Shown here piece by piece: positions 1 to 64,000 of a stretch of DNA of 64,000 nucleotides. Each line of letters begins with the position of its first letter. The stretch's first letter is position 1. The notes beneath the pieces are model-generated. The model was not told the origin of the DNA. It did not search any database and saw nothing but the letters and a program-made list of their open reading frames with translations. Both the position numbers and the translations under genes were made by a program. The DNA is from Candidatus Methanoperedens sp. (GTDB lineage Archaea; Halobacteriota; Methanosarcinia; Methanosarcinales; Methanoperedenaceae), in contig JAPMTS010000014.1 in NCBI GenBank assembly GCA_026552955.1, positions 62,001 through 126,000 on the forward strand. Reading direction: 5' to 3'.

Positions 1-733
1 ACTCTTTTATCGCTTCCTGGGATGCAACCGGTCCCATAGGAAGCATCTGGTAGTTAATGTTTTGTCCATCCGGTATTTGAAATGATTGGAGCAAAGAACT
101 ATTTGTATAAGGGTCAAAATTCTGAATAACGCCCTGGGAAACCAATAGCAGGGCTGCTATGATAGAAATTGGCAGAAGAATGTATAATACACTCTTGGTT
201 ATATCCTGCCAGAAATTTCCGATGGTCTGGGAAGTATGTCTTGTAAAACCGCGGATTAAGGCGATCGCTATACACATACCCGTAGCAGCGGAAAGAAAGT
301 TCTGTACCGACAGTCCCGACATTTGGGTGAGGTAACTTGCTGTTGTTTCACCGCTGTATGCCTGCCAGTTGGTATTTGTAACAAAGCTTATGGCTGTATT
401 GAATGCAAGATCCAGAGGAAATCCTGGAAATCTTTGGGGATTTAGAGGAAGCATGCCCTGCAAAAGCAATATCAAGAATAAAACGATAAATCCCAGACCA
501 TTAAATAAGAGCAGTGCCTTAGCATAATCTTTCCAGTCCATCTCTTCATCCTGCCTTATACCTGATGCCTTATAGATCAGATTTTCAATAGGTACCAGGA
601 TAGGACTTAAAAAAGTACGCTTTCCCTGATATACATTTGTCATATATGCTCCCAAAGGCTTAGCAAGCAGGGTCAGGACTATCAGGAAGAATAACATCAC
701 ACCGATGTCAAAAAGAATCCCCATAGCTGTCAT
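1..733 (-). CDS. kdpA: KdpA, potassium-transporting ATPase subunit A (N-terminal part, cut by window edge)
   Basis: This is the N-terminal 244 codons of KdpA, the K+-binding channel-like membrane subunit of the KdpFABC P-type pump; the gene runs off the left edge. The translated frame is strongly hydrophobic from residue 4 onward and carries the KdpA selectivity-filter signature FVTNTNWQAYSGE near residue 120, followed by the QMSGLSVQNF segment, both family hallmarks. The ATG at 733 is preceded on the minus strand by GGAG about 8 bases upstream, which favours it over the in-frame ATG three codons later. The remaining kdp genes should lie to the left, outside the window. The gene is divergent from rpl15e. 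Kdp systems usually respond to low potassium; no operator is recognised here. Confidence 0.93.
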   Translation of the reverse strand, partial: MTAMGILFDIGVMLFFLIVLTLLAKPLGAYMTNVYQGKRTFLSPILVPIENLIYKASGIRQDEEMDWKDYAKALLLFNGLGFIVLFLILLLQGMLPLNPQRFPGFPLDLAFNTAISFVTNTNWQAYSGETTASYLTQMSGLSVQNFLSAATGMCIAIALIRGFTRHTSQTIGNFWQDITKSVLYILLPISIIAALLLVSQGVIQNFDPYTNSSLLQSFQIPDGQNINYQMLPMGPVASQEAIKE

Positions 734-735
734 AA

Positions 736-949
736 CATGCTCCTTTATAGCTAATTATAATAACTCCATCTTTGTACTACTATGTCACTTTGAGTTCTCA
801 TGTGGCCACCAGTGATGTGTATACTTAACTACATATATACTTTGTGAGGAGAAAATACTCTTCTCCAGAGATTTCATGATGAATACCAGAGTTCAATAAT
901 TTATCATATGCAGAAAGATATATTAAGATAAGGAAACATCTGGACAGCC
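736..949. other. Intergenic region between kdpA and the rpl15e leader
   Basis: No convincing gene was found in this stretch between the divergent kdpA and rpl15e. It contains TATA-like A/T-rich blocks near 755-764, 831-840 and 916-928. The last one, AGATATATTAAGA, is spaced suitably to start an rpl15e transcript near position 948. A box-C-like ATGATGA occurs near 867 but no matching box D partner was found, so a C/D RNA is not called. Confidence 0.4.
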
Positions 950-1050
950 GCAACAATCAAACTAGCAGCGGGATTCTGCTCAAGATTTGTGGTTTCCCGC
1001 AGGGATGTGGCCTGACAAGGCTGAACCGTAAAACTTAATTGGAGAAAACA
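950..1050 (+). promoter_or_regulatory. Candidate structured 5' leader of rpl15e
   Basis: If transcription starts about 25 bases after the TATA-like box at 916-928, the rpl15e mRNA has a leader of roughly 100 bases. It can form a hairpin with GCGGGA at 968-973 pairing TCCCGC at 995-1000, and a second with GCCT at 1010-1013, loop GACA, and AGGC at 1018-1021. A clear Shine-Dalgarno GGAG follows at 1041-1044. This could be a ribosomal-protein autoregulatory leader or an unrecognised small RNA. The pairing is visible in the sequence; the function is inference. Confidence 0.3.
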
Positions 1051-1638
1051 ATGAAATCAATGTACGCGTACATCAGGGACGCATGGAAAAAACCCGACGA
1101 ATCAGATGTCGGTGAACTTTTATGGGAAAGGATGCAGGAATGGAGACGAGAACCCGCTGTAACAAGGCTGGACCATCCAACAAGACTTGACAGGGCAAGA
1201 GCCCTGGGTTTTAAGGCAAAACAGGGTATTGCTGTGGCGCGCGTGAGAATAAGGCGCGGCGGCAGGCGAAAATCAAGATGGCAGCGCGGAAGACGAACCA
1301 AGCACATGGGCGTAAACAAGATTACGCCGGGAAAGAGTATCCAGAGCATTGGTGAAGAGCGCGTTTCACGCAGATTCCCAAATATGCATGTATTGAACAG
1401 CTATTGGGTAGGACAGGATGGAAAACACAAATGGTATGAAGTAATTGTCGTTGATCCCAACCACCCTTCAATAAAGAGTGATAAAAACCTTAAATGGATG
1501 TGCAATAATACCCAGAAAGGCCGCGTATTCAGAGGAAAGACAAGCGCAGGCAGAAAGGGCAGGGGCCAGAGACGAAAGGGCAAAGGAACCGAGAAAACAA
1601 GACCCAGCCTGAGCTCGCACCACAATACTGGCAAATGA
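1051..1638 (+). CDS. rpl15e: 50S ribosomal protein L15e
   Basis: This is archaeal/eukaryal L15e (195 aa), a large-subunit rRNA-binding protein. The sequence has the family pattern [12 protein letters not shown] at the start, a central arginine-rich [17 protein letters not shown] segment, the [21 protein letters not shown] block and a very basic C-terminal tail. Length is normal for the family. The ATG at 1051 was chosen because GGAG at 1041-1044 is correctly spaced; a TTG at 1039 would place the Shine-Dalgarno inside the gene. It overlaps the next gene by 4 bases (ATGA at 1635), so the two are probably co-translated. Confidence 0.97.
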
Positions 1639-2054
1639 ATGTACATTATATCACTTTTCGGGCAAGCGTTCATGCCACCGAAAGTGATGACAGGGTAAAA
1701 AGTGCCCTGTCGCTTTTTCTTTTAGATAATAAGATCAATGCAACAAAGACCGAAGGTCATTTTGGAAATCCCATCACTTTACTTCAGGGACAAATTAAAG
1801 GAAAAGACTGTATACGTTCTATCGATCTGATAAAATCAGGCCTTTTGGAACATGAACTCGAAAGGCTAAGAAATGAACGCTGTGAAAGAATTGATGATGA
1901 ATGTTGCCTTTATATAAGGTTCGATAAGCAGGCTGCTTTTGATGGAAAGGTCAGGCTTGCCAAGATCACGGATGCTATCACAGCAAAAATCAAGCTTAAA
2001 GCATATCCGGCCCATTATGAAAAAGCGCTTGAAGCTGCTAAAAGGCTTTTTTAA
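1635..2054 (+). CDS. RNA-binding protein, COG1325 (putative exosome-associated) family
   Basis: This 139-aa protein matches the archaeal COG1325 RNA-binding family, usually found beside L15e and exosome genes and described as a predicted exosome subunit. Visible features are an N-terminal strand segment ([12 protein letters not shown]), the [11 protein letters not shown] block around residues 44-54, and a [15 protein letters not shown] segment near residue 95 followed by a lysine-rich helix. It starts within the rpl15e stop codon, a coupling that fits the known gene-order pattern. Direct exosome association in this organism is not shown by the sequence. Confidence 0.85.
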
Positions 2055-2122
2055 CTACAAACAAAACCTTTATCTTTCACGGATACATTTACGGGGGATA
2101 CCCCCCATCAATTAAACAAGGT

Positions 2123-2198
2123 GCCTGGGTGGGGTAGCTGGTTATCCTATGGGACTGTGGATCCTACGACTCGGGTTCGAATCCCGACCCGGGCCCCA
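2123..2198 (+). tRNA. tRNA-His (anticodon GTG), CCA end encoded
   Basis: A full cloverleaf can be drawn. The acceptor stem GCCTGGG (2123-2129) pairs CCCGGGC (2188-2194) with one G-U. T8 is at 2130, the D-loop carries GG at 2140-2141, and the anticodon stem TGGGA/TCCTA encloses loop CTGTGGA with GTG at 2157-2159. A 4-base variable region precedes the T stem TCGGG/CCCGA with loop TTCGAAT. The discriminator is C73 (2195), the hallmark of tRNA-His, and CCA follows at 2196-2198. No intron is seen. Position -1 is T rather than the G required in mature tRNA-His, so G-1 would have to be added after transcription. Confidence 0.94.
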
Positions 2199-2222
2199 TA
2201 CATTTAATTCGAGATTATCATT

Positions 2223-2915
2223 TCACATTTCAACGATATATTTCCGGAGGAACCCGGGATGCCATCCAATATCGTTGAACAGATTTGCCAGAATAAATGC
2301 GATAGTCAACCTGACGTTACCTTTTTTCAAATACCGTCTGGGTGAGGTCACTATTCTTCTATCCACCTGCAAAAGCCGGCCAAATCGTTTGGCTTTCCTG
2401 CAAATCTCAACATCTTCAAGAAAAGGGATATCATCATAACCTCCGATCTTCTGAAAAACTTTCTTTTTCAAGAATATCCCATAATCCCCAAAAAAAACGT
2501 GCGTTAGACCTGCTCGAATATTACCGATATAGCTCTGAAATTTCAAGAAAGAGCCAGGATTGGAAAATGCCTGTTTGAAACCGCCACCTGCAACATTATT
2601 ATCATGGGTAACTTGCTCTATGATCGTTAAAGCATCCTTATCGAGAACGCAGTCAACATGAAGAAAAAGGAGAATATCGCCCTGTGCCATTTTCGCTCCC
2701 TCATTCATCTGGATCGCTCTTGAGCGCTCGGATATCAGCAAGAGAAGTTTATGATTGAAGCTATGAATGCACTTTTGCACTTCCTCTCCTGTTCGGTCAC
2801 TGCTTTTGCCATCTACCATTATGAGTTCAAAATCTCCCTCCAGCGATCCAATATGAGATATAAAGGATTTTATATTTTTTTCTTCATTGAATACCGGAGT
2901 TATTATGGAAATCAT
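2223..2915 (-). CDS. Family 2 glycosyltransferase (TIGR04283-like)
   Basis: This GT-A fold glycosyltransferase (230 aa) begins with the classic MISIITPVFNEEKNI motif and has a nucleotide-sugar metal site (LHVDC, residues around 90), a GGGF segment and a FLEDVEICRKAKRFGR acceptor-side block. The pattern resembles the TIGR04283 'radical SAM/selenodomain-associated transferase 2' group. The open frame extends 18 codons further (TTG at 2969, ATG at 2954), but the family usually starts at the MIS-type methionine, and a TATA-like CATATTTA on the minus strand near 2972-2980 would place transcription start near 2952. No good Shine-Dalgarno is seen. Substrate is unknown. It is divergent from the next gene. 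Confidence 0.75.
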   Translation of the reverse strand: MISIITPVFNEEKNIKSFISHIGSLEGDFELIMVDGKSSDRTGEEVQKCIHSFNHKLLLLISERSRAIQMNEGAKMAQGDILLFLHVDCVLDKDALTIIEQVTHDNNVAGGGFKQAFSNPGSFLKFQSYIGNIRAGLTHVFFGDYGIFLKKKVFQKIGGYDDIPFLEDVEICRKAKRFGRLLQVDRRIVTSPRRYLKKGNVRLTIAFILANLFNDIGWHPGFLRKYIVEM

Positions 2916-3014
2916 ATCTGTAAAACCATTCAATAATATGTCAGAAACTTTCATATATTCTGAGGTCAAGTTCTAAATATGGTGGGATCTTTAAAAATTG
3001 ATGGTGACAGGGTG

Positions 3015-3647
3015 ATGACCGCAGGCAACGGTATTCTTATTCTGGGTATCGCATGGCTTTTATTCTGGCTTGGGCCTGCTTTTTTTCTTTTCAGGGAAGA
3101 TCCAAGATGGGGTCATAATTTCGCGATTCCCTTAACTTTTATTACAGCAGGGCTTGCTTCGAATACAAGGATCATTTCATGCCAGCTAGTAGCGGTCACA
3201 AGCGCATTCTTCCTCGTCCCCACGCTTCTGGCATACTGGTCATGGGCTGTTGCCACAATGATCTCAGGAGGGCTCCTGGGTTTATTTTTGATATTGTACG
3301 TTATTGAAATCAGGAGAGAAACGGAACTGATAATTCCAAACCCGAGGTTGAGAACATGGCTTAAGATCCATCTTCTGACATTTACTTACCTGGGTCTTGC
3401 TCACATGCCGCTCATATTCTATCTCATAAGATGGACAAATCCGGACGCCTTCGCGAAATTTCTTCCTCCGGAACATGAAATTTCTACAAGTGTCTTCAAT
3501 GCTATGCTTTTGCCTCTGGTCATACTTGCCATACTTGAGAGATTCGTAAAGAAGATCGGGATTTTCCAGGTCGCAAAAGCGGGATTTATCTGGGTTGTCC
3601 TGATGGTGGTTATTCCTCTCATTTCCATTAACTTGCTTGGCCAATGA
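3015..3647 (+). CDS. Hypothetical integral membrane protein
   Basis: This 210-residue protein (222 if started at 2979) is not recognised. It has about six hydrophobic segments: ILILGIAWLLFWLGPAFFLF, one around FAIPLTFITAGLAS, paired segments around residues 55-95, one at LLTFTYLGLAHMPLIFYLI, a LLPLVILAILE segment, and a C-terminal FIWVVLMVVIPLISINLL. No soluble domain or catalytic motif is visible. GGTGA at 3002-3006 followed by GTGATG favours a start at 3012/3015. A TATA-like TTCATATATTC near 2950-2960 would fit transcription from about 2980. It stands alone between the divergent glycosyltransferase and the radical SAM pair. Confidence 0.6.
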   Translation: MTAGNGILILGIAWLLFWLGPAFFLFREDPRWGHNFAIPLTFITAGLASNTRIISCQLVAVTSAFFLVPTLLAYWSWAVATMISGGLLGLFLILYVIEIRRETELIIPNPRLRTWLKIHLLTFTYLGLAHMPLIFYLIRWTNPDAFAKFLPPEHEISTSVFNAMLLPLVILAILERFVKKIGIFQVAKAGFIWVVLMVVIPLISINLLGQ

Positions 3648-3670
3648 GCTAAAATCCTGCAGAAAAGTGA

Positions 3671-3679
3671 ATATATATG
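3671..3679 (+). promoter_or_regulatory. Candidate TATA box for the radical SAM/methyltransferase pair
   Basis: ATATATATG lies in the short gap before the radical SAM gene. An archaeal start site about 25 bases downstream would fall near 3700, leaving a short leader that includes GGGGTG at 3705-3710 before the ATG at 3715. This is sequence-pattern evidence only. Confidence 0.4.
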
Positions 3680-3714
3680 AAGATGTACGTAATATGCGTG
3701 CTTCGGGGTGTTGA

Positions 3715-4782
3715 ATGAATAATAAAGATCCAGCAATAATGTACGGTTGCTTTCATCCTGACCACATTGAAGAGATGAAATATTTTGAAGAATGCAAGGT
3801 TTATACCGTCCAGATAGAATCAAATCTGGCCTGTCCCCAGGGGTGCCTCTATTGTTATACTGCCTCAAAAGAAACACAAATTCAAGAGCTTTCAAAAAAA
3901 GTCATATTCAGGATAATAGATTCAGCTGCAAAAATGGAGGTCAGGGCTATCGACTGGCTGGGCGGCGATCCTCTTGTCAGGAATGACTGGTATGAGGTAA
4001 TGAAATATGCCTTGGATAAAGGCCTGAAGAACAATATCTGGACAAGCGGCATCCCTCTTGAAAACGAAGAAGTGGCAAAAAATGCTGTCGAGGTATCTGA
4101 AGGTGGTTTTATCTCTGTGCACCTTGACAGCCTGGACGAGGAGATATACGGCAAGCTCCATACTGGAGCTCCCGGAACTAAGATGAAGGCGATATTAAAA
4201 GGAGTAGATAATGTCCAGTCCTATGGCAAAAGACCGGAGAATATGATAAATTGTATCACGTTCTCAAAACTTTTGGCTGGAGAAGATGTAAAGAGAACGT
4301 CAGGGTATTTTTTCAAGGAAAAGGGAATGAGAACATGTCTCACCCAAATGTGCAGAACAGGTCTTGCACTCGATCACCAGGACTGGATACCGGGTGTCAA
4401 TGACATAAAAAGTGCCTGCGAAAAAAGAGATGAACTGAATAGTCCGGATTCTGGCTTTTCGATAAGCACAATGGATACCACTAAATTCTACTGCGGAGGC
4501 ATAATTTGCGTGACCATAGATGGTGATGTTACTCCCTGTTCCGTGATAAGGAAAGGATTTGGCAATATCCATGATATGACACTGGAAAAGATCATGGAAC
4601 GATATGGTAACGAACTTATGTTCGCCCAACTTCGTGATCCAGCTCATATGAAAGGACACTGCGGCAGCTGTGAAAATAATTCAGTATGCTGGGGATGCAG
4701 GGCAATAGCGTATTATGAAAAAGGTGATATGCTCGCCCCTGACCCTATGTGCTGGATGAACCCGGAAAATAACGTGCAATGA
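3715..4782 (+). CDS. Radical SAM / SPASM-domain protein of unknown substrate
   Basis: This 355-aa radical S-adenosylmethionine enzyme carries the [4Fe-4S] motif CPQGCLYC (C-x3-C-x2-C) near residue 40 and a GGDPL segment near residue 85 in the AdoMet-binding strand. It has a cysteine-rich C-terminal SPASM-type region: CGG and TPCSV around 260-275, then CGSCENNSVCWGCRA and DPMCW near 320-350. SPASM proteins bind auxiliary Fe-S clusters and modify peptides or make cofactors. A second cysteine group (TCLTQMC) lies near residue 210. GGGGTG precedes the ATG. The stop overlaps the next gene by 4 bases, so the enzyme and the methyltransferase form a two-gene operon. The product is unknown; a peptide or cofactor maturation role is inference. 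Confidence 0.85.
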   Translation: MNNKDPAIMYGCFHPDHIEEMKYFEECKVYTVQIESNLACPQGCLYCYTASKETQIQELSKKVIFRIIDSAAKMEVRAIDWLGGDPLVRNDWYEVMKYALDKGLKNNIWTSGIPLENEEVAKNAVEVSEGGFISVHLDSLDEEIYGKLHTGAPGTKMKAILKGVDNVQSYGKRPENMINCITFSKLLAGEDVKRTSGYFFKEKGMRTCLTQMCRTGLALDHQDWIPGVNDIKSACEKRDELNSPDSGFSISTMDTTKFYCGGIICVTIDGDVTPCSVIRKGFGNIHDMTLEKIMERYGNELMFAQLRDPAHMKGHCGSCENNSVCWGCRAIAYYEKGDMLAPDPMCWMNPENNVQ

Positions 4783-5597
4783 ATCATGGGAATACGAAAA
4801 TGGAATGTAAGAGATTGGACTTCACAATAGGGGATGTTATTGAGATATACGAGGGACCTGTTGGCAGGCTGTGGGAATTATTGATGGGAGAAGAGATACA
4901 TGTGGGCGGGGAAAAGGAAACAGACCTTCTTGCCGAAAAAGCAGGGATAAATAAAACATCTTCTGTCCTGGACGTGTGCAGCGCCCTTGGCGGACCTGCA
5001 CGTCACCTGGCACGAAAATACGGATGCAGGGTTACAGGACTGGATGCGACAGGGAAAATGGTGAATGAGGCGATAGTAAGAACAGAAAGAGATGGACTTT
5101 CCCATCTTGTAAGTTTCAGGCAGGGGAACGCTCTTGACATTCCTTTCCATGCAGGAACTTTTGACATTGTATGGGGGCAGGATGCCTGGTGCTATATTAC
5201 CGATAAAGAAAGATTGATCCGGGAAACAAACAGGGTTCTGGGAACAGGCGGAGTTATCGCTTTTACCGACTGGATACAGACAGGAAAAATGGCAGATAAT
5301 GAGTGTGAGGAACTGAATACCTTTATGGCTTTTCCGTATATGGAAACGCAGGATGGGTATGAGGAAATATTGATGGACAAAGGTTTCAAGATCATAGAAA
5401 AAGAGGATTTGAGCCGTGATTTTGCCCGTCACTGTCACCTATACCAGAATAAACTAAGGAATGAATTGAAGCAAACGATAATTTCTCATTACGGGAATGA
5501 ATTGTACCAGGCAGCAGATGACGGACTTGACAAATGGGTAATGGCTGCTGATGAAGGAAAGGTGGGACGCGCAAGGATGATAGGGAAAAAGATATAA
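4779..5597 (+). CDS. SAM-dependent methyltransferase, sarcosine/dimethylglycine methyltransferase-like
   Basis: This class I methyltransferase (272 aa) has AdoMet motif I VLDVCSALGGPARHLA near residue 65, with cysteine and serine in place of the usual first glycines, an acidic GLDAT loop, and motif IV FDIVWGQDAWCYI near residue 130. The leading EIYEGPVGRLWELLMGEEIHVGG region resembles small-molecule N-methyltransferases of the sarcosine/dimethylglycine type, but the substrate cannot be read from sequence. It starts inside the radical SAM stop codon (ATGA); an alternative ATG at 4800 has GGGA upstream. It is convergent with the lipoprotein gene at 5605, leaving only 7 bases between stops. Confidence 0.82.
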   Translation: MNHGNTKMECKRLDFTIGDVIEIYEGPVGRLWELLMGEEIHVGGEKETDLLAEKAGINKTSSVLDVCSALGGPARHLARKYGCRVTGLDATGKMVNEAIVRTERDGLSHLVSFRQGNALDIPFHAGTFDIVWGQDAWCYITDKERLIRETNRVLGTGGVIAFTDWIQTGKMADNECEELNTFMAFPYMETQDGYEEILMDKGFKIIEKEDLSRDFARHCHLYQNKLRNELKQTIISHYGNELYQAADDGLDKWVMAADEGKVGRARMIGKKI

Positions 5598-5604
5598 GAG
5601 GAGG

Positions 5605-6255
5605 TCACTGTTCGTATGGAGGCCCTCCAAAATCACCCTTATTATTGTATCCTCTGCTCTCCCAATAACCTTTGTAGGATGAATTAACAAGTTCAATATG
5701 ATCTATCCATTTTGCCCACTTATATCCATATTTACCTTCAGCCACAAGCTGCAGGGGAAATCCCCTATCCGGAGGAAGAGTCATATCATTAATCCTGTAA
5801 GCCAGCATGATGTTATTATCCACAAGATAACCAAGATCATGGGATGTTGAATAGCCATCTGCACTATAGAAAATAACATTAGTGGCATTTTCTTTTATCC
5901 CGGTTTTATCAAGCAGTGTTTTCACGGTGACCCCTGTCCATTTTGCGGTAAAACTCCATCCTTCTACACAATTCAGGTTTATGACTTTAGAGACCGGAGT
6001 ATAGGTCGTTATCTGGTCATACGTGAAGTTTGCGGGTCTTTCTACCATACCATCGATTTTCAGTATGTAGGTATCTTTATCGATATATTGGGTACCTTTA
6101 ATTGCATTATTGCCCTGCTCGCTTATCGGTGTGAGCTTTATGCCCAAGTATTGAGTAGCTTCGGTTTCATTTCTATTGTCCTGCATTGAAAGGCACCCCG
6201 AGATCAGTACCAATACAAAAAGGTACAATAATAGGATCGACCAGGTTCTTTTCAT
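5605..6255 (-). CDS. Molybdopterin-binding-fold lipoprotein (sulfite oxidase/YedY-like domain)
   Basis: This 216-aa secreted lipoprotein has a hydrophobic N-terminus ending in the lipobox LISGC (Cys near residue 21), so it should be anchored outside the membrane. The rest matches the oxidoreductase molybdopterin-binding domain (PF00174). DGMVERPANFTYDQI is followed by NLNCVEGW, whose cysteine (near residue 95) is the position of the Mo ligand, and the tail has the LPPDRGFPLQLVAEGKYGYKWAKWI block. It is shorter than sulfite oxidase and lacks the dimerisation domain, as in small YedY/MsrP-like proteins. No partner heme protein is adjacent, so the electron acceptor is unknown. Confidence 0.83.
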   Translation of the reverse strand: MKRTWSILLLYLFVLVLISGCLSMQDNRNETEATQYLGIKLTPISEQGNNAIKGTQYIDKDTYILKIDGMVERPANFTYDQITTYTPVSKVINLNCVEGWSFTAKWTGVTVKTLLDKTGIKENATNVIFYSADGYSTSHDLGYLVDNNIMLAYRINDMTLPPDRGFPLQLVAEGKYGYKWAKWIDHIELVNSSYKGYWESRGYNNKGDFGGPPYEQ

Positions 6256-6565
6256 AAAATTTCTTTCTCCCGTCTAATTATGAGAATGTATCTTTAATAT
6301 GTATTTAAACTTCTTGCTGAGAAAATCCTTCCATATTATCGATAAAAAATATATTGGCAGCACAAGGTATTAAGGTGAAAAAGTACAACTATAATTTGTA
6401 ATAGAGAGTGGAAAAAGAGGGAATTAATTCAACAGTTTGTCTTTATTGTGTTCAGGCATTCTACAATGATTAGAAAGATGGTATTGCGGTTTTAATGGTA
6501 AATTGTGATGTGTGTCACCCGAGCACCCCGGGATTAATGGGTGCACCTCCTTCTTATTGATATAT
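6256..6565. other. Gene-free region between the lipoprotein gene and aglB
   Basis: About 310 bases with no convincing gene. The sequence is A/T-rich on the lipoprotein side and holds that gene's candidate promoter. Toward aglB it shows short inverted pieces around CACCCGAGCACCCCGGGATTA that do not form a convincing hairpin. No repeat or RNA gene is recognised. Confidence 0.4.
6301..6310 (-). promoter_or_regulatory. Candidate TATA box for the molybdopterin lipoprotein gene
   Basis: Read on the minus strand this is GTTTAAATAC, a near-consensus archaeal TATA element about 46 bases before the ATG at 6255. A start site about 25 bases downstream leaves a leader of roughly 20-25 bases that includes GGGAG. 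Confidence 0.5.
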
Positions 6566-9130
6566 TCACGCAAGGTCAACTTTTTCTGTGCCGCCATCCA
6601 TCACCGTTCTCTCATTCACGGAAACCTCGCGGGAAATATTTCCAGCAGCCAGTATATATTTGCCAATTGGTTTTGTGTCAAAATTTGTCTGCCCGGATAT
6701 TGGTCCTTCAGTGGAGTAAGGCACGATCAATTCAAATTCGCCATTTGAAACGGTCTTCTGGGAATAGGAATACTCACGTCCCTGGTTTGTCTTTACTTTC
6801 AGGGAAATTGAAACGGTCGCGTTTACGGGGGCTTTTCCGGTGATAAGAGCACCTTTTACATGTTCGAATATTTTCACATGGCCCGTATAGTCAACAGGAA
6901 GGTTCCCGCCATATAATTTATTATACACATCCTTAAATCCCGCTTCACCGAAGCCAACAGCACTATCGGCAGTGGGCGCAGGGACGGATTCATGCACCAG
7001 CCTGTAAGTCTTCAAGCCATCACCGTCGAACAGGTGAAGGCGCATCATCATTGCATTGTATCTCCTGGTGTATGGGACTACTTGAGACCCCTTATTTGTC
7101 TGCACCTGGGTATAATATCCGTCGTATGGGATATCTGCCCAGGCAAGGACAGCGCCAAATGCTGCGAAATTTATGTAATCGTCCGTGATCACATAACGAG
7201 CGCCGGGTTTCCCATTCGTCCCAAGTGCATCAAGCACTGAATTTGCCTCTTCTTCAGATTGGGCTGATAAAAAAGTAGAAGCGCCCGGCACATGTGTCGA
7301 TCCTCCACCGATTCCTGACTGGAAAGGATTTGCATTTGGCATCCTGTGCGCCCATGCTGTTATCACGTGACCATAATCCCACCAGCTCATGACTCCATAG
7401 GCAGAGTCAGGATAAGAATAGGGTGGTTCCTGGTACTTCCCATAGAAATCAACGCCTGGGTCCGGTGTGTTATACCGCATCCATGTCAGAGATTCATACC
7501 AGTAGGTTTTCATACCTCTTCCGTTTTCTCCGTAATTTATTGCCGGATCGATTAGTGGATACACAAGATATACGACCAGGAATAAGGCGGCCAGAAGCGA
7601 TATTAAATGGGAAACTTTGATATTTTTGAAGTCAAAACCATTCGGACCATGTGCTTCAGATCCATGCGTTCTTGATGCTTTTTTAATATGTTTCTTTTTA
7701 TGGGAATCGGCTCTCGTAATACTCTTTTTTCCGAGCAATTCATTCCAACCACCTGATTCAAGAATTTTATCTGCAACCGCTATTCCAAAATAGGCAGAAA
7801 GTATAGCCACATTTACTGCATAGTAATAAGCGAACCTGTTCTGCTGGAATAATGCCCATAGCATCATTATTGTCCATACAAGAAAAACCGTCTTTTCCTG
7901 TCTCTCTTTCTTGAAAACTCCATAAGCTAAAAATGCCAATCCGATAAATGCCAGAACACCGTTGATCCCGAAATCATTCTTGAAAGCCTCAAAAGTAAAA
8001 GAACCCCCATACCTTTCAAAATAAGGAGATGCTTCTGCAATAGTCAGGCCGCCGCCGGAGCGGGAGAAAAAAGTGAGGGAATTTTTCAGGGTATCAAAAA
8101 CCTGAGGCATTGCAGCATAAATGAAAAGAAGTCCGCCAATAATAAGAATCGCTAAAAAAATGGGATAATAATATTTCTCATATCCCTTTTTATTTAAAAA
8201 TATTGATAATCCGCTCAACAGTGGAAAGAAGATTATCCCGACAGTCAGACCTACATAATAAAGTTTTTTTTCCCCCCCGATATCAGGAACTATTATCACT
8301 ACGATCAGGGTAATCAAGAACATAATAGTACCAAGAATCCCAAGATATTCTGTTGGTTTATTATGCATATGGTCCACAATATGCTGAATCATTATGTAGA
8401 TCCCGATAATAAAGGCAAATAGCAGTGCTCCTTTCCATGTGAGTGCATAAAAGCCCAGGAAAAGGCCTGTTAATATGAAATAATATATCGAAGGTTTCAA
8501 CGCGCTCCATTTAAGGGATTTAATGTCAGAAAAAGTAAAGCTGTTTTTTCGTGCGACTTTTACCGACAGGACAAGATACAGCATCGTGACCGTACTGAGC
8601 AGGGTCTCTGCAATATGATGATCTGTGAATCCAAGAAGAGATCTTGACAGGAATTGGCCCGGGATAATGGCAATGATGAAAGCGGAAAGAATGCCAATCC
8701 TCCTGTCTTCAAAAACATTCTTTGCGATATAATACGTTGGAATAACCACAAGAGCACCCAGAATTGCCGGGTAATAAGCCCCGACCGTATATATTGTATC
8801 AAGTGAGGGGGAGCCCAGACCCGCTATCAATGCTATTATGGCAAGGCTGTATGTGAAAAATGGCGCCCAGGGCATAGCCTGCCCATGGGGATATAAGGTA
8901 TAGGGATCAAACCACATGAAATGCGGGAAATTATGGACTATCCATTCCACTATCCTCATCTGGTAAACACCATCATCTTCGGAAATAGAGATCACGCCAT
9001 TTCCAAGAAAAACACTATCGTGGGGTAGAACCGTTCGTATATAAAGGGAGAGGATAAATGCCGCGAGGATCGATATAACTACCATCGGGTATTTGATTTT
9101 TTCAATTATGCCTTTTAAGTCTGTGGTCAT
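6566..9130 (-). CDS. aglB: AglB/Stt3-type oligosaccharyltransferase
   Basis: This 854-aa integral membrane enzyme transfers lipid-linked oligosaccharide to asparagine of exported proteins such as S-layer or archaellin. About 13 membrane segments fill the first 460 residues, the early external loop carries SISEDDGVYQMRIVEW, and the soluble C-terminal domain begins around residue 530 with the catalytic WWDYGH at residues 583-588. A lysine/histidine-rich stretch (HKKKHIKK) at about residues 466-497 separates membrane and soluble parts. The ATG at 9130 was chosen because AAGG lies just upstream; the frame stays open 49 codons further but overlaps the divergent methyltransferase gene. Position beside the glycan locus suggests it uses the glycan made there. 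Confidence 0.92.
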   Translation of the reverse strand: MTTDLKGIIEKIKYPMVVISILAAFILSLYIRTVLPHDSVFLGNGVISISEDDGVYQMRIVEWIVHNFPHFMWFDPYTLYPHGQAMPWAPFFTYSLAIIALIAGLGSPSLDTIYTVGAYYPAILGALVVIPTYYIAKNVFEDRRIGILSAFIIAIIPGQFLSRSLLGFTDHHIAETLLSTVTMLYLVLSVKVARKNSFTFSDIKSLKWSALKPSIYYFILTGLFLGFYALTWKGALLFAFIIGIYIMIQHIVDHMHNKPTEYLGILGTIMFLITLIVVIIVPDIGGEKKLYYVGLTVGIIFFPLLSGLSIFLNKKGYEKYYYPIFLAILIIGGLLFIYAAMPQVFDTLKNSLTFFSRSGGGLTIAEASPYFERYGGSFTFEAFKNDFGINGVLAFIGLAFLAYGVFKKERQEKTVFLVWTIMMLWALFQQNRFAYYYAVNVAILSAYFGIAVADKILESGGWNELLGKKSITRADSHKKKHIKKASRTHGSEAHGPNGFDFKNIKVSHLISLLAALFLVVYLVYPLIDPAINYGENGRGMKTYWYESLTWMRYNTPDPGVDFYGKYQEPPYSYPDSAYGVMSWWDYGHVITAWAHRMPNANPFQSGIGGGSTHVPGASTFLSAQSEEEANSVLDALGTNGKPGARYVITDDYINFAAFGAVLAWADIPYDGYYTQVQTNKGSQVVPYTRRYNAMMMRLHLFDGDGLKTYRLVHESVPAPTADSAVGFGEAGFKDVYNKLYGGNLPVDYTGHVKIFEHVKGALITGKAPVNATVSISLKVKTNQGREYSYSQKTVSNGEFELIVPYSTEGPISGQTNFDTKPIGKYILAAGNISREVSVNERTVMDGGTEKVDLA

Positions 9131-9237
9131 GATTTGCCTTTTAGATATTGAATTTCGAATAATACTGATTCCATTGGATATAAGTATTTTGAGATAAATT
9201 AAAAGGTATCTAACATATCTAAAAATAAGTTGGTTCA

Positions 9238-9963
9238 ATGGAATTATTAAAAAACATATCAGATCAGATCCAGACAAATCTTACTTCAAATTTATATATA
9301 CGGGCAAAATATCTTCATGATCTATATCGACCATTTTTGGAGAAAGTACCGGATAAATGCAATTATATTGATTTAGGGTGTGGATTCGGGGCAAATTCGG
9401 CAGTTTTTGGTGAAGGATTTAATAATGTACATTGTTCTGATCTATGCATGACTGATCTTGCAATATGCAGGAAATATATGTGGGAGAAAATGAATTGTCA
9501 TTTCATGGTTGCAGATGCACAATCCCTTCCATTCAAGAACGAGTGCTTTGATCTTGTGACAGCATTCTCGTTGATAGAACATGTGCCTTACCGAGAAAAA
9601 ATGCTCCGGGAAGCTTTCAGGATATTGAAAAACCAGGGACAGCTTGTCCTACAATTCCCGAACAAACATTTTTTTATGGAACTGCATACAGGTATCCCTT
9701 TTTTCTGTCTGGTCCCTGATTTTATGAAAACGTGGATTCTGAAAAAAAGATCTTATGGCGGTTTTCTAAATATACCAACACCTCAACAGGTTAAGGATAT
9801 TATTCGCGTAATTGACCCATCTGTGAATGTCAGAGTAGTTAATGTAGTATATCCTGATGAACTTGTCCCGGTAAGTTTTAGAAAAGTGTATTTAATGCTC
9901 AAAAAGACCGGAATTTTCAATAAAATACCATTTGGCTGGCTTCTCATATGCGAAAAGCGATAA
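9238..9963 (+). CDS. SAM-dependent methyltransferase, first gene of the glycan locus
   Basis: This 241-aa class I methyltransferase has motif I YIDLGCGFGANSAVFGE at about residues 40-55, an acidic CSDL loop, motif DAQSLPF and post-motif VTAFSLIEHVPYREKM near residue 110, typical of Methyltransf_11. The C-terminal third (FFMELHTGIPFFCLVPDFMKTW) is hydrophobic and may sit near the membrane. It is the first plus-strand gene after divergent aglB and is separated from the next gene by 115 bases. It probably methylates a sugar or lipid intermediate of the locus, an inference from position. Confidence 0.8.
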   Translation: MELLKNISDQIQTNLTSNLYIRAKYLHDLYRPFLEKVPDKCNYIDLGCGFGANSAVFGEGFNNVHCSDLCMTDLAICRKYMWEKMNCHFMVADAQSLPFKNECFDLVTAFSLIEHVPYREKMLREAFRILKNQGQLVLQFPNKHFFMELHTGIPFFCLVPDFMKTWILKKRSYGGFLNIPTPQQVKDIIRVIDPSVNVRVVNVVYPDELVPVSFRKVYLMLKKTGIFNKIPFGWLLICEKR

Positions 9964-10078
9964 TATTTCAAATACAAACATTTATTAAATAACATGCATA
10001 ATAGGATAAACCATCAGAACATCGAATGCGAGACACATATTTCTCTCTTCAAAGCCAGAATGTGCACGGAATGATATA

Positions 10079-11428
10079 ATGTACAAAAAAGTGTTGCTTA
10101 TAAATCCCCCATTTTACAGATTAATGAACAGCCATTTTAATGGCTTATCTCTTGGCCTGTGTTATATGGCCAGCGTTTTGAAGAATGCTGGCTTTCATGT
10201 AGGTATATATAATGCAGATTATTTAAATGATACGAAATATATTACCCAAAAGGATCTGCTTGAAAATTATGAGAATTACAAAGCCATCCTCGGAAATTCG
10301 TCTCATCCAATATGGCAGGAAATAAAAAATGTTGTGGAAAAATTTGAACCCGACCTTGTGGGGATCACAGCATTGACCGGGACATTTAAAAGTGCGGAAA
10401 TGATAGCAGGTATAGTAAAAAATCATAATCCTGAAATAACGCTCGTCATCGGAGGAGTTCATCCCATGATCTTGCCCGATGAAGTGACTAATAACAAATT
10501 GTTTGACTTTGTAGTAAGGGGTGAAGGTGAAAATACTTTCCTGGAGATAGCAAGAGGAGAAAGAAAAGAGAATATATTGGGATTAACATACCGGGATGAA
10601 AATGGTCTCGTTGTCCATAATCCTGAAAGACCATTTATAAAAGATCTGGATACAATTCCTTTCCCGGCAAGGGATCTGTATATCAATAAAACGCAAAGTA
10701 TGGATTACGGATATATCATGACAGGAAGAGGCTGCCCTTTCCAGTGCACTTATTGTGCAAGTAAGAAAATATGGAACAAGCAGGCGCGATTCAGGTCTGA
10801 ACAAAATGTGATTGATGAATTAAGATATGTCTGTGCGACATTTGGCACAAGGTCATTTTATTTCATTGATGATACCTTTACATTAGATCGGAAACGCGCA
10901 AAGAAGATTTGCCAGATGATCATCGATGAGGGTATGGATATTGAATGGATATGCGATACCCGCGTTGATACACTCGATGAGGAACTTCTCATTCTTATGA
11001 AAAGATCCGGATGTAACCGGGTGAAAATAGGCGTGGAATCAGGCAGCGACCGCATTCTGAAAAAGATTAAAAAAGGCATCACCAAAGACCAGATACGCCG
11101 TGCGGTTTCATTGATAAGGAAAGTGGGACTCGATTTCACAATATATCTAATGATAGGTTTTCCAACGGAAACAGATGAAGAAGTGCATGAGACAATTGAT
11201 TTCGCAAGAGAGCTAAATCCGAAATACTACAGTTTAAGCATCCTTGCTCCATATCCCGGAACAGAAATATACGACGATGTGATCCAGTCCGGAATAACTC
11301 TTCCTAAAGAGCATTGGGAATATTTTTTCCACCAGAGTAAGGATATGATCCTGACCTTGAATATTAATAAGAAAACGATAGATGAGTTCTTATCATTAAA
11401 TGATGATGCAGGGAAGTCGAGAACATGA
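10079..11428 (+). CDS. B12-binding-domain radical SAM protein (1 of 4)
   Basis: This 449-aa protein has an N-terminal Rossmann-like cobalamin-binding domain (residues about 1-150: INPPFYRL, YMASVLKNAGFHVGIYNAD, LVGITALTGTF, VIGGVHPMILPDE) and a radical SAM core with GRGCPFQCTYCAS (C-x3-C-x2-C) near residue 222. The core continues through GVESGSDRILKKIKKGIT and YLMIGFPTETDEE. This architecture belongs to the B12-dependent radical SAM group, which performs methylations and ring rearrangements at unactivated carbons. It overlaps the following aminotransferase by 4 bases. The substrate is unknown, though a sugar or membrane lipid is likely from the locus. Confidence 0.88.
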   Translation: MYKKVLLINPPFYRLMNSHFNGLSLGLCYMASVLKNAGFHVGIYNADYLNDTKYITQKDLLENYENYKAILGNSSHPIWQEIKNVVEKFEPDLVGITALTGTFKSAEMIAGIVKNHNPEITLVIGGVHPMILPDEVTNNKLFDFVVRGEGENTFLEIARGERKENILGLTYRDENGLVVHNPERPFIKDLDTIPFPARDLYINKTQSMDYGYIMTGRGCPFQCTYCASKKIWNKQARFRSEQNVIDELRYVCATFGTRSFYFIDDTFTLDRKRAKKICQMIIDEGMDIEWICDTRVDTLDEELLILMKRSGCNRVKIGVESGSDRILKKIKKGITKDQIRRAVSLIRKVGLDFTIYLMIGFPTETDEEVHETIDFARELNPKYYSLSILAPYPGTEIYDDVIQSGITLPKEHWEYFFHQSKDMILTLNINKKTIDEFLSLNDDAGKSRT

Positions 11429-12555
11429 AGATACCAATACTTCGGATTCCATTTACCGATAAAGATATCGAATATATTAAGAACGGCATTGAAGATATTT
11501 TGAGAAGCGGACAGCTGACACTTGGAAAGAATGTCATTGATTTTGAGAAGAGGTTCGCCGATTTTGCATGCACAACATACGCGCTTGGGGTGAACAGCGG
11601 AACAAGCGCCCTTGAAATATTCCTGCGCTCAATCGACGTTAGCAAATCTTCTGTCATTGTGCCCACGAACACTTTTATGGCTACTGCCACCTCGGTTATC
11701 CATGCCGGCGGAAAAGTAATATTCACGGATGTGATGCGCGACAACCTGTGCATGGATCCTGACGACTTGCAGGAAAAGATCCGGAAAGACACAAAAGCTG
11801 TCATTCTTGTTCATCTTGGTGGCGTCATAACTCCGGAACTCAAAGCTATACAACGTATTTGCGAAGATAATGACCTGTACCTTCTGGAGGATGCAGCCCA
11901 TGCACATGGAAGCTCCATTGACGGAAAGATGGCAGGCTCCCTTGGCGACGGGGGTGCCTTCTCATTCTATCCCACAAAAGTAATGACCTGCGGGGAAGGC
12001 GGGATACTGACCACAAACGACGAATCGATTTATAAAAATGCAGAAACCCTGAGAGACCACGGCAAGCCTGATCACAGGTTCAATAAGCACACAGAGTTTG
12101 GCTATAACTGGAGGCTCAGCGAGATACATGCGGTGGTGGCTCTCCAGCAGATGAACACTGTAGACTGGATACTTGGCGAACGCAGGCGAATCGCAAAAGC
12201 TTATGATAAAAAACTAAAGAATATTAGCGGTTTGTCTCCAGTGAAAATTCCTTCGAATGTAAAGTCCTCATATTACAAGTACATCGCATATCTTGACGAC
12301 GGCATTGATAGGGATCCGATAAAAACAAAGTTGAATGAAAAATATGGCATATCACTTACCGGGGAGGTTTATGCAGACCCATGCCATTCCCAGCCCGTAT
12401 TTAAGAATTACCCGGGTACGATGGTGAATAAACCTGGTGATAAGTTTCCTGAAGCTGAGTACGTATCTGAAAAACACATCTGCTTGCCGCTTTATCCCGG
12501 TTTGAGCGAACAGGAAATAGATTATGTTGTAGAAGCCCTTGGGGAAGTCCTGTAA
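11425..12555 (+). CDS. DegT/DnrJ/EryC1/StrS sugar aminotransferase
   Basis: This PLP enzyme (376 aa) transfers an amino group to a keto-sugar nucleotide. Visible motifs are NSGTSALEIFL near residue 55, VPTNTFMATATS, LLEDAAHAHGS near 155 (PLP-ring aspartate) and SFYPTKVMTCGEGG near 190, whose lysine forms the internal aldimine. It begins in the stop codon of the radical SAM gene and its own stop shares one base with the ATG of the SDR gene at 12555. The keto substrate could come from any of the epimerase/dehydratases in this locus. Three such aminotransferases are present in the window. Confidence 0.88.
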   Translation: MKIPILRIPFTDKDIEYIKNGIEDILRSGQLTLGKNVIDFEKRFADFACTTYALGVNSGTSALEIFLRSIDVSKSSVIVPTNTFMATATSVIHAGGKVIFTDVMRDNLCMDPDDLQEKIRKDTKAVILVHLGGVITPELKAIQRICEDNDLYLLEDAAHAHGSSIDGKMAGSLGDGGAFSFYPTKVMTCGEGGILTTNDESIYKNAETLRDHGKPDHRFNKHTEFGYNWRLSEIHAVVALQQMNTVDWILGERRRIAKAYDKKLKNISGLSPVKIPSNVKSSYYKYIAYLDDGIDRDPIKTKLNEKYGISLTGEVYADPCHSQPVFKNYPGTMVNKPGDKFPEAEYVSEKHICLPLYPGLSEQEIDYVVEALGEVL

Positions 12556-13406
12556 TGGCGGTTCTGGTCACAGGGGGAAGCGGATTTATCGGAAGCCATG
12601 TTGTTGATAAACTTAAGGAGTCCGGATTTGATGTGCTTGTTTTTGATATTTTAAAACCGCACAGGGATGATATTACATTCATAAAAGGGGATATCACATC
12701 CCGGGATCAGCTAAACAACGCCATGCAAGATATCGAATATGTCTATCATATCGCAGGCGCGTCTGATATTAATAAAGTTGAGAAACAACCTGTAAATGCC
12801 GTTGATCTGAATATTCTTTCCACGGCGAAAGTGCTTGATGCAGCAAGAGCAAACGATGTGGCAAGGGTGCTGTTTGCCAGCAGTTATTTTGTGGATAGCG
12901 GAAAAGGTCATTTATATGCTACAACAAAAAAAGCTTCGGAAATGATATGTAGTGATTATAATACCCTGTATGGTCTACCATTCACGATCCTGCGATATGG
13001 CACAGCATACGGTCCGCGCAGCCGTGGAGAAGATGTAATTTCACTTTTTGTAAAAAGAGCCCTTTCCGGGGAACCGCTTGAGATACATGGAAGCGGCGCA
13101 CAATCCCGCAATTTTATCTATGTGGAAGACCTTGCAAAAGGGAATGTTGCAGCATTATCAGAAGTCGCAAAGAACAGGACATATATATTGGAGGGATGCC
13201 GTGCCGTAACTATCAGGGAACTTGCCGAAATTGTTACGCGGATATTCGATGAAGACCTTGATATCCGGTTCGGGTCAAAAAGACCTGACGATTATAGCGG
13301 TGATAAAGCATCAAATATCTCGTACAAAGAACTCAGGTGGGAACCAGAGATAGATATCGAAGTTGGTATACGAAGATATATTAAATGGTACACAGAAAAT
13401 AAATAA
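12555..13406 (+). CDS. NAD-dependent sugar epimerase/dehydratase (extended SDR)
   Basis: This 283-aa extended short-chain dehydrogenase has the Rossmann motif VTGGSGFIGSHVV at residues 4-16, a GDI segment, SSYF at the catalytic serine and YATTK (YxxxK) near residue 122, followed by LRYGTAYGPRSRGEDVI and the sugar-binding IHGSGAQSRNFIYVEDLA. It shares one base with the preceding stop (TAATG). It resembles the SDR at 36983 more than the other SDRs here; both have AG-x-D/ADL after the fourth strand. Exact sugar unknown. Confidence 0.85.
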   Translation: MAVLVTGGSGFIGSHVVDKLKESGFDVLVFDILKPHRDDITFIKGDITSRDQLNNAMQDIEYVYHIAGASDINKVEKQPVNAVDLNILSTAKVLDAARANDVARVLFASSYFVDSGKGHLYATTKKASEMICSDYNTLYGLPFTILRYGTAYGPRSRGEDVISLFVKRALSGEPLEIHGSGAQSRNFIYVEDLAKGNVAALSEVAKNRTYILEGCRAVTIRELAEIVTRIFDEDLDIRFGSKRPDDYSGDKASNISYKELRWEPEIDIEVGIRRYIKWYTENK

Positions 13407-13440
13407 AAAAATAATAAAAAACTGAATATACTAAGGACTC

Positions 13441-14568
13441 ATGAAAATATTTTACCTGACAAATGGAGAAAGCGTTCATGATGAAAGATTTCTCAAAAAG
13501 ATGATAGAACAGGGCTACGAAATATACCTGGTAAGTTATTCAAAAGACAAGATGCCAATAGAAATACCAGGGCTGAAAAAAATTATCTATAAACCTCTTG
13601 TCCCTTCTTTCATTCCGTTTTCTATCTATTTTAATTATTTTCCTTTCGGATTTTTACATCTCATATATTTAATCCGGAAATATAAGCCTGATATCCTTCA
13701 TGCCGGATGGGTGCAGCACTATGGTTTTATTTCAGCTCTCTGTGGTTTTCATCCACTTGTCATCATCCCGTGGGGCTCGGATATTTTGATAGAGCCTCAC
13801 AAATCAATCCTGCACAGGATGCTCACAAAATTTACATTGAACCGGGCGGATATGATCTCCTGCGACGCCCGGTTCGTAAAGGATGAAATTGTACGCATAA
13901 GCGGATATCCGGAAGAGAAAATAGTTGTATTCCCGCAGGGGATAGACCAGAAGATATTTAATGAGAACGTTGATGGAAAGGAGATTAGAGAAAAGCAGGG
14001 ATGGATGGATAAAAAAATATTGATAATGGCAAGGACCTTCAAGCCTGTATATGGGATAGAATTTTTCCTGCAGGCCATGACCGAAGTCGTAAAAAAAGTT
14101 CCTGATGTGCGTGTTCTTATGTGCGGGGATGGACCGCTAAGGGATGAGTTTATCGATTTCGTTATCAAGAATTCACTTAGTGAATATATTCATTTTTCAG
14201 GCAATGTGAAAAATGATGAACTGCCAAAATACTATAACGCTGCTGACATTTACGTTTCCTCCTCTTTGAGTGACGGCACATCTCTTGCTCTGCTTGAGTC
14301 TATGGCATGCGGTCTTCCTTGTGTAGTTACGGATGTTCCCGCCATACTTGAATGGGTGAAAGATGGAGAGAATGGTTTCATTGTCCCAAGGAAAAATTCA
14401 ACAGTCCTTGCAGAAAAACTTATAGAACTTCTCAATAATGATAATATGCGCAGGGAATTCGGCAGGAAAAACCTGGCGATCGCAAAAGAACGGGCAAACT
14501 GGGATGATAATTTCATGAAACTTGTCTATATATATGATAAACTATGTCCGCAAAAAGAGGTGAACTAA
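13441..14568 (+). CDS. Family 4 (GT-B) glycosyltransferase
   Basis: This 375-aa glycosyltransferase carries a C-terminal Glycos_transf_1 domain: KKILIMARTFKPVYGIEFFLQAM, VLMCGDGPLRDEF, the ADIYVSSSLSDGTSLALLE block near residue 275 and GLPCVVTDVPAI. In the EX7E motif the first acidic residue is Asp rather than Glu. An IIPWGSDILIEP segment around residue 115 matches the acceptor-side domain. It starts 34 bases after the SDR, with an AAGGA-type site just ahead (TAAGGACTC). Donor and acceptor are unknown; it probably extends the lipid-linked glycan on the cytoplasmic face. Confidence 0.85.
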   Translation: MKIFYLTNGESVHDERFLKKMIEQGYEIYLVSYSKDKMPIEIPGLKKIIYKPLVPSFIPFSIYFNYFPFGFLHLIYLIRKYKPDILHAGWVQHYGFISALCGFHPLVIIPWGSDILIEPHKSILHRMLTKFTLNRADMISCDARFVKDEIVRISGYPEEKIVVFPQGIDQKIFNENVDGKEIREKQGWMDKKILIMARTFKPVYGIEFFLQAMTEVVKKVPDVRVLMCGDGPLRDEFIDFVIKNSLSEYIHFSGNVKNDELPKYYNAADIYVSSSLSDGTSLALLESMACGLPCVVTDVPAILEWVKDGENGFIVPRKNSTVLAEKLIELLNNDNMRREFGRKNLAIAKERANWDDNFMKLVYIYDKLCPQKEVN

Positions 14569-15480
14569 TTGAATGTTTTAATAACAGGTGGTCTGGGACA
14601 GGTAGGTTCATATCTTACAGAAGAACTCGCAAAGAAAAAATCCAATAAGATCACAGTATTGGATAATTTCTCAAGCAAGATAAAAGATTTTAGAGTTCCG
14701 GAAGGAGTTGTTATTGAAAAAGGAGATATCCGGGATGACAGGATCGTAAATAAACTTGTTTCTGAAAATGAAATAATAATTCATACGGCTGCGCAGGTCA
14801 GCGTTGTAAATTCAATAGAGAATCCGGTTTATGATGCGGAAAATAATATCCTGGGAACACTCACTCTTCTTAATGCGGCAAGAAAAAGCAATATCAGCAG
14901 ATTCCTTTATTTTAGTTCAGCCGCAGTGTACGGGGCGCCGCAATATTTGCCAATTGATGAAAGACATCCTGTTAATCCCATGTCGCCATATGGTTTGAGT
15001 AAGCTTACAGGGGAGAAGTATGCTATGATGTTCCATTCATTATACGGGATTCCGGTTGTCTGCCTGCGCCCTTTCAATATATACAGTCCACGGCAGAATC
15101 CAGGGAGTCCGTATTCGGGGGTGATCACAAAGTTCATAGAGCGGGCAAAAGCAGGAAAACCGCCTATTATTTTCGGAGATGGCAAACAGACCCGGGATTT
15201 CGTGAGCGTATATGATGTGATCGATGTTGTCGCCAGGTGTATTGAAAGTGAGAATGCGATTGGAGAAGTGTTTAATGCAGGTACAGGCACAGCAACAACC
15301 CTGAACCAGCTTGCTCGATTGTGCAGTAACATGACGCCTGAATACCAGGGGGCAATAAGTGGTGATATTCGTGATAGTTATGCTGATATTTCCAAAGCTA
15401 TGAAATTCCTTGAATATAAACCCAAATATTTATTAGAAAAGGGGCTTAAGTCAGGTATGCAAAACAATGAAACGATTTAA
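14569..15480 (+). CDS. NAD-dependent sugar epimerase/dehydratase (GalE-like SDR)
   Basis: This 303-aa extended SDR starts with the Rossmann motif LITGGLGQVGSYL and has IHTAAQVSVVNSIENP, SSAAVYG and SPYGLSK (YxxxK near residue 144), then LRPFNIYSPRQNPGSPYSGVI. A TTG start at 14569 is used because GAGGTGA at 14557-14563 is correctly spaced and no nearby ATG fits the fold. It overlaps the next gene by 14 bases. The proline-rich loop after the YxxxK helix is typical of UDP-glucose 4-epimerase relatives acting on UDP-hexoses. Confidence 0.85.
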   Translation: MNVLITGGLGQVGSYLTEELAKKKSNKITVLDNFSSKIKDFRVPEGVVIEKGDIRDDRIVNKLVSENEIIIHTAAQVSVVNSIENPVYDAENNILGTLTLLNAARKSNISRFLYFSSAAVYGAPQYLPIDERHPVNPMSPYGLSKLTGEKYAMMFHSLYGIPVVCLRPFNIYSPRQNPGSPYSGVITKFIERAKAGKPPIIFGDGKQTRDFVSVYDVIDVVARCIESENAIGEVFNAGTGTATTLNQLARLCSNMTPEYQGAISGDIRDSYADISKAMKFLEYKPKYLLEKGLKSGMQNNETI

Positions 15481-16513
15481 AAATAAAAAAATACTTATTA
15501 CCGGGGGCACAGGTTCACTCGGTAAAGAACTTGTTTATTCTCTCCTGAGAAATGAAGAACCCAAAATAATACGGATATTCGATGTCGATGAAACCGAACA
15601 GTTCAATTTTCTGCACGAATTGAAAGACGATTTCAGGAATGATCCAAAACATTATGAAGATACCGTAAGATTTCTTCTGGGAGATGTAAGGGATAAGGAG
15701 CGCCTGAATCGAGCCGTCGAAGGTATAGATATAATTATCCATACAGCCGCGTTGAAACATGTTGGAGCATGCGAATATAATCCTTTTGAGGCTGTAAAGA
15801 CCAATGTACTTGGCACGCAGAATATCATCGATGTGGCGATAGATAATAATGTAGGTAAAATAATATTCACAAGCAGTGATAAAGCAGTAAATCCGTCCAA
15901 TACCATGGGTGCGACAAAGCTTCTGGCAGAAAAACTCATGACCGCAGCAAATTATTATAAAGGTGACCGAAAATGCATATTCTCCAGTGTTCGTTTTGGG
16001 AATGTCATGGGGTCTCGCGGCTCGGTTATTCCTTTATTCACCCAACAAATAAAAACAGAAAGCCCTGTAACGATCACCGATCCTACCATGACGCGTTTCA
16101 TGATGTCGATGTCTCAGGCCGTGGATCTTGTTTTTGAATCCGTTGAAATGGCACAGGGAGGAGAGGTATTTATTTTCAAAATGCCCGTTGTAAACATATT
16201 GGATCTGGCAGAAGTACTGATAGAAGGATTAGCTCCAAAGTACGGTCATAAGAGAGAAAATATTGGCATAAAGATCATAGGAACTAAACCTGGTGAAAAG
16301 ATGTTTGAAGAACTCATGACTGAAGATGAAGCGGTACGGTCACTTGAAAGGGAGGATATGTTCATAATTATCCCGGAGATGATCGAATCGGATTTGAATA
16401 AATCCGCATACAATGCCACATCAATTAAATCAAAGGATTTCATATCAAGAGATGTCAGGCCTATATCTAAAGAAGAAATTAAAGCAATTTTGCACAAGGA
16501 TAAGATCATATAA
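15467..16513 (+). CDS. pseB: UDP-GlcNAc 4,6-dehydratase, PseB/CapD family
   Basis: This 348-aa SDR of the Polysacc_synt_2 family has ILITGGTGSLGKELVYSLL at residues 9-27, LLGDVRDKERL and IHTAALKHVGACEYNPFE. It also has SSDKAVNP with the catalytic Asp-Lys pair, and MGATKLLAEKL, where Met replaces the tyrosine of YxxxK. SVRFGNVMGSRGSVIPLF and PTMTRFMMSM are family hallmarks. It would remove water from UDP-GlcNAc to give a 4-keto-6-deoxy sugar, the first step toward pseudaminic acid or related sugars. The Met substitution is known in CapD/PglF-type dehydratases, so inverting (PseB) versus retaining activity is not certain. The pathway choice rests on pseC and pseI in the same locus. Confidence 0.82.
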   Translation: MKRFKNKKILITGGTGSLGKELVYSLLRNEEPKIIRIFDVDETEQFNFLHELKDDFRNDPKHYEDTVRFLLGDVRDKERLNRAVEGIDIIIHTAALKHVGACEYNPFEAVKTNVLGTQNIIDVAIDNNVGKIIFTSSDKAVNPSNTMGATKLLAEKLMTAANYYKGDRKCIFSSVRFGNVMGSRGSVIPLFTQQIKTESPVTITDPTMTRFMMSMSQAVDLVFESVEMAQGGEVFIFKMPVVNILDLAEVLIEGLAPKYGHKRENIGIKIIGTKPGEKMFEELMTEDEAVRSLEREDMFIIIPEMIESDLNKSAYNATSIKSKDFISRDVRPISKEEIKAILHKDKII

Positions 16514-16527
16514 TTCGAAGGTAAGAA

Positions 16528-17469
16528 ATGAGGGTACTGGTAACAGGCGGTGCGGGTTTCATAGGAAGATGGGTCGTCAAGCGTTTACTTGATGATGAGA
16601 ATCAAGTTTGGGTACTGGATGACCTGTCCAATGGAAGTAAGGAAAATCTCAAAGAGTTCAGAAATAATCCCAATCTTGATGTGAAAATTGGCGATATTAA
16701 AGATGCAGGAATCTTATCAAAAATATTTAATAATAAATTTGATATTTGTATACATCTGGCTGCAAGCATTATCGTCCAGGAGAGCATTGATAATCCAAGA
16801 AAGACTTTTGAGAACGATGTTATTGGCACATTCAATGTTCTGGAAGAAGCCAGAAAACATAATACTAAATTCGTGTTCATGAGCACCTGTATGGTGTATG
16901 ATAAGGCCTCAATGGGTGGGGGCATATCGGAAACCCATCCAACAAAAGCAGCATCCCCGTACGCAGGAGCAAAACTTGCAGGGGAAAACATGACGCAGTC
17001 CTATTATCATGCGTATGGTCTACCCACAGTGATCATTCGCCCTTTCAATACTTATGGACCTTGCCAAAAGTCAACCGGGGAGGGAGGAGTGATTTCGATT
17101 TTCATACAAAAAGAATTGAATGGTGATGTGCTTAATATCTATGGGGATGGTACGCAGACGAGGGATTTGATGTATGTCGAAGATTGTGCAGAGTTTGTGG
17201 TGGAGGTTGCGTATTCAAATAAAGCCAATGGCGAGATCTTAAATGCGGGACTTGGTGAGGATATCACAATAAATGAACTTGCCGGAATTATCTGTATGGA
17301 TAAAAAAAGGATCAGGAATATCAAGCATATACATCCGCAGAGCGAAATCCCAAAACTGTTGTGTGATTATTCAAAAACCAGAAAGCTGATGGGGTGGGAG
17401 CCAAAGACTTCACTTAAAGAAGGAATCAATAAAACACGAGAGTGGATGAAGAAATCAGCGGGAAAATAA
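16528..17469 (+). CDS. NAD-dependent sugar epimerase (GalE-like SDR)
   Basis: This 313-aa extended SDR has VLVTGGAGFIGRWVVKRL at its N-terminus, VLDDLSNGSKEN with the NAD ribose-binding Asp, IHLAASIIVQESIDNP and MSTCMVYD. The YxxxK motif SPYAGAK lies near residue 150, followed by IRPFNTYGPCQKSTGEGGVI. It follows pseB by 14 bases and shares one base with the start of the aminotransferase. The LDDLSNG segment is characteristic of UDP-sugar 4-epimerases. It may supply another UDP-hexose for the same glycan. Confidence 0.83.
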   Translation: MRVLVTGGAGFIGRWVVKRLLDDENQVWVLDDLSNGSKENLKEFRNNPNLDVKIGDIKDAGILSKIFNNKFDICIHLAASIIVQESIDNPRKTFENDVIGTFNVLEEARKHNTKFVFMSTCMVYDKASMGGGISETHPTKAASPYAGAKLAGENMTQSYYHAYGLPTVIIRPFNTYGPCQKSTGEGGVISIFIQKELNGDVLNIYGDGTQTRDLMYVEDCAEFVVEVAYSNKANGEILNAGLGEDITINELAGIICMDKKRIRNIKHIHPQSEIPKLLCDYSKTRKLMGWEPKTSLKEGINKTREWMKKSAGK

Positions 17470-18602
17470 TGGATTTTATACCATACGGTTTGCACTGGAT
17501 CGATGAAGAAGATATTAATGAAGTTGCCAAAGTATTGAGAAGCAGCTGGATCACAACAGGTCCGAAGATCAAAGAATTTGAAGATGCGATATGTGCGTAT
17601 ATCGGGTGCAGTTACAGTACTGCTGTCAATAGCGGGACAAGCGCTCTTGATATTGCGGTTCAGTCCCTTGATCTTCCTGCGGGAAGTGAGATAATCACTA
17701 CGCCTTTTACTTTTGTTGCAACTTCAAATGCCATAATATACAATGGTCATAGACCGGTTTTTGCAGATATATGCCCGGATACTTTCAATATCGATCCTGA
17801 AGATATCAGAAGAAAGATCACAGAAAATACAAAGGCGATTATTTACGTGGATTATGCAGGCCATCCCTGCGATATCCGTGAGTTGAAAAAAATTGCAGAT
17901 GAGTTTGACCTGTATCTGATTGAGGATGCCTGCCATGCGATCGGGGCAGAATATGAACAAAAAAAAGTGGGGAATTTTGCCGATATGACCATTTTCAGTT
18001 TCCATCCCGTAAAGCATATTACAACAGGTGAAGGCGGTGCTGTCGTCACAGATAACACAGAATTGTATGAAAAACTCTCGTTATTGAGAACCCACGGGAT
18101 AGATAAGAACACTATGGACAGGTATGGACCGGATGCTTCGTGGGCGTATGATATGAAATATCTTGGAAGAAACTACCGGATTACTGATTTCCAGGCAGCT
18201 CTGGGGATATCACAATTGAAGAAGCTGGATGGCTTCCTCGACAGGCGGACCGAACTGGCTTCAAAGTATGATCAGCTTTTGGGCGATGTTGATTTTATCC
18301 GTTTACCAATTGTGAAAAACAATGTGAAACATGCATATCATATTTACACTATCCTGCTTGATGATACCATAAATCGGGATGAGTTCTTCAAATATATGAA
18401 AGCTGCAAGCATCGGGGTAAATGTGCATTATATTCCAGCTTATCGGCACAGTTATTATATTAATAATTTCAATATTGATAGACATGATTTTCCCGTAACT
18501 GAAGATATCTTCAAAAGGATCATTACCCTGCCGTTATTTCCAGAGATGGGACGGGACAAAATGGAATACATCGCTGAAACCATCAAGGAATATAAAAAAT
18601 GA
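17469..18602 (+). CDS. pseC: PseC-like UDP-4-keto-6-deoxy-sugar aminotransferase
   Basis: This 377-aa DegT-family enzyme closely follows the PseC pattern: IITTPFTFVATSNAI near residue 80, FNIDPEDI, VDYAGHPCDI, LIEDACHAIGAEY near 160, and SFHPVKHITTGEGGAVVT near 185 with the PLP-binding lysine. NYRITDFQAALGISQLKKL follows. PseC adds the amino group to the dehydratase product to give a 4-amino-4,6-dideoxy sugar. The start at 17469 (TAATG junction) removes nine residues that overlap the SDR in another frame. It overlaps the aldo/keto reductase by 4 bases. Confidence 0.85.
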   Translation: MDFIPYGLHWIDEEDINEVAKVLRSSWITTGPKIKEFEDAICAYIGCSYSTAVNSGTSALDIAVQSLDLPAGSEIITTPFTFVATSNAIIYNGHRPVFADICPDTFNIDPEDIRRKITENTKAIIYVDYAGHPCDIRELKKIADEFDLYLIEDACHAIGAEYEQKKVGNFADMTIFSFHPVKHITTGEGGAVVTDNTELYEKLSLLRTHGIDKNTMDRYGPDASWAYDMKYLGRNYRITDFQAALGISQLKKLDGFLDRRTELASKYDQLLGDVDFIRLPIVKNNVKHAYHIYTILLDDTINRDEFFKYMKAASIGVNVHYIPAYRHSYYINNFNIDRHDFPVTEDIFKRIITLPLFPEMGRDKMEYIAETIKEYKK

Positions 18603-19471
18603 AACCAAATAAGATCGCACTGGGGACTGCGCAGTTCGGGATGGACTATGGCATTAATAATCAGAGAGGAAAAATACCTGAAAAAGAAGTCTTTGAGATC
18701 TTATATGAAGCCTCAAGTTTAGGAATAGATACCCTGGATTCGGCCTATGCATATGGGAATAGTGAAGCTGTGATAGGGAATTTCATACGAGAAAGCAAGA
18801 AAGATTTTAAAATTATTTCAAAATCGCCAAATAAGGAGAGCGGAGAGATCGAGAAGATATTCGATTCATCCCTAAAAAAACTTAATGTGAAAGCATTTTA
18901 TGGCTATCTGATTCATAGCTTCGATCATTACAGGAAATATCCTGAAATATGGAACCTATTAAATAAATTGAAATCAAACAAAAAGATAGGAAAAATAGGT
19001 TTCTCGCTTTATTATACTTCTGAACTGGATTATATCCTGGAGAATAATCTGAACATTGACATAATTCAGGTACCTTATAGTATTTTTGACCAGCGATTTG
19101 CACGGTATTTTCAGGAGCTCAAGAGTAAAGATGTGGAAATCCATGTAAGATCGGTCTTCCTTCAAGGATTGGTTTTTAGAAATCCTGGTGAACTGGATAA
19201 TTATTTCATAAAAATAAAAGATAAACTTGAAAACCTTAACTTGCTGTCAGGAAAACAGAATATTCCAATGGTGGCATTATGTTTAAATTTTGTTGCTCTC
19301 AATGAGTCTATTGATAAAGTTGTGGTGGGTGTTGATAGTTTGAATAATCTAAAAGAGATCGTTTCTTCGCTGGACTATATGAACGGAGTCAGGAACATAC
19401 TTCAGGAGCTTTATTCTTTCAGGGAAGATGATGAGTACATGATTCTACCGTTAAACTGGAAGGTCCAATGA
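18599..19471 (+). CDS. Aldo/keto reductase
   Basis: This 290-aa TIM-barrel NAD(P)H-dependent reductase has IALGTAQFGMDYGINN at the start, IDTLDSAYAYGNSEAVIG with the catalytic Asp and Tyr at about residues 45-50, and YLIHSFDHY with the active-site His. IGFSLYY, NIDIIQVPYSIFDQRF and HVRSVFLQGLV complete the barrel. It is embedded between pseC and the SpsF-like cytidylyltransferase, overlapping each by 4 bases, so it is probably a dedicated step in making or modifying the CMP-linked sugar. No ordinary Pse pathway requires it; its substrate is unknown. Confidence 0.85.
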   Translation: MKPNKIALGTAQFGMDYGINNQRGKIPEKEVFEILYEASSLGIDTLDSAYAYGNSEAVIGNFIRESKKDFKIISKSPNKESGEIEKIFDSSLKKLNVKAFYGYLIHSFDHYRKYPEIWNLLNKLKSNKKIGKIGFSLYYTSELDYILENNLNIDIIQVPYSIFDQRFARYFQELKSKDVEIHVRSVFLQGLVFRNPGELDNYFIKIKDKLENLNLLSGKQNIPMVALCLNFVALNESIDKVVVGVDSLNNLKEIVSSLDYMNGVRNILQELYSFREDDEYMILPLNWKVQ

Positions 19472-20214
19472 AGATCAATGCAATAATACAGGCACGAATG
19501 GGCTCAACGAGATTACCTGAAAAAACCATGATGAAAATCCTCGACAAACCGGTTTTATGGCATGTCGTTAACAGAGCCAGAAAATCAAGATATATTGAGA
19601 ACATCATCGTGGCTACTACGGAAAAACATACAGATGATATTATCTGCGAATTCTGCAGGGAATCGGGTATAGATTATTTCAGGGGGTCCGAAAATGATGT
19701 ACTGGATAGATATTATCAGTGTGCAAAAGAATATGGTATCGATATTATCGTACGCCTGACCGCTGATGATCCCCTTAATGATTCCTTTGTGATCGATAAG
19801 CTGATAGAAACCTTCCTGGAACTGTCACCTAATATCGATTATGTGGGCAGTGATCTGAATTTCAAATATCCTGTCGGGGTAGGTGCGCAGATTTTTTCAT
19901 TTGAAGCCCTTGAAAGGGTATGGAATGAAACTCATGATGATTTTGAGAGAGAGCACGTCATGTTATATCTGTTAAGAAATCCGGAAAAGTTCAGGATAAG
20001 TGGTATCAAGACCGAGTTTGATTATTCGAATCATCGATGGACGCTGGATTATATCGAAGATTTTAGATTTATCGAAGCTATTTATCAGCATTTTCAAAAT
20101 GGGTATTTCACCATGGAAGAACTTATCGATTATCTAAATAATAATCCGCAGATTGTTCAAATCAATTCAGGTCATGAATATAAATTTAAGAATGTGAGTA
20201 AAAATAAGGTGTAA
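19468..20214 (+). CDS. SpsF/PseF-like CMP-sugar cytidylyltransferase
   Basis: This 248-aa GT-A-type nucleotidyltransferase of the SpsF (COG1861) group has NAIIQARMGSTRLPEKTMMKI at residues 4-24, the CTP-binding signature, then IIVATTEKHTDD, YFRGSENDVLDRYYQC and VRLTADDPLND with metal-binding aspartates, and a C-terminal HRWTLDYIEDF block. SpsF-type proteins are found in spore-coat and nonulosonate clusters and are thought to activate the sugar with CMP, filling the PseF role. The gene overlaps the aldo/keto reductase by 4 bases. It ends two bases before the Gfo/Idh gene. Confidence 0.8.
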   Translation: MKINAIIQARMGSTRLPEKTMMKILDKPVLWHVVNRARKSRYIENIIVATTEKHTDDIICEFCRESGIDYFRGSENDVLDRYYQCAKEYGIDIIVRLTADDPLNDSFVIDKLIETFLELSPNIDYVGSDLNFKYPVGVGAQIFSFEALERVWNETHDDFEREHVMLYLLRNPEKFRISGIKTEFDYSNHRWTLDYIEDFRFIEAIYQHFQNGYFTMEELIDYLNNNPQIVQINSGHEYKFKNVSKNKV

Positions 20215-20216
20215 TA

Positions 20217-21221
20217 ATGAAGTTTTTAATAGTTGGTCTGGGATCGATGGGAAAGAGACGAATAAGAAATTTGCAATATCTGGGATACAATGATATTATA
20301 GGATATGATATCAGACCCGATCGCAATGCAGAAGCTGAGGCTAAATATGGGATCGTTACATACGAATCATTTGATTCCGCATTTGAACAGAATCCGGATG
20401 CATTAATTATTTCAACACCTCCGGATGAACATTCGAATTATATACTAAAATCAATTGAACTGGATCTGCCCTTTCTTGTAGAAGCAAGCGTCGTGGATGA
20501 TCGATATGATGAAATCATATCTGCATTGGGGGCTAAAGATCTGGTGGGAGTGCCATCATGCACAATGCGGTTCCATTATTCAACAAAATTAATAAAAAAG
20601 TTGTTAGATGAGGGGGCAATTGGAAAGGTATATTCATATACCCATGAATGCAGGACATATCTTCCGGACTGGCATACATATGAAGATTACAGGGACTATT
20701 ATGTTTCCAGGAGAGATGTTGGCGGGGGTAGAGAGAGCGTTCCGTTCGAACTTGAATGGCTTCAATGGCTTCTGGGAAAAGTGACAAAGATCGCCTGCAT
20801 GAAAGATAAGGTATCAAACCTGGACGCAGATATCGATGATGTTTATTATTTGATTGTGGAATGCGAGAACAGGGTTTATGGGAGCCTCTGTATCGATGTA
20901 TTGTCAAGGGTCCCATTCAGGGAATTGAGGATAATAGGAGAAAAGGGGAATATTTCCTGGGATTTTACCAAGAAATCAGTGAAACTGTACATTGCAGATG
21001 GGAACAAATGGAGCGAATTTAAGGAACCAGAGGCAATAAAGGAGGGTGGATATGTATTCGAGGACAACGTATATATCGAAGAAATAAAATATTTCATCGG
21101 TTTATTACAGAGAACAGAAGAGAAGATCTATGATTTTAATTATGATTGGGAAGTCCTGAAATTATTATATCTTGCTGAAAAAAGCTGGGATGAAAAGAAA
21201 ATATTGAACGTAGAAGAATGA
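20217..21221 (+). CDS. Gfo/Idh/MocA-family oxidoreductase
   Basis: This 334-aa NAD(P)-dependent sugar oxidoreductase has the Rossmann motif LIVGLGSMGKRRIRNL at residues 3-18, a DALIISTPPDEHSNY segment near residue 63 and FLVEAS (in place of the usual EKP) near 90, followed by the alpha/beta substrate domain. Members oxidise or reduce hydroxyl groups on sugars, including UDP- and CMP-sugars. It lies in tight order after the cytidylyltransferase and before a class III aminotransferase. Together these look like an oxidise-then-transaminate pair acting on one sugar. Confidence 0.84.
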   Translation: MKFLIVGLGSMGKRRIRNLQYLGYNDIIGYDIRPDRNAEAEAKYGIVTYESFDSAFEQNPDALIISTPPDEHSNYILKSIELDLPFLVEASVVDDRYDEIISALGAKDLVGVPSCTMRFHYSTKLIKKLLDEGAIGKVYSYTHECRTYLPDWHTYEDYRDYYVSRRDVGGGRESVPFELEWLQWLLGKVTKIACMKDKVSNLDADIDDVYYLIVECENRVYGSLCIDVLSRVPFRELRIIGEKGNISWDFTKKSVKLYIADGNKWSEFKEPEAIKEGGYVFEDNVYIEEIKYFIGLLQRTEEKIYDFNYDWEVLKLLYLAEKSWDEKKILNVEE

Positions 21222-21252
21222 ATACTAAGTTGAAATCGATGTCGAGGAAGTT

Positions 21253-22569
21253 ATGAATAATGAAAAAGGCATTAGACTCTGGAACAAGGCAAAAGTAATA
21301 ATACCCGGAGGTTCACAATTATTATCTAAAAGATCTGAAATGTTCCTGCCTGAACAATGGCCTTCATATTATGACCGGGCAAAAGGGTGCCAGGTGTGGG
21401 ATCTGGACGGGAACGGATACACTGATATGAGTACCATGGGCATAGGTGCATGCATTCTCGGATATGCAGATGATGATGTTGATGGGGCTGTCAAATCTGC
21501 TATAGACAGAGGAAGTATGTGCACCCTGAATGCGCCTGAAGAAATCGAACTTGCCGAACTCCTGATCCGGCTTCATCCATGGGCGCAGATGGTCAGATAT
21601 GCCAGAACAGGCGGTGAAGCGCTGGCAATGGCTGTTAGAATTGCCCGGGCAAAATCCGGAAAAGATATTGTGCTCTTTTGTGGATATCACGGCTGGCATG
21701 ACTGGTATCTATCATCCAATCTTGCTAATGAAAAATCCCTTGATGGGCACCTGCTACCCGGCCTGCAACCGCTGGGTGTGCCCAGGGCATTGAAGGGAAC
21801 TTCATTCCCGTTCAACTATAATGACACAAAGGGGTTCATGGAACTCATAACTCGGCATAAGGACAATGTTGGCGTGATAGTCCTGGAAGCTATAAGAAGT
21901 CATGATCCGGAACATGAATTCTTGATGGCGATACAGAAAGTCATTAAAGATTTGGGGATAGTTTTGATAATCGATGAGGTCAGCTCCGGCTGGAGAATGA
22001 ACCTGGGAGGAGCTCATCTACTGTATGATATCAAACCCGATATAGCTGTTTTTGCAAAAGCGATCAGCAATGGCTACCCCATGGCAGCGGTCATAGGCAG
22101 GGGAGATGTAATGGAAGTTGCCCAGGATACTTTTATCAGCAGTACATACTGGACTGATAGGATTGGCCCGACTGCAGCACTTGCCACGATAAATAAGATG
22201 AAAGAGAATGATGTGCAGAACCATTTGATGGATATAGGAAAAAAAGTGCAGGAAGGATGGAGCTCTTTGGCCTCCGACCATGATCTCGATATAGAAGTAT
22301 CCGGAATATATCCGCTTGGACATTTCGAATTCAAATATGAGGATCCACTTGTTCCTAAAACCCTCTTCACGCAGTTGATGCTTGAGAAGGGTTTTCTTGC
22401 TACGACTGGATTCTATTCCTCATATTCACACAAAGATGAGGATGTTGAAAGATTTTTAACTGCTGTTGATAGTTCTTTTAAGTTTATCGCAAAAGCTATA
22501 AAAGAAGGAAAACCGGAAAAATATCTGAAAGGCCCGGTGTGCCACTCAGGGTTCAAAAGATTAACATGA
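21253..22569 (+). CDS. Class III aminotransferase (glutamate-1-semialdehyde aminomutase-like)
   Basis: This 438-aa PLP fold-type I enzyme has IPGGSQLLSKRS, WDLDGNGYTDMSTMGIG, YARTGGEALAMAVRIAR near residue 115, FCGYHGWHDWYL, LIIDEVSSGWRM with the PLP-binding Asp near 240, and FAKAISNGYPMAAVIG with the Schiff-base Lys near 270. It resembles glutamate-1-semialdehyde aminomutase but sits in a glycan locus after an oxidoreductase, so it probably aminates a keto-sugar. It is not likely the heme-pathway enzyme, for that gene normally lies with hem genes. It overlaps the next gene by 4 bases. Confidence 0.83.
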   Translation: MNNEKGIRLWNKAKVIIPGGSQLLSKRSEMFLPEQWPSYYDRAKGCQVWDLDGNGYTDMSTMGIGACILGYADDDVDGAVKSAIDRGSMCTLNAPEEIELAELLIRLHPWAQMVRYARTGGEALAMAVRIARAKSGKDIVLFCGYHGWHDWYLSSNLANEKSLDGHLLPGLQPLGVPRALKGTSFPFNYNDTKGFMELITRHKDNVGVIVLEAIRSHDPEHEFLMAIQKVIKDLGIVLIIDEVSSGWRMNLGGAHLLYDIKPDIAVFAKAISNGYPMAAVIGRGDVMEVAQDTFISSTYWTDRIGPTAALATINKMKENDVQNHLMDIGKKVQEGWSSLASDHDLDIEVSGIYPLGHFEFKYEDPLVPKTLFTQLMLEKGFLATTGFYSSYSHKDEDVERFLTAVDSSFKFIAKAIKEGKPEKYLKGPVCHSGFKRLT

Positions 22570-23501
22570 AATATGAACGAAAAGGTACGGATAAAATGAT
22601 GCCCCATCAAAAAAAATATACCGTCATAAAAGACCCGGAATATGAATATCTACGGATAGACCCCATACCATCAAAAGAAGAAGTGGAACGTTTCTATCTG
22701 GAAGAGTTCTATACCTCCAAATATAAACAATTCAATGACTCTTCCCTTGAAGTACAGAAAGAAGAAAAAGAATTCTTTGACAGTCGATGGCAGTCGGTCT
22801 GCGATCAATGCTCTGAATATTTCGGCAAGCTTGACGGATTATCCGTTTTTGATATCGGCTGCGGATTTGCGCAGGCATTACTATACTTCCGCGATAGGGG
22901 AATGAATGTCAGCGGTCTTGAGCCGTCATCCGAAGGTGTGGCGTATGCCAATTCCCAGGGGATCAATGTCTTTCATGCAGGAATCGAAGAGCTCAATTGT
23001 GCCGGCTCGGAAAGGTTTGATATTGTAACGATATTCGATGTGCTTGAGCATCTTCGGGCTCCAGCGGACACATTGACCGGCATAAAAGAGAATTTATTAA
23101 AACCCGGGGGGCTGCTGGTTATCGATGTTCCCAACGAGTTCAATGATTTCCAGGTGGCAGCAAATGCCGAGTATAACCTTAATGAATGGTGGGTATGCCC
23201 CCCGAACCATATCAATTATTTTTCAGTGAACAGTATGAAGCACCTGCTTGAAAAATGCGGATATTCGGTCAAATTTTGCGAATCCTCTTTTCCCATTGAA
23301 ATTTTTATGCTGATGGGAGATGTATATGTGGGAAATAGCGAACTTGGAAAGGCATGTCATCAAAAACGTGTTACATTTGAATATCTTATGAAAAAACACG
23401 GAAAGAGTAAAAAATTATCCAAATTTTACCAGGCGCTTTCCGATCTTGACCTGGGAAGACAGTTTGTTGTATATGCAACACCAAACAAAGGAGCCGATTA
23501 A
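22566..23501 (+). CDS. SAM-dependent methyltransferase
   Basis: This class I methyltransferase (311 aa) has motif I VFDIGCGFAQALLYFRDRG near residue 93, the GLEPS loop, FDIVTIFDVLEHLRAPADTL near 155 and LLKPGGLLVIDVPNEF. This is the Methyltransf_23 pattern common in glycan loci. The start at 22566 gives an ATGA junction with the preceding aminotransferase; an ATG at 22596 with AAAGGT upstream is a plausible alternative. The N-terminal YLRIDPIPSKEEVERFYLEEFY segment is shared by sugar O- or C-methyltransferases of this type. Specific acceptor unknown. Confidence 0.82.
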   Translation: MKYERKGTDKMMPHQKKYTVIKDPEYEYLRIDPIPSKEEVERFYLEEFYTSKYKQFNDSSLEVQKEEKEFFDSRWQSVCDQCSEYFGKLDGLSVFDIGCGFAQALLYFRDRGMNVSGLEPSSEGVAYANSQGINVFHAGIEELNCAGSERFDIVTIFDVLEHLRAPADTLTGIKENLLKPGGLLVIDVPNEFNDFQVAANAEYNLNEWWVCPPNHINYFSVNSMKHLLEKCGYSVKFCESSFPIEIFMLMGDVYVGNSELGKACHQKRVTFEYLMKKHGKSKKLSKFYQALSDLDLGRQFVVYATPNKGAD

Positions 23502-24569
23502 ATGGAATTTACCGATATTTCGCGATATTTACCGGTCAAAAGTGCATCAATTCTGCCTTTTGAAAAGCTGCGCCATATGGAACCCGTGTGGATGACCCAG
23601 GACCTTAAGATTGTTGACGAACCCAAAAACATTGATTATGCGAAATCATTAGCCAGTAAGGGGATTATCGTCGTGCCGATCAGACGCCGACCCCTGTCCT
23701 CCAAATATATTGATCGAAAAACTTTCCCGCGCAGGATCTTATTTGAAATGACAAGCCGCTGCAATTTTCATTGCACAATGTGCCCCCAGCAGAATCTGAA
23801 ACGCCCCCGGATGGATATGCCCGGCGAGGATTACAGGAGGGTCATTGATGAAATTGATAAGTATGGTATTGAAGGATTATGGCTATATCATTTAGGCGAA
23901 TCCCTGTTGCACCCCGAATTCCGGGAAAATGTCAATCATATAAGTAAGAAGAAAAATCTTGGGATCATCTGGATGAGTACGAACGGGCAGTATTTTACCG
24001 AAGATAATATCAGGTGTGTTCTTGATTCGAATATTGATTATATCAATTTTTCTGCACATGCAGTAACAGAGGAAACATATAATAAAGTGGCTTCTGAAGG
24101 TGATTTCAGGATAGTCCAGGGGAATCTGGAAAAATTATATGAATTGAAAGGAACTGACAAGTTACCCCGCAAACCCTTCATCCACTGTCAGATGATCGAG
24201 CAGGAAACAACAAAACACGAGGTTGATGCATTCATACAGAAACACTATAAACGTGCTGATATCGTATCTATTAACATGTTAGAATATGTGAATCTTCCCA
24301 GTAATATATTTGGCCTTAAACAAAGAGAACGGAAACCTTTGACTTCATGCTTGCGTGTATCCCGAAGCGATTGCTTCATTTGTTCCAACGGCGCTGTAAC
24401 TCTCTGTGACGCTGCTTATAATGGTGAAATTCATCTGGGTAGTATCCACGAACAAACATTATTCGAAATCTGGAATGGAGAACGAAGAAAAAAGATTCTT
24501 GAACTTAATGAGCAGGATCGGATGTCTGAAATAGAGTTTTGCAGCAAATGCACTGATTATGATATCTAA
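23502..24569 (+). CDS. Radical SAM protein with SPASM-like C-terminus
   Basis: This 355-aa radical SAM enzyme has the cluster motif CNFHCTMC near residue 87 inside LFEMTSRCNFHCTMCPQQN, a YHLGESLLHPEF strand, and a cysteine-bearing C-terminus: SCLRVSRSDCFICSNGAVTLCD near 280-305 and FCSKCTDYD at the end. It begins immediately after the methyltransferase stop. Unlike the other four radical SAM proteins of the locus it has no B12 domain. Related proteins in bacterial surface-polysaccharide clusters are uncharacterised, so substrate assignment would be a guess. Confidence 0.83.
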   Translation: MEFTDISRYLPVKSASILPFEKLRHMEPVWMTQDLKIVDEPKNIDYAKSLASKGIIVVPIRRRPLSSKYIDRKTFPRRILFEMTSRCNFHCTMCPQQNLKRPRMDMPGEDYRRVIDEIDKYGIEGLWLYHLGESLLHPEFRENVNHISKKKNLGIIWMSTNGQYFTEDNIRCVLDSNIDYINFSAHAVTEETYNKVASEGDFRIVQGNLEKLYELKGTDKLPRKPFIHCQMIEQETTKHEVDAFIQKHYKRADIVSINMLEYVNLPSNIFGLKQRERKPLTSCLRVSRSDCFICSNGAVTLCDAAYNGEIHLGSIHEQTLFEIWNGERRKKILELNEQDRMSEIEFCSKCTDYDI

Positions 24570-24575
24570 ATAATT

Positions 24576-25079
24576 ATGAATTTAAATGTTTCCCTTGTTC
24601 CATTTAGAGAGGAGCATATTTCATTGACATTCGAATGGATCCAGGATCCGGATTTTCAGCAATTATTTCTAATGCGCGACAGACCAACATGGGACGGACA
24701 TATAAAATATTTTGACAACATGCTGAAAGATCCTGCACAGCGTGTTTATGCTATACTGTCAGAAGGCAGGCATGTAGGCAACTGCGGGGTGAAAAATATT
24801 TCCTTAACTAACAAGGAAGGTGAACTCTGGATATACATCGGAGACCCGCGTATGCGAAGAAAAGGCATTGCGAGCCATGCAACGCGATTACTGGCAGCCA
24901 AAGGATTTATCGAACTCGGATTGGAAAGAATTATAGTCCATGTTGCTGATTTCAATGTTTCAGCCATAAAACTCTATAAAAAACTTGGGTTTATTGAGGT
25001 TCCGGTCAGTGATAATTCAAAGGAATGGACGAACCGTGGATGCAATATCATCCGTATGGAGTTGAAAAAACAAACATGA
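24576..25079 (+). CDS. pseH: GNAT acetyltransferase, PseH-like
   Basis: This 167-aa GCN5-type N-acetyltransferase has HVGNCGVKNIS and ELWIYIGDPRMRRKGIASHATRLL, with the R/Q-x-x-G-x-G/A-type acetyl-CoA loop RRKGIA near residue 98, and a C-terminal NVSAIKLYKKLGF segment near residue 130. This is the PseH organisation, which acetylates the 4-amino group of the UDP-sugar made by PseC. The pathway context (pseB, pseC, pseI in the same run of genes) supports that role; other amino sugars are possible. It overlaps the WbqC-like gene by 4 bases. Confidence 0.75.
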   Translation: MNLNVSLVPFREEHISLTFEWIQDPDFQQLFLMRDRPTWDGHIKYFDNMLKDPAQRVYAILSEGRHVGNCGVKNISLTNKEGELWIYIGDPRMRRKGIASHATRLLAAKGFIELGLERIIVHVADFNVSAIKLYKKLGFIEVPVSDNSKEWTNRGCNIIRMELKKQT

Positions 25080-25822
25080 AAGTGGCAATGATGCAGCCAG
25101 CCTTTATACCGTGGCAGGGTTTTTTTGAATTGATACACAACTCGGATGTATTTATTTTTCTTGATGATTTCCAGTTCTCAGCCCAGAGCTACCACCAGCG
25201 CAATCGCCTTTTTGTAAATAAAGACCGGATAGACTGGTACATAGTGCCAGTTCAGAAGTCCATCTCTTTCAAATTGCCTCTAAATCAGACCATAACCAAC
25301 GAAACAACTTTCTGGCGCAAGAAGATGTGGAAGCGAATTCAACAGAACTATTCGGGAGCGAAATATTATTATGAATTCGCACCCTTCATCGAAAAATGGT
25401 TATCTACTCCTATGGAATCGCTGGCAGCACAGAATATTGCATTTATAAAGTATGTTTGTGAGCAGCTGGATATTCGACCGGAATTCCGGCTCAGTTCCCA
25501 ATATCCCTCTGGATCACATAGATCTGTCCGGGTAGTCGAATTACTGCGATCGTGCCATGCAGATAGTTACTTTTGCGCGAAGGGTTCATTCTTATACATG
25601 CTTGAAGATGGTATTTTCCCGCTCCATGACATTGCGGTATTTTTCCAGGATTTCCAGCCAGGATCCTACCAACAAATAGGGTCTCCGGGAAAATTCATAC
25701 AACATCTGTCAATTATTGATGCACTTATGAATATAGGAGCAGAGGGTACGGCAGAGCTTGTTAAAAAAGGGACACGTAAATGGCTGACCTGGGAAGAAAT
25801 AATCGCATTAAAATCACATTGA
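25076..25822 (+). CDS. WbqC-like family protein
   Basis: This 248-aa protein belongs to the WbqC-like family (PF08889). The family opening KVAMMQPAFIPWQGFFELIH is followed by FIFLDDFQFSAQSYHQRNRL and WYIVPVQK, then an IAFIKYVCEQL segment and a C-terminal SIIDALMNIGAE block. WbqC proteins occur in O-antigen loci and may be amino-transfer or acyltransfer enzymes, but no reaction is firmly established. The start at 25076 (ATGA junction) removes 17 residues read in the wrong frame over the acetyltransferase gene. It ends 11 bases before pseI. Confidence 0.83.
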   Translation: MKVAMMQPAFIPWQGFFELIHNSDVFIFLDDFQFSAQSYHQRNRLFVNKDRIDWYIVPVQKSISFKLPLNQTITNETTFWRKKMWKRIQQNYSGAKYYYEFAPFIEKWLSTPMESLAAQNIAFIKYVCEQLDIRPEFRLSSQYPSGSHRSVRVVELLRSCHADSYFCAKGSFLYMLEDGIFPLHDIAVFFQDFQPGSYQQIGSPGKFIQHLSIIDALMNIGAEGTAELVKKGTRKWLTWEEIIALKSH

Positions 25823-25833
25823 GGTGAAGTAAC

Positions 25834-26880
25834 TTGGAAATTAATATTGCAGAAAAAAAAGTGGGCGGAATAAATTCTGTATTTATCGTTGCGGAGCTAT
25901 CGGCAAATCACCTCCAGAAGTATGATCTGGCTGTAAAGACGATCAGAGCTGCAAAAGAATCCGGAGCAGATGCCGTCAAGTTTCAGACATATACGCCGGA
26001 CACGATCACCATTGATTCAAATGAGGAATATTTTCAGATAAAACAGGGAACCATATGGGACGGGAAGACCCTCTATCAACTGTATCAGGAGGCATATACT
26101 CCCTGGGAATGGCACTCAAAATTAAAAAAAATAGCAAAAGACCTGGGATTGATCTTTTTCTCTACTCCATTTGATAAAACTGCAGTTGATCTTCTTGAGG
26201 GAATGGATGTGCCCGTATATAAGATAGCATCACTTGAAATAACAGATATCCCTTTGATCGAATACATAGCATCTAAAGGGAAACCAGTGATAATATCAAC
26301 AGGGATAGCAACCCTATCTGACATTGAAGAAGCTGTGAATGCCTGCAGGAGAAAGGGTAACAGCCAGATAGTCCTCTTGAAATGCACATCAGAATATCCC
26401 GCATCGCTGGAAGATGCAAATCTGAGGACGATCCCGAATATGAGAGAGACCTTTAACACAGTAGTGGGATTCTCAGATCATACCATGGGCATCTCAGCTC
26501 CAATTGCCGCTGTTTCCCTTGGGGCAAAGATAATTGAAAAGCATTTCATACTTGACCGGAAGCTTGGCGGTCCTGATGCAACGTTCTCATCAGAACCCGA
26601 AGAGTTCAAGGCAATGGTAAAGGCTGTAAGAGAGGTGGAAACGGCACTGGGAAGCGTCAATTATGAGCTATCTGAAAAGACAAAGAGAAGCAGGGAATTC
26701 TCACGCTCATTGTTCGTAGTAAAAGATGTTAAGAAAGATGATTCTTTGACGTTTGAAAATATAAGGTCTATCAGACCCGGTTTTGGGCTTCATCCCAGAT
26801 ATATGAATAATATTATCGGGAAGAGGGCAAGGAAAGATATTAAAAGGGGAACTCCTTTGAACTGGGATCTGGTCGAATAA
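25834..26880 (+). CDS. pseI: Pseudaminic acid synthase
   Basis: This 348-aa NeuB-family enzyme condenses phosphoenolpyruvate with a 6-deoxy-diacetamido sugar to form pseudaminic acid. The PseI-type pattern is clear: AELSANHLQKYDLA near residue 20, VKFQTYTPDTI, GTIWDGKTLYQLYQEAYTPW, STPFDKTAVDLL, KIASLEITDIPLI and GFSDHTMG. The C-terminal SAF (antifreeze-like) domain begins near 285 with SRSLFVVKDVKKDD and RPGFGLHPRYM. The TTG start at 25834 is supported by GAGGTG at 25821-25826. It shares one base with the next gene. This is the best single marker that the locus makes a nonulosonic acid. Confidence 0.92.
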   Translation: MEINIAEKKVGGINSVFIVAELSANHLQKYDLAVKTIRAAKESGADAVKFQTYTPDTITIDSNEEYFQIKQGTIWDGKTLYQLYQEAYTPWEWHSKLKKIAKDLGLIFFSTPFDKTAVDLLEGMDVPVYKIASLEITDIPLIEYIASKGKPVIISTGIATLSDIEEAVNACRRKGNSQIVLLKCTSEYPASLEDANLRTIPNMRETFNTVVGFSDHTMGISAPIAAVSLGAKIIEKHFILDRKLGGPDATFSSEPEEFKAMVKAVREVETALGSVNYELSEKTKRSREFSRSLFVVKDVKKDDSLTFENIRSIRPGFGLHPRYMNNIIGKRARKDIKRGTPLNWDLVE

Positions 26881-27635
26881 TGGCACAAAATATAAAATTC
26901 GGCCTGAAACTCTGGTCAACAAATACTGCTTTGATAGATAAAGCGGTAAAACTATTAGATGAAAAGATTTTCGATTATATTGAGCTGTTCGTTTTACCTG
27001 ATACTGATATAGCTCCGTTCCTGGTAGATGTGCCCTATGTCATTCATATCCCCCACCATCAATTCGGCGTGAGCATCGGTGAAGCCATTAAAAAAAAGCA
27101 TAGTCTTGAAAAAATCCGCGAGAGTTTTAATTGGGCCGATAAATTGGATGCCAGATACCTTATACTCCATGCTGGCACAGGTTCGCTGCAGCATGCTTCC
27201 GATTTTATTAATGAAATATCAGACGGACGCCTGCTTATTGAAAATATGCCAGGATTCGGATTGAATCGGGAGCCAATGATAGGCTTTTCTCCTCAACAAA
27301 TTGAAGAGTTGATCGGTGGAAATGATATCGGATTATGCCTGGATTTTGGGCATGGCATAAAAGCAGCTTCAAGCCAAAAGAAAGATTATAAGGACTATAT
27401 AAATTCTTTTCTATATCTTGAGCCAGAGATATTCCATTTGAGCGATGGGATGGCCGGTAATGAAATGGACGAACATCTGAGTCTTGGGGATGGTGATTTT
27501 GATTTCGAATTTTTGCTGGGATGTGCCATGAAAAGCAGTTCCGGAACGATAACATTGGAGACGCCCAGAAAGAATCAGGACTCTTTCCAGGAAGATCTTC
27601 GAAACCTTCATTTCTTGAATAATATTATGAGATGA
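26880..27635 (+). CDS. Sugar phosphate isomerase/epimerase-like TIM barrel
   Basis: This 251-aa protein matches the xylose-isomerase-like TIM barrel family (AP_endonuc_2). VPYVIHIPHHQFGVS near residue 55, YLILHAGTG, LLIENMPGFGLN with the metal-binding glutamate near residue 120, GLCLDFGHGIKA and IFHLSDG carry the usual metal ligands. Members isomerise or epimerise sugars; endonuclease IV has the same fold but more ligands. It directly follows pseI (TAATG), so it may act on the sugar acid or an earlier intermediate. Exact reaction unknown. Confidence 0.76.
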   Translation: MAQNIKFGLKLWSTNTALIDKAVKLLDEKIFDYIELFVLPDTDIAPFLVDVPYVIHIPHHQFGVSIGEAIKKKHSLEKIRESFNWADKLDARYLILHAGTGSLQHASDFINEISDGRLLIENMPGFGLNREPMIGFSPQQIEELIGGNDIGLCLDFGHGIKAASSQKKDYKDYINSFLYLEPEIFHLSDGMAGNEMDEHLSLGDGDFDFEFLLGCAMKSSSGTITLETPRKNQDSFQEDLRNLHFLNNIMR

Positions 27636-27639
27636 TGTC

Positions 27640-29571
27640 ATGACTTTCCATAATGACTCCAAAACAGAAGATCAGCGCGAAAAGATCTTGATACTTCTTG
27701 AAACCGAACTCCAGGTAAATGAATGCCTGGCACATTTTGATGAATTATCAGGTGAAAAAATAATAATTGCACTTTCACCTTTTGCCATGTATGAACTTGA
27801 CAGGAAAGGGATCAAATATAAAATCCCTGAGGAATATTATTCGCCGAAGGATCTGTATTCTCTCGGAATGGCAAATTTTCAAAGGATAGAAGATCTATGC
27901 AAAATTATTGATAATTGCATTTCCGGGTGGTGTAAAGAAGCTGGTGAACTAAAAATCAGGCCAGCATTATTTAATTTCTATAGTTTAAAAATGATTTACG
28001 ATGCTATGACTATTCGAATATTTCAACTTTCAAACATATTCGATATTGAAAAGCCGGATGTTGTATATATTCATGATTCCCGGCTATTTCCTTTTAGATA
28101 TAAGAATGACGATGAGGGGTTCTTCAGATTTGATAATAGGGATTCATTATATTCGAAGCTTTTGAAATTGAATGAATGGAAAATAAGAATAATGTTCTTC
28201 GATATCGAATCGAATATTGAACCGGAATTGAAACCCGCAAATTCACCTCTTTTCCAGGGATTGAAAAAATATATTTTTTCGAAACCTAATATATATAACC
28301 TTGCGATGATCGTAAAAAAGAATGGTCTTAATGGTATTTTTTTCTGGATCAAATATCTTATTTATTCAAAGGAGAGAAAGCATATAGTCCTATTGGGCGG
28401 GGGGTATAATTGGGATGACAGCCTGAAGGAAATATTATCAGAGAAAATTGGTCCTGTATACCACTTTAATCATGGAGGGGAAGAATTATTCAATAACAAT
28501 CAGGATATAAACCTGAATAACGCCTGGAACGAATTATATAGCAGCCGGATATTCATCGATTTTTTTTCATTCATGGGAATAGATTTTCTCTCTATTCTCA
28601 AAGAAAGGCTCGAATTCATAGTTAAGCGATCAACAAAAGCCTGCATAAAGACACAGAAAGATATGGAAGGATTCATCAATAAAAATAATATCAGAGCCGT
28701 GATCTCATCGGTAATAGCGACGAGCCTTGATCATTCCGCTGCAAGAGCTGCACATAATCAAAAAGTTCCTGTGATAACATGGCAGCATGGAGCTTATGGA
28801 GCTTTTCATCATCAGATCATCAATTATCTTGACCTTATCAGTTCTGATTATCATTTTGTCTTCGGGGATAGTATCAAAGATCAATATACGCAGCAAGCTA
28901 TATCATATGGCACAAAAATTGTTTCCATAGGATCAGCAGCCTTAGACAGGCTTCAGATAAAATTCTCAAAAGAAAGGCAATCAGAATCAAGGAAGATATT
29001 GTATATCACAGCTTCAGGTTATCAGAATCATCTCTACATCTCTCATTACCCCCCATTCTCGGACAATTATTTCTGGCAAACACAGAAAGCTATTATAGAT
29101 ACTCTTGGAAAACATCCGGAATATTCCATAATAATGAAATTACATCCGACTCCATATTACAGGAAACTGGACTTTAAAAGCTATACTGATGAGAAAAATT
29201 ATGACAATTTCGAATTCATAATGAATGAAAAATCAACCGAAGAGTTATTATTATTAGCAGATATGGTTATTCTTGATATTCCATCCACGGTTTTATTGCA
29301 GTCTCTGACAACAAGTAAGCCGGTATTTGTTTATATGGGACATGCCCGTTTCGATCCGGCTCCTTTACAACTTCTTATGAATCGTGCTGTTTGTCATGAA
29401 AATCTTGAAAAGTTCATTTTGAAATTAGAAGAATATCTTACGAATAAAAATTATTCAAAAGACCTGTACAATAATGATTATTTGCTCAGGTTTGGAACGT
29501 ATCTCGATAAAGGATTTGCATCAAGGCGTGCAGCACAGGCGTTAAGACAGATTATTGACAAGAATTTTTAA
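27640..29571 (+). CDS. Large GT-B-like surface-glycan transferase (hypothetical)
   Basis: This 643-aa protein is not firmly assigned. The C-terminal half looks like a GT-B sugar-nucleotide domain: VITWQHGAYGAFHHQI near residue 385, a FGDSIKDQY block, ILYITASGYQNHLYI, IIMKLHPTPYYRKL near 500 and LLLLADMVILDIPSTVLLQSLTTSKPVFV near 545. These occur in capsule and nonulosonate transferases and in CDP-glycerol transferases. The N-terminal 250 residues form a less recognisable Rossmann-like region. It follows the TIM-barrel gene by 4 bases and precedes the flippase by 3. A transferase that attaches the CMP-nonulosonate is a reasonable guess but is inference. Confidence 0.65.
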   Translation: MTFHNDSKTEDQREKILILLETELQVNECLAHFDELSGEKIIIALSPFAMYELDRKGIKYKIPEEYYSPKDLYSLGMANFQRIEDLCKIIDNCISGWCKEAGELKIRPALFNFYSLKMIYDAMTIRIFQLSNIFDIEKPDVVYIHDSRLFPFRYKNDDEGFFRFDNRDSLYSKLLKLNEWKIRIMFFDIESNIEPELKPANSPLFQGLKKYIFSKPNIYNLAMIVKKNGLNGIFFWIKYLIYSKERKHIVLLGGGYNWDDSLKEILSEKIGPVYHFNHGGEELFNNNQDINLNNAWNELYSSRIFIDFFSFMGIDFLSILKERLEFIVKRSTKACIKTQKDMEGFINKNNIRAVISSVIATSLDHSAARAAHNQKVPVITWQHGAYGAFHHQIINYLDLISSDYHFVFGDSIKDQYTQQAISYGTKIVSIGSAALDRLQIKFSKERQSESRKILYITASGYQNHLYISHYPPFSDNYFWQTQKAIIDTLGKHPEYSIIMKLHPTPYYRKLDFKSYTDEKNYDNFEFIMNEKSTEELLLLADMVILDIPSTVLLQSLTTSKPVFVYMGHARFDPAPLQLLMNRAVCHENLEKFILKLEEYLTNKNYSKDLYNNDYLLRFGTYLDKGFASRRAAQALRQIIDKNF

Positions 29572-29574
29572 GAT

Positions 29575-31047
29575 ATGGCTATACCAATTTTATCCCGGAT
29601 CATGAACGTCTCTCCAGTGCAGCGCCAGAGCATGATCTCATTTTTTTGGCAGATAGCTTTCACTGCGATCGGCTTTCTTAGCACTATGTATTTTGCGCAT
29701 GCTGTCGGGGCAGCTATATTGGGTGCTTATTTCCTTTTCACCGCATACCAGAGCCTTATCAGTATGGTCTTAGATGGCGGATTTGGGGGTGCAGCTTTAA
29801 AGAGAATCAGCGAAGGAGAAGAGCCCGATGCTTTTTTTTCCGCATATTTCGCGATTCGCCTGGCACTTACGGTATTCGTGATTTTATTCTTGATCATCTT
29901 TAAAGAATATTTTGTTGACCTGAACAGGTCCGGATTATTTTTATTGCTATTAATAGCGATTTTCTTATCATTATTCGATGGGCTGGTCTCAACAGGTGTT
30001 GCAGGCACCGGCAAAATGGGAATTCGAACAACTTGTGCAGGGATTGGAAATATTGCGAGGATCTTATTCCAGGTAGTAGCTATATTTCTGGGATATGAAG
30101 CGGGGGGTCTTGTGGTGGGAGCTATTGCAGGGACACTTGTAGCTGCAATAATCGAATTTCGTTTTCTGGAGCTCCATTTTGTAAAATTCAATTGGGAGCA
30201 CGTCAAAAGTTTATCAGTGTTCTCATTCTGGCTGTTCCTGACATCTGGCGGTATAATTGTGTATTCACAGGCGGATACAATACTGATCGGTCATTTTTTA
30301 GATACTGCGGATGTGGGAGTTTACAGGATCGCACTCCAGTTCACAACTATCTCTACGTTGATCACATATGCACTCCGGATGACTTTATGGCCGCAGGTAA
30401 GCAGGTGGGGGAAAAAAGGGCAATTAGGGCATGTGGAAGAATCGCTTGCCAGGGCACTCAGTTATTCCTTGCTTCTGGCAGTGCCCGCTTTTGTCGGTGG
30501 AGCGTTATTGGGAGATAAACTACTATATTTTTTCTATGGGACTGAATTTGCGTCAGGATATTCTGTCCTGGTAGTTTTATTGGCCGTCCAGATTGTAAAT
30601 GTATTTCAATATTTTTTTACAATGTATCTGGATGCATTGAATTATCCTAAAGAATCCTTCAAAGTAACGATTATTGCGGCCATGGCAAATATTGTATTAG
30701 ATATCCTTTTCATTCCGATATACGGGATTATTGGTGCGGCTGTAGCGACTCTAGTTTCAATGATCCTGAATGTTTTCCTGGCGAAATTCGCACTTTCACG
30801 GGTCATGAAAATACGTGTTGAGAAAAACAGTTTGATGAATATTCTGAAGGCATCTGCTGCAATGAGCATAATAGTTGGTACGTATCGTTTTTTGGTCCCT
30901 TTATCAAATGTATCGCTTTCATTGTTTGCTGTTTTCCTGGGCGGCGCTGTTTTTTGTATTCTGATGTTTAAAATAGATCGAAAAATGTACGATGATATGA
31001 AATCCATGATACTCCAGATGAATTTGCCCTGGCCTAATTGGTTATAA
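29575..31047 (+). CDS. Wzx-type polysaccharide flippase
   Basis: This 490-aa polytopic membrane protein of the MVF/Wzx superfamily has about 12-14 hydrophobic helices, starting with SFFWQIAFTAIGFLSTMYFA and including IVYSQADTILIGHFLD near residue 225 and YPKESFKVTIIAAMANIVLD near 360. These are standard positions for flippases of lipid-linked oligosaccharides; archaeal AglR is one example. It would move the completed lipid-linked glycan across the membrane for AglB. It is the only flippase seen in the locus. Confidence 0.88.
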   Translation: MAIPILSRIMNVSPVQRQSMISFFWQIAFTAIGFLSTMYFAHAVGAAILGAYFLFTAYQSLISMVLDGGFGGAALKRISEGEEPDAFFSAYFAIRLALTVFVILFLIIFKEYFVDLNRSGLFLLLLIAIFLSLFDGLVSTGVAGTGKMGIRTTCAGIGNIARILFQVVAIFLGYEAGGLVVGAIAGTLVAAIIEFRFLELHFVKFNWEHVKSLSVFSFWLFLTSGGIIVYSQADTILIGHFLDTADVGVYRIALQFTTISTLITYALRMTLWPQVSRWGKKGQLGHVEESLARALSYSLLLAVPAFVGGALLGDKLLYFFYGTEFASGYSVLVVLLAVQIVNVFQYFFTMYLDALNYPKESFKVTIIAAMANIVLDILFIPIYGIIGAAVATLVSMILNVFLAKFALSRVMKIRVEKNSLMNILKASAAMSIIVGTYRFLVPLSNVSLSLFAVFLGGAVFCILMFKIDRKMYDDMKSMILQMNLPWPNWL

Positions 31048-31089
31048 GATACATTAATAAGAATGATGATAGTTATAAACTGTTGAATT

Positions 31090-31860
31090 ATGCATAATCC
31101 ACTGAAAAATAAATTAAGGAAGAATAATATAACGATCGGGAGCTGGATAACACTCGGAAACACAAACATTCCCGAAATAATGGCACAATCGGGATTTGAG
31201 TGGCTTACGATCGATATTGAGCATAGCGTGATCGAGATAGATACACTCCAGCAGCAGATACAGGTAATTGAAGGAAAAGGGGTTGTTCCGCTTGTAAGAG
31301 TGGGAGAAAATAATCCAAATTTGATAAAAAGAGTAATGGATGCCGGAGCGTATGGTGTAATTGTACCCATGGTAAATACCAGGGAACATGCACTGGCGGC
31401 CGTAAAAGCAGTAAAATACCCGCCGACAGGAACACGTGGTGTTGGCCTGGCAAGAGCACAGGGTTATGGTTTTGATTTTGACAATTATGCTGCGACTATC
31501 AATGAAGAATCTGTGGTAATAGTCCAGGTGGAACACATTGATTCTGTACGCAACCTCGAATCGATACTTTCAGTAGGAGGCGTTGACGGCTGCATCATAG
31601 GACCTTATGATCTATCCGGTTCACTTGGAGTTCCGGGGAATTTCACACATCCTGAAGTCCTTGCAGCTTTAAAAAGGGTGGAAGAAGTATGCAAAAAAAT
31701 GAAAGTCCCGCTTGGGATCCATGTCATCCAGCCAGACTACAGGTTAGTTCTTGACAATGTTAAAAAGGGATATACCTTCATAGCGTTCAGTCTGGATTCA
31801 TTGTTCCTTGGAACATCCTGCAGGGAACAATTGAAATTGCTAAAGGAAGGTTTGCCATGA
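31090..31860 (+). CDS. HpcH/HpaI-family pyruvate aldolase
   Basis: This 256-aa class II aldolase has WLTIDIEHSVIEIDTL with the start of the barrel near residue 37, the R-x-x-x-x-R region RGVGLARAQGYG near 116, VQVEHIDSVRNLESIL with the metal-binding glutamate near 140, and GCIIGPYDLSGSLG with the metal Asp near 175. The family joins or splits pyruvate and an aldehyde, giving 2-keto-3-deoxy acids. Lying next to a KdsB-like CMP-transferase it could build a ulosonate backbone. It overlaps the next gene by 4 bases. Confidence 0.85.
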   Translation: MHNPLKNKLRKNNITIGSWITLGNTNIPEIMAQSGFEWLTIDIEHSVIEIDTLQQQIQVIEGKGVVPLVRVGENNPNLIKRVMDAGAYGVIVPMVNTREHALAAVKAVKYPPTGTRGVGLARAQGYGFDFDNYAATINEESVVIVQVEHIDSVRNLESILSVGGVDGCIIGPYDLSGSLGVPGNFTHPEVLAALKRVEEVCKKMKVPLGIHVIQPDYRLVLDNVKKGYTFIAFSLDSLFLGTSCREQLKLLKEGLP

Positions 31861-32807
31861 TCGATGAAAAAAAAATAAACCCCAATATCGATAAGCTTCA
31901 CAATTATTTTGATAACATCCTTGCCAAATATTTTAAGGATGGCAAGCCTGATCCGGAATATTTTGAACAAACAGCCTGTTATAATTGCGGCAGTCATGAA
32001 ATTGCGAATTCATTTACTGTGAATCAATTTACACATGTTCGATGCAAAAATTGCCAGATGGTATATGTAAATCCGAGATTTAAAGAATCCATAGTCACTA
32101 ATTTATATAATGAAGCCGATTATACTGAATTTTATAAAATAAAATTGATTCCATCAATAGATTACAGGAAAACAGTACTGGCTGAAAAAAAATATGAACA
32201 GATCGCAGGATATTTCAATAAATCAGGCAAGGTACTGGATATCGGAAGCGGGCTGGGAGAAGTACTCAGTGTTTTTAAGGAGCATGGGTGGGATTGCAAA
32301 GGGATCGAGTTCAATGAATTCGCAGCAAATTATTCAAAAGAAAAATTCAGTTTAAATATCCTCAACAAAAGCATATATGATTTTGACTCCTCTGAAAAAT
32401 TTGATGTGATCATGCTGTGGGGAGTTCTGGAACATTTTTTCAAGCCTGCAGACATCCTGAACAAAATACACGAGCTTCTGAATAATGATGGATTGCTGCT
32501 GCTGGAGGTTCCATCAGCGGATTCCGTACTGGTAAGGTACTATGAAAGAACCTCAAAGCCAGTGGACAGAATAATCGAAGGTGACAGGCATATCATGCTT
32601 TTTTCCCTGAGGGGTTTAATAGAAATGACCGAAAATTCGGGTTTTACGCCAATTGAAATAAAATCCAACGGCCTGGATATAAGTACATTAAATAGATTGG
32701 AACTCAATAACACTTTAAACCTTTCACAGGTGAATAAAGTTCAACAATTATTGGATGATTCGATGCAGGGAGACCTATTAAGAGGATTTTTCAAAAAAAA
32801 GGTGTGA
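31857..32807 (+). CDS. SAM-dependent methyltransferase with N-terminal zinc-ribbon-like motif
   Basis: This 316-aa methyltransferase begins with a cysteine knuckle pair, CYNCGSHE and RCKNCQMVYVNPRF (residues about 41-72), typical of sugar C- and N-methyltransferase relatives. The class I core follows with VLDIGSGLGEVLSVFKEHG near 122, a GIEFN loop and FDVIMLWGVLEHFFKPADIL near 180. It lies between the aldolase and the KdsB-like gene, overlapping both, so it probably acts on the same sugar. Substrate unknown. Confidence 0.82.
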   Translation: MIDEKKINPNIDKLHNYFDNILAKYFKDGKPDPEYFEQTACYNCGSHEIANSFTVNQFTHVRCKNCQMVYVNPRFKESIVTNLYNEADYTEFYKIKLIPSIDYRKTVLAEKKYEQIAGYFNKSGKVLDIGSGLGEVLSVFKEHGWDCKGIEFNEFAANYSKEKFSLNILNKSIYDFDSSEKFDVIMLWGVLEHFFKPADILNKIHELLNNDGLLLLEVPSADSVLVRYYERTSKPVDRIIEGDRHIMLFSLRGLIEMTENSGFTPIEIKSNGLDISTLNRLELNNTLNLSQVNKVQQLLDDSMQGDLLRGFFKKKV

Positions 32808-32809
32808 AA

Positions 32810-33574
32810 ATGAAAGTAATTGGCATTATTCCGGCAAGGATGTCCTCAAGCCGTTTTCCGGGAAAACCTCTGGCTAAAATCTGTGGAATGCCTATGGTGG
32901 GTCATGTTTTGATCAGGTCTAAGAAAAGCAAATTGCTTGATGAAGTATATGTCGCCACATGTGACAAAGAAATATATGATTATGTAGAATCCATAGGCGG
33001 CAAGGCGATAATGACTTCAAATAAACATGAAAGAGGTACGGACAGGATAGCTGAGGCTCTTCTAACGATCGAGAAGCGTACAAATGATAAAATCGGGATC
33101 GTGGTCAATATTCAAGGGGATGAGCCCATGCTCACCCCAGAAATGATAGATGCTGCCATCAAACCCATGATAGAAGATCCATCCATTGCTTGCGTGAACC
33201 TGATGGCGCCATTGAATGACCAGGAGGAGCATGAAGATCCGAACGAAGTGAAAGTCGTGGTGGATAAGAGTAATTTTGCCATGTATTTTTCCAGGGAGCC
33301 GATTCCTTCAAGGAAAAAAGGCGCAAAGGACATTCCTATGAACAAGCAGGTTTGTATAATACCTTTCACCAGGGATTTTCTTATCAAATTCACCAATCTT
33401 GAACCAACACCGCTTGAAATCGTGGAATCTGTGGATATGCTAAGAGCAATGGAACACGGTTACAAAGTCAAGATGGTTCCTACAGACGTTATCACGTATA
33501 GCGTGGATAATCAGGAAGATTTAAATGTGGTTGAGGATTTAATGGCAAAAGATAAATTTATATTAACTTATTAG
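32810..33574 (+). CDS. KdsB-like 3-deoxy-manno-octulosonate cytidylyltransferase family protein
   Basis: This 254-aa protein matches CMP-Kdo synthetase: IIPARMSSSRFPGKPLAKI near residue 5 with the CTP-binding loop, VYVATCDKEIYDYVES, a KHERGTDRIAEAL segment, VVNIQGDEPMLTPEMID near 100 with metal-binding Asp, YFSREPIPSRKKG and VESVDMLRAMEHG near 210. KdsB activates Kdo or related 2-keto-3-deoxy sugar acids with CMP. Kdo itself is not expected in an archaeon, so the natural substrate is probably a related ulosonate. The ATG at 32810 fits AAGGTG at 32799-32804; a GTG at 32804 overlaps the previous stop and is the alternative. Confidence 0.85.
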   Translation: MKVIGIIPARMSSSRFPGKPLAKICGMPMVGHVLIRSKKSKLLDEVYVATCDKEIYDYVESIGGKAIMTSNKHERGTDRIAEALLTIEKRTNDKIGIVVNIQGDEPMLTPEMIDAAIKPMIEDPSIACVNLMAPLNDQEEHEDPNEVKVVVDKSNFAMYFSREPIPSRKKGAKDIPMNKQVCIIPFTRDFLIKFTNLEPTPLEIVESVDMLRAMEHGYKVKMVPTDVITYSVDNQEDLNVVEDLMAKDKFILTY

Positions 33575-33624
33575 GGGTATTAAATAGAAAAAAACAAATT
33601 TCTTAATAAATTAATATACCGATT

Positions 33625-34467
33625 ATGAATATGAAAGATATAAGAACTTATTTCCGTAATAGTTTTAAGAACTTTCTAAATGCTCTTTATCTAAAATCAC
33701 TGAGATCTGCGATCGTTGAACAAAAACTATCTCAACTTTACCTGGAACTTGAAAAAATCGTTCCGGATATTTCAGAACAATATTCGTGTTTTAAATTGGA
33801 TTCCGAATATCTGGTCACGAATGTCAGGGGAATGCACTCATTTCAGATATCTCTCACAAATGAGGCGATATCCATGACAAATAAGACTCCATTAACCATT
33901 GTTGATATTGGTGACTCTTCAGGGACCCATATCCAATATATCAATGGTATTCATAAAAATATAAAATGTTTAAGTGTTAATCTTGATATGACGGCTGTTA
34001 ATAAAATCAAAGCCAAAGGTCTGGAAGCTATTTTTTCGAGGGCAGAGGATCTTCATAATCACTCCATAACAGCAGACATTTTTCTATCTTTTGAAATGCT
34101 GGAGCATTTGACTGACCCGATAAGATTCCTGCATCAACTATCCGAAAAAACGTCATGCCAGTATTTCGTTGTGACTATACCATTTATCAGGAAGAGCAGA
34201 GTAGCTTTGCATCATATACGGCAAAATATCAGGATGGATAAGTCGGCGGAAAATACTCATATTTTTGAACTATCTCCTGATGATTGGAAGCTAATTTTCA
34301 AACATTCCGGATGGGATATCGCATCAGAGAAAATATATTATCAATATCCCAGGAAAAACATATTATGGTTTATGAAATATTTTTGGCGATCCAGCGACTA
34401 TGAAGGATTTTATGGAGCTATTTTGAAAAGAGATAATACATGGAGCAATCTATACAAAGATTGGTAG
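33625..34467 (+). CDS. Methyltransferase-domain protein
   Basis: This 280-aa protein has a degenerate class I methyltransferase fold: TIVDIGDSSGTHIQYINGIH near residue 90 with serine-serine replacing the usual G-x-G, a CLSVNLD loop, and IFLSFEMLEHLTDPIRFLHQL near 150. A basic segment RKSRVALHHIRQNIR follows. The unusual motif I leaves it open whether it binds AdoMet normally. The ATG at 33625 has a second ATG six bases later; neither has a strong Shine-Dalgarno. Confidence 0.72.
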   Translation: MNMKDIRTYFRNSFKNFLNALYLKSLRSAIVEQKLSQLYLELEKIVPDISEQYSCFKLDSEYLVTNVRGMHSFQISLTNEAISMTNKTPLTIVDIGDSSGTHIQYINGIHKNIKCLSVNLDMTAVNKIKAKGLEAIFSRAEDLHNHSITADIFLSFEMLEHLTDPIRFLHQLSEKTSCQYFVVTIPFIRKSRVALHHIRQNIRMDKSAENTHIFELSPDDWKLIFKHSGWDIASEKIYYQYPRKNILWFMKYFWRSSDYEGFYGAILKRDNTWSNLYKDW

Positions 34468-34517
34468 AGATAATAATGAAATTTCCTTTTATGAAACTAA
34501 AAACATGGTGATTCCCG

Positions 34518-36008
34518 ATGTCCACTAAATTCAAAGTATTGCTTGTTTATCCAAATCTTCAAATGATCAATTTATTGCCAAGCAATATATCCATACTCAG
34601 TGCAAGCCTCAAACAAAAAGGATTCGAAGTGGATATTTTTGATACGACATTTTATAAAACCGAGCAGCAAAGCATCGATGAAAAAAGAGTCGAAATATTA
34701 CAGCTAAGGCCATTTGATCTTACAAAATACGGCTTGCATTATGCAAATACGAATGTATATGACGATTTCAGGAAAAAAGTTGAGAGTTTCAAACCTGACC
34801 TCATTTCTATAACAATAGTAGATGACACGCTGCATTTGAGCATCGAATTATTAAAAACAGTGTCTGATCTTGATATTCCTGTTTGTGCAGGCGGTGTACA
34901 TGTTATTTTTTCACCTGAAGCGGTTTTGTCACACGATGAAGTGGATTATATCTGCTGGGGTGAAGGGGAGGAGGCTTTGCCTGAGCTATGCAGCCACCTG
35001 AAAGACAATTTGCCCCTTGATAACATAAAAAATATCTGGTCTAAGAAAAATGGAAAAATAATCCAAAACAGTATGAGGGAACTCGTGAATCTGGATGAAA
35101 TACCGTACAACGATTTCTCCATATTTGAAGAAAAACGATTTTTCAGACCCATGCAGGGAAAGGTATTCAGGATGGTCCCGGTTGAAATAGATCGCGGTTG
35201 CCCTTATAGCTGCCAGTTCTGCGCAGCACCTCATCTAAGAGCATTATATAAGAAAGAGACAGAATGCAATTATTATAGAATGAAATCCCTTGACAGGGTA
35301 ATTGATGAAATAAAATTTTATATTAAAAAATATAAAGCAGAATATATTTTTTTCAATTCGGAAACTTTTCTTGCGATGCCGGACGCTAAATTCGATGAAT
35401 TCTCCAGAAGGTATATCGATGAAATCAAAATCCCATTCTGGTGCCAGTCAAGGATTGAAACTATATCGGATTTTAAGATCAGCAGGCTTGTCAGTATGGG
35501 ATGCGATAGGATTTCGATAGGGCTTGAACACGGGAATGAAGAGTTCAGGAAAAAAGTGCTTAATAAGCCTTTCACAAATGAAAATGTCATTAAGGCTTTT
35601 GAGATATTGAAAAAATATTCCATACCTGTTACAGTTAATAATATCATCGGTTTTCCGGAGGAGACCCGTGAAATGGTTTTTGATACCATATATTTGAACC
35701 GAAAAATATATGCAGATAGCATCAGTGCATTCATTTTTGTTCCGTATCATGGAACGATGCTCAGGGAACTTGCTTTGAAGAAAGGATATATTAATCAGGA
35801 CACAGAAACACATTCTATCGTGTATCCGGCCCTTGATATGCCGCAGTTATCCAAGGAATCGATTTTCGGTCTTCTTCGGACTTTCCCGCTATATATAAAA
35901 ATGCCGGAAAGCAGATTCGGTGAAATAAAGATTGCGGAACAATTTACAGAAGAAGGAAATGCGATGTTCGCGAAACTTGCAGAGGAATATGCGCAAAGGT
36001 ACTGGTAG
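34518..36008 (+). CDS. B12-binding-domain radical SAM protein (2 of 4)
   Basis: This 496-aa protein has an N-terminal cobalamin-binding-type domain (VLLVYPNLQMINLLPSN, SILSASLKQKGFEVDIFD, ISITIVDDTL, VCAGGVHVIFSPE) and a radical SAM core with DRGCPYSCQFCAAPHLRAL near residue 230. ISIGLEHGNEEFRKKVL and VNNIIGFPEETREMV follow. The catalytic use of cobalamin in such proteins ranges from true methyl transfer to no cobalamin at all. It follows the methyltransferase-like gene by 50 bases. The substrate is not known. Confidence 0.85.
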   Translation: MSTKFKVLLVYPNLQMINLLPSNISILSASLKQKGFEVDIFDTTFYKTEQQSIDEKRVEILQLRPFDLTKYGLHYANTNVYDDFRKKVESFKPDLISITIVDDTLHLSIELLKTVSDLDIPVCAGGVHVIFSPEAVLSHDEVDYICWGEGEEALPELCSHLKDNLPLDNIKNIWSKKNGKIIQNSMRELVNLDEIPYNDFSIFEEKRFFRPMQGKVFRMVPVEIDRGCPYSCQFCAAPHLRALYKKETECNYYRMKSLDRVIDEIKFYIKKYKAEYIFFNSETFLAMPDAKFDEFSRRYIDEIKIPFWCQSRIETISDFKISRLVSMGCDRISIGLEHGNEEFRKKVLNKPFTNENVIKAFEILKKYSIPVTVNNIIGFPEETREMVFDTIYLNRKIYADSISAFIFVPYHGTMLRELALKKGYINQDTETHSIVYPALDMPQLSKESIFGLLRTFPLYIKMPESRFGEIKIAEQFTEEGNAMFAKLAEEYAQRYW

Positions 36009-36056
36009 ATATGAAAGTTATGGCTAAACAGGAAAAATAGGGGTAGACCGGAAATC

Positions 36057-36986
36057 ATGAAAATATTGATATCAAGTGCATCATTCGGGAAGATTGACCT
36101 GAAACCTGTGGAAATCCTTGAACGAGAAGGATATACAGTTGTACTCAATAAGAATGGAAGGAAATTTACACCTTCAGAATTCAATGAACTTATCAAGGAT
36201 GCCACAGGCCTGATAGCGGGAACCGAAAAAATAACTGCGGAATTGCTTGAAAAAGCACCTGTTCTAAGAGTAATATCCAGATACGGTGTGGGCATGGACA
36301 ATATTGACCTTGAAGCTGCAAAGAGACTTGGTATTATCGTCAGGAGCACACCAGTTGCTCCCTCCCAGGCTGTTGCCGAACTTGCCCTTTCCCTGATGCT
36401 TAACATATCAAGGCGTGTCAGTGAAGCTGACAGGAATCTGAGGAATAACAATTGGACCCAATTAATGGGAAGGCTTATAACAGGAAAAAATCTCGGCATA
36501 TTAGGACTTGGGAGGATAGGTAAAAAACTGGCAGCAATGGTCCAGCCTTTTGGCATGAAGATATTTGCTTATGAACCTTATCCTGACAATGATTTTGTCG
36601 CTACGAACGGAATATCTCTTTTGCCATTAAATGAAGTTCTTTCACGGTGTGATATAATATCGCTGCACCTGCCTTTATCCGATGATACTTTCCATATGAT
36701 CGGAAAAAAAGAATTATCTTTGATGAAGAAAGATGCCGTTATTATCAATACTTCACGCGGCGGCTTGATAGATGAATCCGCCCTTATCGAAGCTTTAAAA
36801 AATAGAACGATAGGAGGCGCTGCAATTGATACTTTCGAGAAAGAACCTTATATAGGTGAATTAACAAATTTTGAAAATGTTTTATTAACATGCCATATGG
36901 GTTCATCGGCAATAGAAACACGAAGGCAAATGGAATTGGAGACAGTGAATAATTTGATCAATGCTTTGAAAGAGGTTAAATCATGA
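36057..36986 (+). CDS. D-isomer-specific 2-hydroxyacid dehydrogenase (SerA-like)
   Basis: This 309-aa NAD-dependent dehydrogenase has LGILGLGRIGKKLAAMVQPF near residue 145 as the NAD-binding motif, HLPLSDDTFHMIG near 205 and INTSRGGLIDESALIEAL with catalytic Arg near 230. DTFEKEPY carries Glu and LLTCHMGSS carries the catalytic His near 280. It resembles phosphoglycerate dehydrogenase but lacks the ACT regulatory domain (length about 310). In this locus it probably interconverts a 2-keto and a 2-hydroxy sugar acid. It overlaps the next gene by 4 bases. Confidence 0.83.
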   Translation: MKILISSASFGKIDLKPVEILEREGYTVVLNKNGRKFTPSEFNELIKDATGLIAGTEKITAELLEKAPVLRVISRYGVGMDNIDLEAAKRLGIIVRSTPVAPSQAVAELALSLMLNISRRVSEADRNLRNNNWTQLMGRLITGKNLGILGLGRIGKKLAAMVQPFGMKIFAYEPYPDNDFVATNGISLLPLNEVLSRCDIISLHLPLSDDTFHMIGKKELSLMKKDAVIINTSRGGLIDESALIEALKNRTIGGAAIDTFEKEPYIGELTNFENVLLTCHMGSSAIETRRQMELETVNNLINALKEVKS

Positions 36987-37891
36987 AAGCAATAGTGTTT
37001 GGCGGCTCGGGTTTTCTTGGCAGCCATGTTGCAGATGCGCTGCTTAATAAAGGTTATAAAGTTACCATCTTTGACATAACCGGATCATCCTACCTCCAGA
37101 AAGGACAAAAGATGGTAGTTGGAAATATCCTGGACAGGGACGCAGTGAGAAATGCTGTAAGGGGATGCGATGTAGTATACAATTTTGCAGGGATAGCCGA
37201 TCTTGCAAAAGCAAAAGAAGATCCCGTGAGGGCAGTTGAGATCAACATCCTGGGAAATACAATCATCCTGGATGCATGCAGGGAATATAACATCAAAAGG
37301 TTTGTCTTTGCAAGCAGTCTTTATGTTTACAGTAAATCCGGATCGATCTACAGGAGCAGCAAACAGGCTTGTGAGTTGATAATAGAAAATTACCATGAAG
37401 ATTTCGGGCTGTCGTATACCATTCTCAGATATGGCTCCCTGTATGGCCCAAGGGCGGATGAGAACAACTGGATATACAAGGTCATTAACCAGGCGATTTC
37501 CGAGGGAAAGATCACACGCTACGGAGATGGCGAAGAGCTCAGGGAATACATCCACGTGGAGGATGCTGCAAGATGCAGTGTTGATATTCTCTCAAAGGAG
37601 TTTGAAAATGAATATGTGATCCTCACAGGTTACCAGCAGATGAAGATAAAAAATATGATGAAAATGATAAATGAGATGCTTGACAACCGATTGGAACTTG
37701 AATTCCTGCCGGCAGACTCGAATTTGCATTACGAAATCACACCCTATTCTTTCAGCCCGAAAATTGGCAAGAAATACGTGAGCAAGTATTATCTTGATAT
37801 TGGCCAGGGATTATTGCAGTGTCTTGAGGAAGCTTACAAAAAACATCATAAGTATAAAGAGGTCAGCGGCTTGATGATGCAGGATGAATAA
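36983..37891 (+). CDS. NAD-dependent sugar epimerase/dehydratase (extended SDR)
   Basis: This 302-aa SDR has VFGGSGFLGSHVADALL at residues 4-20, FDITGSS, YNFAGIADLAKAKEDP, ASSLYVYS and YRSSKQACE (YxxxK near residue 118), then ILRYGSLYGPRADENNWI and YIHVEDAA. It is a likely paralogue of the SDR at 12555, with a similar order of motifs. It starts within the stop of the dehydrogenase and is followed after 3 bases by the HAD gene. Together these look like consecutive steps on one sugar. Confidence 0.84.
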   Translation: MKAIVFGGSGFLGSHVADALLNKGYKVTIFDITGSSYLQKGQKMVVGNILDRDAVRNAVRGCDVVYNFAGIADLAKAKEDPVRAVEINILGNTIILDACREYNIKRFVFASSLYVYSKSGSIYRSSKQACELIIENYHEDFGLSYTILRYGSLYGPRADENNWIYKVINQAISEGKITRYGDGEELREYIHVEDAARCSVDILSKEFENEYVILTGYQQMKIKNMMKMINEMLDNRLELEFLPADSNLHYEITPYSFSPKIGKKYVSKYYLDIGQGLLQCLEEAYKKHHKYKEVSGLMMQDE

Positions 37892-37894
37892 TAT

Positions 37895-38518
37895 ATGCCC
37901 AGGGCAATTGTTTTTGATTTTGATGGCGTTATTATTGAATCCTTCGATATAAAGACCCAGGCTTTCCGGGAGTTATTTAAAGATTCGGATAAAGTGGATA
38001 AGATAGTTGAATATCACAAACAGAACGGAGGCGTATCCAGGTATAAAAAATTCAGGTACATATACAGTGAGATATTAAAGCAGCCCCTTGACGATAAAAC
38101 TTTCAATGACCTTGGAGAAAGATTTTCAAATCTGGTCGTTGAGGAAGTGAAGAAATGCCCCTATGTTCCCGGAGCTATTGAGTTCATTCGAAACAACTCT
38201 ATGAAATTGAAATTATTTATCGCATCAGGGACGCCGGAGGAAGAACTGCGAGCCATTGTGGCTGCACGCGGCATAACTAAATATTTTAAAGGTATTTACG
38301 GAAGTCCTGCGATAAAATCAGAAATATTGCACGGAATTCTTAGCAGGGAGAATCTTGATAAGAAAGATGTTGTATTTATTGGAGATACGATCACAGATTA
38401 TAACGAAGCCGTTAAGATCGGAGTGCTGTTCATGGCACGAATAAATAGCCTCTCAAACAATCCATTACTTGAACTTGATGTCCCAAAATTCCATGATTTT
38501 TATGAACTCAAGGTATGA
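37895..38518 (+). CDS. HAD-superfamily sugar phosphatase-like hydrolase
   Basis: This 207-aa haloacid-dehalogenase-fold protein has FDFDGVIIESF with the nucleophile and acid aspartates at residues 8-10, FIASGTPEEEL near 110 (motif II), a lysine region near 145, and VFIGDTITDYNEAVKIG with motif IV acids near 165. Such proteins hydrolyse sugar phosphates, for example Kdo 8-phosphate-like intermediates. Adjacency to the SDR, 2-hydroxyacid dehydrogenase and KdsB-like gene fits a phosphatase in a 2-keto-3-deoxy acid pathway. It overlaps the next gene by 17 bases. Confidence 0.83.
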   Translation: MPRAIVFDFDGVIIESFDIKTQAFRELFKDSDKVDKIVEYHKQNGGVSRYKKFRYIYSEILKQPLDDKTFNDLGERFSNLVVEEVKKCPYVPGAIEFIRNNSMKLKLFIASGTPEEELRAIVAARGITKYFKGIYGSPAIKSEILHGILSRENLDKKDVVFIGDTITDYNEAVKIGVLFMARINSLSNNPLLELDVPKFHDFYELKV

Positions 38519-39185
38519 AGTGCTTTCTTATGCGATTAATGCAGCCACTCCAATGTACAGCACAGCTCCCAAACCTGTTTTCACTCCTTATAGTCAGATA
38601 ATAAAGAAAGATACCAGCAATACCTTTGTCATCTCAATGCACAATCATACAGGAACTCATATCGATGCGCCCAAACACTTTGTAAATGATGGTAAATCAA
38701 TTTCAGATTACAGTATTGATGAACTCATTTTTGAAAATCCAATAATAGTGGATTGTCCGAAGAATAGTGCCGAATTGATAACACCTGATGATTTCTCGTA
38801 TGTACTGCATCAGCTTCAAATATGTGATTGCTTGCTTCTGCATACAGGCTATGGGAAGTTTAGAAATGAAGAAAAGTATCGAACTCATAATCCGGGTATT
38901 GCTCCGGAAACGATTTTATGGATAAGAAAAGATTATCCGAATATCCGATGCATCGGGATTGACTCTATTTCAATATCTTCATTTCAGCACAGAAATGAAG
39001 GCAGAGAAGCGCATAAAATTGCATTCACGAAAAGTGAGGGGTTTGGAGAACCATTATTATTTATTGAAGATATTAAACTTGATATGATATCCGGTGAAAG
39101 CATTGAAAAGATTTTCATAATCCCATGGCAGATTGATGGAATTGACAGCGCACCCTGTAATGTAATCGCAATTATCAAAAGTTGA
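38502..39185 (+). CDS. Cyclase-family hydrolase (kynurenine-formamidase-like)
   Basis: This 227-aa protein belongs to the cyclase family (PF04199). The metal-binding signature HTGTHIDAPKHF lies near residue 43, followed by an IVDCPKNSAEL strand, LLLHTGYGKF, and a C-terminal FIIPWQIDGIDSAPCNVIAI. Such metal-dependent hydrolases open or close cyclic esters or amides. In this locus a lactone or formyl-amide of a sugar acid is a possible substrate, which is inference. The start at 38502 lies inside the HAD gene in another frame; the longer frame from 38469 is less likely. Confidence 0.78.
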   Translation: MNSRYEVLSYAINAATPMYSTAPKPVFTPYSQIIKKDTSNTFVISMHNHTGTHIDAPKHFVNDGKSISDYSIDELIFENPIIVDCPKNSAELITPDDFSYVLHQLQICDCLLLHTGYGKFRNEEKYRTHNPGIAPETILWIRKDYPNIRCIGIDSISISSFQHRNEGREAHKIAFTKSEGFGEPLLFIEDIKLDMISGESIEKIFIIPWQIDGIDSAPCNVIAIIKS

Positions 39186-39193
39186 GTTTAGAA

Positions 39194-41029
39194 ATGCAAA
39201 AAAGTCATTTATTTCTTGCTTTCCAGGACGCAAAACATATAAAAAAAATGTTTCCTGGGGGTAAATCGATTCGCTGGCTATATCTGGGATGTGATTTTTT
39301 TAAGAGATGTAATATTGAACTGGAGCTTGGAAACAGATTCGAGCGCATAAACATTGCAAAAATCCATGACGAAGTTGCAGGGGATATAAGGCATGAATAT
39401 GTCAACTGGATAGATGACCTGAATAGAATTTATGGAAAAAAGATTGAGTGGTGGTTCAGCACTATTTCTTCCAGGAATGTTTATGATAGCAACATTTTCC
39501 AGTACATCTGCTATTTAGAGATACTGGAAAGGTTATGGTCAGACAATGATACAAGACCCGAACTCATATTTATTGAATCGTCAGGGCTTGCAAGAGCTAT
39601 CAAAAAATGGGCTGTAAATAGGAATATTGCGCTGGAAATAATAAATTATGATCAGGCAAAGAAGAAGTCTTTGATTAATCAATTATCTTATTTTCTGGGA
39701 TGGGGAAACTTCATTGTTGCCCTATCATTGCGCTGTTTAGCGGCTTGTATTACGGGGAAAAAGCCCAAAGAACTGAAAGATTATCCCATAATTGTGGATA
39801 CTTATCTGCACGACGATTTCCTGACGAAGGATGGTATATTCAAAGATCGTTATTTCCCTTTTCTGCATGAATATTTGTCCGGAAAAGGATCAAGTGTATT
39901 AGTCCATCCGGTTCTTATTGGTTTCCAGTACAACTATTTTCCAATTTATAGAAAGATGCGAAAAAGCCCCACTAATTTTATTATACGGGAAGATTTCTTA
40001 CATTTCCCGGATTATTTCCGGGCAATTGTATATCCAATATATTCCCTGCGGCTAAAAATCAAGGCTCCCCTGTTTCATAATTGGGATCTTAATGACATCC
40101 TGCAGGAAGAACAAAGAGAACAATCGGCCGTATCAAGTATGGACGCAGTATTGATTTATCGGTTGTTTCTGCGCCTTGGACAACATGGATTAAAACCAGG
40201 ACAGGTCATTGACTGGTATGAAAACCAGGTTATTGATAAAGCATTGATCGCAGGAGCGCGTAAAGCTTTTCCACAGGCAAAAGTAGTTGGAGCTCAGATG
40301 TTTATTCATAGTCCTAACTTTGTGAGTTTGTTCCCCTCCCAATCAGAATTTGAAGCAAAAATTGTTCCTCATCTTTTACTTGAAACAAGTCAATACCAAT
40401 GTAAAATGGCTCAAACTTTTACCAGGGATATACCATGTCGGTCCGCCGCAGCTTTACGTTATTCGCATCTCTTTGATGATGAAAATACACCAGACCAGCG
40501 AATAGAGCAAGATTCGAAGATAATTTCAATATTGTTGCCCTTTAATATCACAGAAGCTGTCGAACTATTGGAGACATTTAGATCGGGACTGGATAAAATC
40601 AGAGCTGATGTTCGCATATTGATCAAGGGTCACCCTGATTACGATTCAAAAGAATTGGTGCAATCATTCGGAGAGAATGATTGGCCGGATCGGTATGAGA
40701 TTTTTCAGGGAAATATCGTAGGCGTGTTGAAAATATCATCGATAGTTATTTCATCAAATTCAGGTTCTATGGTCGAAGCAGCAGCAAGAGGAATACCGGT
40801 TATTTTTCTAGGAAGGCAAACAGCGTTGAACCAGAATATTTTATCTGATTTAAATATGGATATTACGACTGAATGCTTTTGCATCTCAGATGTAATAGTA
40901 GCTATTGAAAAGTATCTTAATCTAAACCGGGCTGAAAAAATCAGGTATCACGAGATGGGACAAAAAGTCCGGAATATTTTTTTTGAACCGGTGAATGAAG
41001 AAACTTTATTACCTTTTCTTGATATTTAG
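39194..41029 (+). CDS. Large surface-glycan transferase-like protein (hypothetical)
   Basis: This 611-aa protein is related in style to the 643-aa protein at 27640 but not obviously alike. The C-terminal part (from residue about 435) looks GT-B-like: IISILLPFNITEAVELLETF, VRILIKGHPDYDSKELV, IVGVLKISSIVISSNSGSMVEAAARGIPVIFLG with an SGSMVEAA ribose-binding turn. The N-terminal half shows no clear motif. It begins 9 bases after the cyclase gene; the TTG at 39182 overlaps that stop and is the alternative start, but ATG at 39194 with GAG upstream is preferred. Probably a polymer or nonulosonate transferase. Confidence 0.6.
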   Translation: MQKSHLFLAFQDAKHIKKMFPGGKSIRWLYLGCDFFKRCNIELELGNRFERINIAKIHDEVAGDIRHEYVNWIDDLNRIYGKKIEWWFSTISSRNVYDSNIFQYICYLEILERLWSDNDTRPELIFIESSGLARAIKKWAVNRNIALEIINYDQAKKKSLINQLSYFLGWGNFIVALSLRCLAACITGKKPKELKDYPIIVDTYLHDDFLTKDGIFKDRYFPFLHEYLSGKGSSVLVHPVLIGFQYNYFPIYRKMRKSPTNFIIREDFLHFPDYFRAIVYPIYSLRLKIKAPLFHNWDLNDILQEEQREQSAVSSMDAVLIYRLFLRLGQHGLKPGQVIDWYENQVIDKALIAGARKAFPQAKVVGAQMFIHSPNFVSLFPSQSEFEAKIVPHLLLETSQYQCKMAQTFTRDIPCRSAAALRYSHLFDDENTPDQRIEQDSKIISILLPFNITEAVELLETFRSGLDKIRADVRILIKGHPDYDSKELVQSFGENDWPDRYEIFQGNIVGVLKISSIVISSNSGSMVEAAARGIPVIFLGRQTALNQNILSDLNMDITTECFCISDVIVAIEKYLNLNRAEKIRYHEMGQKVRNIFFEPVNEETLLPFLDI

Positions 41030-41040
41030 AAGGCAAACAA

Positions 41041-42555
41041 ATGAGTGAAAATAAAAATCGCAGAATAAAGAAAGTTTTATTAATAGTTCCTCCTGCATTT
41101 ACCTTCAGCTCCCACAGAGATATAAATCCCTTGCCTCCCATGGGATTGGGGTACTTAGCTTCGGTAATAGAAAATATAGGGATCGATGTAAAAATTCTTG
41201 ATTGTCTTGTTCGCGGATGGGATCATGAAGAAAAAGAAGATGATACACTTATCCGGGTAGGTCTATCTGATAGCGAAATAGAAAAATATATTCAGGAATA
41301 TGATCCTGATCTTATCGGAATTACCTGTCAGTTTAGCAGACAATATAAACTATATCATCATATTTTATCCTTGATAAAAAAAGTAAAACCGGATAGTTTA
41401 ACAATAGCTGGCGGCCCACATGTTACGGTATGCCCGAAAGAGGTCCTGGAAGGTCCCTCTTGTGATTTCATTTTGATCGGTGAAGCCGAAGAATCATTCC
41501 AGGATTTCATTCTGGCGATAAACCATAAGACTGATCTGAATTTAATTGATGGGTTGGGATGGAAATCCGATGGGGGCATTATACTGAATGAAAAAAAAAA
41601 ATGGATCACTGATCTGGATTCAATTCCCTTTCCAGCTTATCACATAATGGAACTTGAGAGATATTTTGGGCTGGAAGCATCTCACGGTCTGCGTCATAGA
41701 AGAAGATTTTCCCCGATCATAACTTCCAGGGGCTGTCCATCGAAGTGCACTTTTTGCACTGCATACAGGGTTTGGGGCCGAAAATATCGATTGCGTTCAG
41801 TGGATAATGTCCTGGAAGAAATGAAACTGTTAAAAAATAAATACGGCATTGAAGAATTGATGTTCGAGGATGATAATGTTACTGCAAATCCAAAACGGGC
41901 GAAAGAATTATTCTCCCGTATGATAGAAGGAGATTTCAATTTTATATGGGATACGCCTAATGGAGTGGGCGTATGGTCCATAGATGAAAATATGCTGGAT
42001 CTTATGAAACAATCAGGCTGCATAAATCTAAACTTCCCTGTGGAAAGCGGATCTCAATATGTAATAAATAATATCATAAGAAAACCCATTAAATTATCAA
42101 AAGTCAAGAATCTGATACAATATTGCCAGAAAATAAAACTGAATCATGGAATGTTCCTTGTAATTGGAATGCCAGGAGAAAAATTAGAAGATATGTGGAC
42201 TTCAATCCGCTTTGCTGCTTATTGCGGATCCTTCACTCCCCATATATCGGTCGCAACACCTTATCCGGGCTCTTTGCTTTTTGAGAACTGTATGAAAAAC
42301 GGATATTTTGCCAGAAAATTCACTTTAGATGATCTTTTCATAAGGAGTTTTATGATCAAAACCCCTGACTGGAATGAATCCGATCTTCAAAATATGCTTG
42401 TAAAAGCATATTTATATCTGAATTTCCGATGTTTGTTCACCAATCCGGGTCTAACACTAAAACAATTATTCAGGCGTTTACTTCACCCGTTATCATTATG
42501 CAAACAAATAATCCATACCTCTTCGGCAATATTTACCGAAACAAGAAAGTCCTGA
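41041..42555 (+). CDS. B12-binding-domain radical SAM protein (3 of 4)
   Basis: This 504-aa protein has an N-terminal cobalamin-binding-type domain (LIVPPAFTFSSHRDI, GLGYLASVIENIGIDVKILD, LTIAGGPHVTVCPKEVL) and a radical SAM core with SRGCPSKCTFCTAYRVWGRK near residue 230. It continues with LMFEDDNVTANPKRAKELF, PVESGSQYVINNIIRKPI and LVIGMPGEKLEDM. Its closest style match in the window is the protein at 10079. It overlaps the start of rfbG by 58 bases, an unusually long overlap that still leaves both frames intact. Confidence 0.86.
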   Translation: MSENKNRRIKKVLLIVPPAFTFSSHRDINPLPPMGLGYLASVIENIGIDVKILDCLVRGWDHEEKEDDTLIRVGLSDSEIEKYIQEYDPDLIGITCQFSRQYKLYHHILSLIKKVKPDSLTIAGGPHVTVCPKEVLEGPSCDFILIGEAEESFQDFILAINHKTDLNLIDGLGWKSDGGIILNEKKKWITDLDSIPFPAYHIMELERYFGLEASHGLRHRRRFSPIITSRGCPSKCTFCTAYRVWGRKYRLRSVDNVLEEMKLLKNKYGIEELMFEDDNVTANPKRAKELFSRMIEGDFNFIWDTPNGVGVWSIDENMLDLMKQSGCINLNFPVESGSQYVINNIIRKPIKLSKVKNLIQYCQKIKLNHGMFLVIGMPGEKLEDMWTSIRFAAYCGSFTPHISVATPYPGSLLFENCMKNGYFARKFTLDDLFIRSFMIKTPDWNESDLQNMLVKAYLYLNFRCLFTNPGLTLKQLFRRLLHPLSLCKQIIHTSSAIFTETRKS

Positions 42556-43619
42556 TCACAGGAAACACCGGCTTTAAGGGTTCCTGGCTGAGCATATGGC
42601 TTTTGCAGCTTGGCGCAAAGGTCTATGGCATCTCCAATGGCATCCCAACTGAACCTTCACATTTTGCAGCCGCAAAATTACAAGATAAAATCACATATTT
42701 TGAAAAGGATGTAAGATCCCTGCATGATGTAAAAACTATCCTTGATGAAGTGAAACCAGATTTTGTTTTCCATCTTGCAGCACAGCCACTTGTTCGGCTA
42801 TCCTATGAAAATCCAGCCCTGACCATAGAAACAAATGTCATGGGAACAATGAATATATTGGAAGCTCTGAGACGAATAAATTCTCCATGCAACGCTGTAA
42901 TGATTACGAGTGATAAGTGCTATGATAACAAAGATTGGGTATGGGGATACAGGGAAACAGATGCTCTTGGAGGCAGTGATCCTTACAGTGCATCAAAGGG
43001 GGCAGCTGAACTTGTAATAAAAACTTACGCGAATTCTTTTTTCAATAAATCTGAAAGTAATGTAAGAGCGGTATCAGTAAGGGCAGGGAATGTCATAGGT
43101 GGAGGAGACTGGGCCCAGGACCGAATTGTTGCTGACTGTATGAGAGCCTGGTCACGAGGAATGAATGTACAGGTGCGTAATCTCCAGGCCACAAGACCAT
43201 GGCAGCATGTTCTTGAACCTCTAAGCGGTTATCTTCTGCTTGGACAGAAACTTTCCAAAAATTGTGAATTAAACGGAGAGCCATTTAATTTCGGTCCTGA
43301 TGGCGACCAGAATTATACTGTTTCCGATCTTATTTCAGAGATGCAAAAAACATGGCAGGGAACGGGAGTGGAAGTTGTCCAAAATTCAAAAGCCGAAAAA
43401 AAAGAACATGCTTTGCTTAAACTGTGCTGTGATAAAGCGTTGCATATTTTGGGCTGGAAAGCAAACCTTGACTTTAAGGAGATGGTTCAATTTACCATCG
43501 ACTGGTATCGAAAGTATTATGAACATAAAGAAGATATTTATAACATAACCTGCAGCCAGATTGAAGAGTATGTCAAAATCGCACGGTCAAGAAGGCAGAT
43601 ATGGGTGACAAATGATTGA
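42498..43619 (+). CDS. rfbG: CDP-glucose 4,6-dehydratase
   Basis: This 373-aa SDR is RfbG-like: KVLITGNTGFKGSWLSIWLL near residue 18, FHLAAQPLVRLSYENP, MGTMNILEAL, ITSDKCYDNKDWVWGYRETD with catalytic Asp-Lys-type residues near residue 140, GGSDPYSASKGAAELV, RAGNVIGGGDWAQDRIVAD and RPWQHVLEPLSGYL are all family hallmarks. It converts CDP-glucose to CDP-4-keto-6-deoxyglucose. The start at 42498 is used because the longer frame covers the end of the radical SAM gene. It overlaps the cupin gene by 8 bases and the cytidylyltransferase (rfbF) is two genes on. Confidence 0.9.
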   Translation: MQTNNPYLFGNIYRNKKVLITGNTGFKGSWLSIWLLQLGAKVYGISNGIPTEPSHFAAAKLQDKITYFEKDVRSLHDVKTILDEVKPDFVFHLAAQPLVRLSYENPALTIETNVMGTMNILEALRRINSPCNAVMITSDKCYDNKDWVWGYRETDALGGSDPYSASKGAAELVIKTYANSFFNKSESNVRAVSVRAGNVIGGGDWAQDRIVADCMRAWSRGMNVQVRNLQATRPWQHVLEPLSGYLLLGQKLSKNCELNGEPFNFGPDGDQNYTVSDLISEMQKTWQGTGVEVVQNSKAEKKEHALLKLCCDKALHILGWKANLDFKEMVQFTIDWYRKYYEHKEDIYNITCSQIEEYVKIARSRRQIWVTND

Positions 43620-44049
43620 GGGTGTTATTCTTACTCCTGTAAAGATTATTCCCGGGGATACAGGGGATGTTCTTCATGCTATGAAGAAAATAGATTCTTC
43701 ATTTCATGGATTCGGAGAAGCCTACTTTTCAACAATCAAAAAAGGAGCTATAAAAGCATGGAAGCGCCACCATGAAATGACTCTTAATGTAGTTGTTCCG
43801 TGTGGAAAAATAAAATTTGTTCTATATGACGATAGAAAGAAATCTTCCACTTATAAAGAATTTTTTCAAATCAACCTGTCTCGTGAAAATTATCAAAGGT
43901 TAACAATACCTCCAATGATATGGATGGGATTCCAGGGTCTGGATGATGGTTTGAATATGTTGCTCAATATTTCCAATATTCTCCATGATCCGGATGAGTC
44001 TGACAGGTTAGATGTTATTAATAGCAATATTAATTATAAATGGGAGTAG
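43612..44049 (+). CDS. RmlC-like cupin, short dTDP-4-keto-sugar epimerase family protein
   Basis: This 145-aa cupin is a short relative of dTDP-4-dehydrorhamnose 3,5-epimerase (usual length about 180). FHGFGEAYFSTIKKGAIKAW, KRHHEMTLNVVVPCGKIKFV and LTIPPMIWMGFQGLDDG hold the RmlC core, with the active-site His in KRHHEMT near residue 48. It lies between rfbG and rfbF, so it probably isomerises CDP-4-keto-6-deoxyglucose or simply binds the product. The truncated length and CDP context make it unlikely to be a true RmlC. Confidence 0.78.
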   Translation: MIEGVILTPVKIIPGDTGDVLHAMKKIDSSFHGFGEAYFSTIKKGAIKAWKRHHEMTLNVVVPCGKIKFVLYDDRKKSSTYKEFFQINLSRENYQRLTIPPMIWMGFQGLDDGLNMLLNISNILHDPDESDRLDVINSNINYKWE

Positions 44050-44055
44050 ATATTT

Positions 44056-44829
44056 ATGAAAACAATTATTTTAGCGGGTGGATTTGGAACGCGGCTTGCT
44101 GAATATACCGATATGAAACCGAAACCCATGGTGGAAATCGGAGGACAGCCGATCCTATGGCATATAATGAACATATATGCTCATTACGGATTTGATGATT
44201 TCATAATAGCTCTGGGATATAAAGGAGAAACTATTAAAGAATATTTTTTAAATTATTATTCCTTGAAATCTGATTTTTCAGTGGATCTATCCAGCGGGAA
44301 GATAGAATATCTAAAAAAGAAAACGGTAGATTGGAAAATAACACTCGTGGATACAGGGCTAAATTCCATGACCGGAGGACGGATCAAACGTCTCAGGAAA
44401 TACATCAACAATGAAACGTTCATGCTTACTTATGGGGACGGAGTTGCAAATATCGACATCCGAAAATTAACAGAATTTCATAAGAATCACGGAAAGATGG
44501 CTACTATTACCGCAGTTCACCCTTCCGCAAGGTTTGGTGAAATGCTTATTTCAAAAGATAACGATGTATTTTCGTTTAAAGAAAAACCTCAGACCACTCT
44601 AGGCTGGATAAATGGAGGATTTTTTGTGCTTGAACCTGAATTCCTTGACCTCATAGAAGACGATAATACCGTGCTTGAAGAAGAACCGCTGATACGGGCA
44701 GCAGAAAAAGGGGAACTTAAAGCGTATCTTCATGAAGGATTCTGGCAATGCATGGATACAGTAAGGGATAGAAAAGTGCTTGAGGATCTCTGGCAAAATG
44801 AAAATGCGAAATGGAAGGTATGGAAATAA
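44056..44829 (+). CDS. rfbF: Glucose-1-phosphate cytidylyltransferase
   Basis: This 257-aa nucleotidyltransferase has the RfbF signature TIILAGGFGTRLAEYTDMKPK with KPMVEIGGQPILWHIM (residues 3-38), IALGYKGETIKEYF, VDTGLNSMTGGRIKRL, LTYGDGVANID and FSFKEKPQTTLGWINGG. It makes CDP-glucose from glucose 1-phosphate and CTP, supplying RfbG. It shares one base with the next gene start (TAATG at 44827-44831). The gene order rfbG, cupin, rfbF, aminotransferase forms a compact CDP-sugar module. Confidence 0.92.
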   Translation: MKTIILAGGFGTRLAEYTDMKPKPMVEIGGQPILWHIMNIYAHYGFDDFIIALGYKGETIKEYFLNYYSLKSDFSVDLSSGKIEYLKKKTVDWKITLVDTGLNSMTGGRIKRLRKYINNETFMLTYGDGVANIDIRKLTEFHKNHGKMATITAVHPSARFGEMLISKDNDVFSFKEKPQTTLGWINGGFFVLEPEFLDLIEDDNTVLEEEPLIRAAEKGELKAYLHEGFWQCMDTVRDRKVLEDLWQNENAKWKVWK

Positions 44830-45941
44830 TGGCTGACAGGTTGATACGTCTTGCCAAATCAGTTATTGGTGATGAAGAAAAAAAGGCGGTAATGGGTGTT
44901 CTTGATCGTGAATATCTTGGTATGGGAAATGAAGTCCAGATCTTTGAAAAAGAATTGAGCTCATTTTTCAACAGGCAGGCCGTTTGTGTTAATACCGGGA
45001 CTGCGGCGCTGCATCTGGCATTGCAGGCTCTTGGATTGGGCCCCGGAGATGAAGTCCTTGTACAATCTTTGACCTACATTGCATCATTCCAGGCAATTTC
45101 AGCAACAGGGGCCAGACCAATCCCATGTGACATAGATCCGGATACAATCACTATTGACATCCATGATGCAAAAAAGCGTTTAACAAAGAGAACGAAAGCA
45201 ATAATGCCCGTTCATTATTCCGGCGGTGTTGGTTCCCTGGATGAGATATATTCCTTTGCCCGGGAGAATAGCCTTCGTGTAGTAGAAGATGCATGTCATG
45301 CATTTGGAGGTAATTATAAAGGAAGAAAAGTAGGAAGTTTTGGAGATATTTCCTGTTTTAGTTTTGATGGGATCAAGAACATTACATGCGGGGAAGGAGG
45401 TGCTATTGTTACTGATGATGAAAAAGTTCTAAAAAGAGCACGAGATGCCCGCCTTCTGGGAGTGGAAAATGATACCGAAAGAAGATATAAAGGTGAGCGA
45501 AGCTGGGATTTCGATGTTAAGAACCAGGGGTGGCGATACCATATGAGCAACCTTATGGCTGCGATAGGGATCGAACAATTGAAAAAATTCCCTGAATTTG
45601 CAAAAAAGCGTAAATATTTTGCAAAAAAATATTATAACAATCTGAATTCATCCGGTTCGGTCGATCTGCTGAAACAGGATTTTGATTCAATTGTCCCTCA
45701 CATTTTTGTGGTAAAATTGAGATCTCATGACAGAGAGAAAATCAGGAGATCATTGCTTGCCCAAGGAATTCAAACAGGAGTGCATTACCAGCCAAATCAT
45801 GAATTAAGTATGTATCAGAGTAGCTCTCTTCCAATCACCGAAAAAATATTCCCTGAATTATTGAGCCTGCCGCTTCATCCCGATCTGAAAGATGAGGATA
45901 TTGATTTTGTTTGTGAGAAGCTCTTTGATTGTACAAAATGA
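44829..45941 (+). CDS. DegT/DnrJ/EryC1/StrS aminotransferase, CDP-sugar associated
   Basis: This 370-aa PLP enzyme has VNTGTAALHLALQALGLGPG near residue 58, VQSLTYIASFQAI, VVEDACHAFGGNY near 160 and SFDGIKNITCGEGGAIVT near 185. The SFDGIK lysine is the internal aldimine, so it is a true aminotransferase and not the lysine-lacking RfbH-type 3-dehydrase. No 2Fe-2S cysteine set is present. In the CDP-glucose module it would produce an amino-6-deoxy sugar rather than a 3,6-dideoxyhexose. The start at 44829 is the TAATG junction. It is followed after 29 bases by a glycosyltransferase. Confidence 0.86.
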   Translation: MADRLIRLAKSVIGDEEKKAVMGVLDREYLGMGNEVQIFEKELSSFFNRQAVCVNTGTAALHLALQALGLGPGDEVLVQSLTYIASFQAISATGARPIPCDIDPDTITIDIHDAKKRLTKRTKAIMPVHYSGGVGSLDEIYSFARENSLRVVEDACHAFGGNYKGRKVGSFGDISCFSFDGIKNITCGEGGAIVTDDEKVLKRARDARLLGVENDTERRYKGERSWDFDVKNQGWRYHMSNLMAAIGIEQLKKFPEFAKKRKYFAKKYYNNLNSSGSVDLLKQDFDSIVPHIFVVKLRSHDREKIRRSLLAQGIQTGVHYQPNHELSMYQSSSLPITEKIFPELLSLPLHPDLKDEDIDFVCEKLFDCTK

Positions 45942-45970
45942 TTGATTTAGGAATCCAAAGGAGATATTAA

Positions 45971-46807
45971 ATGCCGACCACTCAAAATATTCCCAAAGTC
46001 AGTGTTATAATGAATTGTTATAATTGCTCAAAATATTTGCGTGAAGCGATTGATAGTGTTTATGCCCAGACTTTCACAAATTGGGAAATAATATTCTGGG
46101 ATAACGCCTCAACTGACAATAGTTCAAATATTGCAAAAAGTTATGACGCTAAATTACGTTATTTTTGCAGTGATAAAACCACACCGCTTGGGAATGCCCG
46201 CAACCTGGCAGTTCAGCAGGCACGCGGAGAATATATTGCATTTCTTGATTGCGATGATTTATGGCTGCCGGAAAAACTAAAATATCAGGTAGATCTCCTG
46301 GATAACAAACCGGAATTAATGTTAGTATTTTCCAATGACTATATAGTTGATCATATGGGAAATATCCTGAAAAGCGCCTTTGATAATCAAAAACCAGAGA
46401 GGGGGAACGTATTTATAGAATTATTATTGTCCCGAAATTTCATTCAATTATTAACAGTTATTATCAGAAAGAAAGTCCTGGATGAGGTGGGGCTATTCAA
46501 TTCTAATTATAAATCTGCTGAAGAATATGATTTGTTTTTAAAAATTACTTATTTGCATCCTATTGATTATGTTGATATGCCGCTGGCTAAATACCGCCTC
46601 CATGAGAACAATCTGAGCAGGAATCTGAGTATAGGGATCAAAGAAGATCTTGAAATCATGGATGAGTGGTCTAAAAAATATCCTGAAATTAAAAAAGAAT
46701 ATTTCCTACGATTATTAATTAAGAAAATGAGGCTCTATAGGGCATTATATTATTATAATATTATTACACACGCGCATTTGCCAAAAAGATTTATAAAATT
46801 TTATTAA
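45971..46807 (+). CDS. Family 2 glycosyltransferase
   Basis: This 278-aa GT-A glycosyltransferase has SVIMNCYNCSKYLREAIDSVY near the N-terminus, WEIIFWDNASTDNS, FLDCDDLWLPEKL near residue 90 (metal-binding Asp triad), and SAEEYDLFLKITY near 180. The pattern is typical of inverting GT2 enzymes that extend surface glycans. AAAGGAG a few bases before the ATG (45957-45963) supports the start. It is separated from the next gene by 28 bases. Sugar donor is unknown; the neighbouring CDP-sugar enzymes suggest, but do not prove, a link. Confidence 0.85.
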   Translation: MPTTQNIPKVSVIMNCYNCSKYLREAIDSVYAQTFTNWEIIFWDNASTDNSSNIAKSYDAKLRYFCSDKTTPLGNARNLAVQQARGEYIAFLDCDDLWLPEKLKYQVDLLDNKPELMLVFSNDYIVDHMGNILKSAFDNQKPERGNVFIELLLSRNFIQLLTVIIRKKVLDEVGLFNSNYKSAEEYDLFLKITYLHPIDYVDMPLAKYRLHENNLSRNLSIGIKEDLEIMDEWSKKYPEIKKEYFLRLLIKKMRLYRALYYYNIITHAHLPKRFIKFY

Positions 46808-46835
46808 GATAGCTACTATTATTTAATATAAAAAT

Positions 46836-47963
46836 ATGAACATATTGATAATCATAACTCTCCTGACATCATCGATACCTCTTCTAGTTTATTTAATTTA
46901 CGTGATTGCTGTTCTCTTAACAAGGGAATCCCAACCACCTGAAAATTTTACAATTCCCGAAATCACGATAATCATTCCGGCATACAATGAAAGTAAAGTG
47001 ATAGAACATCGAATTCAGAACTTTAAAGATATCAATTACCCGTCAGAAAAAATCCATATTATCGTTGTTGATGACCGATCCACGGATGATACAATTGAAC
47101 TTGCAAAAAAAGCTTTTAAAACGTATGATCTTTCAGGTGAAGTGATCATCAAACAAAAACGCAGTGGCACTAATGCTTCAGTTAACCTTGGGATCGAAAA
47201 GGCCACGACAGATATCATTGTTACAACAGATGCGGATGTTATTTTTGAAAAAGACGCGTTGAAAAATGCCATGGGAATGTTATTGAGCGATGATAAAATA
47301 GGGGCGGTATGCGGTGAACTTGAACCTATCATTGATGAAAAAACATTCACAACACGTTCGGAAAAGGCATATCGCTCAGTTTATGGGAAAATATGCACAT
47401 GGGAAAGCAACATTCATTCCACATATTGTTTCAATGGTCCGCTCATTGTCCTGCGAAAAAAAGCTTTTTCACCGATCCCGGAAAAATCCGGCGCATCTGA
47501 TGCAGGAATGGCGCTTAACATTATTCGCAATGGTTACAGGTGCATTTATGTTTCCTCTGCAAAGTTCAGTGAATACATCGCAAAACAACTTGAACAACAG
47601 CGCCGCCAGAAAATCCGCAGGTCATCAAGATTAATTGAAGCAACACTTTATAATATTGACATGATCTCTTCTAAATATGGACGATTTGGGACGATCGTAT
47701 TTCCATTAAGAATACTGATGTTCATCTTTGTTCCGGCATTATTTTTCATCAGTATTTTGTTATGGTCATATATCCTGGGAGAAATTAATATATTATATGG
47801 ATTAATGGTCTGGATAGGTCTATTTTTCGCGCTTCTTACAGGTATATGGAGTTCAAATATTATTTCCTCATTTATATGGCACCAGATATATCTACTATTT
47901 AGCCTGGCATATTTATTCAGGGGTATGCATATGTGGAGTTCTGTTGACAGGGAGAAAGTTTGA
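46836..47963 (+). CDS. Membrane-bound family 2 glycosyltransferase (processive type)
   Basis: This 375-aa protein has an N-terminal hydrophobic helix (LLTSSIPLLVYLIYVIAVLL), a GT2 catalytic domain with ITIIIPAYNESKVIEHRI, VVDDRSTDDTIELA and VTTDADVIFEKDAL near residue 130, and a QQRRQKIRR segment near residue 252 resembling the Q-x-x-R-x motif. Two or three C-terminal helices (IVFPLRILMFIFVPALFFIS, YGLMVWIGLFFALLTGI, QIYLLFSLAYLF) complete it. This layout is that of membrane-embedded chain or priming transferases. It overlaps the next gene by 4 bases. Confidence 0.86.
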   Translation: MNILIIITLLTSSIPLLVYLIYVIAVLLTRESQPPENFTIPEITIIIPAYNESKVIEHRIQNFKDINYPSEKIHIIVVDDRSTDDTIELAKKAFKTYDLSGEVIIKQKRSGTNASVNLGIEKATTDIIVTTDADVIFEKDALKNAMGMLLSDDKIGAVCGELEPIIDEKTFTTRSEKAYRSVYGKICTWESNIHSTYCFNGPLIVLRKKAFSPIPEKSGASDAGMALNIIRNGYRCIYVSSAKFSEYIAKQLEQQRRQKIRRSSRLIEATLYNIDMISSKYGRFGTIVFPLRILMFIFVPALFFISILLWSYILGEINILYGLMVWIGLFFALLTGIWSSNIISSFIWHQIYLLFSLAYLFRGMHMWSSVDREKV

Positions 47964-49063
47964 AGTATCAAACTTATTTCAGATTCTTCAAAAAGAACAT
48001 GCAAAGCATAGCGGTCCTTGTGCCTCTTGTTCCGGGATCGGACATAGTAGAACAGCCATGCGACGGCATAATGATCTATAGCTTTGCATCACTCCAGGCC
48101 CCCTTCATTTTCCGGGAAGTTTCACAGGCGCGCACAGGATCCATATTCATAGCCGGAGGTCCTCATCCTTCTGCCCGGCCTGAAGAAACGCTGCGATTTT
48201 TTGACTATGTGGTTATAGGCGAAGGCGAGGAAACATTGCCTGAATTGCTGGATGTAATTCGAAATAAAGGAGATATTTCATCAGTAAAGGGTATTGCTTA
48301 TAAAAATGAGGCGAATAATATCGTTTTTACGGGAAAAAGAAATCAGATCGATCTGGATAAATATCCGCCATTTGACTGCCGTATCATGCACAATACCATA
48401 GAGATCACACGTGGATGTCCTTTTTCTTGCGCTTACTGCCAGACTCCCCAATTGTTCGGACACCTTTTAAGACACAGGAGCATTGATGAAATCTCAAAAT
48501 ATGCAAAGTATCTCAGGGATATAAGGTTCACATCTCCTAACGCTTTTGCCTATGGTTCGGATGGAATACATCCCCGCATTGAAAAGATCGAATCGCTTCT
48601 GCGTGCATTATCACCAGGAAAGATCTTTTTTGGAACATTTCCTTCGGAGGTGAGGCCGGAATTCATAAACGACAGGATACTTGAGCTTATTTCGGATCAT
48701 TGTGAAAATAAAACGATAAATATGGGGGGACAGTCAGGAAGCCAGAGGATACTTGAAAGCATAAAGCGAAAACATACGGTGGAGGATATTATCCTCGGGG
48801 CTGAAAAATGCATTGACCACGGGTTTACTCCCGTAGTTGATTTCATATTCGGGCTTCCTGGTGAAACAGAAGAGGACCAGCTTGAAACCCTTAAATTAAT
48901 AAAATGGTTAACGGGAAAGGGAGGAAATGTGCATTCCCATTATTTCATGCCGCTTCCCGGTACACCCTATGAAAACGATGTGCCTGCCCCATTATCAAGA
49001 CAGGTGGGTAAAGTAATGGGCGAGCTTGCACTTCTTGGAAGAACTACAGGGGTGTGGTCTTAA
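47960..49063 (+). CDS. B12-binding-domain radical SAM protein (4 of 4), TIGR04013-like
   Basis: This 367-aa radical SAM protein is shorter than the other three. The N-terminal half has IAVLVPLVPGS, IFIAGGPHPSARPEETLRFF and YVVIGEGEETLPEL, and the core has TRGCPFSCAYCQTPQLFGHL near residue 153, FGTFPSEVRPE and VDFIFGLPGETEED. The pattern resembles the MJ_1487-type B12/radical SAM group of methanogens. A TTG start at 47960 is supported by GGAG at 47951-47954 and overlaps the glycosyltransferase stop; the alternative is the ATG 13 codons on. It may not belong to the glycan pathway, as homologues occur elsewhere in methanogens. Confidence 0.8.
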   Translation: MKYQTYFRFFKKNMQSIAVLVPLVPGSDIVEQPCDGIMIYSFASLQAPFIFREVSQARTGSIFIAGGPHPSARPEETLRFFDYVVIGEGEETLPELLDVIRNKGDISSVKGIAYKNEANNIVFTGKRNQIDLDKYPPFDCRIMHNTIEITRGCPFSCAYCQTPQLFGHLLRHRSIDEISKYAKYLRDIRFTSPNAFAYGSDGIHPRIEKIESLLRALSPGKIFFGTFPSEVRPEFINDRILELISDHCENKTINMGGQSGSQRILESIKRKHTVEDIILGAEKCIDHGFTPVVDFIFGLPGETEEDQLETLKLIKWLTGKGGNVHSHYFMPLPGTPYENDVPAPLSRQVGKVMGELALLGRTTGVWS

Positions 49064-49160
49064 GAGAATCTTTATAAATCATTCTGGAGCAAGGAATCAA
49101 ATGTCTTTGAACAAAAGACAGTATCTTTTAAAGGAGTTGCTAACATAAAGAGAACTAATA

Positions 49161-49709
49161 ATGCGTGAATTCATATTATATTCAAGAACCGGAAGGACTG
49201 ATTCCAGATTTCCCAATCTAAGGGAAGGGGGCAGGCTCGATGTGGTTTACCAGTCGGTCTTAATGTCGCTATTTCGCTCCCATGCGATACGAAGAAACGT
49301 CACATTCCATGCATTACTGGGAGGACCGCCCAACCCGCCGCTTGAACTGATCGTTGAAGGAGAAAAACTCAGGGATGTCCGCACAGATGAAAAAACATGG
49401 GAAGACATTTTACGAAGAGTACTTTCAGGCAGGGAACATCCAGGCATAACCCTCAGGAAAAATAGTCTTCAACACCTGGTAAAAGAGAAAACGAATATAT
49501 TTGTGCTTGAAGAATCCGGAGAGAGTATAAACACCATAGACCTTGGAAGCGACCCTGTTTTTGTGCTCGGTGACCAGGTGGGGCTGCCGAAAAAGGATGA
49601 AGATTTCGTGCTGAGGTATGGAAAAAAAGTCTCGATCGGGGAAAAGGCGTATCTTGCCTCAGCCTGTATTTGCATCATTAATTACATACTTGATAGAAGA
49701 GAGGGGTGA
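49161..49709 (+). CDS. trmY: tRNA (pseudouridine54-N1)-methyltransferase TrmY
   Basis: This 182-aa SPOUT-class methyltransferase methylates N1 of pseudouridine 54 in archaeal tRNAs. The sequence begins REFILYSRTGRTDSRFPNL, has HALLGGPPNPPLELIVEG near residue 50, and ends with FVLGDQVGLPKKDEDFVLR near 132, the AdoMet-binding deep-knot region, followed by a short SACICIINYILD helix. Length is typical. It marks the right end of the glycan locus and is separated from it by 97 bases. Confidence 0.92.
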   Translation: MREFILYSRTGRTDSRFPNLREGGRLDVVYQSVLMSLFRSHAIRRNVTFHALLGGPPNPPLELIVEGEKLRDVRTDEKTWEDILRRVLSGREHPGITLRKNSLQHLVKEKTNIFVLEESGESINTIDLGSDPVFVLGDQVGLPKKDEDFVLRYGKKVSIGEKAYLASACICIINYILDRREG

Positions 49710-49861
49710 TGAAATCATCCGCCATATCTGCGATCGTATATGGCCTGGTTGCCTTGGAGCTGCGTCCGACATCCCTGTTGTCGGATGTGATAACCTTATA
49801 TTCTTGCGAAAATGCGGGGATTTGGTACAGACCCACAAGAGCGTATCTGATTTTTAGTTTT

Positions 49862-49910
49862 GAAAAAAAAATAATGTTCCCGGATAAAGCCGCTGTCACA
49901 CGGCCCTATC
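49862..49910 (-). terminator. Transcription terminator of the cytochrome operon
   Basis: On the minus strand, GATAGGGCCG (49901-49910) can pair with CGGCTTTATC (49883-49892) through an 8-base loop, with two G-U pairs. The transcript then reads into nine consecutive T residues at 49863-49871, about 11 bases past the stem. It lies 28 bases beyond the stop of the HybB-like gene and would end that operon. A hairpin plus U-tract is sequence-visible evidence. Confidence 0.55.
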
Positions 49911-49937
49911 CAGTCACTTTCCCGCAACTTTATTATA

Positions 49938-51206
49938 TTAATGCCCGTCATTCGGGAAATCGGGATGGTCCCGAAGCACCGGCATCCTGTTAACGATCCA
50001 TCGGTACAGCAGTATCTCAATAATGATCACTGATATTACTACAAGAGCTTCCTTCCAGAAGAACAGTTCCCTGTGGGGAAGCTGGTAATTGAAGGTTATC
50101 AGTGTCAGGTTGAACCTGTTGAGTATAATTGCGATCATCGTGAATACTCCTGTTACCTGGATAATTTTCACATTCTTCTTCAATACCCCGTAATAATACG
50201 TCAGGGGAACTATCGCAAACAGCCCTATCTCAACAAGGAACCAGTATCCTATTGGTGAATTGAGATAACCCCACGAGCCTTCATGCGTAATGCTGATCAA
50301 TCTCATTCCAAGATAGGTGAAAAGAACGAACGCAGATGCTTTTCCAAGCCCGATCGTAATATCATCTATGCTTGCAAGATATTCAGGAGATGCCCTGTTC
50401 CTGAAGTAAATTGTCGTGAGCTTGCTGACAACTATCATAAGGGCCATTGCCGCTCCTATGGCAGATATGAATGCAAGCCACGGGAGGTACGACGTATACC
50501 AGAGCGGATGCACCTTACCCGGCGCAAGAAGGAACATGGCATTAAGTGCGGACTGATGAAGAGTGGAAAGCATTACACCGAATATTGTAAGCCCCAGAGT
50601 CGCGCTGACAGCCAGCTTTCGAAGATATTTCTGATTCAGCCAGGCAAAGATCGATGGACAGAATTCAAACAACTGCACGGTCAGATAGAGAGCCACATGC
50701 CAGGCCACAAGGAACATGACCGATGCTGTCCCGAATGAGATTATCATGGGATAATATATCCTCCATGGCCTGCCAAGATCGATCATCAGGAAAATGACCG
50801 CGAACAGGTAGCCCAGAAAACCCAGCAATATCGCGTTCTTGACAATAGGCTGGTATCTCTTAAGCGCGAAAATATATACCCCTGTCCCCACGACAAAACC
50901 ACACCCTGAGAATGGCACTCCGCTGAATAATCCCCATGTCAGGAACAAACCCCATGGCTGTTCATTCGATGCCTCAGTTATCTGGTCAAGTCCAAAAATA
51001 AACCGCATGAGTATCAGATAAAGACCCGCCATGACTACAATACCCGCCGCGATATTAAGGGGAGTGATGAGTGTCCTCATGTATTCCTTAAAGGGAAGAC
51101 CCAGAAATATCTTATCCCTGAACCAGTACGAAATTATTTCGGCACCGGTCAGTTCATCTGTGGGATATATGTGTCTCTTTGCTGATTCATCTCCAAATTC
51201 ATTCAT
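49938..51206 (-). CDS. HybB/NrfD-type membrane quinol-interacting subunit
   Basis: This 422-aa NrfD-family protein (PF03916/HybB-like) has about ten transmembrane helices, starting after residue 50 (ITPLNIAAGIVVMAGLYLILM) and including FSGVPFSGCGFVVGTGVYI, IFLMIDLGRPWRIYYPM near residue 160, and the TLHQSALNAMFLLAPGKVHPLWYT block near 215. These are conserved positions in HybB-like subunits. Such proteins exchange electrons between a membrane quinone or methanophenazine pool and an Fe-S subunit. It overlaps the ferredoxin gene by 8 bases and closes the operon, followed by a terminator. Confidence 0.9.
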   Translation of the reverse strand: MNEFGDESAKRHIYPTDELTGAEIISYWFRDKIFLGLPFKEYMRTLITPLNIAAGIVVMAGLYLILMRFIFGLDQITEASNEQPWGLFLTWGLFSGVPFSGCGFVVGTGVYIFALKRYQPIVKNAILLGFLGYLFAVIFLMIDLGRPWRIYYPMIISFGTASVMFLVAWHVALYLTVQLFEFCPSIFAWLNQKYLRKLAVSATLGLTIFGVMLSTLHQSALNAMFLLAPGKVHPLWYTSYLPWLAFISAIGAAMALMIVVSKLTTIYFRNRASPEYLASIDDITIGLGKASAFVLFTYLGMRLISITHEGSWGYLNSPIGYWFLVEIGLFAIVPLTYYYGVLKKNVKIIQVTGVFTMIAIILNRFNLTLITFNYQLPHRELFFWKEALVVISVIIIEILLYRWIVNRMPVLRDHPDFPNDGH

Positions 51207-52113
51207 GTTTTATTTCCTCCTCAGGTTTTTCATCATGTTCACCATGCGGTTTCTTATGCGACGCCATATAGAAACCTCCAAGCAGGGCAGGCCATGTGAC
51301 CAGCGTCAGATTTACCATGGACAGGAAATCCTTGGTCAATTTCGGGAATGATGTCGTCCCGATGTTTTCCGGAAATCCCATTTTCTCAAATGCTAATTTT
51401 GAAATATACATCCACCCTGTACCGCCTGCCTCGGTTTCACCATACACATGGTCGACATATTTATCAGGTGAATCCCATATTCTCAACTTTGCCATTTTGA
51501 GCAGGTCTTTTTTCTTTCCAAATTGAATGGCTTCAACAGGACATGCTTCGGCGCATGCCGGGACAAGACCGTCTTTGATCCTCTGGTTGCACATGAAACA
51601 TTTCTGTATCTTGGGATCAAAAGCGCTTGAATATTCAAAAGCCGGGACATAGAATGGGCATGCTGTGATGCAATATCGGCATCCAATGCATATTGATTGA
51701 TCCCATACCACAGGCCCTTCTTCTGATTTTGTCAGTGCTGCCACAGGACAGGCTGTAACGCATGCCGGCTCATCGCAATGCATGCACTGCACTTTACGAT
51801 ATACCGGTTTTCCATCCTCTCCATCGAACCTGTTTACTGCGGTATACGACCCGACATCTGCAACATAGGGTCTTCTCTCCTCTTCAAAAACCGAAGTATC
51901 CTCGAATGAGGTCTTCGGAGCAGGGAGATTGTTTGCCTTGTTGCATGCCGCTTCACAGCGTCTGCAACCGATACATCTTGTGGTATCTGTCAGCATACCC
52001 AGGCGTTCGGGATTACCTTCAAAATCCGTTGATCCCAGGACATTCCCGGCTCCAAGAACGCTTGCTGCAACGGCTGTTACGCCGATCTTGACAAGATCTC
52101 TTCTATTTATCAT
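51199..52113 (-). CDS. HybA-like four-cluster ferredoxin with Tat signal
   Basis: This 304-aa protein starts with the twin-arginine motif NRRDLVKIG and a hydrophobic stretch, so it is probably exported folded by Tat. Four ferredoxin-type groups follow: CIGCRRCEAAC near residue 48, CMHCDEPACVTACPV near 110, CIGCRYCITAC near 142 and CFMCNQRIKDGLVPACAEACPV near 172. Together they supply sixteen cysteines for four [4Fe-4S] clusters. A single C-terminal helix (VTWPALLGGFYMA) would anchor it. The order cytochrome, HybA-like, HybB-like matches periplasmic quinol/cytochrome electron-transfer modules. Confidence 0.91.
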   Translation of the reverse strand: MINRRDLVKIGVTAVAASVLGAGNVLGSTDFEGNPERLGMLTDTTRCIGCRRCEAACNKANNLPAPKTSFEDTSVFEEERRPYVADVGSYTAVNRFDGEDGKPVYRKVQCMHCDEPACVTACPVAALTKSEEGPVVWDQSICIGCRYCITACPFYVPAFEYSSAFDPKIQKCFMCNQRIKDGLVPACAEACPVEAIQFGKKKDLLKMAKLRIWDSPDKYVDHVYGETEAGGTGWMYISKLAFEKMGFPENIGTTSFPKLTKDFLSMVNLTLVTWPALLGGFYMASHKKPHGEHDEKPEEEIKHE

Positions 52114-52116
52114 ATC

Positions 52117-52920
52117 TTAACCTCCTACAGGCTTATGGCATCCCTGGCATGTGCTGCCCGCTCTTCCGACATGGTCTTCAGGTATCAGGGCAGCGCCTGA
52201 AATTCCTGTTGAATGGCATTTGATGCAGCTATCATGATAGACGATCTTTGACGCCACACCTCCATTGGGTATCCCTTTCTGGTGGCACCTGTTGCAGGTA
52301 TCCCATGTAAGCTGGTGAGGCCTGGCAGGAGCTGCAACTACAGAGGCTGTATTTGCCTCCCCAGTATGGCATTTCTTGCAGCTGTCAGGACCGCTTATCT
52401 CTTCTTTATGGCATGATATGCATCGTTCGTGATAAGCTGCCTTAAGACCGGGCTTTGTTGAATCATGCGGATTTGTCGGGCTGTCGTGGCAATCCTTGCA
52501 GGCATGTATTTCATCCCCGCTATTGTGATGGCATGTTGTACAGCTCAGTTTCTCACTCATCACAGCATGAAATGCGGTCGCGGGCCCCAATGCGATTGAT
52601 AGATATTCTGTTTTATTAACTGTCGGCCATGCATTTGAGGACAGGGCGACTTTTTCAGCAATTCCCGGATGTGCGATCACTGCTGCTTCTGTTGCATTTG
52701 CAACCACGGGAATATCGGAAGTATCGCTTGAAGAAAGCAAGATCGCTCCCCCACCGAACATAAGAGACAGTGGAATAACAAAAGATACGATTTTTGACAT
52801 CCCCATTTTGTCTTTTGAGTTTACCAGTATCCAGAGGGCGATAAATCCGAAGCAAAATGCAATGACTATCATGTATTCCACCCCCTTTACAAATGTTATA
52901 AATTCCAGTAATGTATTCAT
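52117..52920 (-). CDS. Heptaheme c-type cytochrome, membrane anchored
   Basis: This 267-aa protein has two N-terminal hydrophobic segments (residues 16-34 and 44-63) and seven CXXCH heme-binding motifs at residues 127-131, 141-145, 167-171, 181-185, 209-213, 232-236 and 258-262. Extra histidines between motifs could serve as distal ligands. It should face outside the cell and pass electrons to or from the HybA-like subunit, whose gene follows after 3 bases. Multiheme cytochromes with HybA/HybB modules are common in Methanosarcinales that respire external acceptors. The terminal acceptor is unknown. Confidence 0.92.
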   Translation of the reverse strand: MNTLLEFITFVKGVEYMIVIAFCFGFIALWILVNSKDKMGMSKIVSFVIPLSLMFGGGAILLSSSDTSDIPVVANATEAAVIAHPGIAEKVALSSNAWPTVNKTEYLSIALGPATAFHAVMSEKLSCTTCHHNSGDEIHACKDCHDSPTNPHDSTKPGLKAAYHERCISCHKEEISGPDSCKKCHTGEANTASVVAAPARPHQLTWDTCNRCHQKGIPNGGVASKIVYHDSCIKCHSTGISGAALIPEDHVGRAGSTCQGCHKPVGG

Positions 52921-53002
52921 TTTTACCCTCCTATTTTAATATTTATATCAATTTTTTTCATTATTTCTCCTGCTATCCAATTTTTATCCAGAATTTCTAA
53001 TT

Positions 53003-54445
53003 TTATGGCACTCGTATTAACACCTCACAACAATTGTCCCCGTGTGACAATAATTTTTTAATGTCTAATTCTGCCCGATTCCCAAAAGCATGGTTCATTG
53101 CCCCTTTGAACGTTTCCCTTATTGTGTGGCAGATATATTTATCGACTGTATTACCTTCCGCGACAATATTGCATTTCTTGACGGTATATAGTAAATTCTT
53201 TCCATCAACTTTCCATTCACTATCCCTGTGGAGTTTACTATCGATTATTTCAAGAGCTTTCTGGAAATTTTGAAACTCCCAGCTCTTTATATTGTTCTCT
53301 TTTTCGTACTCATGCATCAGGGATACCCCGATCCTTCTTCCAAGCGCTGTCAGGGATACAGGTATATCCGGAATGTTCTTTAGCCCTTTTAAGAAAGCCA
53401 TGAACATGATCAGGTCCTGGTCTACCCTGCTGTTGCTGATCTTGAGGTTGTTTACTATCTCATTTATCCTGATGCCCACATCAGGCCTGTGTGTCAGCAC
53501 TACCATATTAGCAGTTGACTTGGCATCGTACAGGTGGCCATTCGCTTCCAGTAGTGTGACAATGCTTGTTTTCAGTTTGTCTATTACCTCCTTGTTCCTG
53601 TAATTATGGAATAATATGAGGTTCTCCCTGTCCACTTCCACCCTGTCCACAACTCTTGAGGTTTCATATACTTCCTTTATCAGGGAAAGCATTTCTTTAA
53701 GGGGTATTTCCCCTATGGGTTTCTTGGCAAGCGTTTCTATTGTAATCTCACCCATCGGGATTTTTCCTGAAAGCAGATCCTCAAAGTAATTCCTGTGAAC
53801 GGTCACCATATTGTAATTGCTCAAAAGATGGCCGTTGATTATTGATTTCCAGAATACTGGACGGCTCTTGATGGCCTGGATCACTTCATTCAAACCGCCA
53901 AAAGAGGTTATCAGACTATTGTATCCCTGCTTCTTGTTCGATTTTGATAATTCAACCCTTATACATCCATCAAGATTAAAAACCGAAGATATCTCAAGAG
54001 GTGCATGCTCAGGTGAGTTTTTCACAATATACTGGGCAAGTATCCTTGCAACGAACCTAATTTTCTGGGGTGCGCCTTTGACCTCTATCAATACATCTGA
54101 TGACGATGTATCACTATCGCATTTCAGGGATATGTCAACATCCCACTCCAGTTCGCTGAATTTTTGCTTGAGATAATCTTCAAGTTTTCCCATCGAATTT
54201 ATCAGCATGGGATCTATCAGATCATCCAGTACATTGTCCGGAACAAGCAAACCATCGGTTTCGTTGAGCATCCATTTGAACAATGTATTGTCAATTGTGG
54301 ATATGTTCTCAAGTTCACTGTTTTTCCCGGCCCGGTCTATGATCTCTCTTATTGCGGCACTGAAATTCCCTTTATGTTTTTCAACATAAGGTTCCATCTT
54401 TTGTATGCAATCATTGTCGAGAGAGATATGTCTTGTAACAATCAT
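53003..54445 (-). CDS. Ribbon-helix-helix regulator, 480 aa, paralogue 2
   Basis: This 480-aa protein of unknown family begins with a CopG-type ribbon-helix-helix: MIVTRHISLDNDCIQKMEPY, then a GNFSAAIREIIDRAG helix, predicting DNA binding. A long central part includes STIDNTLFKWMLNET, NYNMVTVHRNYFEDLLSGKIP near residue 215, LILFHNYRNKEVIDKL near 280 and TANMVVLTHRPDV. The C-terminal 80 residues (KCNIVAEGN, ICHTIRETFKGAMNHAFG, GDNCCEVLIRV) have a cysteine pattern reminiscent of V4R small-molecule-binding domains. It matches the protein at 54946 along its whole length and has exactly the same size. It lies upstream of the cytochrome operon on the same strand. Confidence 0.8.
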   Translation of the reverse strand: MIVTRHISLDNDCIQKMEPYVEKHKGNFSAAIREIIDRAGKNSELENISTIDNTLFKWMLNETDGLLVPDNVLDDLIDPMLINSMGKLEDYLKQKFSELEWDVDISLKCDSDTSSSDVLIEVKGAPQKIRFVARILAQYIVKNSPEHAPLEISSVFNLDGCIRVELSKSNKKQGYNSLITSFGGLNEVIQAIKSRPVFWKSIINGHLLSNYNMVTVHRNYFEDLLSGKIPMGEITIETLAKKPIGEIPLKEMLSLIKEVYETSRVVDRVEVDRENLILFHNYRNKEVIDKLKTSIVTLLEANGHLYDAKSTANMVVLTHRPDVGIRINEIVNNLKISNSRVDQDLIMFMAFLKGLKNIPDIPVSLTALGRRIGVSLMHEYEKENNIKSWEFQNFQKALEIIDSKLHRDSEWKVDGKNLLYTVKKCNIVAEGNTVDKYICHTIRETFKGAMNHAFGNRAELDIKKLLSHGDNCCEVLIRVP

Positions 54446-54488
54446 AATAACCCCACTATCCCTTGTTCGATTTTTCCAGAATCTTCAT

Positions 54489-54770
54489 TTACACTTTCCC
54501 AAATTGCTCATAGAGAAGTTCTTTTTCCCTTTTCAATTCTTCTTCCCTGCGTGCAAGCGCTTTCATGGCATCAGTTCTCTTTATTGAAACCATGATCCTG
54601 TTCTTCCTGTCCTTCATATATTCCCGCAGCCCAACGGCAAGAAAAACCGCTGCTGTGATCGGCAAAAGGATGACCCATCCTGTTAAGAAAGCCATAAAAC
54701 TTTCTGATGGCAGGAAATAGACACTTCCGATCACGATCCCGGCTGCAACATAACGTTTCCAATTATTCAT
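54489..54770 (-). CDS. Small two-helix membrane protein between the RHH regulators
   Basis: This 93-aa protein has two hydrophobic helices (RYVAAGIVIGSVYFLPS and FMAFLTGWVILLPITAAVFLAVG, together residues 6-50) followed by a charged, predicted helical tail (KALARREEELKREKELLYEQF) that may form a coiled coil. It resembles small archaeal proteins of unknown function. The ATG at 54770 is used because GGTGA lies about 8 bases upstream; the open frame extends to 54938 without support. It sits between two paralogous regulators on the same strand, so it may sense or relay a membrane signal, which is inference. Confidence 0.6.
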   Translation of the reverse strand: MNNWKRYVAAGIVIGSVYFLPSESFMAFLTGWVILLPITAAVFLAVGLREYMKDRKNRIMVSIKRTDAMKALARREEELKREKELLYEQFGKV

Positions 54771-54945
54771 ATGCTTCACCCAAATATGATTATTCAATGC
54801 CAAAGGTAAAAGAATATTTGACGGCAAGATAGCATGAAAAGCCATGAATAGACATAGATTGACATAAAAGCGGAATATTATGTCATTGAATGGCATGTAA
54901 AATACAAAGTTTGGCAAAATGATCCGGAAATTTTGCAATATCAGG

Positions 54946-56388
54946 TCAGAGCATTCTTATAACCACCTCACAGAAATCATCCCCATGGGTAAGCAGGTGT
55001 TTTGTGTACAATGATGCCTTGGTTCCGAAAGCATAGCTCAATGCGCCTTTGAAGGTTTCCCTCACGGTATGGCATACATAATTATCAAATTCATTTCGGT
55101 TTCCTGCAATACTACATTTCCTTATCGTGTATAGCAGATCCTTACCATCCAGTTTCCATTCGCTCTCCCGGTGGATCCTTGCATCGATATTCTGCAATGC
55201 CTGCTGGAAATTATCCAGTGTCCATTTATTGATATGGTTCTCCCGTTCATATTCCATCATTAAGGATTTGCCGGTCCTTCTGCCCAGGGATGTCAATGAA
55301 ATGGGAATATCTGGTATTTCCTTTAATCCTTTCAGATAACTAAAGAATACAAGAAGCTCCTGGTCCAGCCGGTTGGAACTGTTCTTCAATGTATCCACGA
55401 TCTTATTGATCTTCTTGCTAACATCAGACCTGTGGGTCATTATTACGATATTCGCTGTTGCCCTGGCATCATACATGTGGCCATTTGCTTCCAGGAGCGC
55501 ATGGCAGCTCTTCCTCAGTTTTTCAATAGCTCCCTTATCCCTGTAATTATGGAATAATATCATGGTTTCTTTATCTATTTCCACCCTTTCCACAATCCTT
55601 GAGGTCTCAAAGACCTCTTTCATAAGAGCAAGCATGTCTTCTAATGGAATTTCATGGATGGGTTTCTTTGCAAGATTTTCTATCGTTACCTCCCATTCAG
55701 GTATTTTTCCATCAAGCAGATCTTCAAAATAATTCCTGTGCACAGTGACCATATTATAATTACTCGAAAGATGCCTGTTGACAATAGCTTTCCAGAAAGC
55801 AGGATAGCTCTTTACGGTCCTGATAAGCTCATCTGTCTTTCCAAAAAAAGTCTCAAGGCTGCTGAGTGCATCTTTAATATTTGAACCTGATAATTCAAGT
55901 TTTATCCCCTGGTTAGTGTTAACGACCGAACTGACTTCAAGGGGAATATGCCGGAGTGAATTGTTGACAAGATACTGGGCAAGTAAACTTGTAATAAATC
56001 TTATCTTTTGATGGTCGCCGCTTATTTCCATCAAAATTTCACTTGGAAGAAGATCATTATCATAATTCAGTGTGATGTGAACCCCCCATTTAAGTTCGCT
56101 GAACCTGCGATTGAGATAACTTTCCAGCTTATCCATGGAATTCATCAACACAGGATCAATGAATTCATTGAGGATATCAGAAGGAACAAGTTTTTCGTCA
56201 TTTTCCTTTAATATCCAGTTCAATATTGAATTATCAATTGCAGATGAATTGGTCCTGGTATCATACTTTCCCGCCCGGTTGATCATATCCCTAATTGCAG
56301 CGCCAAAATTTCCATCGTGCTTGTCTACATACGGTTTTAATTTCTCAATATATTCATCTTCAAGAGAGATATGCCTTGTAATATTCAT
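54946..56388 (-). CDS. Ribbon-helix-helix regulator, 480 aa, paralogue 1
   Basis: This 480-aa protein is a full-length paralogue of the one at 53003. It has an N-terminal RHH (MNITRHISLEDEYIEKLKPY, then GNFGAAIRDMINRAG), a central region with NYNMVTVHRNYFEDLLDGKIP and MILFHNYRDKGAIEKL, and a C-terminal V4R-like section with KCSIAGNRN, VCHTVRETFKGALSYAFG and DDFCEVVIRML. The ATG at 56388 has GGAAGG just upstream, and the longer frame to 56745 is not supported. Gene duplication is evident from identical length and collinear motifs. Target promoters are unknown, but the cytochrome operon downstream is the obvious candidate. Confidence 0.8.
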   Translation of the reverse strand: MNITRHISLEDEYIEKLKPYVDKHDGNFGAAIRDMINRAGKYDTRTNSSAIDNSILNWILKENDEKLVPSDILNEFIDPVLMNSMDKLESYLNRRFSELKWGVHITLNYDNDLLPSEILMEISGDHQKIRFITSLLAQYLVNNSLRHIPLEVSSVVNTNQGIKLELSGSNIKDALSSLETFFGKTDELIRTVKSYPAFWKAIVNRHLSSNYNMVTVHRNYFEDLLDGKIPEWEVTIENLAKKPIHEIPLEDMLALMKEVFETSRIVERVEIDKETMILFHNYRDKGAIEKLRKSCHALLEANGHMYDARATANIVIMTHRSDVSKKINKIVDTLKNSSNRLDQELLVFFSYLKGLKEIPDIPISLTSLGRRTGKSLMMEYERENHINKWTLDNFQQALQNIDARIHRESEWKLDGKDLLYTIRKCSIAGNRNEFDNYVCHTVRETFKGALSYAFGTKASLYTKHLLTHGDDFCEVVIRML

Positions 56389-56548
56389 TTTCCTTCCCCC
56401 ACTAGATATAACCTTTATTCTGACAACCTTAAAAGAGTATTTGTAAAGGCATTCGGGTTTTGTGTCAATTGGAAGTATTTTATGACATGAAATGACATAC
56501 AGGTTTATTAATACCAAAAATATATTCAAGGCAAAAGGAAGAATTACT

Positions 56549-57781
56549 ATGGAACTCCAGAAACCCCGAGGCACACGTGATTTCCTGCCGGAGGAAATGA
56601 ACAAGCGAAGATACATTGAGAATAAACTGCGTGGGGTTGCTGCACATTGGGGATACGGGGAAATTAAAACCCCGACATTTGAACATATAGAGCTTTTTAC
56701 GTTGAAATCGGGAGAAGGTATACTTGGTGAGATATATAATTTCAAGGATAAGGGAGAACGTGAGATAGCACTTCGTCCTGAACTGACAGCTCCTGTGGTA
56801 AGGATGTATGTGGAAGAGCTCCAGAGATCGCCAAAGCCTCTTAAATTCTTTTATTTTGATAATTGCTTCAGGTATGAACGCCCCCAGAAAGGACGTTTCC
56901 GCGAGTTTTTCCAGTTCGGGGTGGAAATTATCGGAAGCTCAAGGCCTGAGTCTGATGCGGAAGTTATCGCACTCGCAGTTGAAATGCTAAAAAGTGCAGG
57001 TGTCAGGGGAGACTTGCATGTTGGAAACCTGGGGATCGTGCGCGCACTGATAAATGAGATAGGGTCCCAACACCAGAGCAAGATCATGCGCCTTGTGGAT
57101 AAAAAAGATGATAAAGGGCTGGAGGAATTTCTTGATACCATTCATGCCCCGGATGATATAAAAGGAAAATTGTTTCGCCTGATAGGGCTGCATGGTGAAA
57201 ATGCCATTCATGAAGCAAGAGAACTCGTAGGAGATATTGATGCTATCACACAATTCAAAGCGCTTCTTGATCTCCTCGATGTATATGGCCTGGAATACCA
57301 GGTTGACTTCGGGATCGCAAGAGGTCTTGATTATTATACCGGCATGGTGTTTGAGATATATTGTGAGGGTCTTGGCGCACAGAATCAGGTATGCGGTGGA
57401 GGTTCATACCGACTTGCGGCCCTTTTCGGCGGTGAGGACACGGCATCTACAGGTTATGCTATCGGGTTTGACAGGATCATGGAGATCTGTGAGGTAAACC
57501 CCGAACCTGCCAAACGCATGGTTGTGGTCTCCTTTGAGGACACGCGCAAAGAGGCGATAGTTATCGCAATGAAGCTCAGGGAACACATTGATACCTATCT
57601 TGATGTGATGGGGCGCAAGTTCAAAGACCAGATAGCATATGCCAATACCATCGGTGCAAGCCATGTTATTATCGTGGGAAAAAACGAGCTTGATGCTGGA
57701 AAATTGGCGCTCAAAGACATGAAAACCGGAGATCAGGAGCTTGTGTCGATGGAAGAAGTTGTTGCAAGAATCAATAAATAG
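56549..57781 (+). CDS. hisS: Histidyl-tRNA synthetase
   Basis: This 410-aa class II synthetase has motif 1 near the N-terminus (PRGTRDFLPEEMNKRR), motif 2 FRYERPQKGRFREFFQFGVE near residue 110, the histidine-specific RGLDYYTGMVFEIY near 255, and motif 3 GYAIGFDRIMEI near 310. The C-terminal anticodon-binding domain follows from about 325. It charges tRNA-His, whose gene lies in the same window at 2123. The ATG at 56549 is preferred to 56492 because GGAAG lies 10 bases upstream and the family N-terminus begins at MELQKPRG. Confidence 0.95.
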   Translation: MELQKPRGTRDFLPEEMNKRRYIENKLRGVAAHWGYGEIKTPTFEHIELFTLKSGEGILGEIYNFKDKGEREIALRPELTAPVVRMYVEELQRSPKPLKFFYFDNCFRYERPQKGRFREFFQFGVEIIGSSRPESDAEVIALAVEMLKSAGVRGDLHVGNLGIVRALINEIGSQHQSKIMRLVDKKDDKGLEEFLDTIHAPDDIKGKLFRLIGLHGENAIHEARELVGDIDAITQFKALLDLLDVYGLEYQVDFGIARGLDYYTGMVFEIYCEGLGAQNQVCGGGSYRLAALFGGEDTASTGYAIGFDRIMEICEVNPEPAKRMVVVSFEDTRKEAIVIAMKLREHIDTYLDVMGRKFKDQIAYANTIGASHVIIVGKNELDAGKLALKDMKTGDQELVSMEEVVARINK

Positions 57782-58007
57782 AATCCTGCTTCACATCATT
57801 TCACACCTTTTTCACACCAATCTTGATTATTATGTGAAAAGATTACGGGTGTCGGGATCGATTATGGTATTAGCTAGGAAATTCAAGAGACGGGCAATTA
57901 CTTCGAGGATATTGCTGGAGCGCAAAAACAGAAGTCATGGGGAAGAATTAAAGGCCACACTTGTTTCACACCCAAATTAATCAGAGTGTGAATATTAGTG
58001 ACATCTA
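57782..58007. other. Intergenic region with repeated TTCACACC elements
   Basis: No supported gene is present between hisS and the small ORF at 58040; short open frames here lack start signals. TTCACACC occurs three times, at 57800-57807, 57811-57818 and 57965-57972. The last is part of an inverted repeat with GTGTGAA at 57986-57992. A similar GGTGTAAATTCACACC palindrome lies at the mtrH terminator (63461-63476). They may be hairpins or operator-like sites; no function is established. Confidence 0.35.
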
Positions 58008-58039
58008 ATAAAATGAAGATGTTATCAGATGGAGAAAAA

Positions 58040-58168
58040 ATGAAATGCAAACACTCTGAAATCAATTGTGTAACACGAATTATCAATCGGGAATGGGAAG
58101 AGATTCCTGCTTGCGAATATGGTGTATCCTGTAATTACACGGATAAACAAAAAGTAAATTTATCTTAA
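58040..58168 (+). CDS. Small cysteine-containing protein (42 aa, hypothetical)
   Basis: This short frame encodes 42 residues with cysteines at positions 3, 10, 25 and 31 (MKCKHSEINC then a WEEIPACEYGVSC segment), suggesting a metal- or Fe-S-binding knuckle. GGAG at 58031-58034 lies at ideal distance before the ATG. A hairpin plus T-run terminator follows 40 bases after the stop. It is too short to compare by length with any family; codon use looks normal. Small zinc-ribbon-like proteins are common in archaea, but this could also be a chance frame. Confidence 0.4.
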   Translation: MKCKHSEINCVTRIINREWEEIPACEYGVSCNYTDKQKVNLS

Positions 58169-58207
58169 TTTATTTAATAGGCCACAATTTAGCGACATGC
58201 ATAACCA

Positions 58208-58234
58208 CGCCGCCCATAGCGGCGTCTCCTTTTT
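58208..58234 (+). terminator. Hairpin plus T-run terminator
   Basis: CGCCGC (58208-58213) and GCGGCG (58219-58224) form a perfect 6-bp stem around loop CCATA, followed by a pyrimidine run ending in five T residues at 58230-58234. It would stop transcripts coming from hisS or the small ORF at 58040. Confidence 0.6.
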
Positions 58235-58246
58235 ACCATGGTATTA

Positions 58247-58363
58247 CTATTTTGAGACCCTCTTCACGATTGAAGTCGGAAGTTTCTTCCCCCCTTTGAA
58301 CCCCATTTCTGTATACAGGCTGATTTCATGCCATAAAATTCTTGCATATATATTACTTTCAGC
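58247..58363 (-). pseudogene. Coding-like fragment without a start codon
   Basis: On the minus strand a 38-codon frame reads ESNIYARILWHEISLYTEMG followed by FKGGKKLPTSIVKRVSK and a TAG stop. The composition looks protein-like, with aromatic and charged residues evenly placed, but the frame opens at an upstream TGA and the only in-frame ATG is at codon 20. It may be the C-terminal remnant of a broken gene. The same stretch can form a hairpin, CTTC-A-CGA with TCG-GAAG, around 58262-58282, so an RNA-level role is also possible. Family not recognised. Confidence 0.25.
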
Positions 58364-58408
58364 TCACTATGATTAAACAAAACCGATAGTCAGGCATAAG
58401 TAGCCAGG

Positions 58409-59227
58409 TCAAATTCTGACAGCTACGCCTTTTTTCTTCAGGTATTCTTTGGCCTCACTTATCGTGTACTCACCGAAATGGAAAATACTCGCAGCGAGCG
58501 CCGCATCAGCTTTGCCTTTGGTGAATGCATCGACCATATGCTCAATATTGCCTGCGCCTCCTGATGCTATTATCGGGATATCAAGCGTTTCTGAAAGGGT
58601 CCTTGTGATGGGGAGGTCATATCCGTCCTTTGTGCCGTCCTTATCCATGCTGGTAAGCAGTATTTCCCCCGAACCGAGTTTCTCAACTTTTTGCGCCCAC
58701 TGCACAGTATCAAGACCGGTTGGTGTCCTTCCCCCGTAAATCACCACTTCATACCATGCTTTTGTGCCATCTTCAAGCTCTATTATCGTCTTAGTATTGT
58801 TCCTTATATCGGTATTTCGCCTGCAATCGATAGCTGTAACTATACATTGCGAACCGAAGATATCAGAGGATTCTTTTATGAAATCAGGGTTCTTTACGGC
58901 CGCAGTATTAATAGATACCTTATCCGCCCCCGCCCGCAGGATGTTCCTTATGGATTCTGTGCTGCTTATACCACCGCCAACAGTGAGTGGGATAAAAACT
59001 TCATCTGCAGTTCTTTCGATCACATCTATCATGGTTCCCCTGCGCTCGTGTGAAGCCGTAATATCCAGAAAAACAAGCTCATCCGCACCCTGTTCATTAT
59101 ATCTTTTCGCAAGCTTCACAGGGTCACCAGCCTCTTTCAAATTAACAAATTCAATGCCTTTTACTACGCATCCACCTGCTTTATCAAGAGTCACATCAAG
59201 GCATGGGATTATTCGTTTTGTGAGCAT
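58409..59227 (-). CDS. hisF: Imidazole glycerol phosphate synthase subunit HisF
   Basis: This 272-aa TIM-barrel enzyme joins ammonia with PRFAR to give imidazole glycerol phosphate and AICAR in histidine biosynthesis. [19 protein letters not shown] carries the catalytic Asp near residue 11, [17 protein letters not shown] is a phosphate loop near 83, VTAIDCRRN holds the second catalytic Asp near 130 and [17 protein letters not shown] a phosphate loop near 215. The family is normally about 250-275 residues. It needs HisH for ammonia supply, which is not in this window. The gene stands alone on the minus strand. Confidence 0.95.
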
Positions 59228-59271
59228 TGACCTTTTTTAGTAGTTTAAGAATGAAATAGTTTTGTATTATC

Positions 59272-59580
59272 CTATTTCTTAAATGCCGTTTCCCCAAGCA
59301 CTCTCTTTATTACGGGTGCATCCCCGAATACATCCTCACGTTTGCCTTTTTTGTTAAAATATATCGCAACCAGCACAATCACAAGCCCTATTTGTTCATT
59401 ACCTGAATTCCCTGTAACGATCATTCCCAACCACGCCAGGCCACCCGTAATCATGCCACGAAGCGCTCCTTTCCTGTACGAGTCAAGCTTTGTGCGGCGA
59501 AAAATCCTGATATCACGCAGGGTAAGAAAAATTATCGAGATAAATCCGAAAGCTGCAATATATACGGAAGGAGAGATCAT
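59272..59580 (-). CDS. Small membrane protein coupled to the HARP gene
   Basis: This 102-aa protein of unknown function has hydrophobic segments near residues 6-20 ([16 protein letters not shown]) and two more around [14 protein letters not shown] and [12 protein letters not shown]. Basic residues lie between helices ([15 protein letters not shown]). It starts within the stop of the RNA-free RNase P gene (4-base overlap), so the two are co-expressed. The C-terminal tail [11 protein letters not shown] is charged. No catalytic motif is visible. Confidence 0.65.
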
Positions 59581-60272
59581 ATCATACTTGCCACTTTCTC
59601 GGGTTTTATTCTTTTCAGGTATTCTTTTATCATTGCCGGGAAGGATTTTGCCTCGACAAAACGAAGCCCGAGCTGTTCAGCCCATTTTTGAATCCCCATG
59701 TCGCTTGCAACCACAGCGGCATCAAGCTCTTTGGAAAGCAGAAGGACATCAATATCAGGAGCGCTGTCAAGGATCCCATAACGCAATGCATTCCGGTATT
59801 TATCCCGGAAGGAATTTATTACACCCCCGATCACATTTCGCTCGATATCAGGTTCTATTTCCTTTCTTGTTTTAGCCTTAGTAGTTCGAAAAAGGCATTC
59901 TGTTGCCGATTCCCATATCGCGTCCTCCGCGACATTCATTCCTTTATTGATACGCCCGCGCATGAAATCCACATAATCATAAAATATCTTGGATGGGATC
60001 TTAACCTCATACCTGTCAGGGGTCTTTTTTACGAGCCAGGTATCGATCTTGGCAAGGGTATCCTCACCACAACCGTTATTCTTTGCAAATTCTCTCATCT
60101 CAGTATATACGGAAGGATAAGGAATATAACAGCTGATGCCTAGATGGAGGCGCGCCTCTGCAATTATATCAAGGATACCACCCATTGCAGTGTCAAGATT
60201 TCCACCCTCAAGCTCACGTGTCTGCGTATCGGTCAATGCGCTTGTATCAAGAACGAATCTCTGTCGTATCAT
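59577..60272 (-). CDS. RNA-free ribonuclease P (HARP) homologue, PIN-domain
   Basis: This 231-aa PIN-domain protein matches the 'RNA ligase partner' family (TIGR03875), now known as HARP, a minimal protein-only RNase P. It has [11 protein letters not shown] with catalytic Asp near residue 7, a helical insert ([19 protein letters not shown] and [20 protein letters not shown]), and the metal-binding [14 protein letters not shown] and [12 protein letters not shown] near residues 180-200. It could process tRNA 5' ends. Archaea generally also have RNA-based RNase P, and HARP is often accessory. The ATG at 60272 fits the family start; the frame extends to 60329. Confidence 0.85.
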
Positions 60273-60427
60273 ATTTTTTATTTTTATAAGTATTGTATCC
60301 GGATTTATTTTTAATAATGTCATTCTCATGTAAACATAAAAAGCTTTAGCTTGTTCTCAACTTCCGGAAAGATCAGGATCATCAAAGTAATAATCATTAT
60401 TATAATTTATATTAACACAGTGATAAA

Positions 60428-60436
60428 TTATAAATA
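60428..60436 (+). promoter_or_regulatory. Candidate TATA box for the zinc-ribbon-like gene
   Basis: TTATAAATA lies about 36 bases before the ATG at 60468. A start site about 25 bases on leaves a short leader that includes GAGGA just before the ATG. Confidence 0.45.
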
Positions 60437-60467
60437 TGCGAACCACATTCAAACATTGAGGATTATC

Positions 60468-60749
60468 ATGAAAATTAGTGAAGTGATACAGGAATTCGTT
60501 CCGTGTGAAATATGTGGGAATAGCGATATAAAGAATTTTTATTTCCATGTTCTGGTGGATAAGGGTTCCCAGCCATACGTAAAATGTTGTGAATGTGAAG
60601 AGGAATATTATTCCGCTCGCGCTAAAAACGTACTTACAAGCGTGAAAGAATCAAAGCAGGTAAGAACTGAAAAAACATTCGAGAATAAAGAAGGCCTGGT
60701 AAATCAAGACACAACACATCCTCTTGTCAAAGTCCTGGCGAATCTGTAA
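60468..60749 (+). CDS. Small cysteine-motif protein (zinc-ribbon-like), hypothetical
   Basis: This 93-aa protein has CEICGNSD near residue 13 and KCCECEEEYYSAR near 40, a C-x2-C ... C-x2-C set that would bind one zinc ion. The rest is lysine- and glutamate-rich and appears helical. GAGGA at 60457-60461 sits before the ATG at 60468, which is preferred to the 39-codon extension starting at 60351. The gene stands alone between the HARP gene and hisB, on the opposite strand to HARP. Small zinc-ribbon proteins of this kind occur widely in Methanosarcinales without assigned roles. Confidence 0.65.
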   Translation: MKISEVIQEFVPCEICGNSDIKNFYFHVLVDKGSQPYVKCCECEEEYYSARAKNVLTSVKESKQVRTEKTFENKEGLVNQDTTHPLVKVLANL

Positions 60750-60827
60750 TTATCAGGACATTCAAAATTTAAAAGTCCTTTTCTCGTTTGTATCAATTGA
60801 GAATATCCGAAAAAAGTACTTGCAATA

Positions 60828-60840
60828 GCTTTATATTAAT
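60828..60840 (+). promoter_or_regulatory. Candidate TATA box for hisB
   Basis: GCTTTATATTAAT lies about 22-34 bases before the hisB ATG at 60862. A start site about 25 bases downstream would place transcription within a few bases of the ATG, and no Shine-Dalgarno is seen, so a leaderless or nearly leaderless mRNA is likely. Confidence 0.5.
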
Positions 60841-60861
60841 TCCAAATAATATATTAGCACC

Positions 60862-61437
60862 ATGAGGGAAGCGAAAGTATCGAGAAAAACAAACGAGACC
60901 GATATAGAAATAAAGATAAATCTGGACGGTTCAGGAAATACCGATATTAACACGGGTATTGCATTCTTTGACCACATGCTCAACTCTTTTTCAAAACACG
61001 GCTCCTTTGACCTCACCATCAAAGCGCACGGTGACATTACCGTTGACGATCATCACACGGTTGAAGATGTAGGTATTACACTGGGAAGCGCCATTAACAA
61101 AGCACTTGGGGAAAAGTCAGGTATAGAGCGATTCGCGGATGTGCGCATCCCCATGGACGAAGCGCTTGCAGCGGCAGCTATAGATATCAGCGGGCGCAGT
61201 TTTCTTGTCTTTCATGCGTCATTTACAAATCCGAATATCGGTGGATTTAACTCCCAGAACACGCGCCATTTTTTCGAATCATTGACAAACAATGCCGGGA
61301 TCAATGCGCACCTTGATGTAACAGGGGAGAATGACCATCATAAGGCAGAAGCGCTCTTTAAGGCATTTGGGATCGCATTGAAAAGAGCGGTAAAAATTAC
61401 AGGTACTGGCGTGCCAAGCACAAAAGGGATGCTATAG
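60862..61437 (+). CDS. hisB: Imidazoleglycerol-phosphate dehydratase
   Basis: This 191-aa monofunctional HisB converts imidazole glycerol phosphate to imidazole acetol phosphate in histidine synthesis. The manganese-binding histidine signatures are clear: FFDHMLNSFSKHGSFDL near residue 35, DDHHTVEDVGITLG near 62, and ENDHHKAEALFKAFG near 155, with TGTGVPSTKGML at the C-terminus. Length is normal for the archaeal and bacterial single-domain form. It is preceded by a TATA-like box and convergent with a short ORF and ubiA. Confidence 0.95.
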   Translation: MREAKVSRKTNETDIEIKINLDGSGNTDINTGIAFFDHMLNSFSKHGSFDLTIKAHGDITVDDHHTVEDVGITLGSAINKALGEKSGIERFADVRIPMDEALAAAAIDISGRSFLVFHASFTNPNIGGFNSQNTRHFFESLTNNAGINAHLDVTGENDHHKAEALFKAFGIALKRAVKITGTGVPSTKGML

Positions 61438-61442
61438 AGGCT

Positions 61443-61562
61443 TTAAATCCGCAGCATCCCGATTACCTTCAGGAGCAAGATGTATGCCTGTGATGCATAC
61501 GTATCTGCGCCCTTCCTGGGTGCGACTCGGAATCTGCCGCCCCCGTTCTTCATTTCGATCAC
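61443..61562 (-). CDS. Short ORF translationally coupled to ubiA (39 aa, hypothetical)
   Basis: A GTG at 61562 overlaps the ubiA stop (GTGA), and an ATG follows at 61553. The frame reads MKNGGGRFRVAPRKGADTYA, then SQAYILLLKVIGMLRI, and ends with TAA at 61443, six bases past the hisB stop. It fills nearly the whole gap between the convergent genes and is arginine- and lysine-rich at the start with a hydrophobic tail, so a small membrane-bound or nucleic-acid-binding peptide is possible. The same stretch contains GTATGC/GCATAC and GCGCCC/GGGTGC hairpins, so it could instead be a bidirectional terminator. Confidence 0.3.
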   Translation of the reverse strand: MIEMKNGGGRFRVAPRKGADTYASQAYILLLKVIGMLRI

Positions 61563-62392
61563 TTAAGAACGCTCCCTGCAATAAATGCAAGCATTGCCAG
61601 GAACATGGCTACTTTAAAATATTTTGAAGAGAGAGTCGGATTTTTTCTTAGTATCTGTAACATGGCATATAAAAAAACCATATCTGCAATACCCACGACA
61701 GCAAGATAATATTCATTGAACATATCCATGAGATATGGAAGCGGGCTCAGGAAAACAGCAAGAATTCCCAAAGCACAGGCAAGATATGCCGCCCGTCGCT
61801 CCCCGATCTTTATGGGAAGGGTCATTGCCCCGTCTTTTCTGTCCCCTTCGATATCCTCTATCGTTTTTACTATCTCACGTGCGAATGTGGCAAGCATCGA
61901 TAAGAAAAAAAGGATCAAAGTTACCTGGATTCCTTTTCCCCCATAAGCTGCACCGCCAAAAAGGAACGTGGAGCCGGTAAGATAACTCACGCTTAAATTC
62001 CCCACAAGGACCTTTTTTTTAAGATAAGATGCATATAAATATAAAAGGATTGAGTTGAATACCGCAATAAAAAAAGGGATGAGATCTGTTCCGATAAAAT
62101 ACGAGATCATGATGCCTGCGGCGAATAATACAATTGAAAACCGAAAAGCGAAATTCCTGGTAATTCTTCCTGAAGGTATGGGCCGAGAAGGGCGATTAAT
62201 AGCATCGATACCGGCATCGAAATAATCATTGATGGCATTCCCGGCGCCGGTGATCAAAAAAACAGTGATCAAGATCAAGCCCATCCAGACAAGCGCTCCC
62301 GGCGCCGCGCTATATGCTATAGCCGCTCCGATAACGGCGGCAAGCCCTGCCATGGCGCAATTCTTGTATCGCATCAGTTCAAGCAGAACCAT
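61559..62392 (-). CDS. UbiA-family prenyltransferase, probable DGGGP synthase
   Basis: This 277-aa membrane prenyltransferase has the two aspartate motifs of the family, NAINDYFDAGIDAINRP near residue 52 and VKTIEDIEGDRKDGAMTLP near 172, and about eight hydrophobic helices. In archaea this branch usually makes digeranylgeranylglyceryl phosphate, adding the second geranylgeranyl group of ether lipids. Other UbiA proteins use aromatic acceptors, so the assignment rests on the archaeal context and archaeal-type motif spacing. It shares one base with the nadA stop (TAATG). Confidence 0.85.
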   Translation of the reverse strand: MVLLELMRYKNCAMAGLAAVIGAAIAYSAAPGALVWMGLILITVFLITGAGNAINDYFDAGIDAINRPSRPIPSGRITRNFAFRFSIVLFAAGIMISYFIGTDLIPFFIAVFNSILLYLYASYLKKKVLVGNLSVSYLTGSTFLFGGAAYGGKGIQVTLILFFLSMLATFAREIVKTIEDIEGDRKDGAMTLPIKIGERRAAYLACALGILAVFLSPLPYLMDMFNEYYLAVVGIADMVFLYAMLQILRKNPTLSSKYFKVAMFLAMLAFIAGSVLK

Positions 62393-63300
62393 TAATCACT
62401 TCGCCCCGCTTCCAGCATCCTGTCAAGCGATCTTTTTGCTTTTATCCTGATACTTTCAGGGATCTTAATTATATGTTCATTGTTTTCAAGAGCCCTTATT
62501 ATGCTGCCGAGAGTATTCATTTTCATGTTGGGACAGACTGCATATTTTGTCCCGGGGATAAAAGTCTTTTCGGGATTTTCCTTGCGCAGCCTGTGCAAAA
62601 GCCCGATTTCCGTACCTATGATAAATTCCCTGGATTTCGATTGCTTTGCATATGTTAACATTCCGGCTGTACTCAGGACCTGGTCAGCAAGTGCTACAAC
62701 CTCAGGCCTGCACTCAGGATGAACAAGAATTAGCGCATCCGGATGTTCCTCTTTTTCAAGCAGTATATCACCGGGAAGTATCAGGTGATGAGTGGGACAA
62801 TAACCATTCCATGGAATTATTTTTTTTGTGGTATGGGCCGCAACATAAAGGGCAAGATTCCTGTCCGGAACAAAGATTATTTCCTCCTCAGGCAGCGAAT
62901 TTACTACTTTAACCGCATTTGCCGACGTGCAGCAGATATCACTTTGTGCTTTGACCGATGCGGGTGTGTTCACGTAGCAGACAACAGCTGCATCAGGATA
63001 TTTCTCCATTTCAAGTTTCAGTAATTCAGGTGTGATCATAGCCGCCATCGGGCACTGGGCATTTGTTTCCGGCATAAGGACAGTCTTTTCGGGATTTAGT
63101 ATGGCTGCACTTTCAGCCATGAAATCCACACCGCAAAAAACAATAGTATCTGCACCGCTTGCGACTGCTTTCTGGCTCAGGCCGAATGAATCCCCCACAA
63201 AATCAGCGATATCCTGCACATCCCCCCGCTGGTAATTATGGGCAAGTATTACTGCATTTCTCTCTTTTTTTAGCTGTTTTATCCTGGTAACTTCATGCAT
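62392..63300 (-). CDS. nadA: Quinolinate synthase NadA
   Basis: This 302-aa enzyme condenses iminoaspartate with dihydroxyacetone phosphate to quinolinate in NAD synthesis and binds a [4Fe-4S] cluster. The N-terminal LAHNYQRGDVQDIADFVGDS is a family hallmark. Conserved segments follow: VFCGVDFMAESAAILNP, DICCTSANAVKV, WNGYCPTHHLI, LVHPECRPEVV and YAVCPNMKMNTL, with three of the cysteines serving the cluster. NadB or aspartate dehydrogenase is not in the window. It overlaps ubiA by one base, an unusual functional pairing. Confidence 0.95.
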   Translation of the reverse strand: MHEVTRIKQLKKERNAVILAHNYQRGDVQDIADFVGDSFGLSQKAVASGADTIVFCGVDFMAESAAILNPEKTVLMPETNAQCPMAAMITPELLKLEMEKYPDAAVVCYVNTPASVKAQSDICCTSANAVKVVNSLPEEEIIFVPDRNLALYVAAHTTKKIIPWNGYCPTHHLILPGDILLEKEEHPDALILVHPECRPEVVALADQVLSTAGMLTYAKQSKSREFIIGTEIGLLHRLRKENPEKTFIPGTKYAVCPNMKMNTLGSIIRALENNEHIIKIPESIRIKAKRSLDRMLEAGRSD

Positions 63301-63442
63301 ATTTCAGGGTCAAACATAATCCTATTGCTTAAATTGTTTTCTGACGAAAGTTGAAGATACAAATCAATGCTTTTTTTCAAAATGAAACCGCAGATTCCGA
63401 GTCGCATCTCTCAAATGAACGCGGATTTACTGCTTTGAATAG

Positions 63443-63476
63443 AAAAAAGTAAAAAAAATCGGTGTAAATTCACACC
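63443..63476 (-). terminator. Transcription terminator of the mtr operon, overlapping the mtrH stop
   Basis: GGTGT and ACACC (63461-63465 and 63472-63476) form a 5-bp stem around a 6-base loop, and on the minus strand this is followed by eight T residues (complement of 63451-63458) and another T-rich run. The hairpin contains the TGA of mtrH (63470-63472), so the stop codon and terminator coincide. Confidence 0.65.
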
Positions 63477-64000
63477 AATTTCTTTATTGGATGGGATTCA
63501 GCCAGCACACTGAGGCCAAGATCCTTTGCGGTCTCACCCAGCATGATATCTACCATTGCTACTGCCGGGAAAACTTTCTTTACGTTCTCAATCGGACCAT
63601 ACAGCAAGAAATTTGCGCCCATTATCTGTGCGACAAGGTTCGTGCCAATATCCACGGGCGGCCATGACTCTGTCTTTGCATCAGGATCCGTTTTCTTATA
63701 TTTCTTCATCCAGTCCCATGCTGAAGCCATGTTATGGAAGCCTCCGCCGGCGGGTAATCCCAATTTGCCTTTAATGGCAAGGACCGACCTGATGGTGGCT
63801 CCGGAGCCTGCTCCGAGAGGTGTTGCCGCTACATCCACCAGGGGTCTTGTGATCCCAACTTCTTTTGCGACATCAAGCATCCCTTTGGTTTGTCCGGTTC
63901 CTCCTTTTTCAAGGATCTCAAGTTTCCCTTCAACACTGGGATTCGTTGCATTAAATGCAAGGATAATTGCTGAGGTCAACTTGCTCTCTTTCAGGGCTTT
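63470..64000 (-). CDS. mtrH: Tetrahydromethanopterin S-methyltransferase subunit H (C-terminal part, cut by window edge)
   Basis: The last 176 residues of MtrH, the subunit that binds methyl-H4MPT and transfers its methyl group to the corrinoid of MtrA, lie here; the gene runs off the right edge. AILAFNATNPSVEGKLEIL-like spacing (SAIILAFNATNPSVEGK), LVDVAATPLGAGSGATIRSV and GLPAGGGFHNMASAWDWMK are family hallmarks. MtrH is usually the last gene of the mtr operon, consistent with the terminator at its stop. It is strong evidence for a methanogenic or methane-oxidising archaeon. Confidence 0.95.
   Translation of the reverse strand, partial: KALKESKLTSAIILAFNATNPSVEGKLEILEKGGTGQTKGMLDVAKEVGITRPLVDVAATPLGAGSGATIRSVLAIKGKLGLPAGGGFHNMASAWDWMKKYKKTDPDAKTESWPPVDIGTNLVAQIMGANFLLYGPIENVKKVFPAVAMVDIMLGETAKDLGLSVLAESHPIKKLV

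Follow-up and report, generated by a model that had tools for sequence, protein, structure and literature searches.

CMP-activated sugar acids are thought to derive from the PEP-dependent synthases KdsA and NeuB. What, then, is a KdsB-like cytidylyltransferase doing beside a pyruvate aldolase in an archaeal glycan cluster? The question is raised by the window, the 64,000-nucleotide stretch of DNA analysed here, which belongs to a Candidatus Methanoperedens-type genome (2.48 Mb, 54 contigs, 95% completeness). The genes at issue, all on the forward strand, are as follows.

19468–20214, +: SpsF-type cytidylyltransferase, found as a match of the KdsB query; likely partner of PseI
25834–26880, +: PseI-type NeuB synthase (TIGR03586 PseI, 515 bits) of the cluster's PEP-type nonulosonate route
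31090–31860, +: HpcH/HpaI-type class II pyruvate aldolase (HpcH), proposed former of the C–C bond (PF03328, E 6.8e-36)
31857–32807, +: SAM methyltransferase (MT1) with a zinc-ribbon-like N-terminal segment (PF13489, E 9.3e-24)
32804–33574, +: KdsB-like cytidylyltransferase of a distinct clade (PF02348, E 4.5e-50; above the cut-offs of TIGR00466 and of two NCBIfam subfamilies of KdsB)
33625–34467, +: second methyltransferase-like protein (MT2), accessory (PF13489, E 7e-6, slightly below cut-off)
34518–36008, +: B12-binding radical SAM protein, accessory (PF04055 and PF02310)
36057–36986, +: D-2-hydroxyacid dehydrogenase (HADH), PGDH-like (PF02826, E 3e-59)
36983–37891, +: extended SDR of the epimerase/dehydratase family (PF01370, E 2.5e-46)
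37895–38518, +: HAD phosphatase (PF13419)
38469–39185, +: cyclase-family metal hydrolase, kynurenine formamidase/isatin hydrolase-like (PF04199, E 1.8e-24)
39182–41029, +: 615-aa protein of predicted GT-B fold without a Pfam family, candidate transferase for the activated sugar

Profile searches agree with the initial annotation on the families and coordinates of its seven genes, and the overlap it described among aldolase, methyltransferase and KdsB-like gene is real, with 4 bases at each junction; HADH and SDR overlap by 4 bases as well. The HADH, SDR, HAD and hydrolase genes do follow, but MT2 and the B12/radical SAM gene, which had been overlooked, lie between the two blocks. The GT-B-fold gene, which overlaps the cyclase-family gene, had also been left out. 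The hydrolase is listed with a TTG start; alternative ATG starts lie at 38478, 38493 and 38502. Scans for promoters and terminators found no more matches than in shuffled sequence.

We consider it likely that these genes encode one pathway, in which a 2-keto-3-deoxy sugar acid is built and activated for attachment to a surface glycan. HpcH would join pyruvate to an aldehyde (probably a sugar aldehyde carrying a phosphate) to give the 2-keto-3-deoxy acid; the HAD phosphatase would strip the phosphate, as KdsC does; the KdsB-like enzyme would join the acid to CMP; and a GT-B transferase, perhaps the protein at 39182–41029, would deliver it to the glycan. The SDR, HADH and cyclase-family hydrolase may serve to prepare the aldehyde, or else to adjust the oxidation state and the stereochemistry. 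We infer the order of these steps, the aldehyde, the product and the roles of the last three enzymes; transketolase and transaldolase genes near some archaeal copies of the cassette fit a sugar-phosphate aldehyde without identifying it. What can be read from the sequences is the enzyme families, their intact catalytic residues, their co-occurrence, an altered sugar side in KdsB and the absence of KdsA.

First, the genes travel together. The KdsB-like protein was used as a query against named genomes and taxon groups, yielding 55 clade loci with an identity of roughly 50% or higher, and neighbour families were scored by tblastn within about 20 kb of KdsB, with 65 ordinary KdsB loci, not all of them glycan clusters, as controls. 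In a midpoint-rooted tree, the 55 clade members are monophyletic with respect to the 65 ordinary KdsBs (support 0.79). The clade spans at least nine phyla, with loci from Halobacteriota, Omnitrophota, Campylobacterota, Desulfobacterota, Nitrospirota, Deferribacterota, Bacillota (Peptococcaceae), Pseudomonadota and Bacteroidota, and the order of the cassette genes is shuffled; Chlamydiota also carry the clade, but without HpcH. The proposed route, which the initial annotation placed in an archaeon, is not particular to archaea, most clade members being bacterial. Among the Methanoperedens-genus genomes searched, 4 of 31 (the source genome included) carry the clade, which suggests horizontal transfer.

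HpcH was found near KdsB at 49 of the 55 clade loci and at none of the 65 ordinary ones. The corresponding counts are 43/55 versus 5/65 for HADH, 36/55 versus 0/65 for the SDR, 33/55 versus 0/65 for the HAD phosphatase and 19/55 versus 0/65 for the cyclase-family hydrolase; Fisher P values for these five families range from 2e-27 to 5e-8 and are overstated, because the loci share ancestry and are not independent within a phylum. HpcH is without exception on the KdsB strand, lies less than 200 bases from KdsB in 23 of 49 cases and is missing from 6 of the 55 loci. A four-gene core of HpcH, SDR, KdsB and HAD occurs together in 32/55 loci, and every hydrolase-bearing locus also has HADH. Homologues of MT1 are present at 17/55 cassette loci, making it a frequent companion rather than core. 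Taken together, these counts bear out the co-occurrence that the initial annotation proposed to survey. Homologues of the B12/radical SAM protein occur at 18/55 cassette loci, so that this protein may modify the same glycan. Because the families recur round this clade in many phyla and, HADH excepted, not round ordinary KdsBs, the arrangement is not a chance one.

Second, the enzymes appear to be catalytically intact. In HpcH, residues W19, D42, E44, H45, R70, E149 and D175 (HpaI numbering) are kept in 46–47 of the 47 cassette members, whereas 43 of them keep Q147; with these residues conserved and PF03328 matched above cut-off, the protein belongs to the HpcH/HpaI family. It has its fold and catalytic residues in common with HpaI, GarL and RhmA (YfaU), matching their models with E-values of 1e-60 to 2e-51, but falls below all three equivalog cut-offs (205 versus 368.8 bits for HpaI, 179 versus 406.75 for GarL and 175.5 versus 441 for RhmA) and differs from them in its linkage to a CMP-sugar synthetase and in a Tyr, found in 47/47 cassette members, at the position of HpaI Ala174. 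It is the only PF03328 protein in its genome. Conserved likewise are R234, E263 and H280 of HADH, S111, Y123 and K127 of the SDR, D8, D10, K141, G163-D164 and D168 of the HAD phosphatase, and the HxGTHxDxPxH motif of the hydrolase.

Two of these enzymes invite a reading with a different donor, in which HADH would oxidise 3-phosphoglycerate to phosphohydroxypyruvate, the HAD phosphatase would dephosphorylate it and HpcH would add the resulting hydroxypyruvate to an aldehyde; the ulosonic acid so formed would be 3-hydroxy rather than 3-deoxy. The best NCBIfam match of HADH is indeed phosphoglycerate dehydrogenase, although below cut-off, and one PDB homologue of HpcH is named a hydroxyketoacid aldolase. 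Desulfobacterota loci, however, keep HpcH, SDR, KdsB and HAD without HADH (which may lie elsewhere), and the substrates of known KdsB relatives are 3-deoxy acids; we regard this scheme as rather unlikely.

Third, in the pathway that we favour, with pyruvate as donor, the KdsB-like enzyme looks like a working cytidylyltransferase with a changed sugar site. R10, K19, Q98, D100, R157 and D235 are kept in all 55 clade members. In Escherichia coli KdsB, Q98, D100 and D235 bind metal and Q98 touches the sugar (PMC2901514); with these CTP/Mg residues and R10 and K19 intact, the clade remains within the KdsB/CMP-ulosonate synthetase superfamily. The Kdo side reads differently. In most members of the clade, or in all, S74, G75, N96, W/Y162, R164, H181, G183, Y185, E210 and Q211 have given way to R, A/C, M, S, K, Q, C, I, D and M, respectively. 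Among them are residues almost invariant in Kdo-specific KdsBs, with the replacements S74R in 53/55, H181Q in 54/55, Y185I in 53/55, E210D in 55/55 and Q211M in 54/55. The RHIGVYAYR motif of KdsB, which has been described as belonging to the substrate pocket (PMC7717453), is KQVCIIPFT here, and the C-terminal domain of KdsB contributes to Kdo binding (PMC3149649); that individual replaced residues touch Kdo carbons in KdsB is our expectation. With the CTP/Mg residues kept and the Kdo side replaced, a CMP adduct is still expected, but of another acid: judging from these residues, the enzyme should form a CMP-sugar acid from CTP, and the product of the pathway is probably not Kdo.

The same replacements weigh against a KdsA-free Kdo pathway, in which the aldolase would make Kdo itself from pyruvate and D-arabinose or arabinose 5-phosphate for KdsB to activate. 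Such a pathway would accommodate the scores above the NCBIfam KdsB cut-offs, a HAD phosphatase that could act as KdsC and the lack of KdsA: searches for PF00793 (KdsA/DAHP synthase) found no member in the source assembly (95% complete) or in six further archaeal cassette genomes, against matches in 11 of 14 control genomes. It would, however, leave HADH, SDR and hydrolase without a role, and we hold it to be quite improbable. The initial annotation had envisaged an aldolase-based, KdsA-free CMP-ulosonate route to a Kdo-like sugar. KdsA was absent from all seven archaeal cassette genomes searched, and the aldolase-based scheme draws support from this absence, from the co-occurrence of neighbours and from the separate cytidylyltransferases beside archaeal NeuBs described below; Kdo itself as the product is not supported, given the replacement of Kdo-side residues in almost every clade member (53–55 of 55). 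The capsule of Klebsiella K38 contains a C5 ulosonic acid. We considered it as a clue to the product and set it aside, as the main text of the cps survey mentions neither aldolase nor KdsB.

Fourth, the cluster has a nonulosonate route of its own. Directly upstream of the cassette, the PseI/SpsF-type set at 19468–27635 includes aminotransferase, Gfo/Idh, GNAT, WbqC-like and TIM-barrel genes. DMB labelling has been used to measure nonulosonic acids in a Methanoperedens enrichment (PMC11337218). PseI is the only PF03102 (NeuB) member in the source genome, and SpsF is the only other cytidylyltransferase there matched by the KdsB query. The KdsB-like enzyme might then activate the product of PseI/NeuB, with HpcH and its neighbours serving something else, such as sugar-acid breakdown. 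PseI does lie 5 kb upstream in the window, and PF03102 is matched in 40/40 cassette genomes, although G1423 shows no more than a weak cross-match (E 4e-9); as nearly all of these genomes have a NeuB, its absence cannot serve as a clean test. Yet only 14 of the 55 retrieved loci contain a NeuB homologue, the linkage of KdsB to HpcH (49/55) being far tighter, and the genome's single HpcH protein sits inside the glycan cluster. Moreover, the archaeal NeuBs examined have other cytidylyltransferases in their clusters: one lies about 5 kb or less from the NeuB gene in G275, G313 and G022 and about 11 kb away in G004, and the window's PseI has SpsF. We therefore give this explanation little credence, about as little as Kdo synthesis. 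In the archaeal genome G275 (locus L170, 5221–11424), a short NeuB, a KdsC-like HAD, SIS, transaldolase, transketolase and NeuA are found near the HpcH/KdsB cassette.

Fifth, the cassette that would make the new acid recurs in variant forms. Type A is the window's own gene set. Type B (for example L142, L145, L147, L148, L009 and L014) keeps HpcH, KdsB and HADH, but SDR and HAD give way to Gfo/Idh and SIS genes and, in several loci, to inositol-monophosphatase-like, DHQS-like (3-dehydroquinate-synthase-like) or classical SDR genes as well. The pathway is therefore not uniform; type B perhaps uses a different aldehyde precursor, and the inositol-monophosphatase-like protein would take the place of the HAD phosphatase. 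Type C, from Desulfobacterota (L155–L161), is a compact set of HpcH, SDR, KdsB, hexapeptide acyltransferase and HAD. Some type C sets adjoin truA and flagellar (FlgF/FlgG-like) genes, which may point to a link with flagellin glycosylation. Two further archaeal loci, L118 and L119, have a KdsB of about 42% identity, a distant HpcH (34–35%) and a cyclase-family gene, HpcH adjoining KdsB in L118; they may represent an older branch of this association.

No KdsB of the clade was found in the plasmid and phage collections (best match 46%). A search of the same collections with the aldolase led to a plasmid operon of Acuticoccus (L101, 13983–18435) that comprises HpcH, HADH, HAD and SDR, at 38–45% identity to the window proteins, together with a transferase of NeuA type. 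Recurrence with a different type of transferase argues that the genes form one pathway. That they are instead loosely gathered in variable glycan clusters, as the mosaic nature of such clusters and the variable presence of MT1, MT2 and radical SAM genes might suggest, is highly improbable given the same families in at least nine phyla in reshuffled order, four of them at 0/65 control loci, and again in Acuticoccus.

For the last step of the proposed pathway, the candidate is the protein at 39182–41029. Its predicted model (pLDDT 84, pTM 0.86) has TagF as its best Foldseek match (E 2.5e-8), other GT-B enzymes also being matched, and homologues are present at 13/55 cassette loci at the stricter cut-off and at more by phmmer. 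Its predicted GT-B fold is like that of KpsC/KpsS and TagF-type transferases, but there is no significant sequence match to them (KpsC profile, E 0.47). We rejected its designation as a proven Kdo-type transferase, since only the GT-B fold is supported; it perhaps transfers the activated sugar to the glycan.

The cassette resembles the Kdo pathway (KdsD-KdsA-KdsC-KdsB) in its CTP activation by a KdsB-superfamily enzyme, its HAD phosphatase and its surface glycan product. It departs from that pathway in having an HpcH pyruvate aldolase for KdsA, a HAD of another subfamily, replaced Kdo-side residues in KdsB, and additional HADH, SDR and cyclase-family hydrolase. With the nonulosonate pathways (NeuB/PseI with NeuA/PseF/SpsF) it shares a keto acid formed by C–C bond formation, CMP activation and residence in archaeal and bacterial glycan clusters; but NeuB uses PEP where the cassette has HpcH, and the cassette's transferase is of KdsB type except in Acuticoccus. 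On balance, we are inclined to see here a general route to CMP-activated sugar acids that would stand as the third, next to those of KdsA and NeuB: an aldolase using pyruvate, not PEP, would supply a new ulosonic acid to a synthetase of KdsB type, and the route would extend over one archaeal phylum and eight or more bacterial ones. The open-access literature searched yielded no account of these genes as a set; the novelty is provisional, most subscription papers lying outside the search.

If this is correct, genes annotated as KdsB would need rereading, because current models label the clade as Kdo synthetase. The route would account for KdsB in organisms without LPS, for example archaea and a Peptococcaceae bacterium, and the cassette may offer a lead from bacteria to ulosonic acids of obscure origin, among them plant Dha, the activated form of which is undefined (PMC12168206). 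It would also predict a new acidic sugar on the surfaces of the organisms that carry the cassette.
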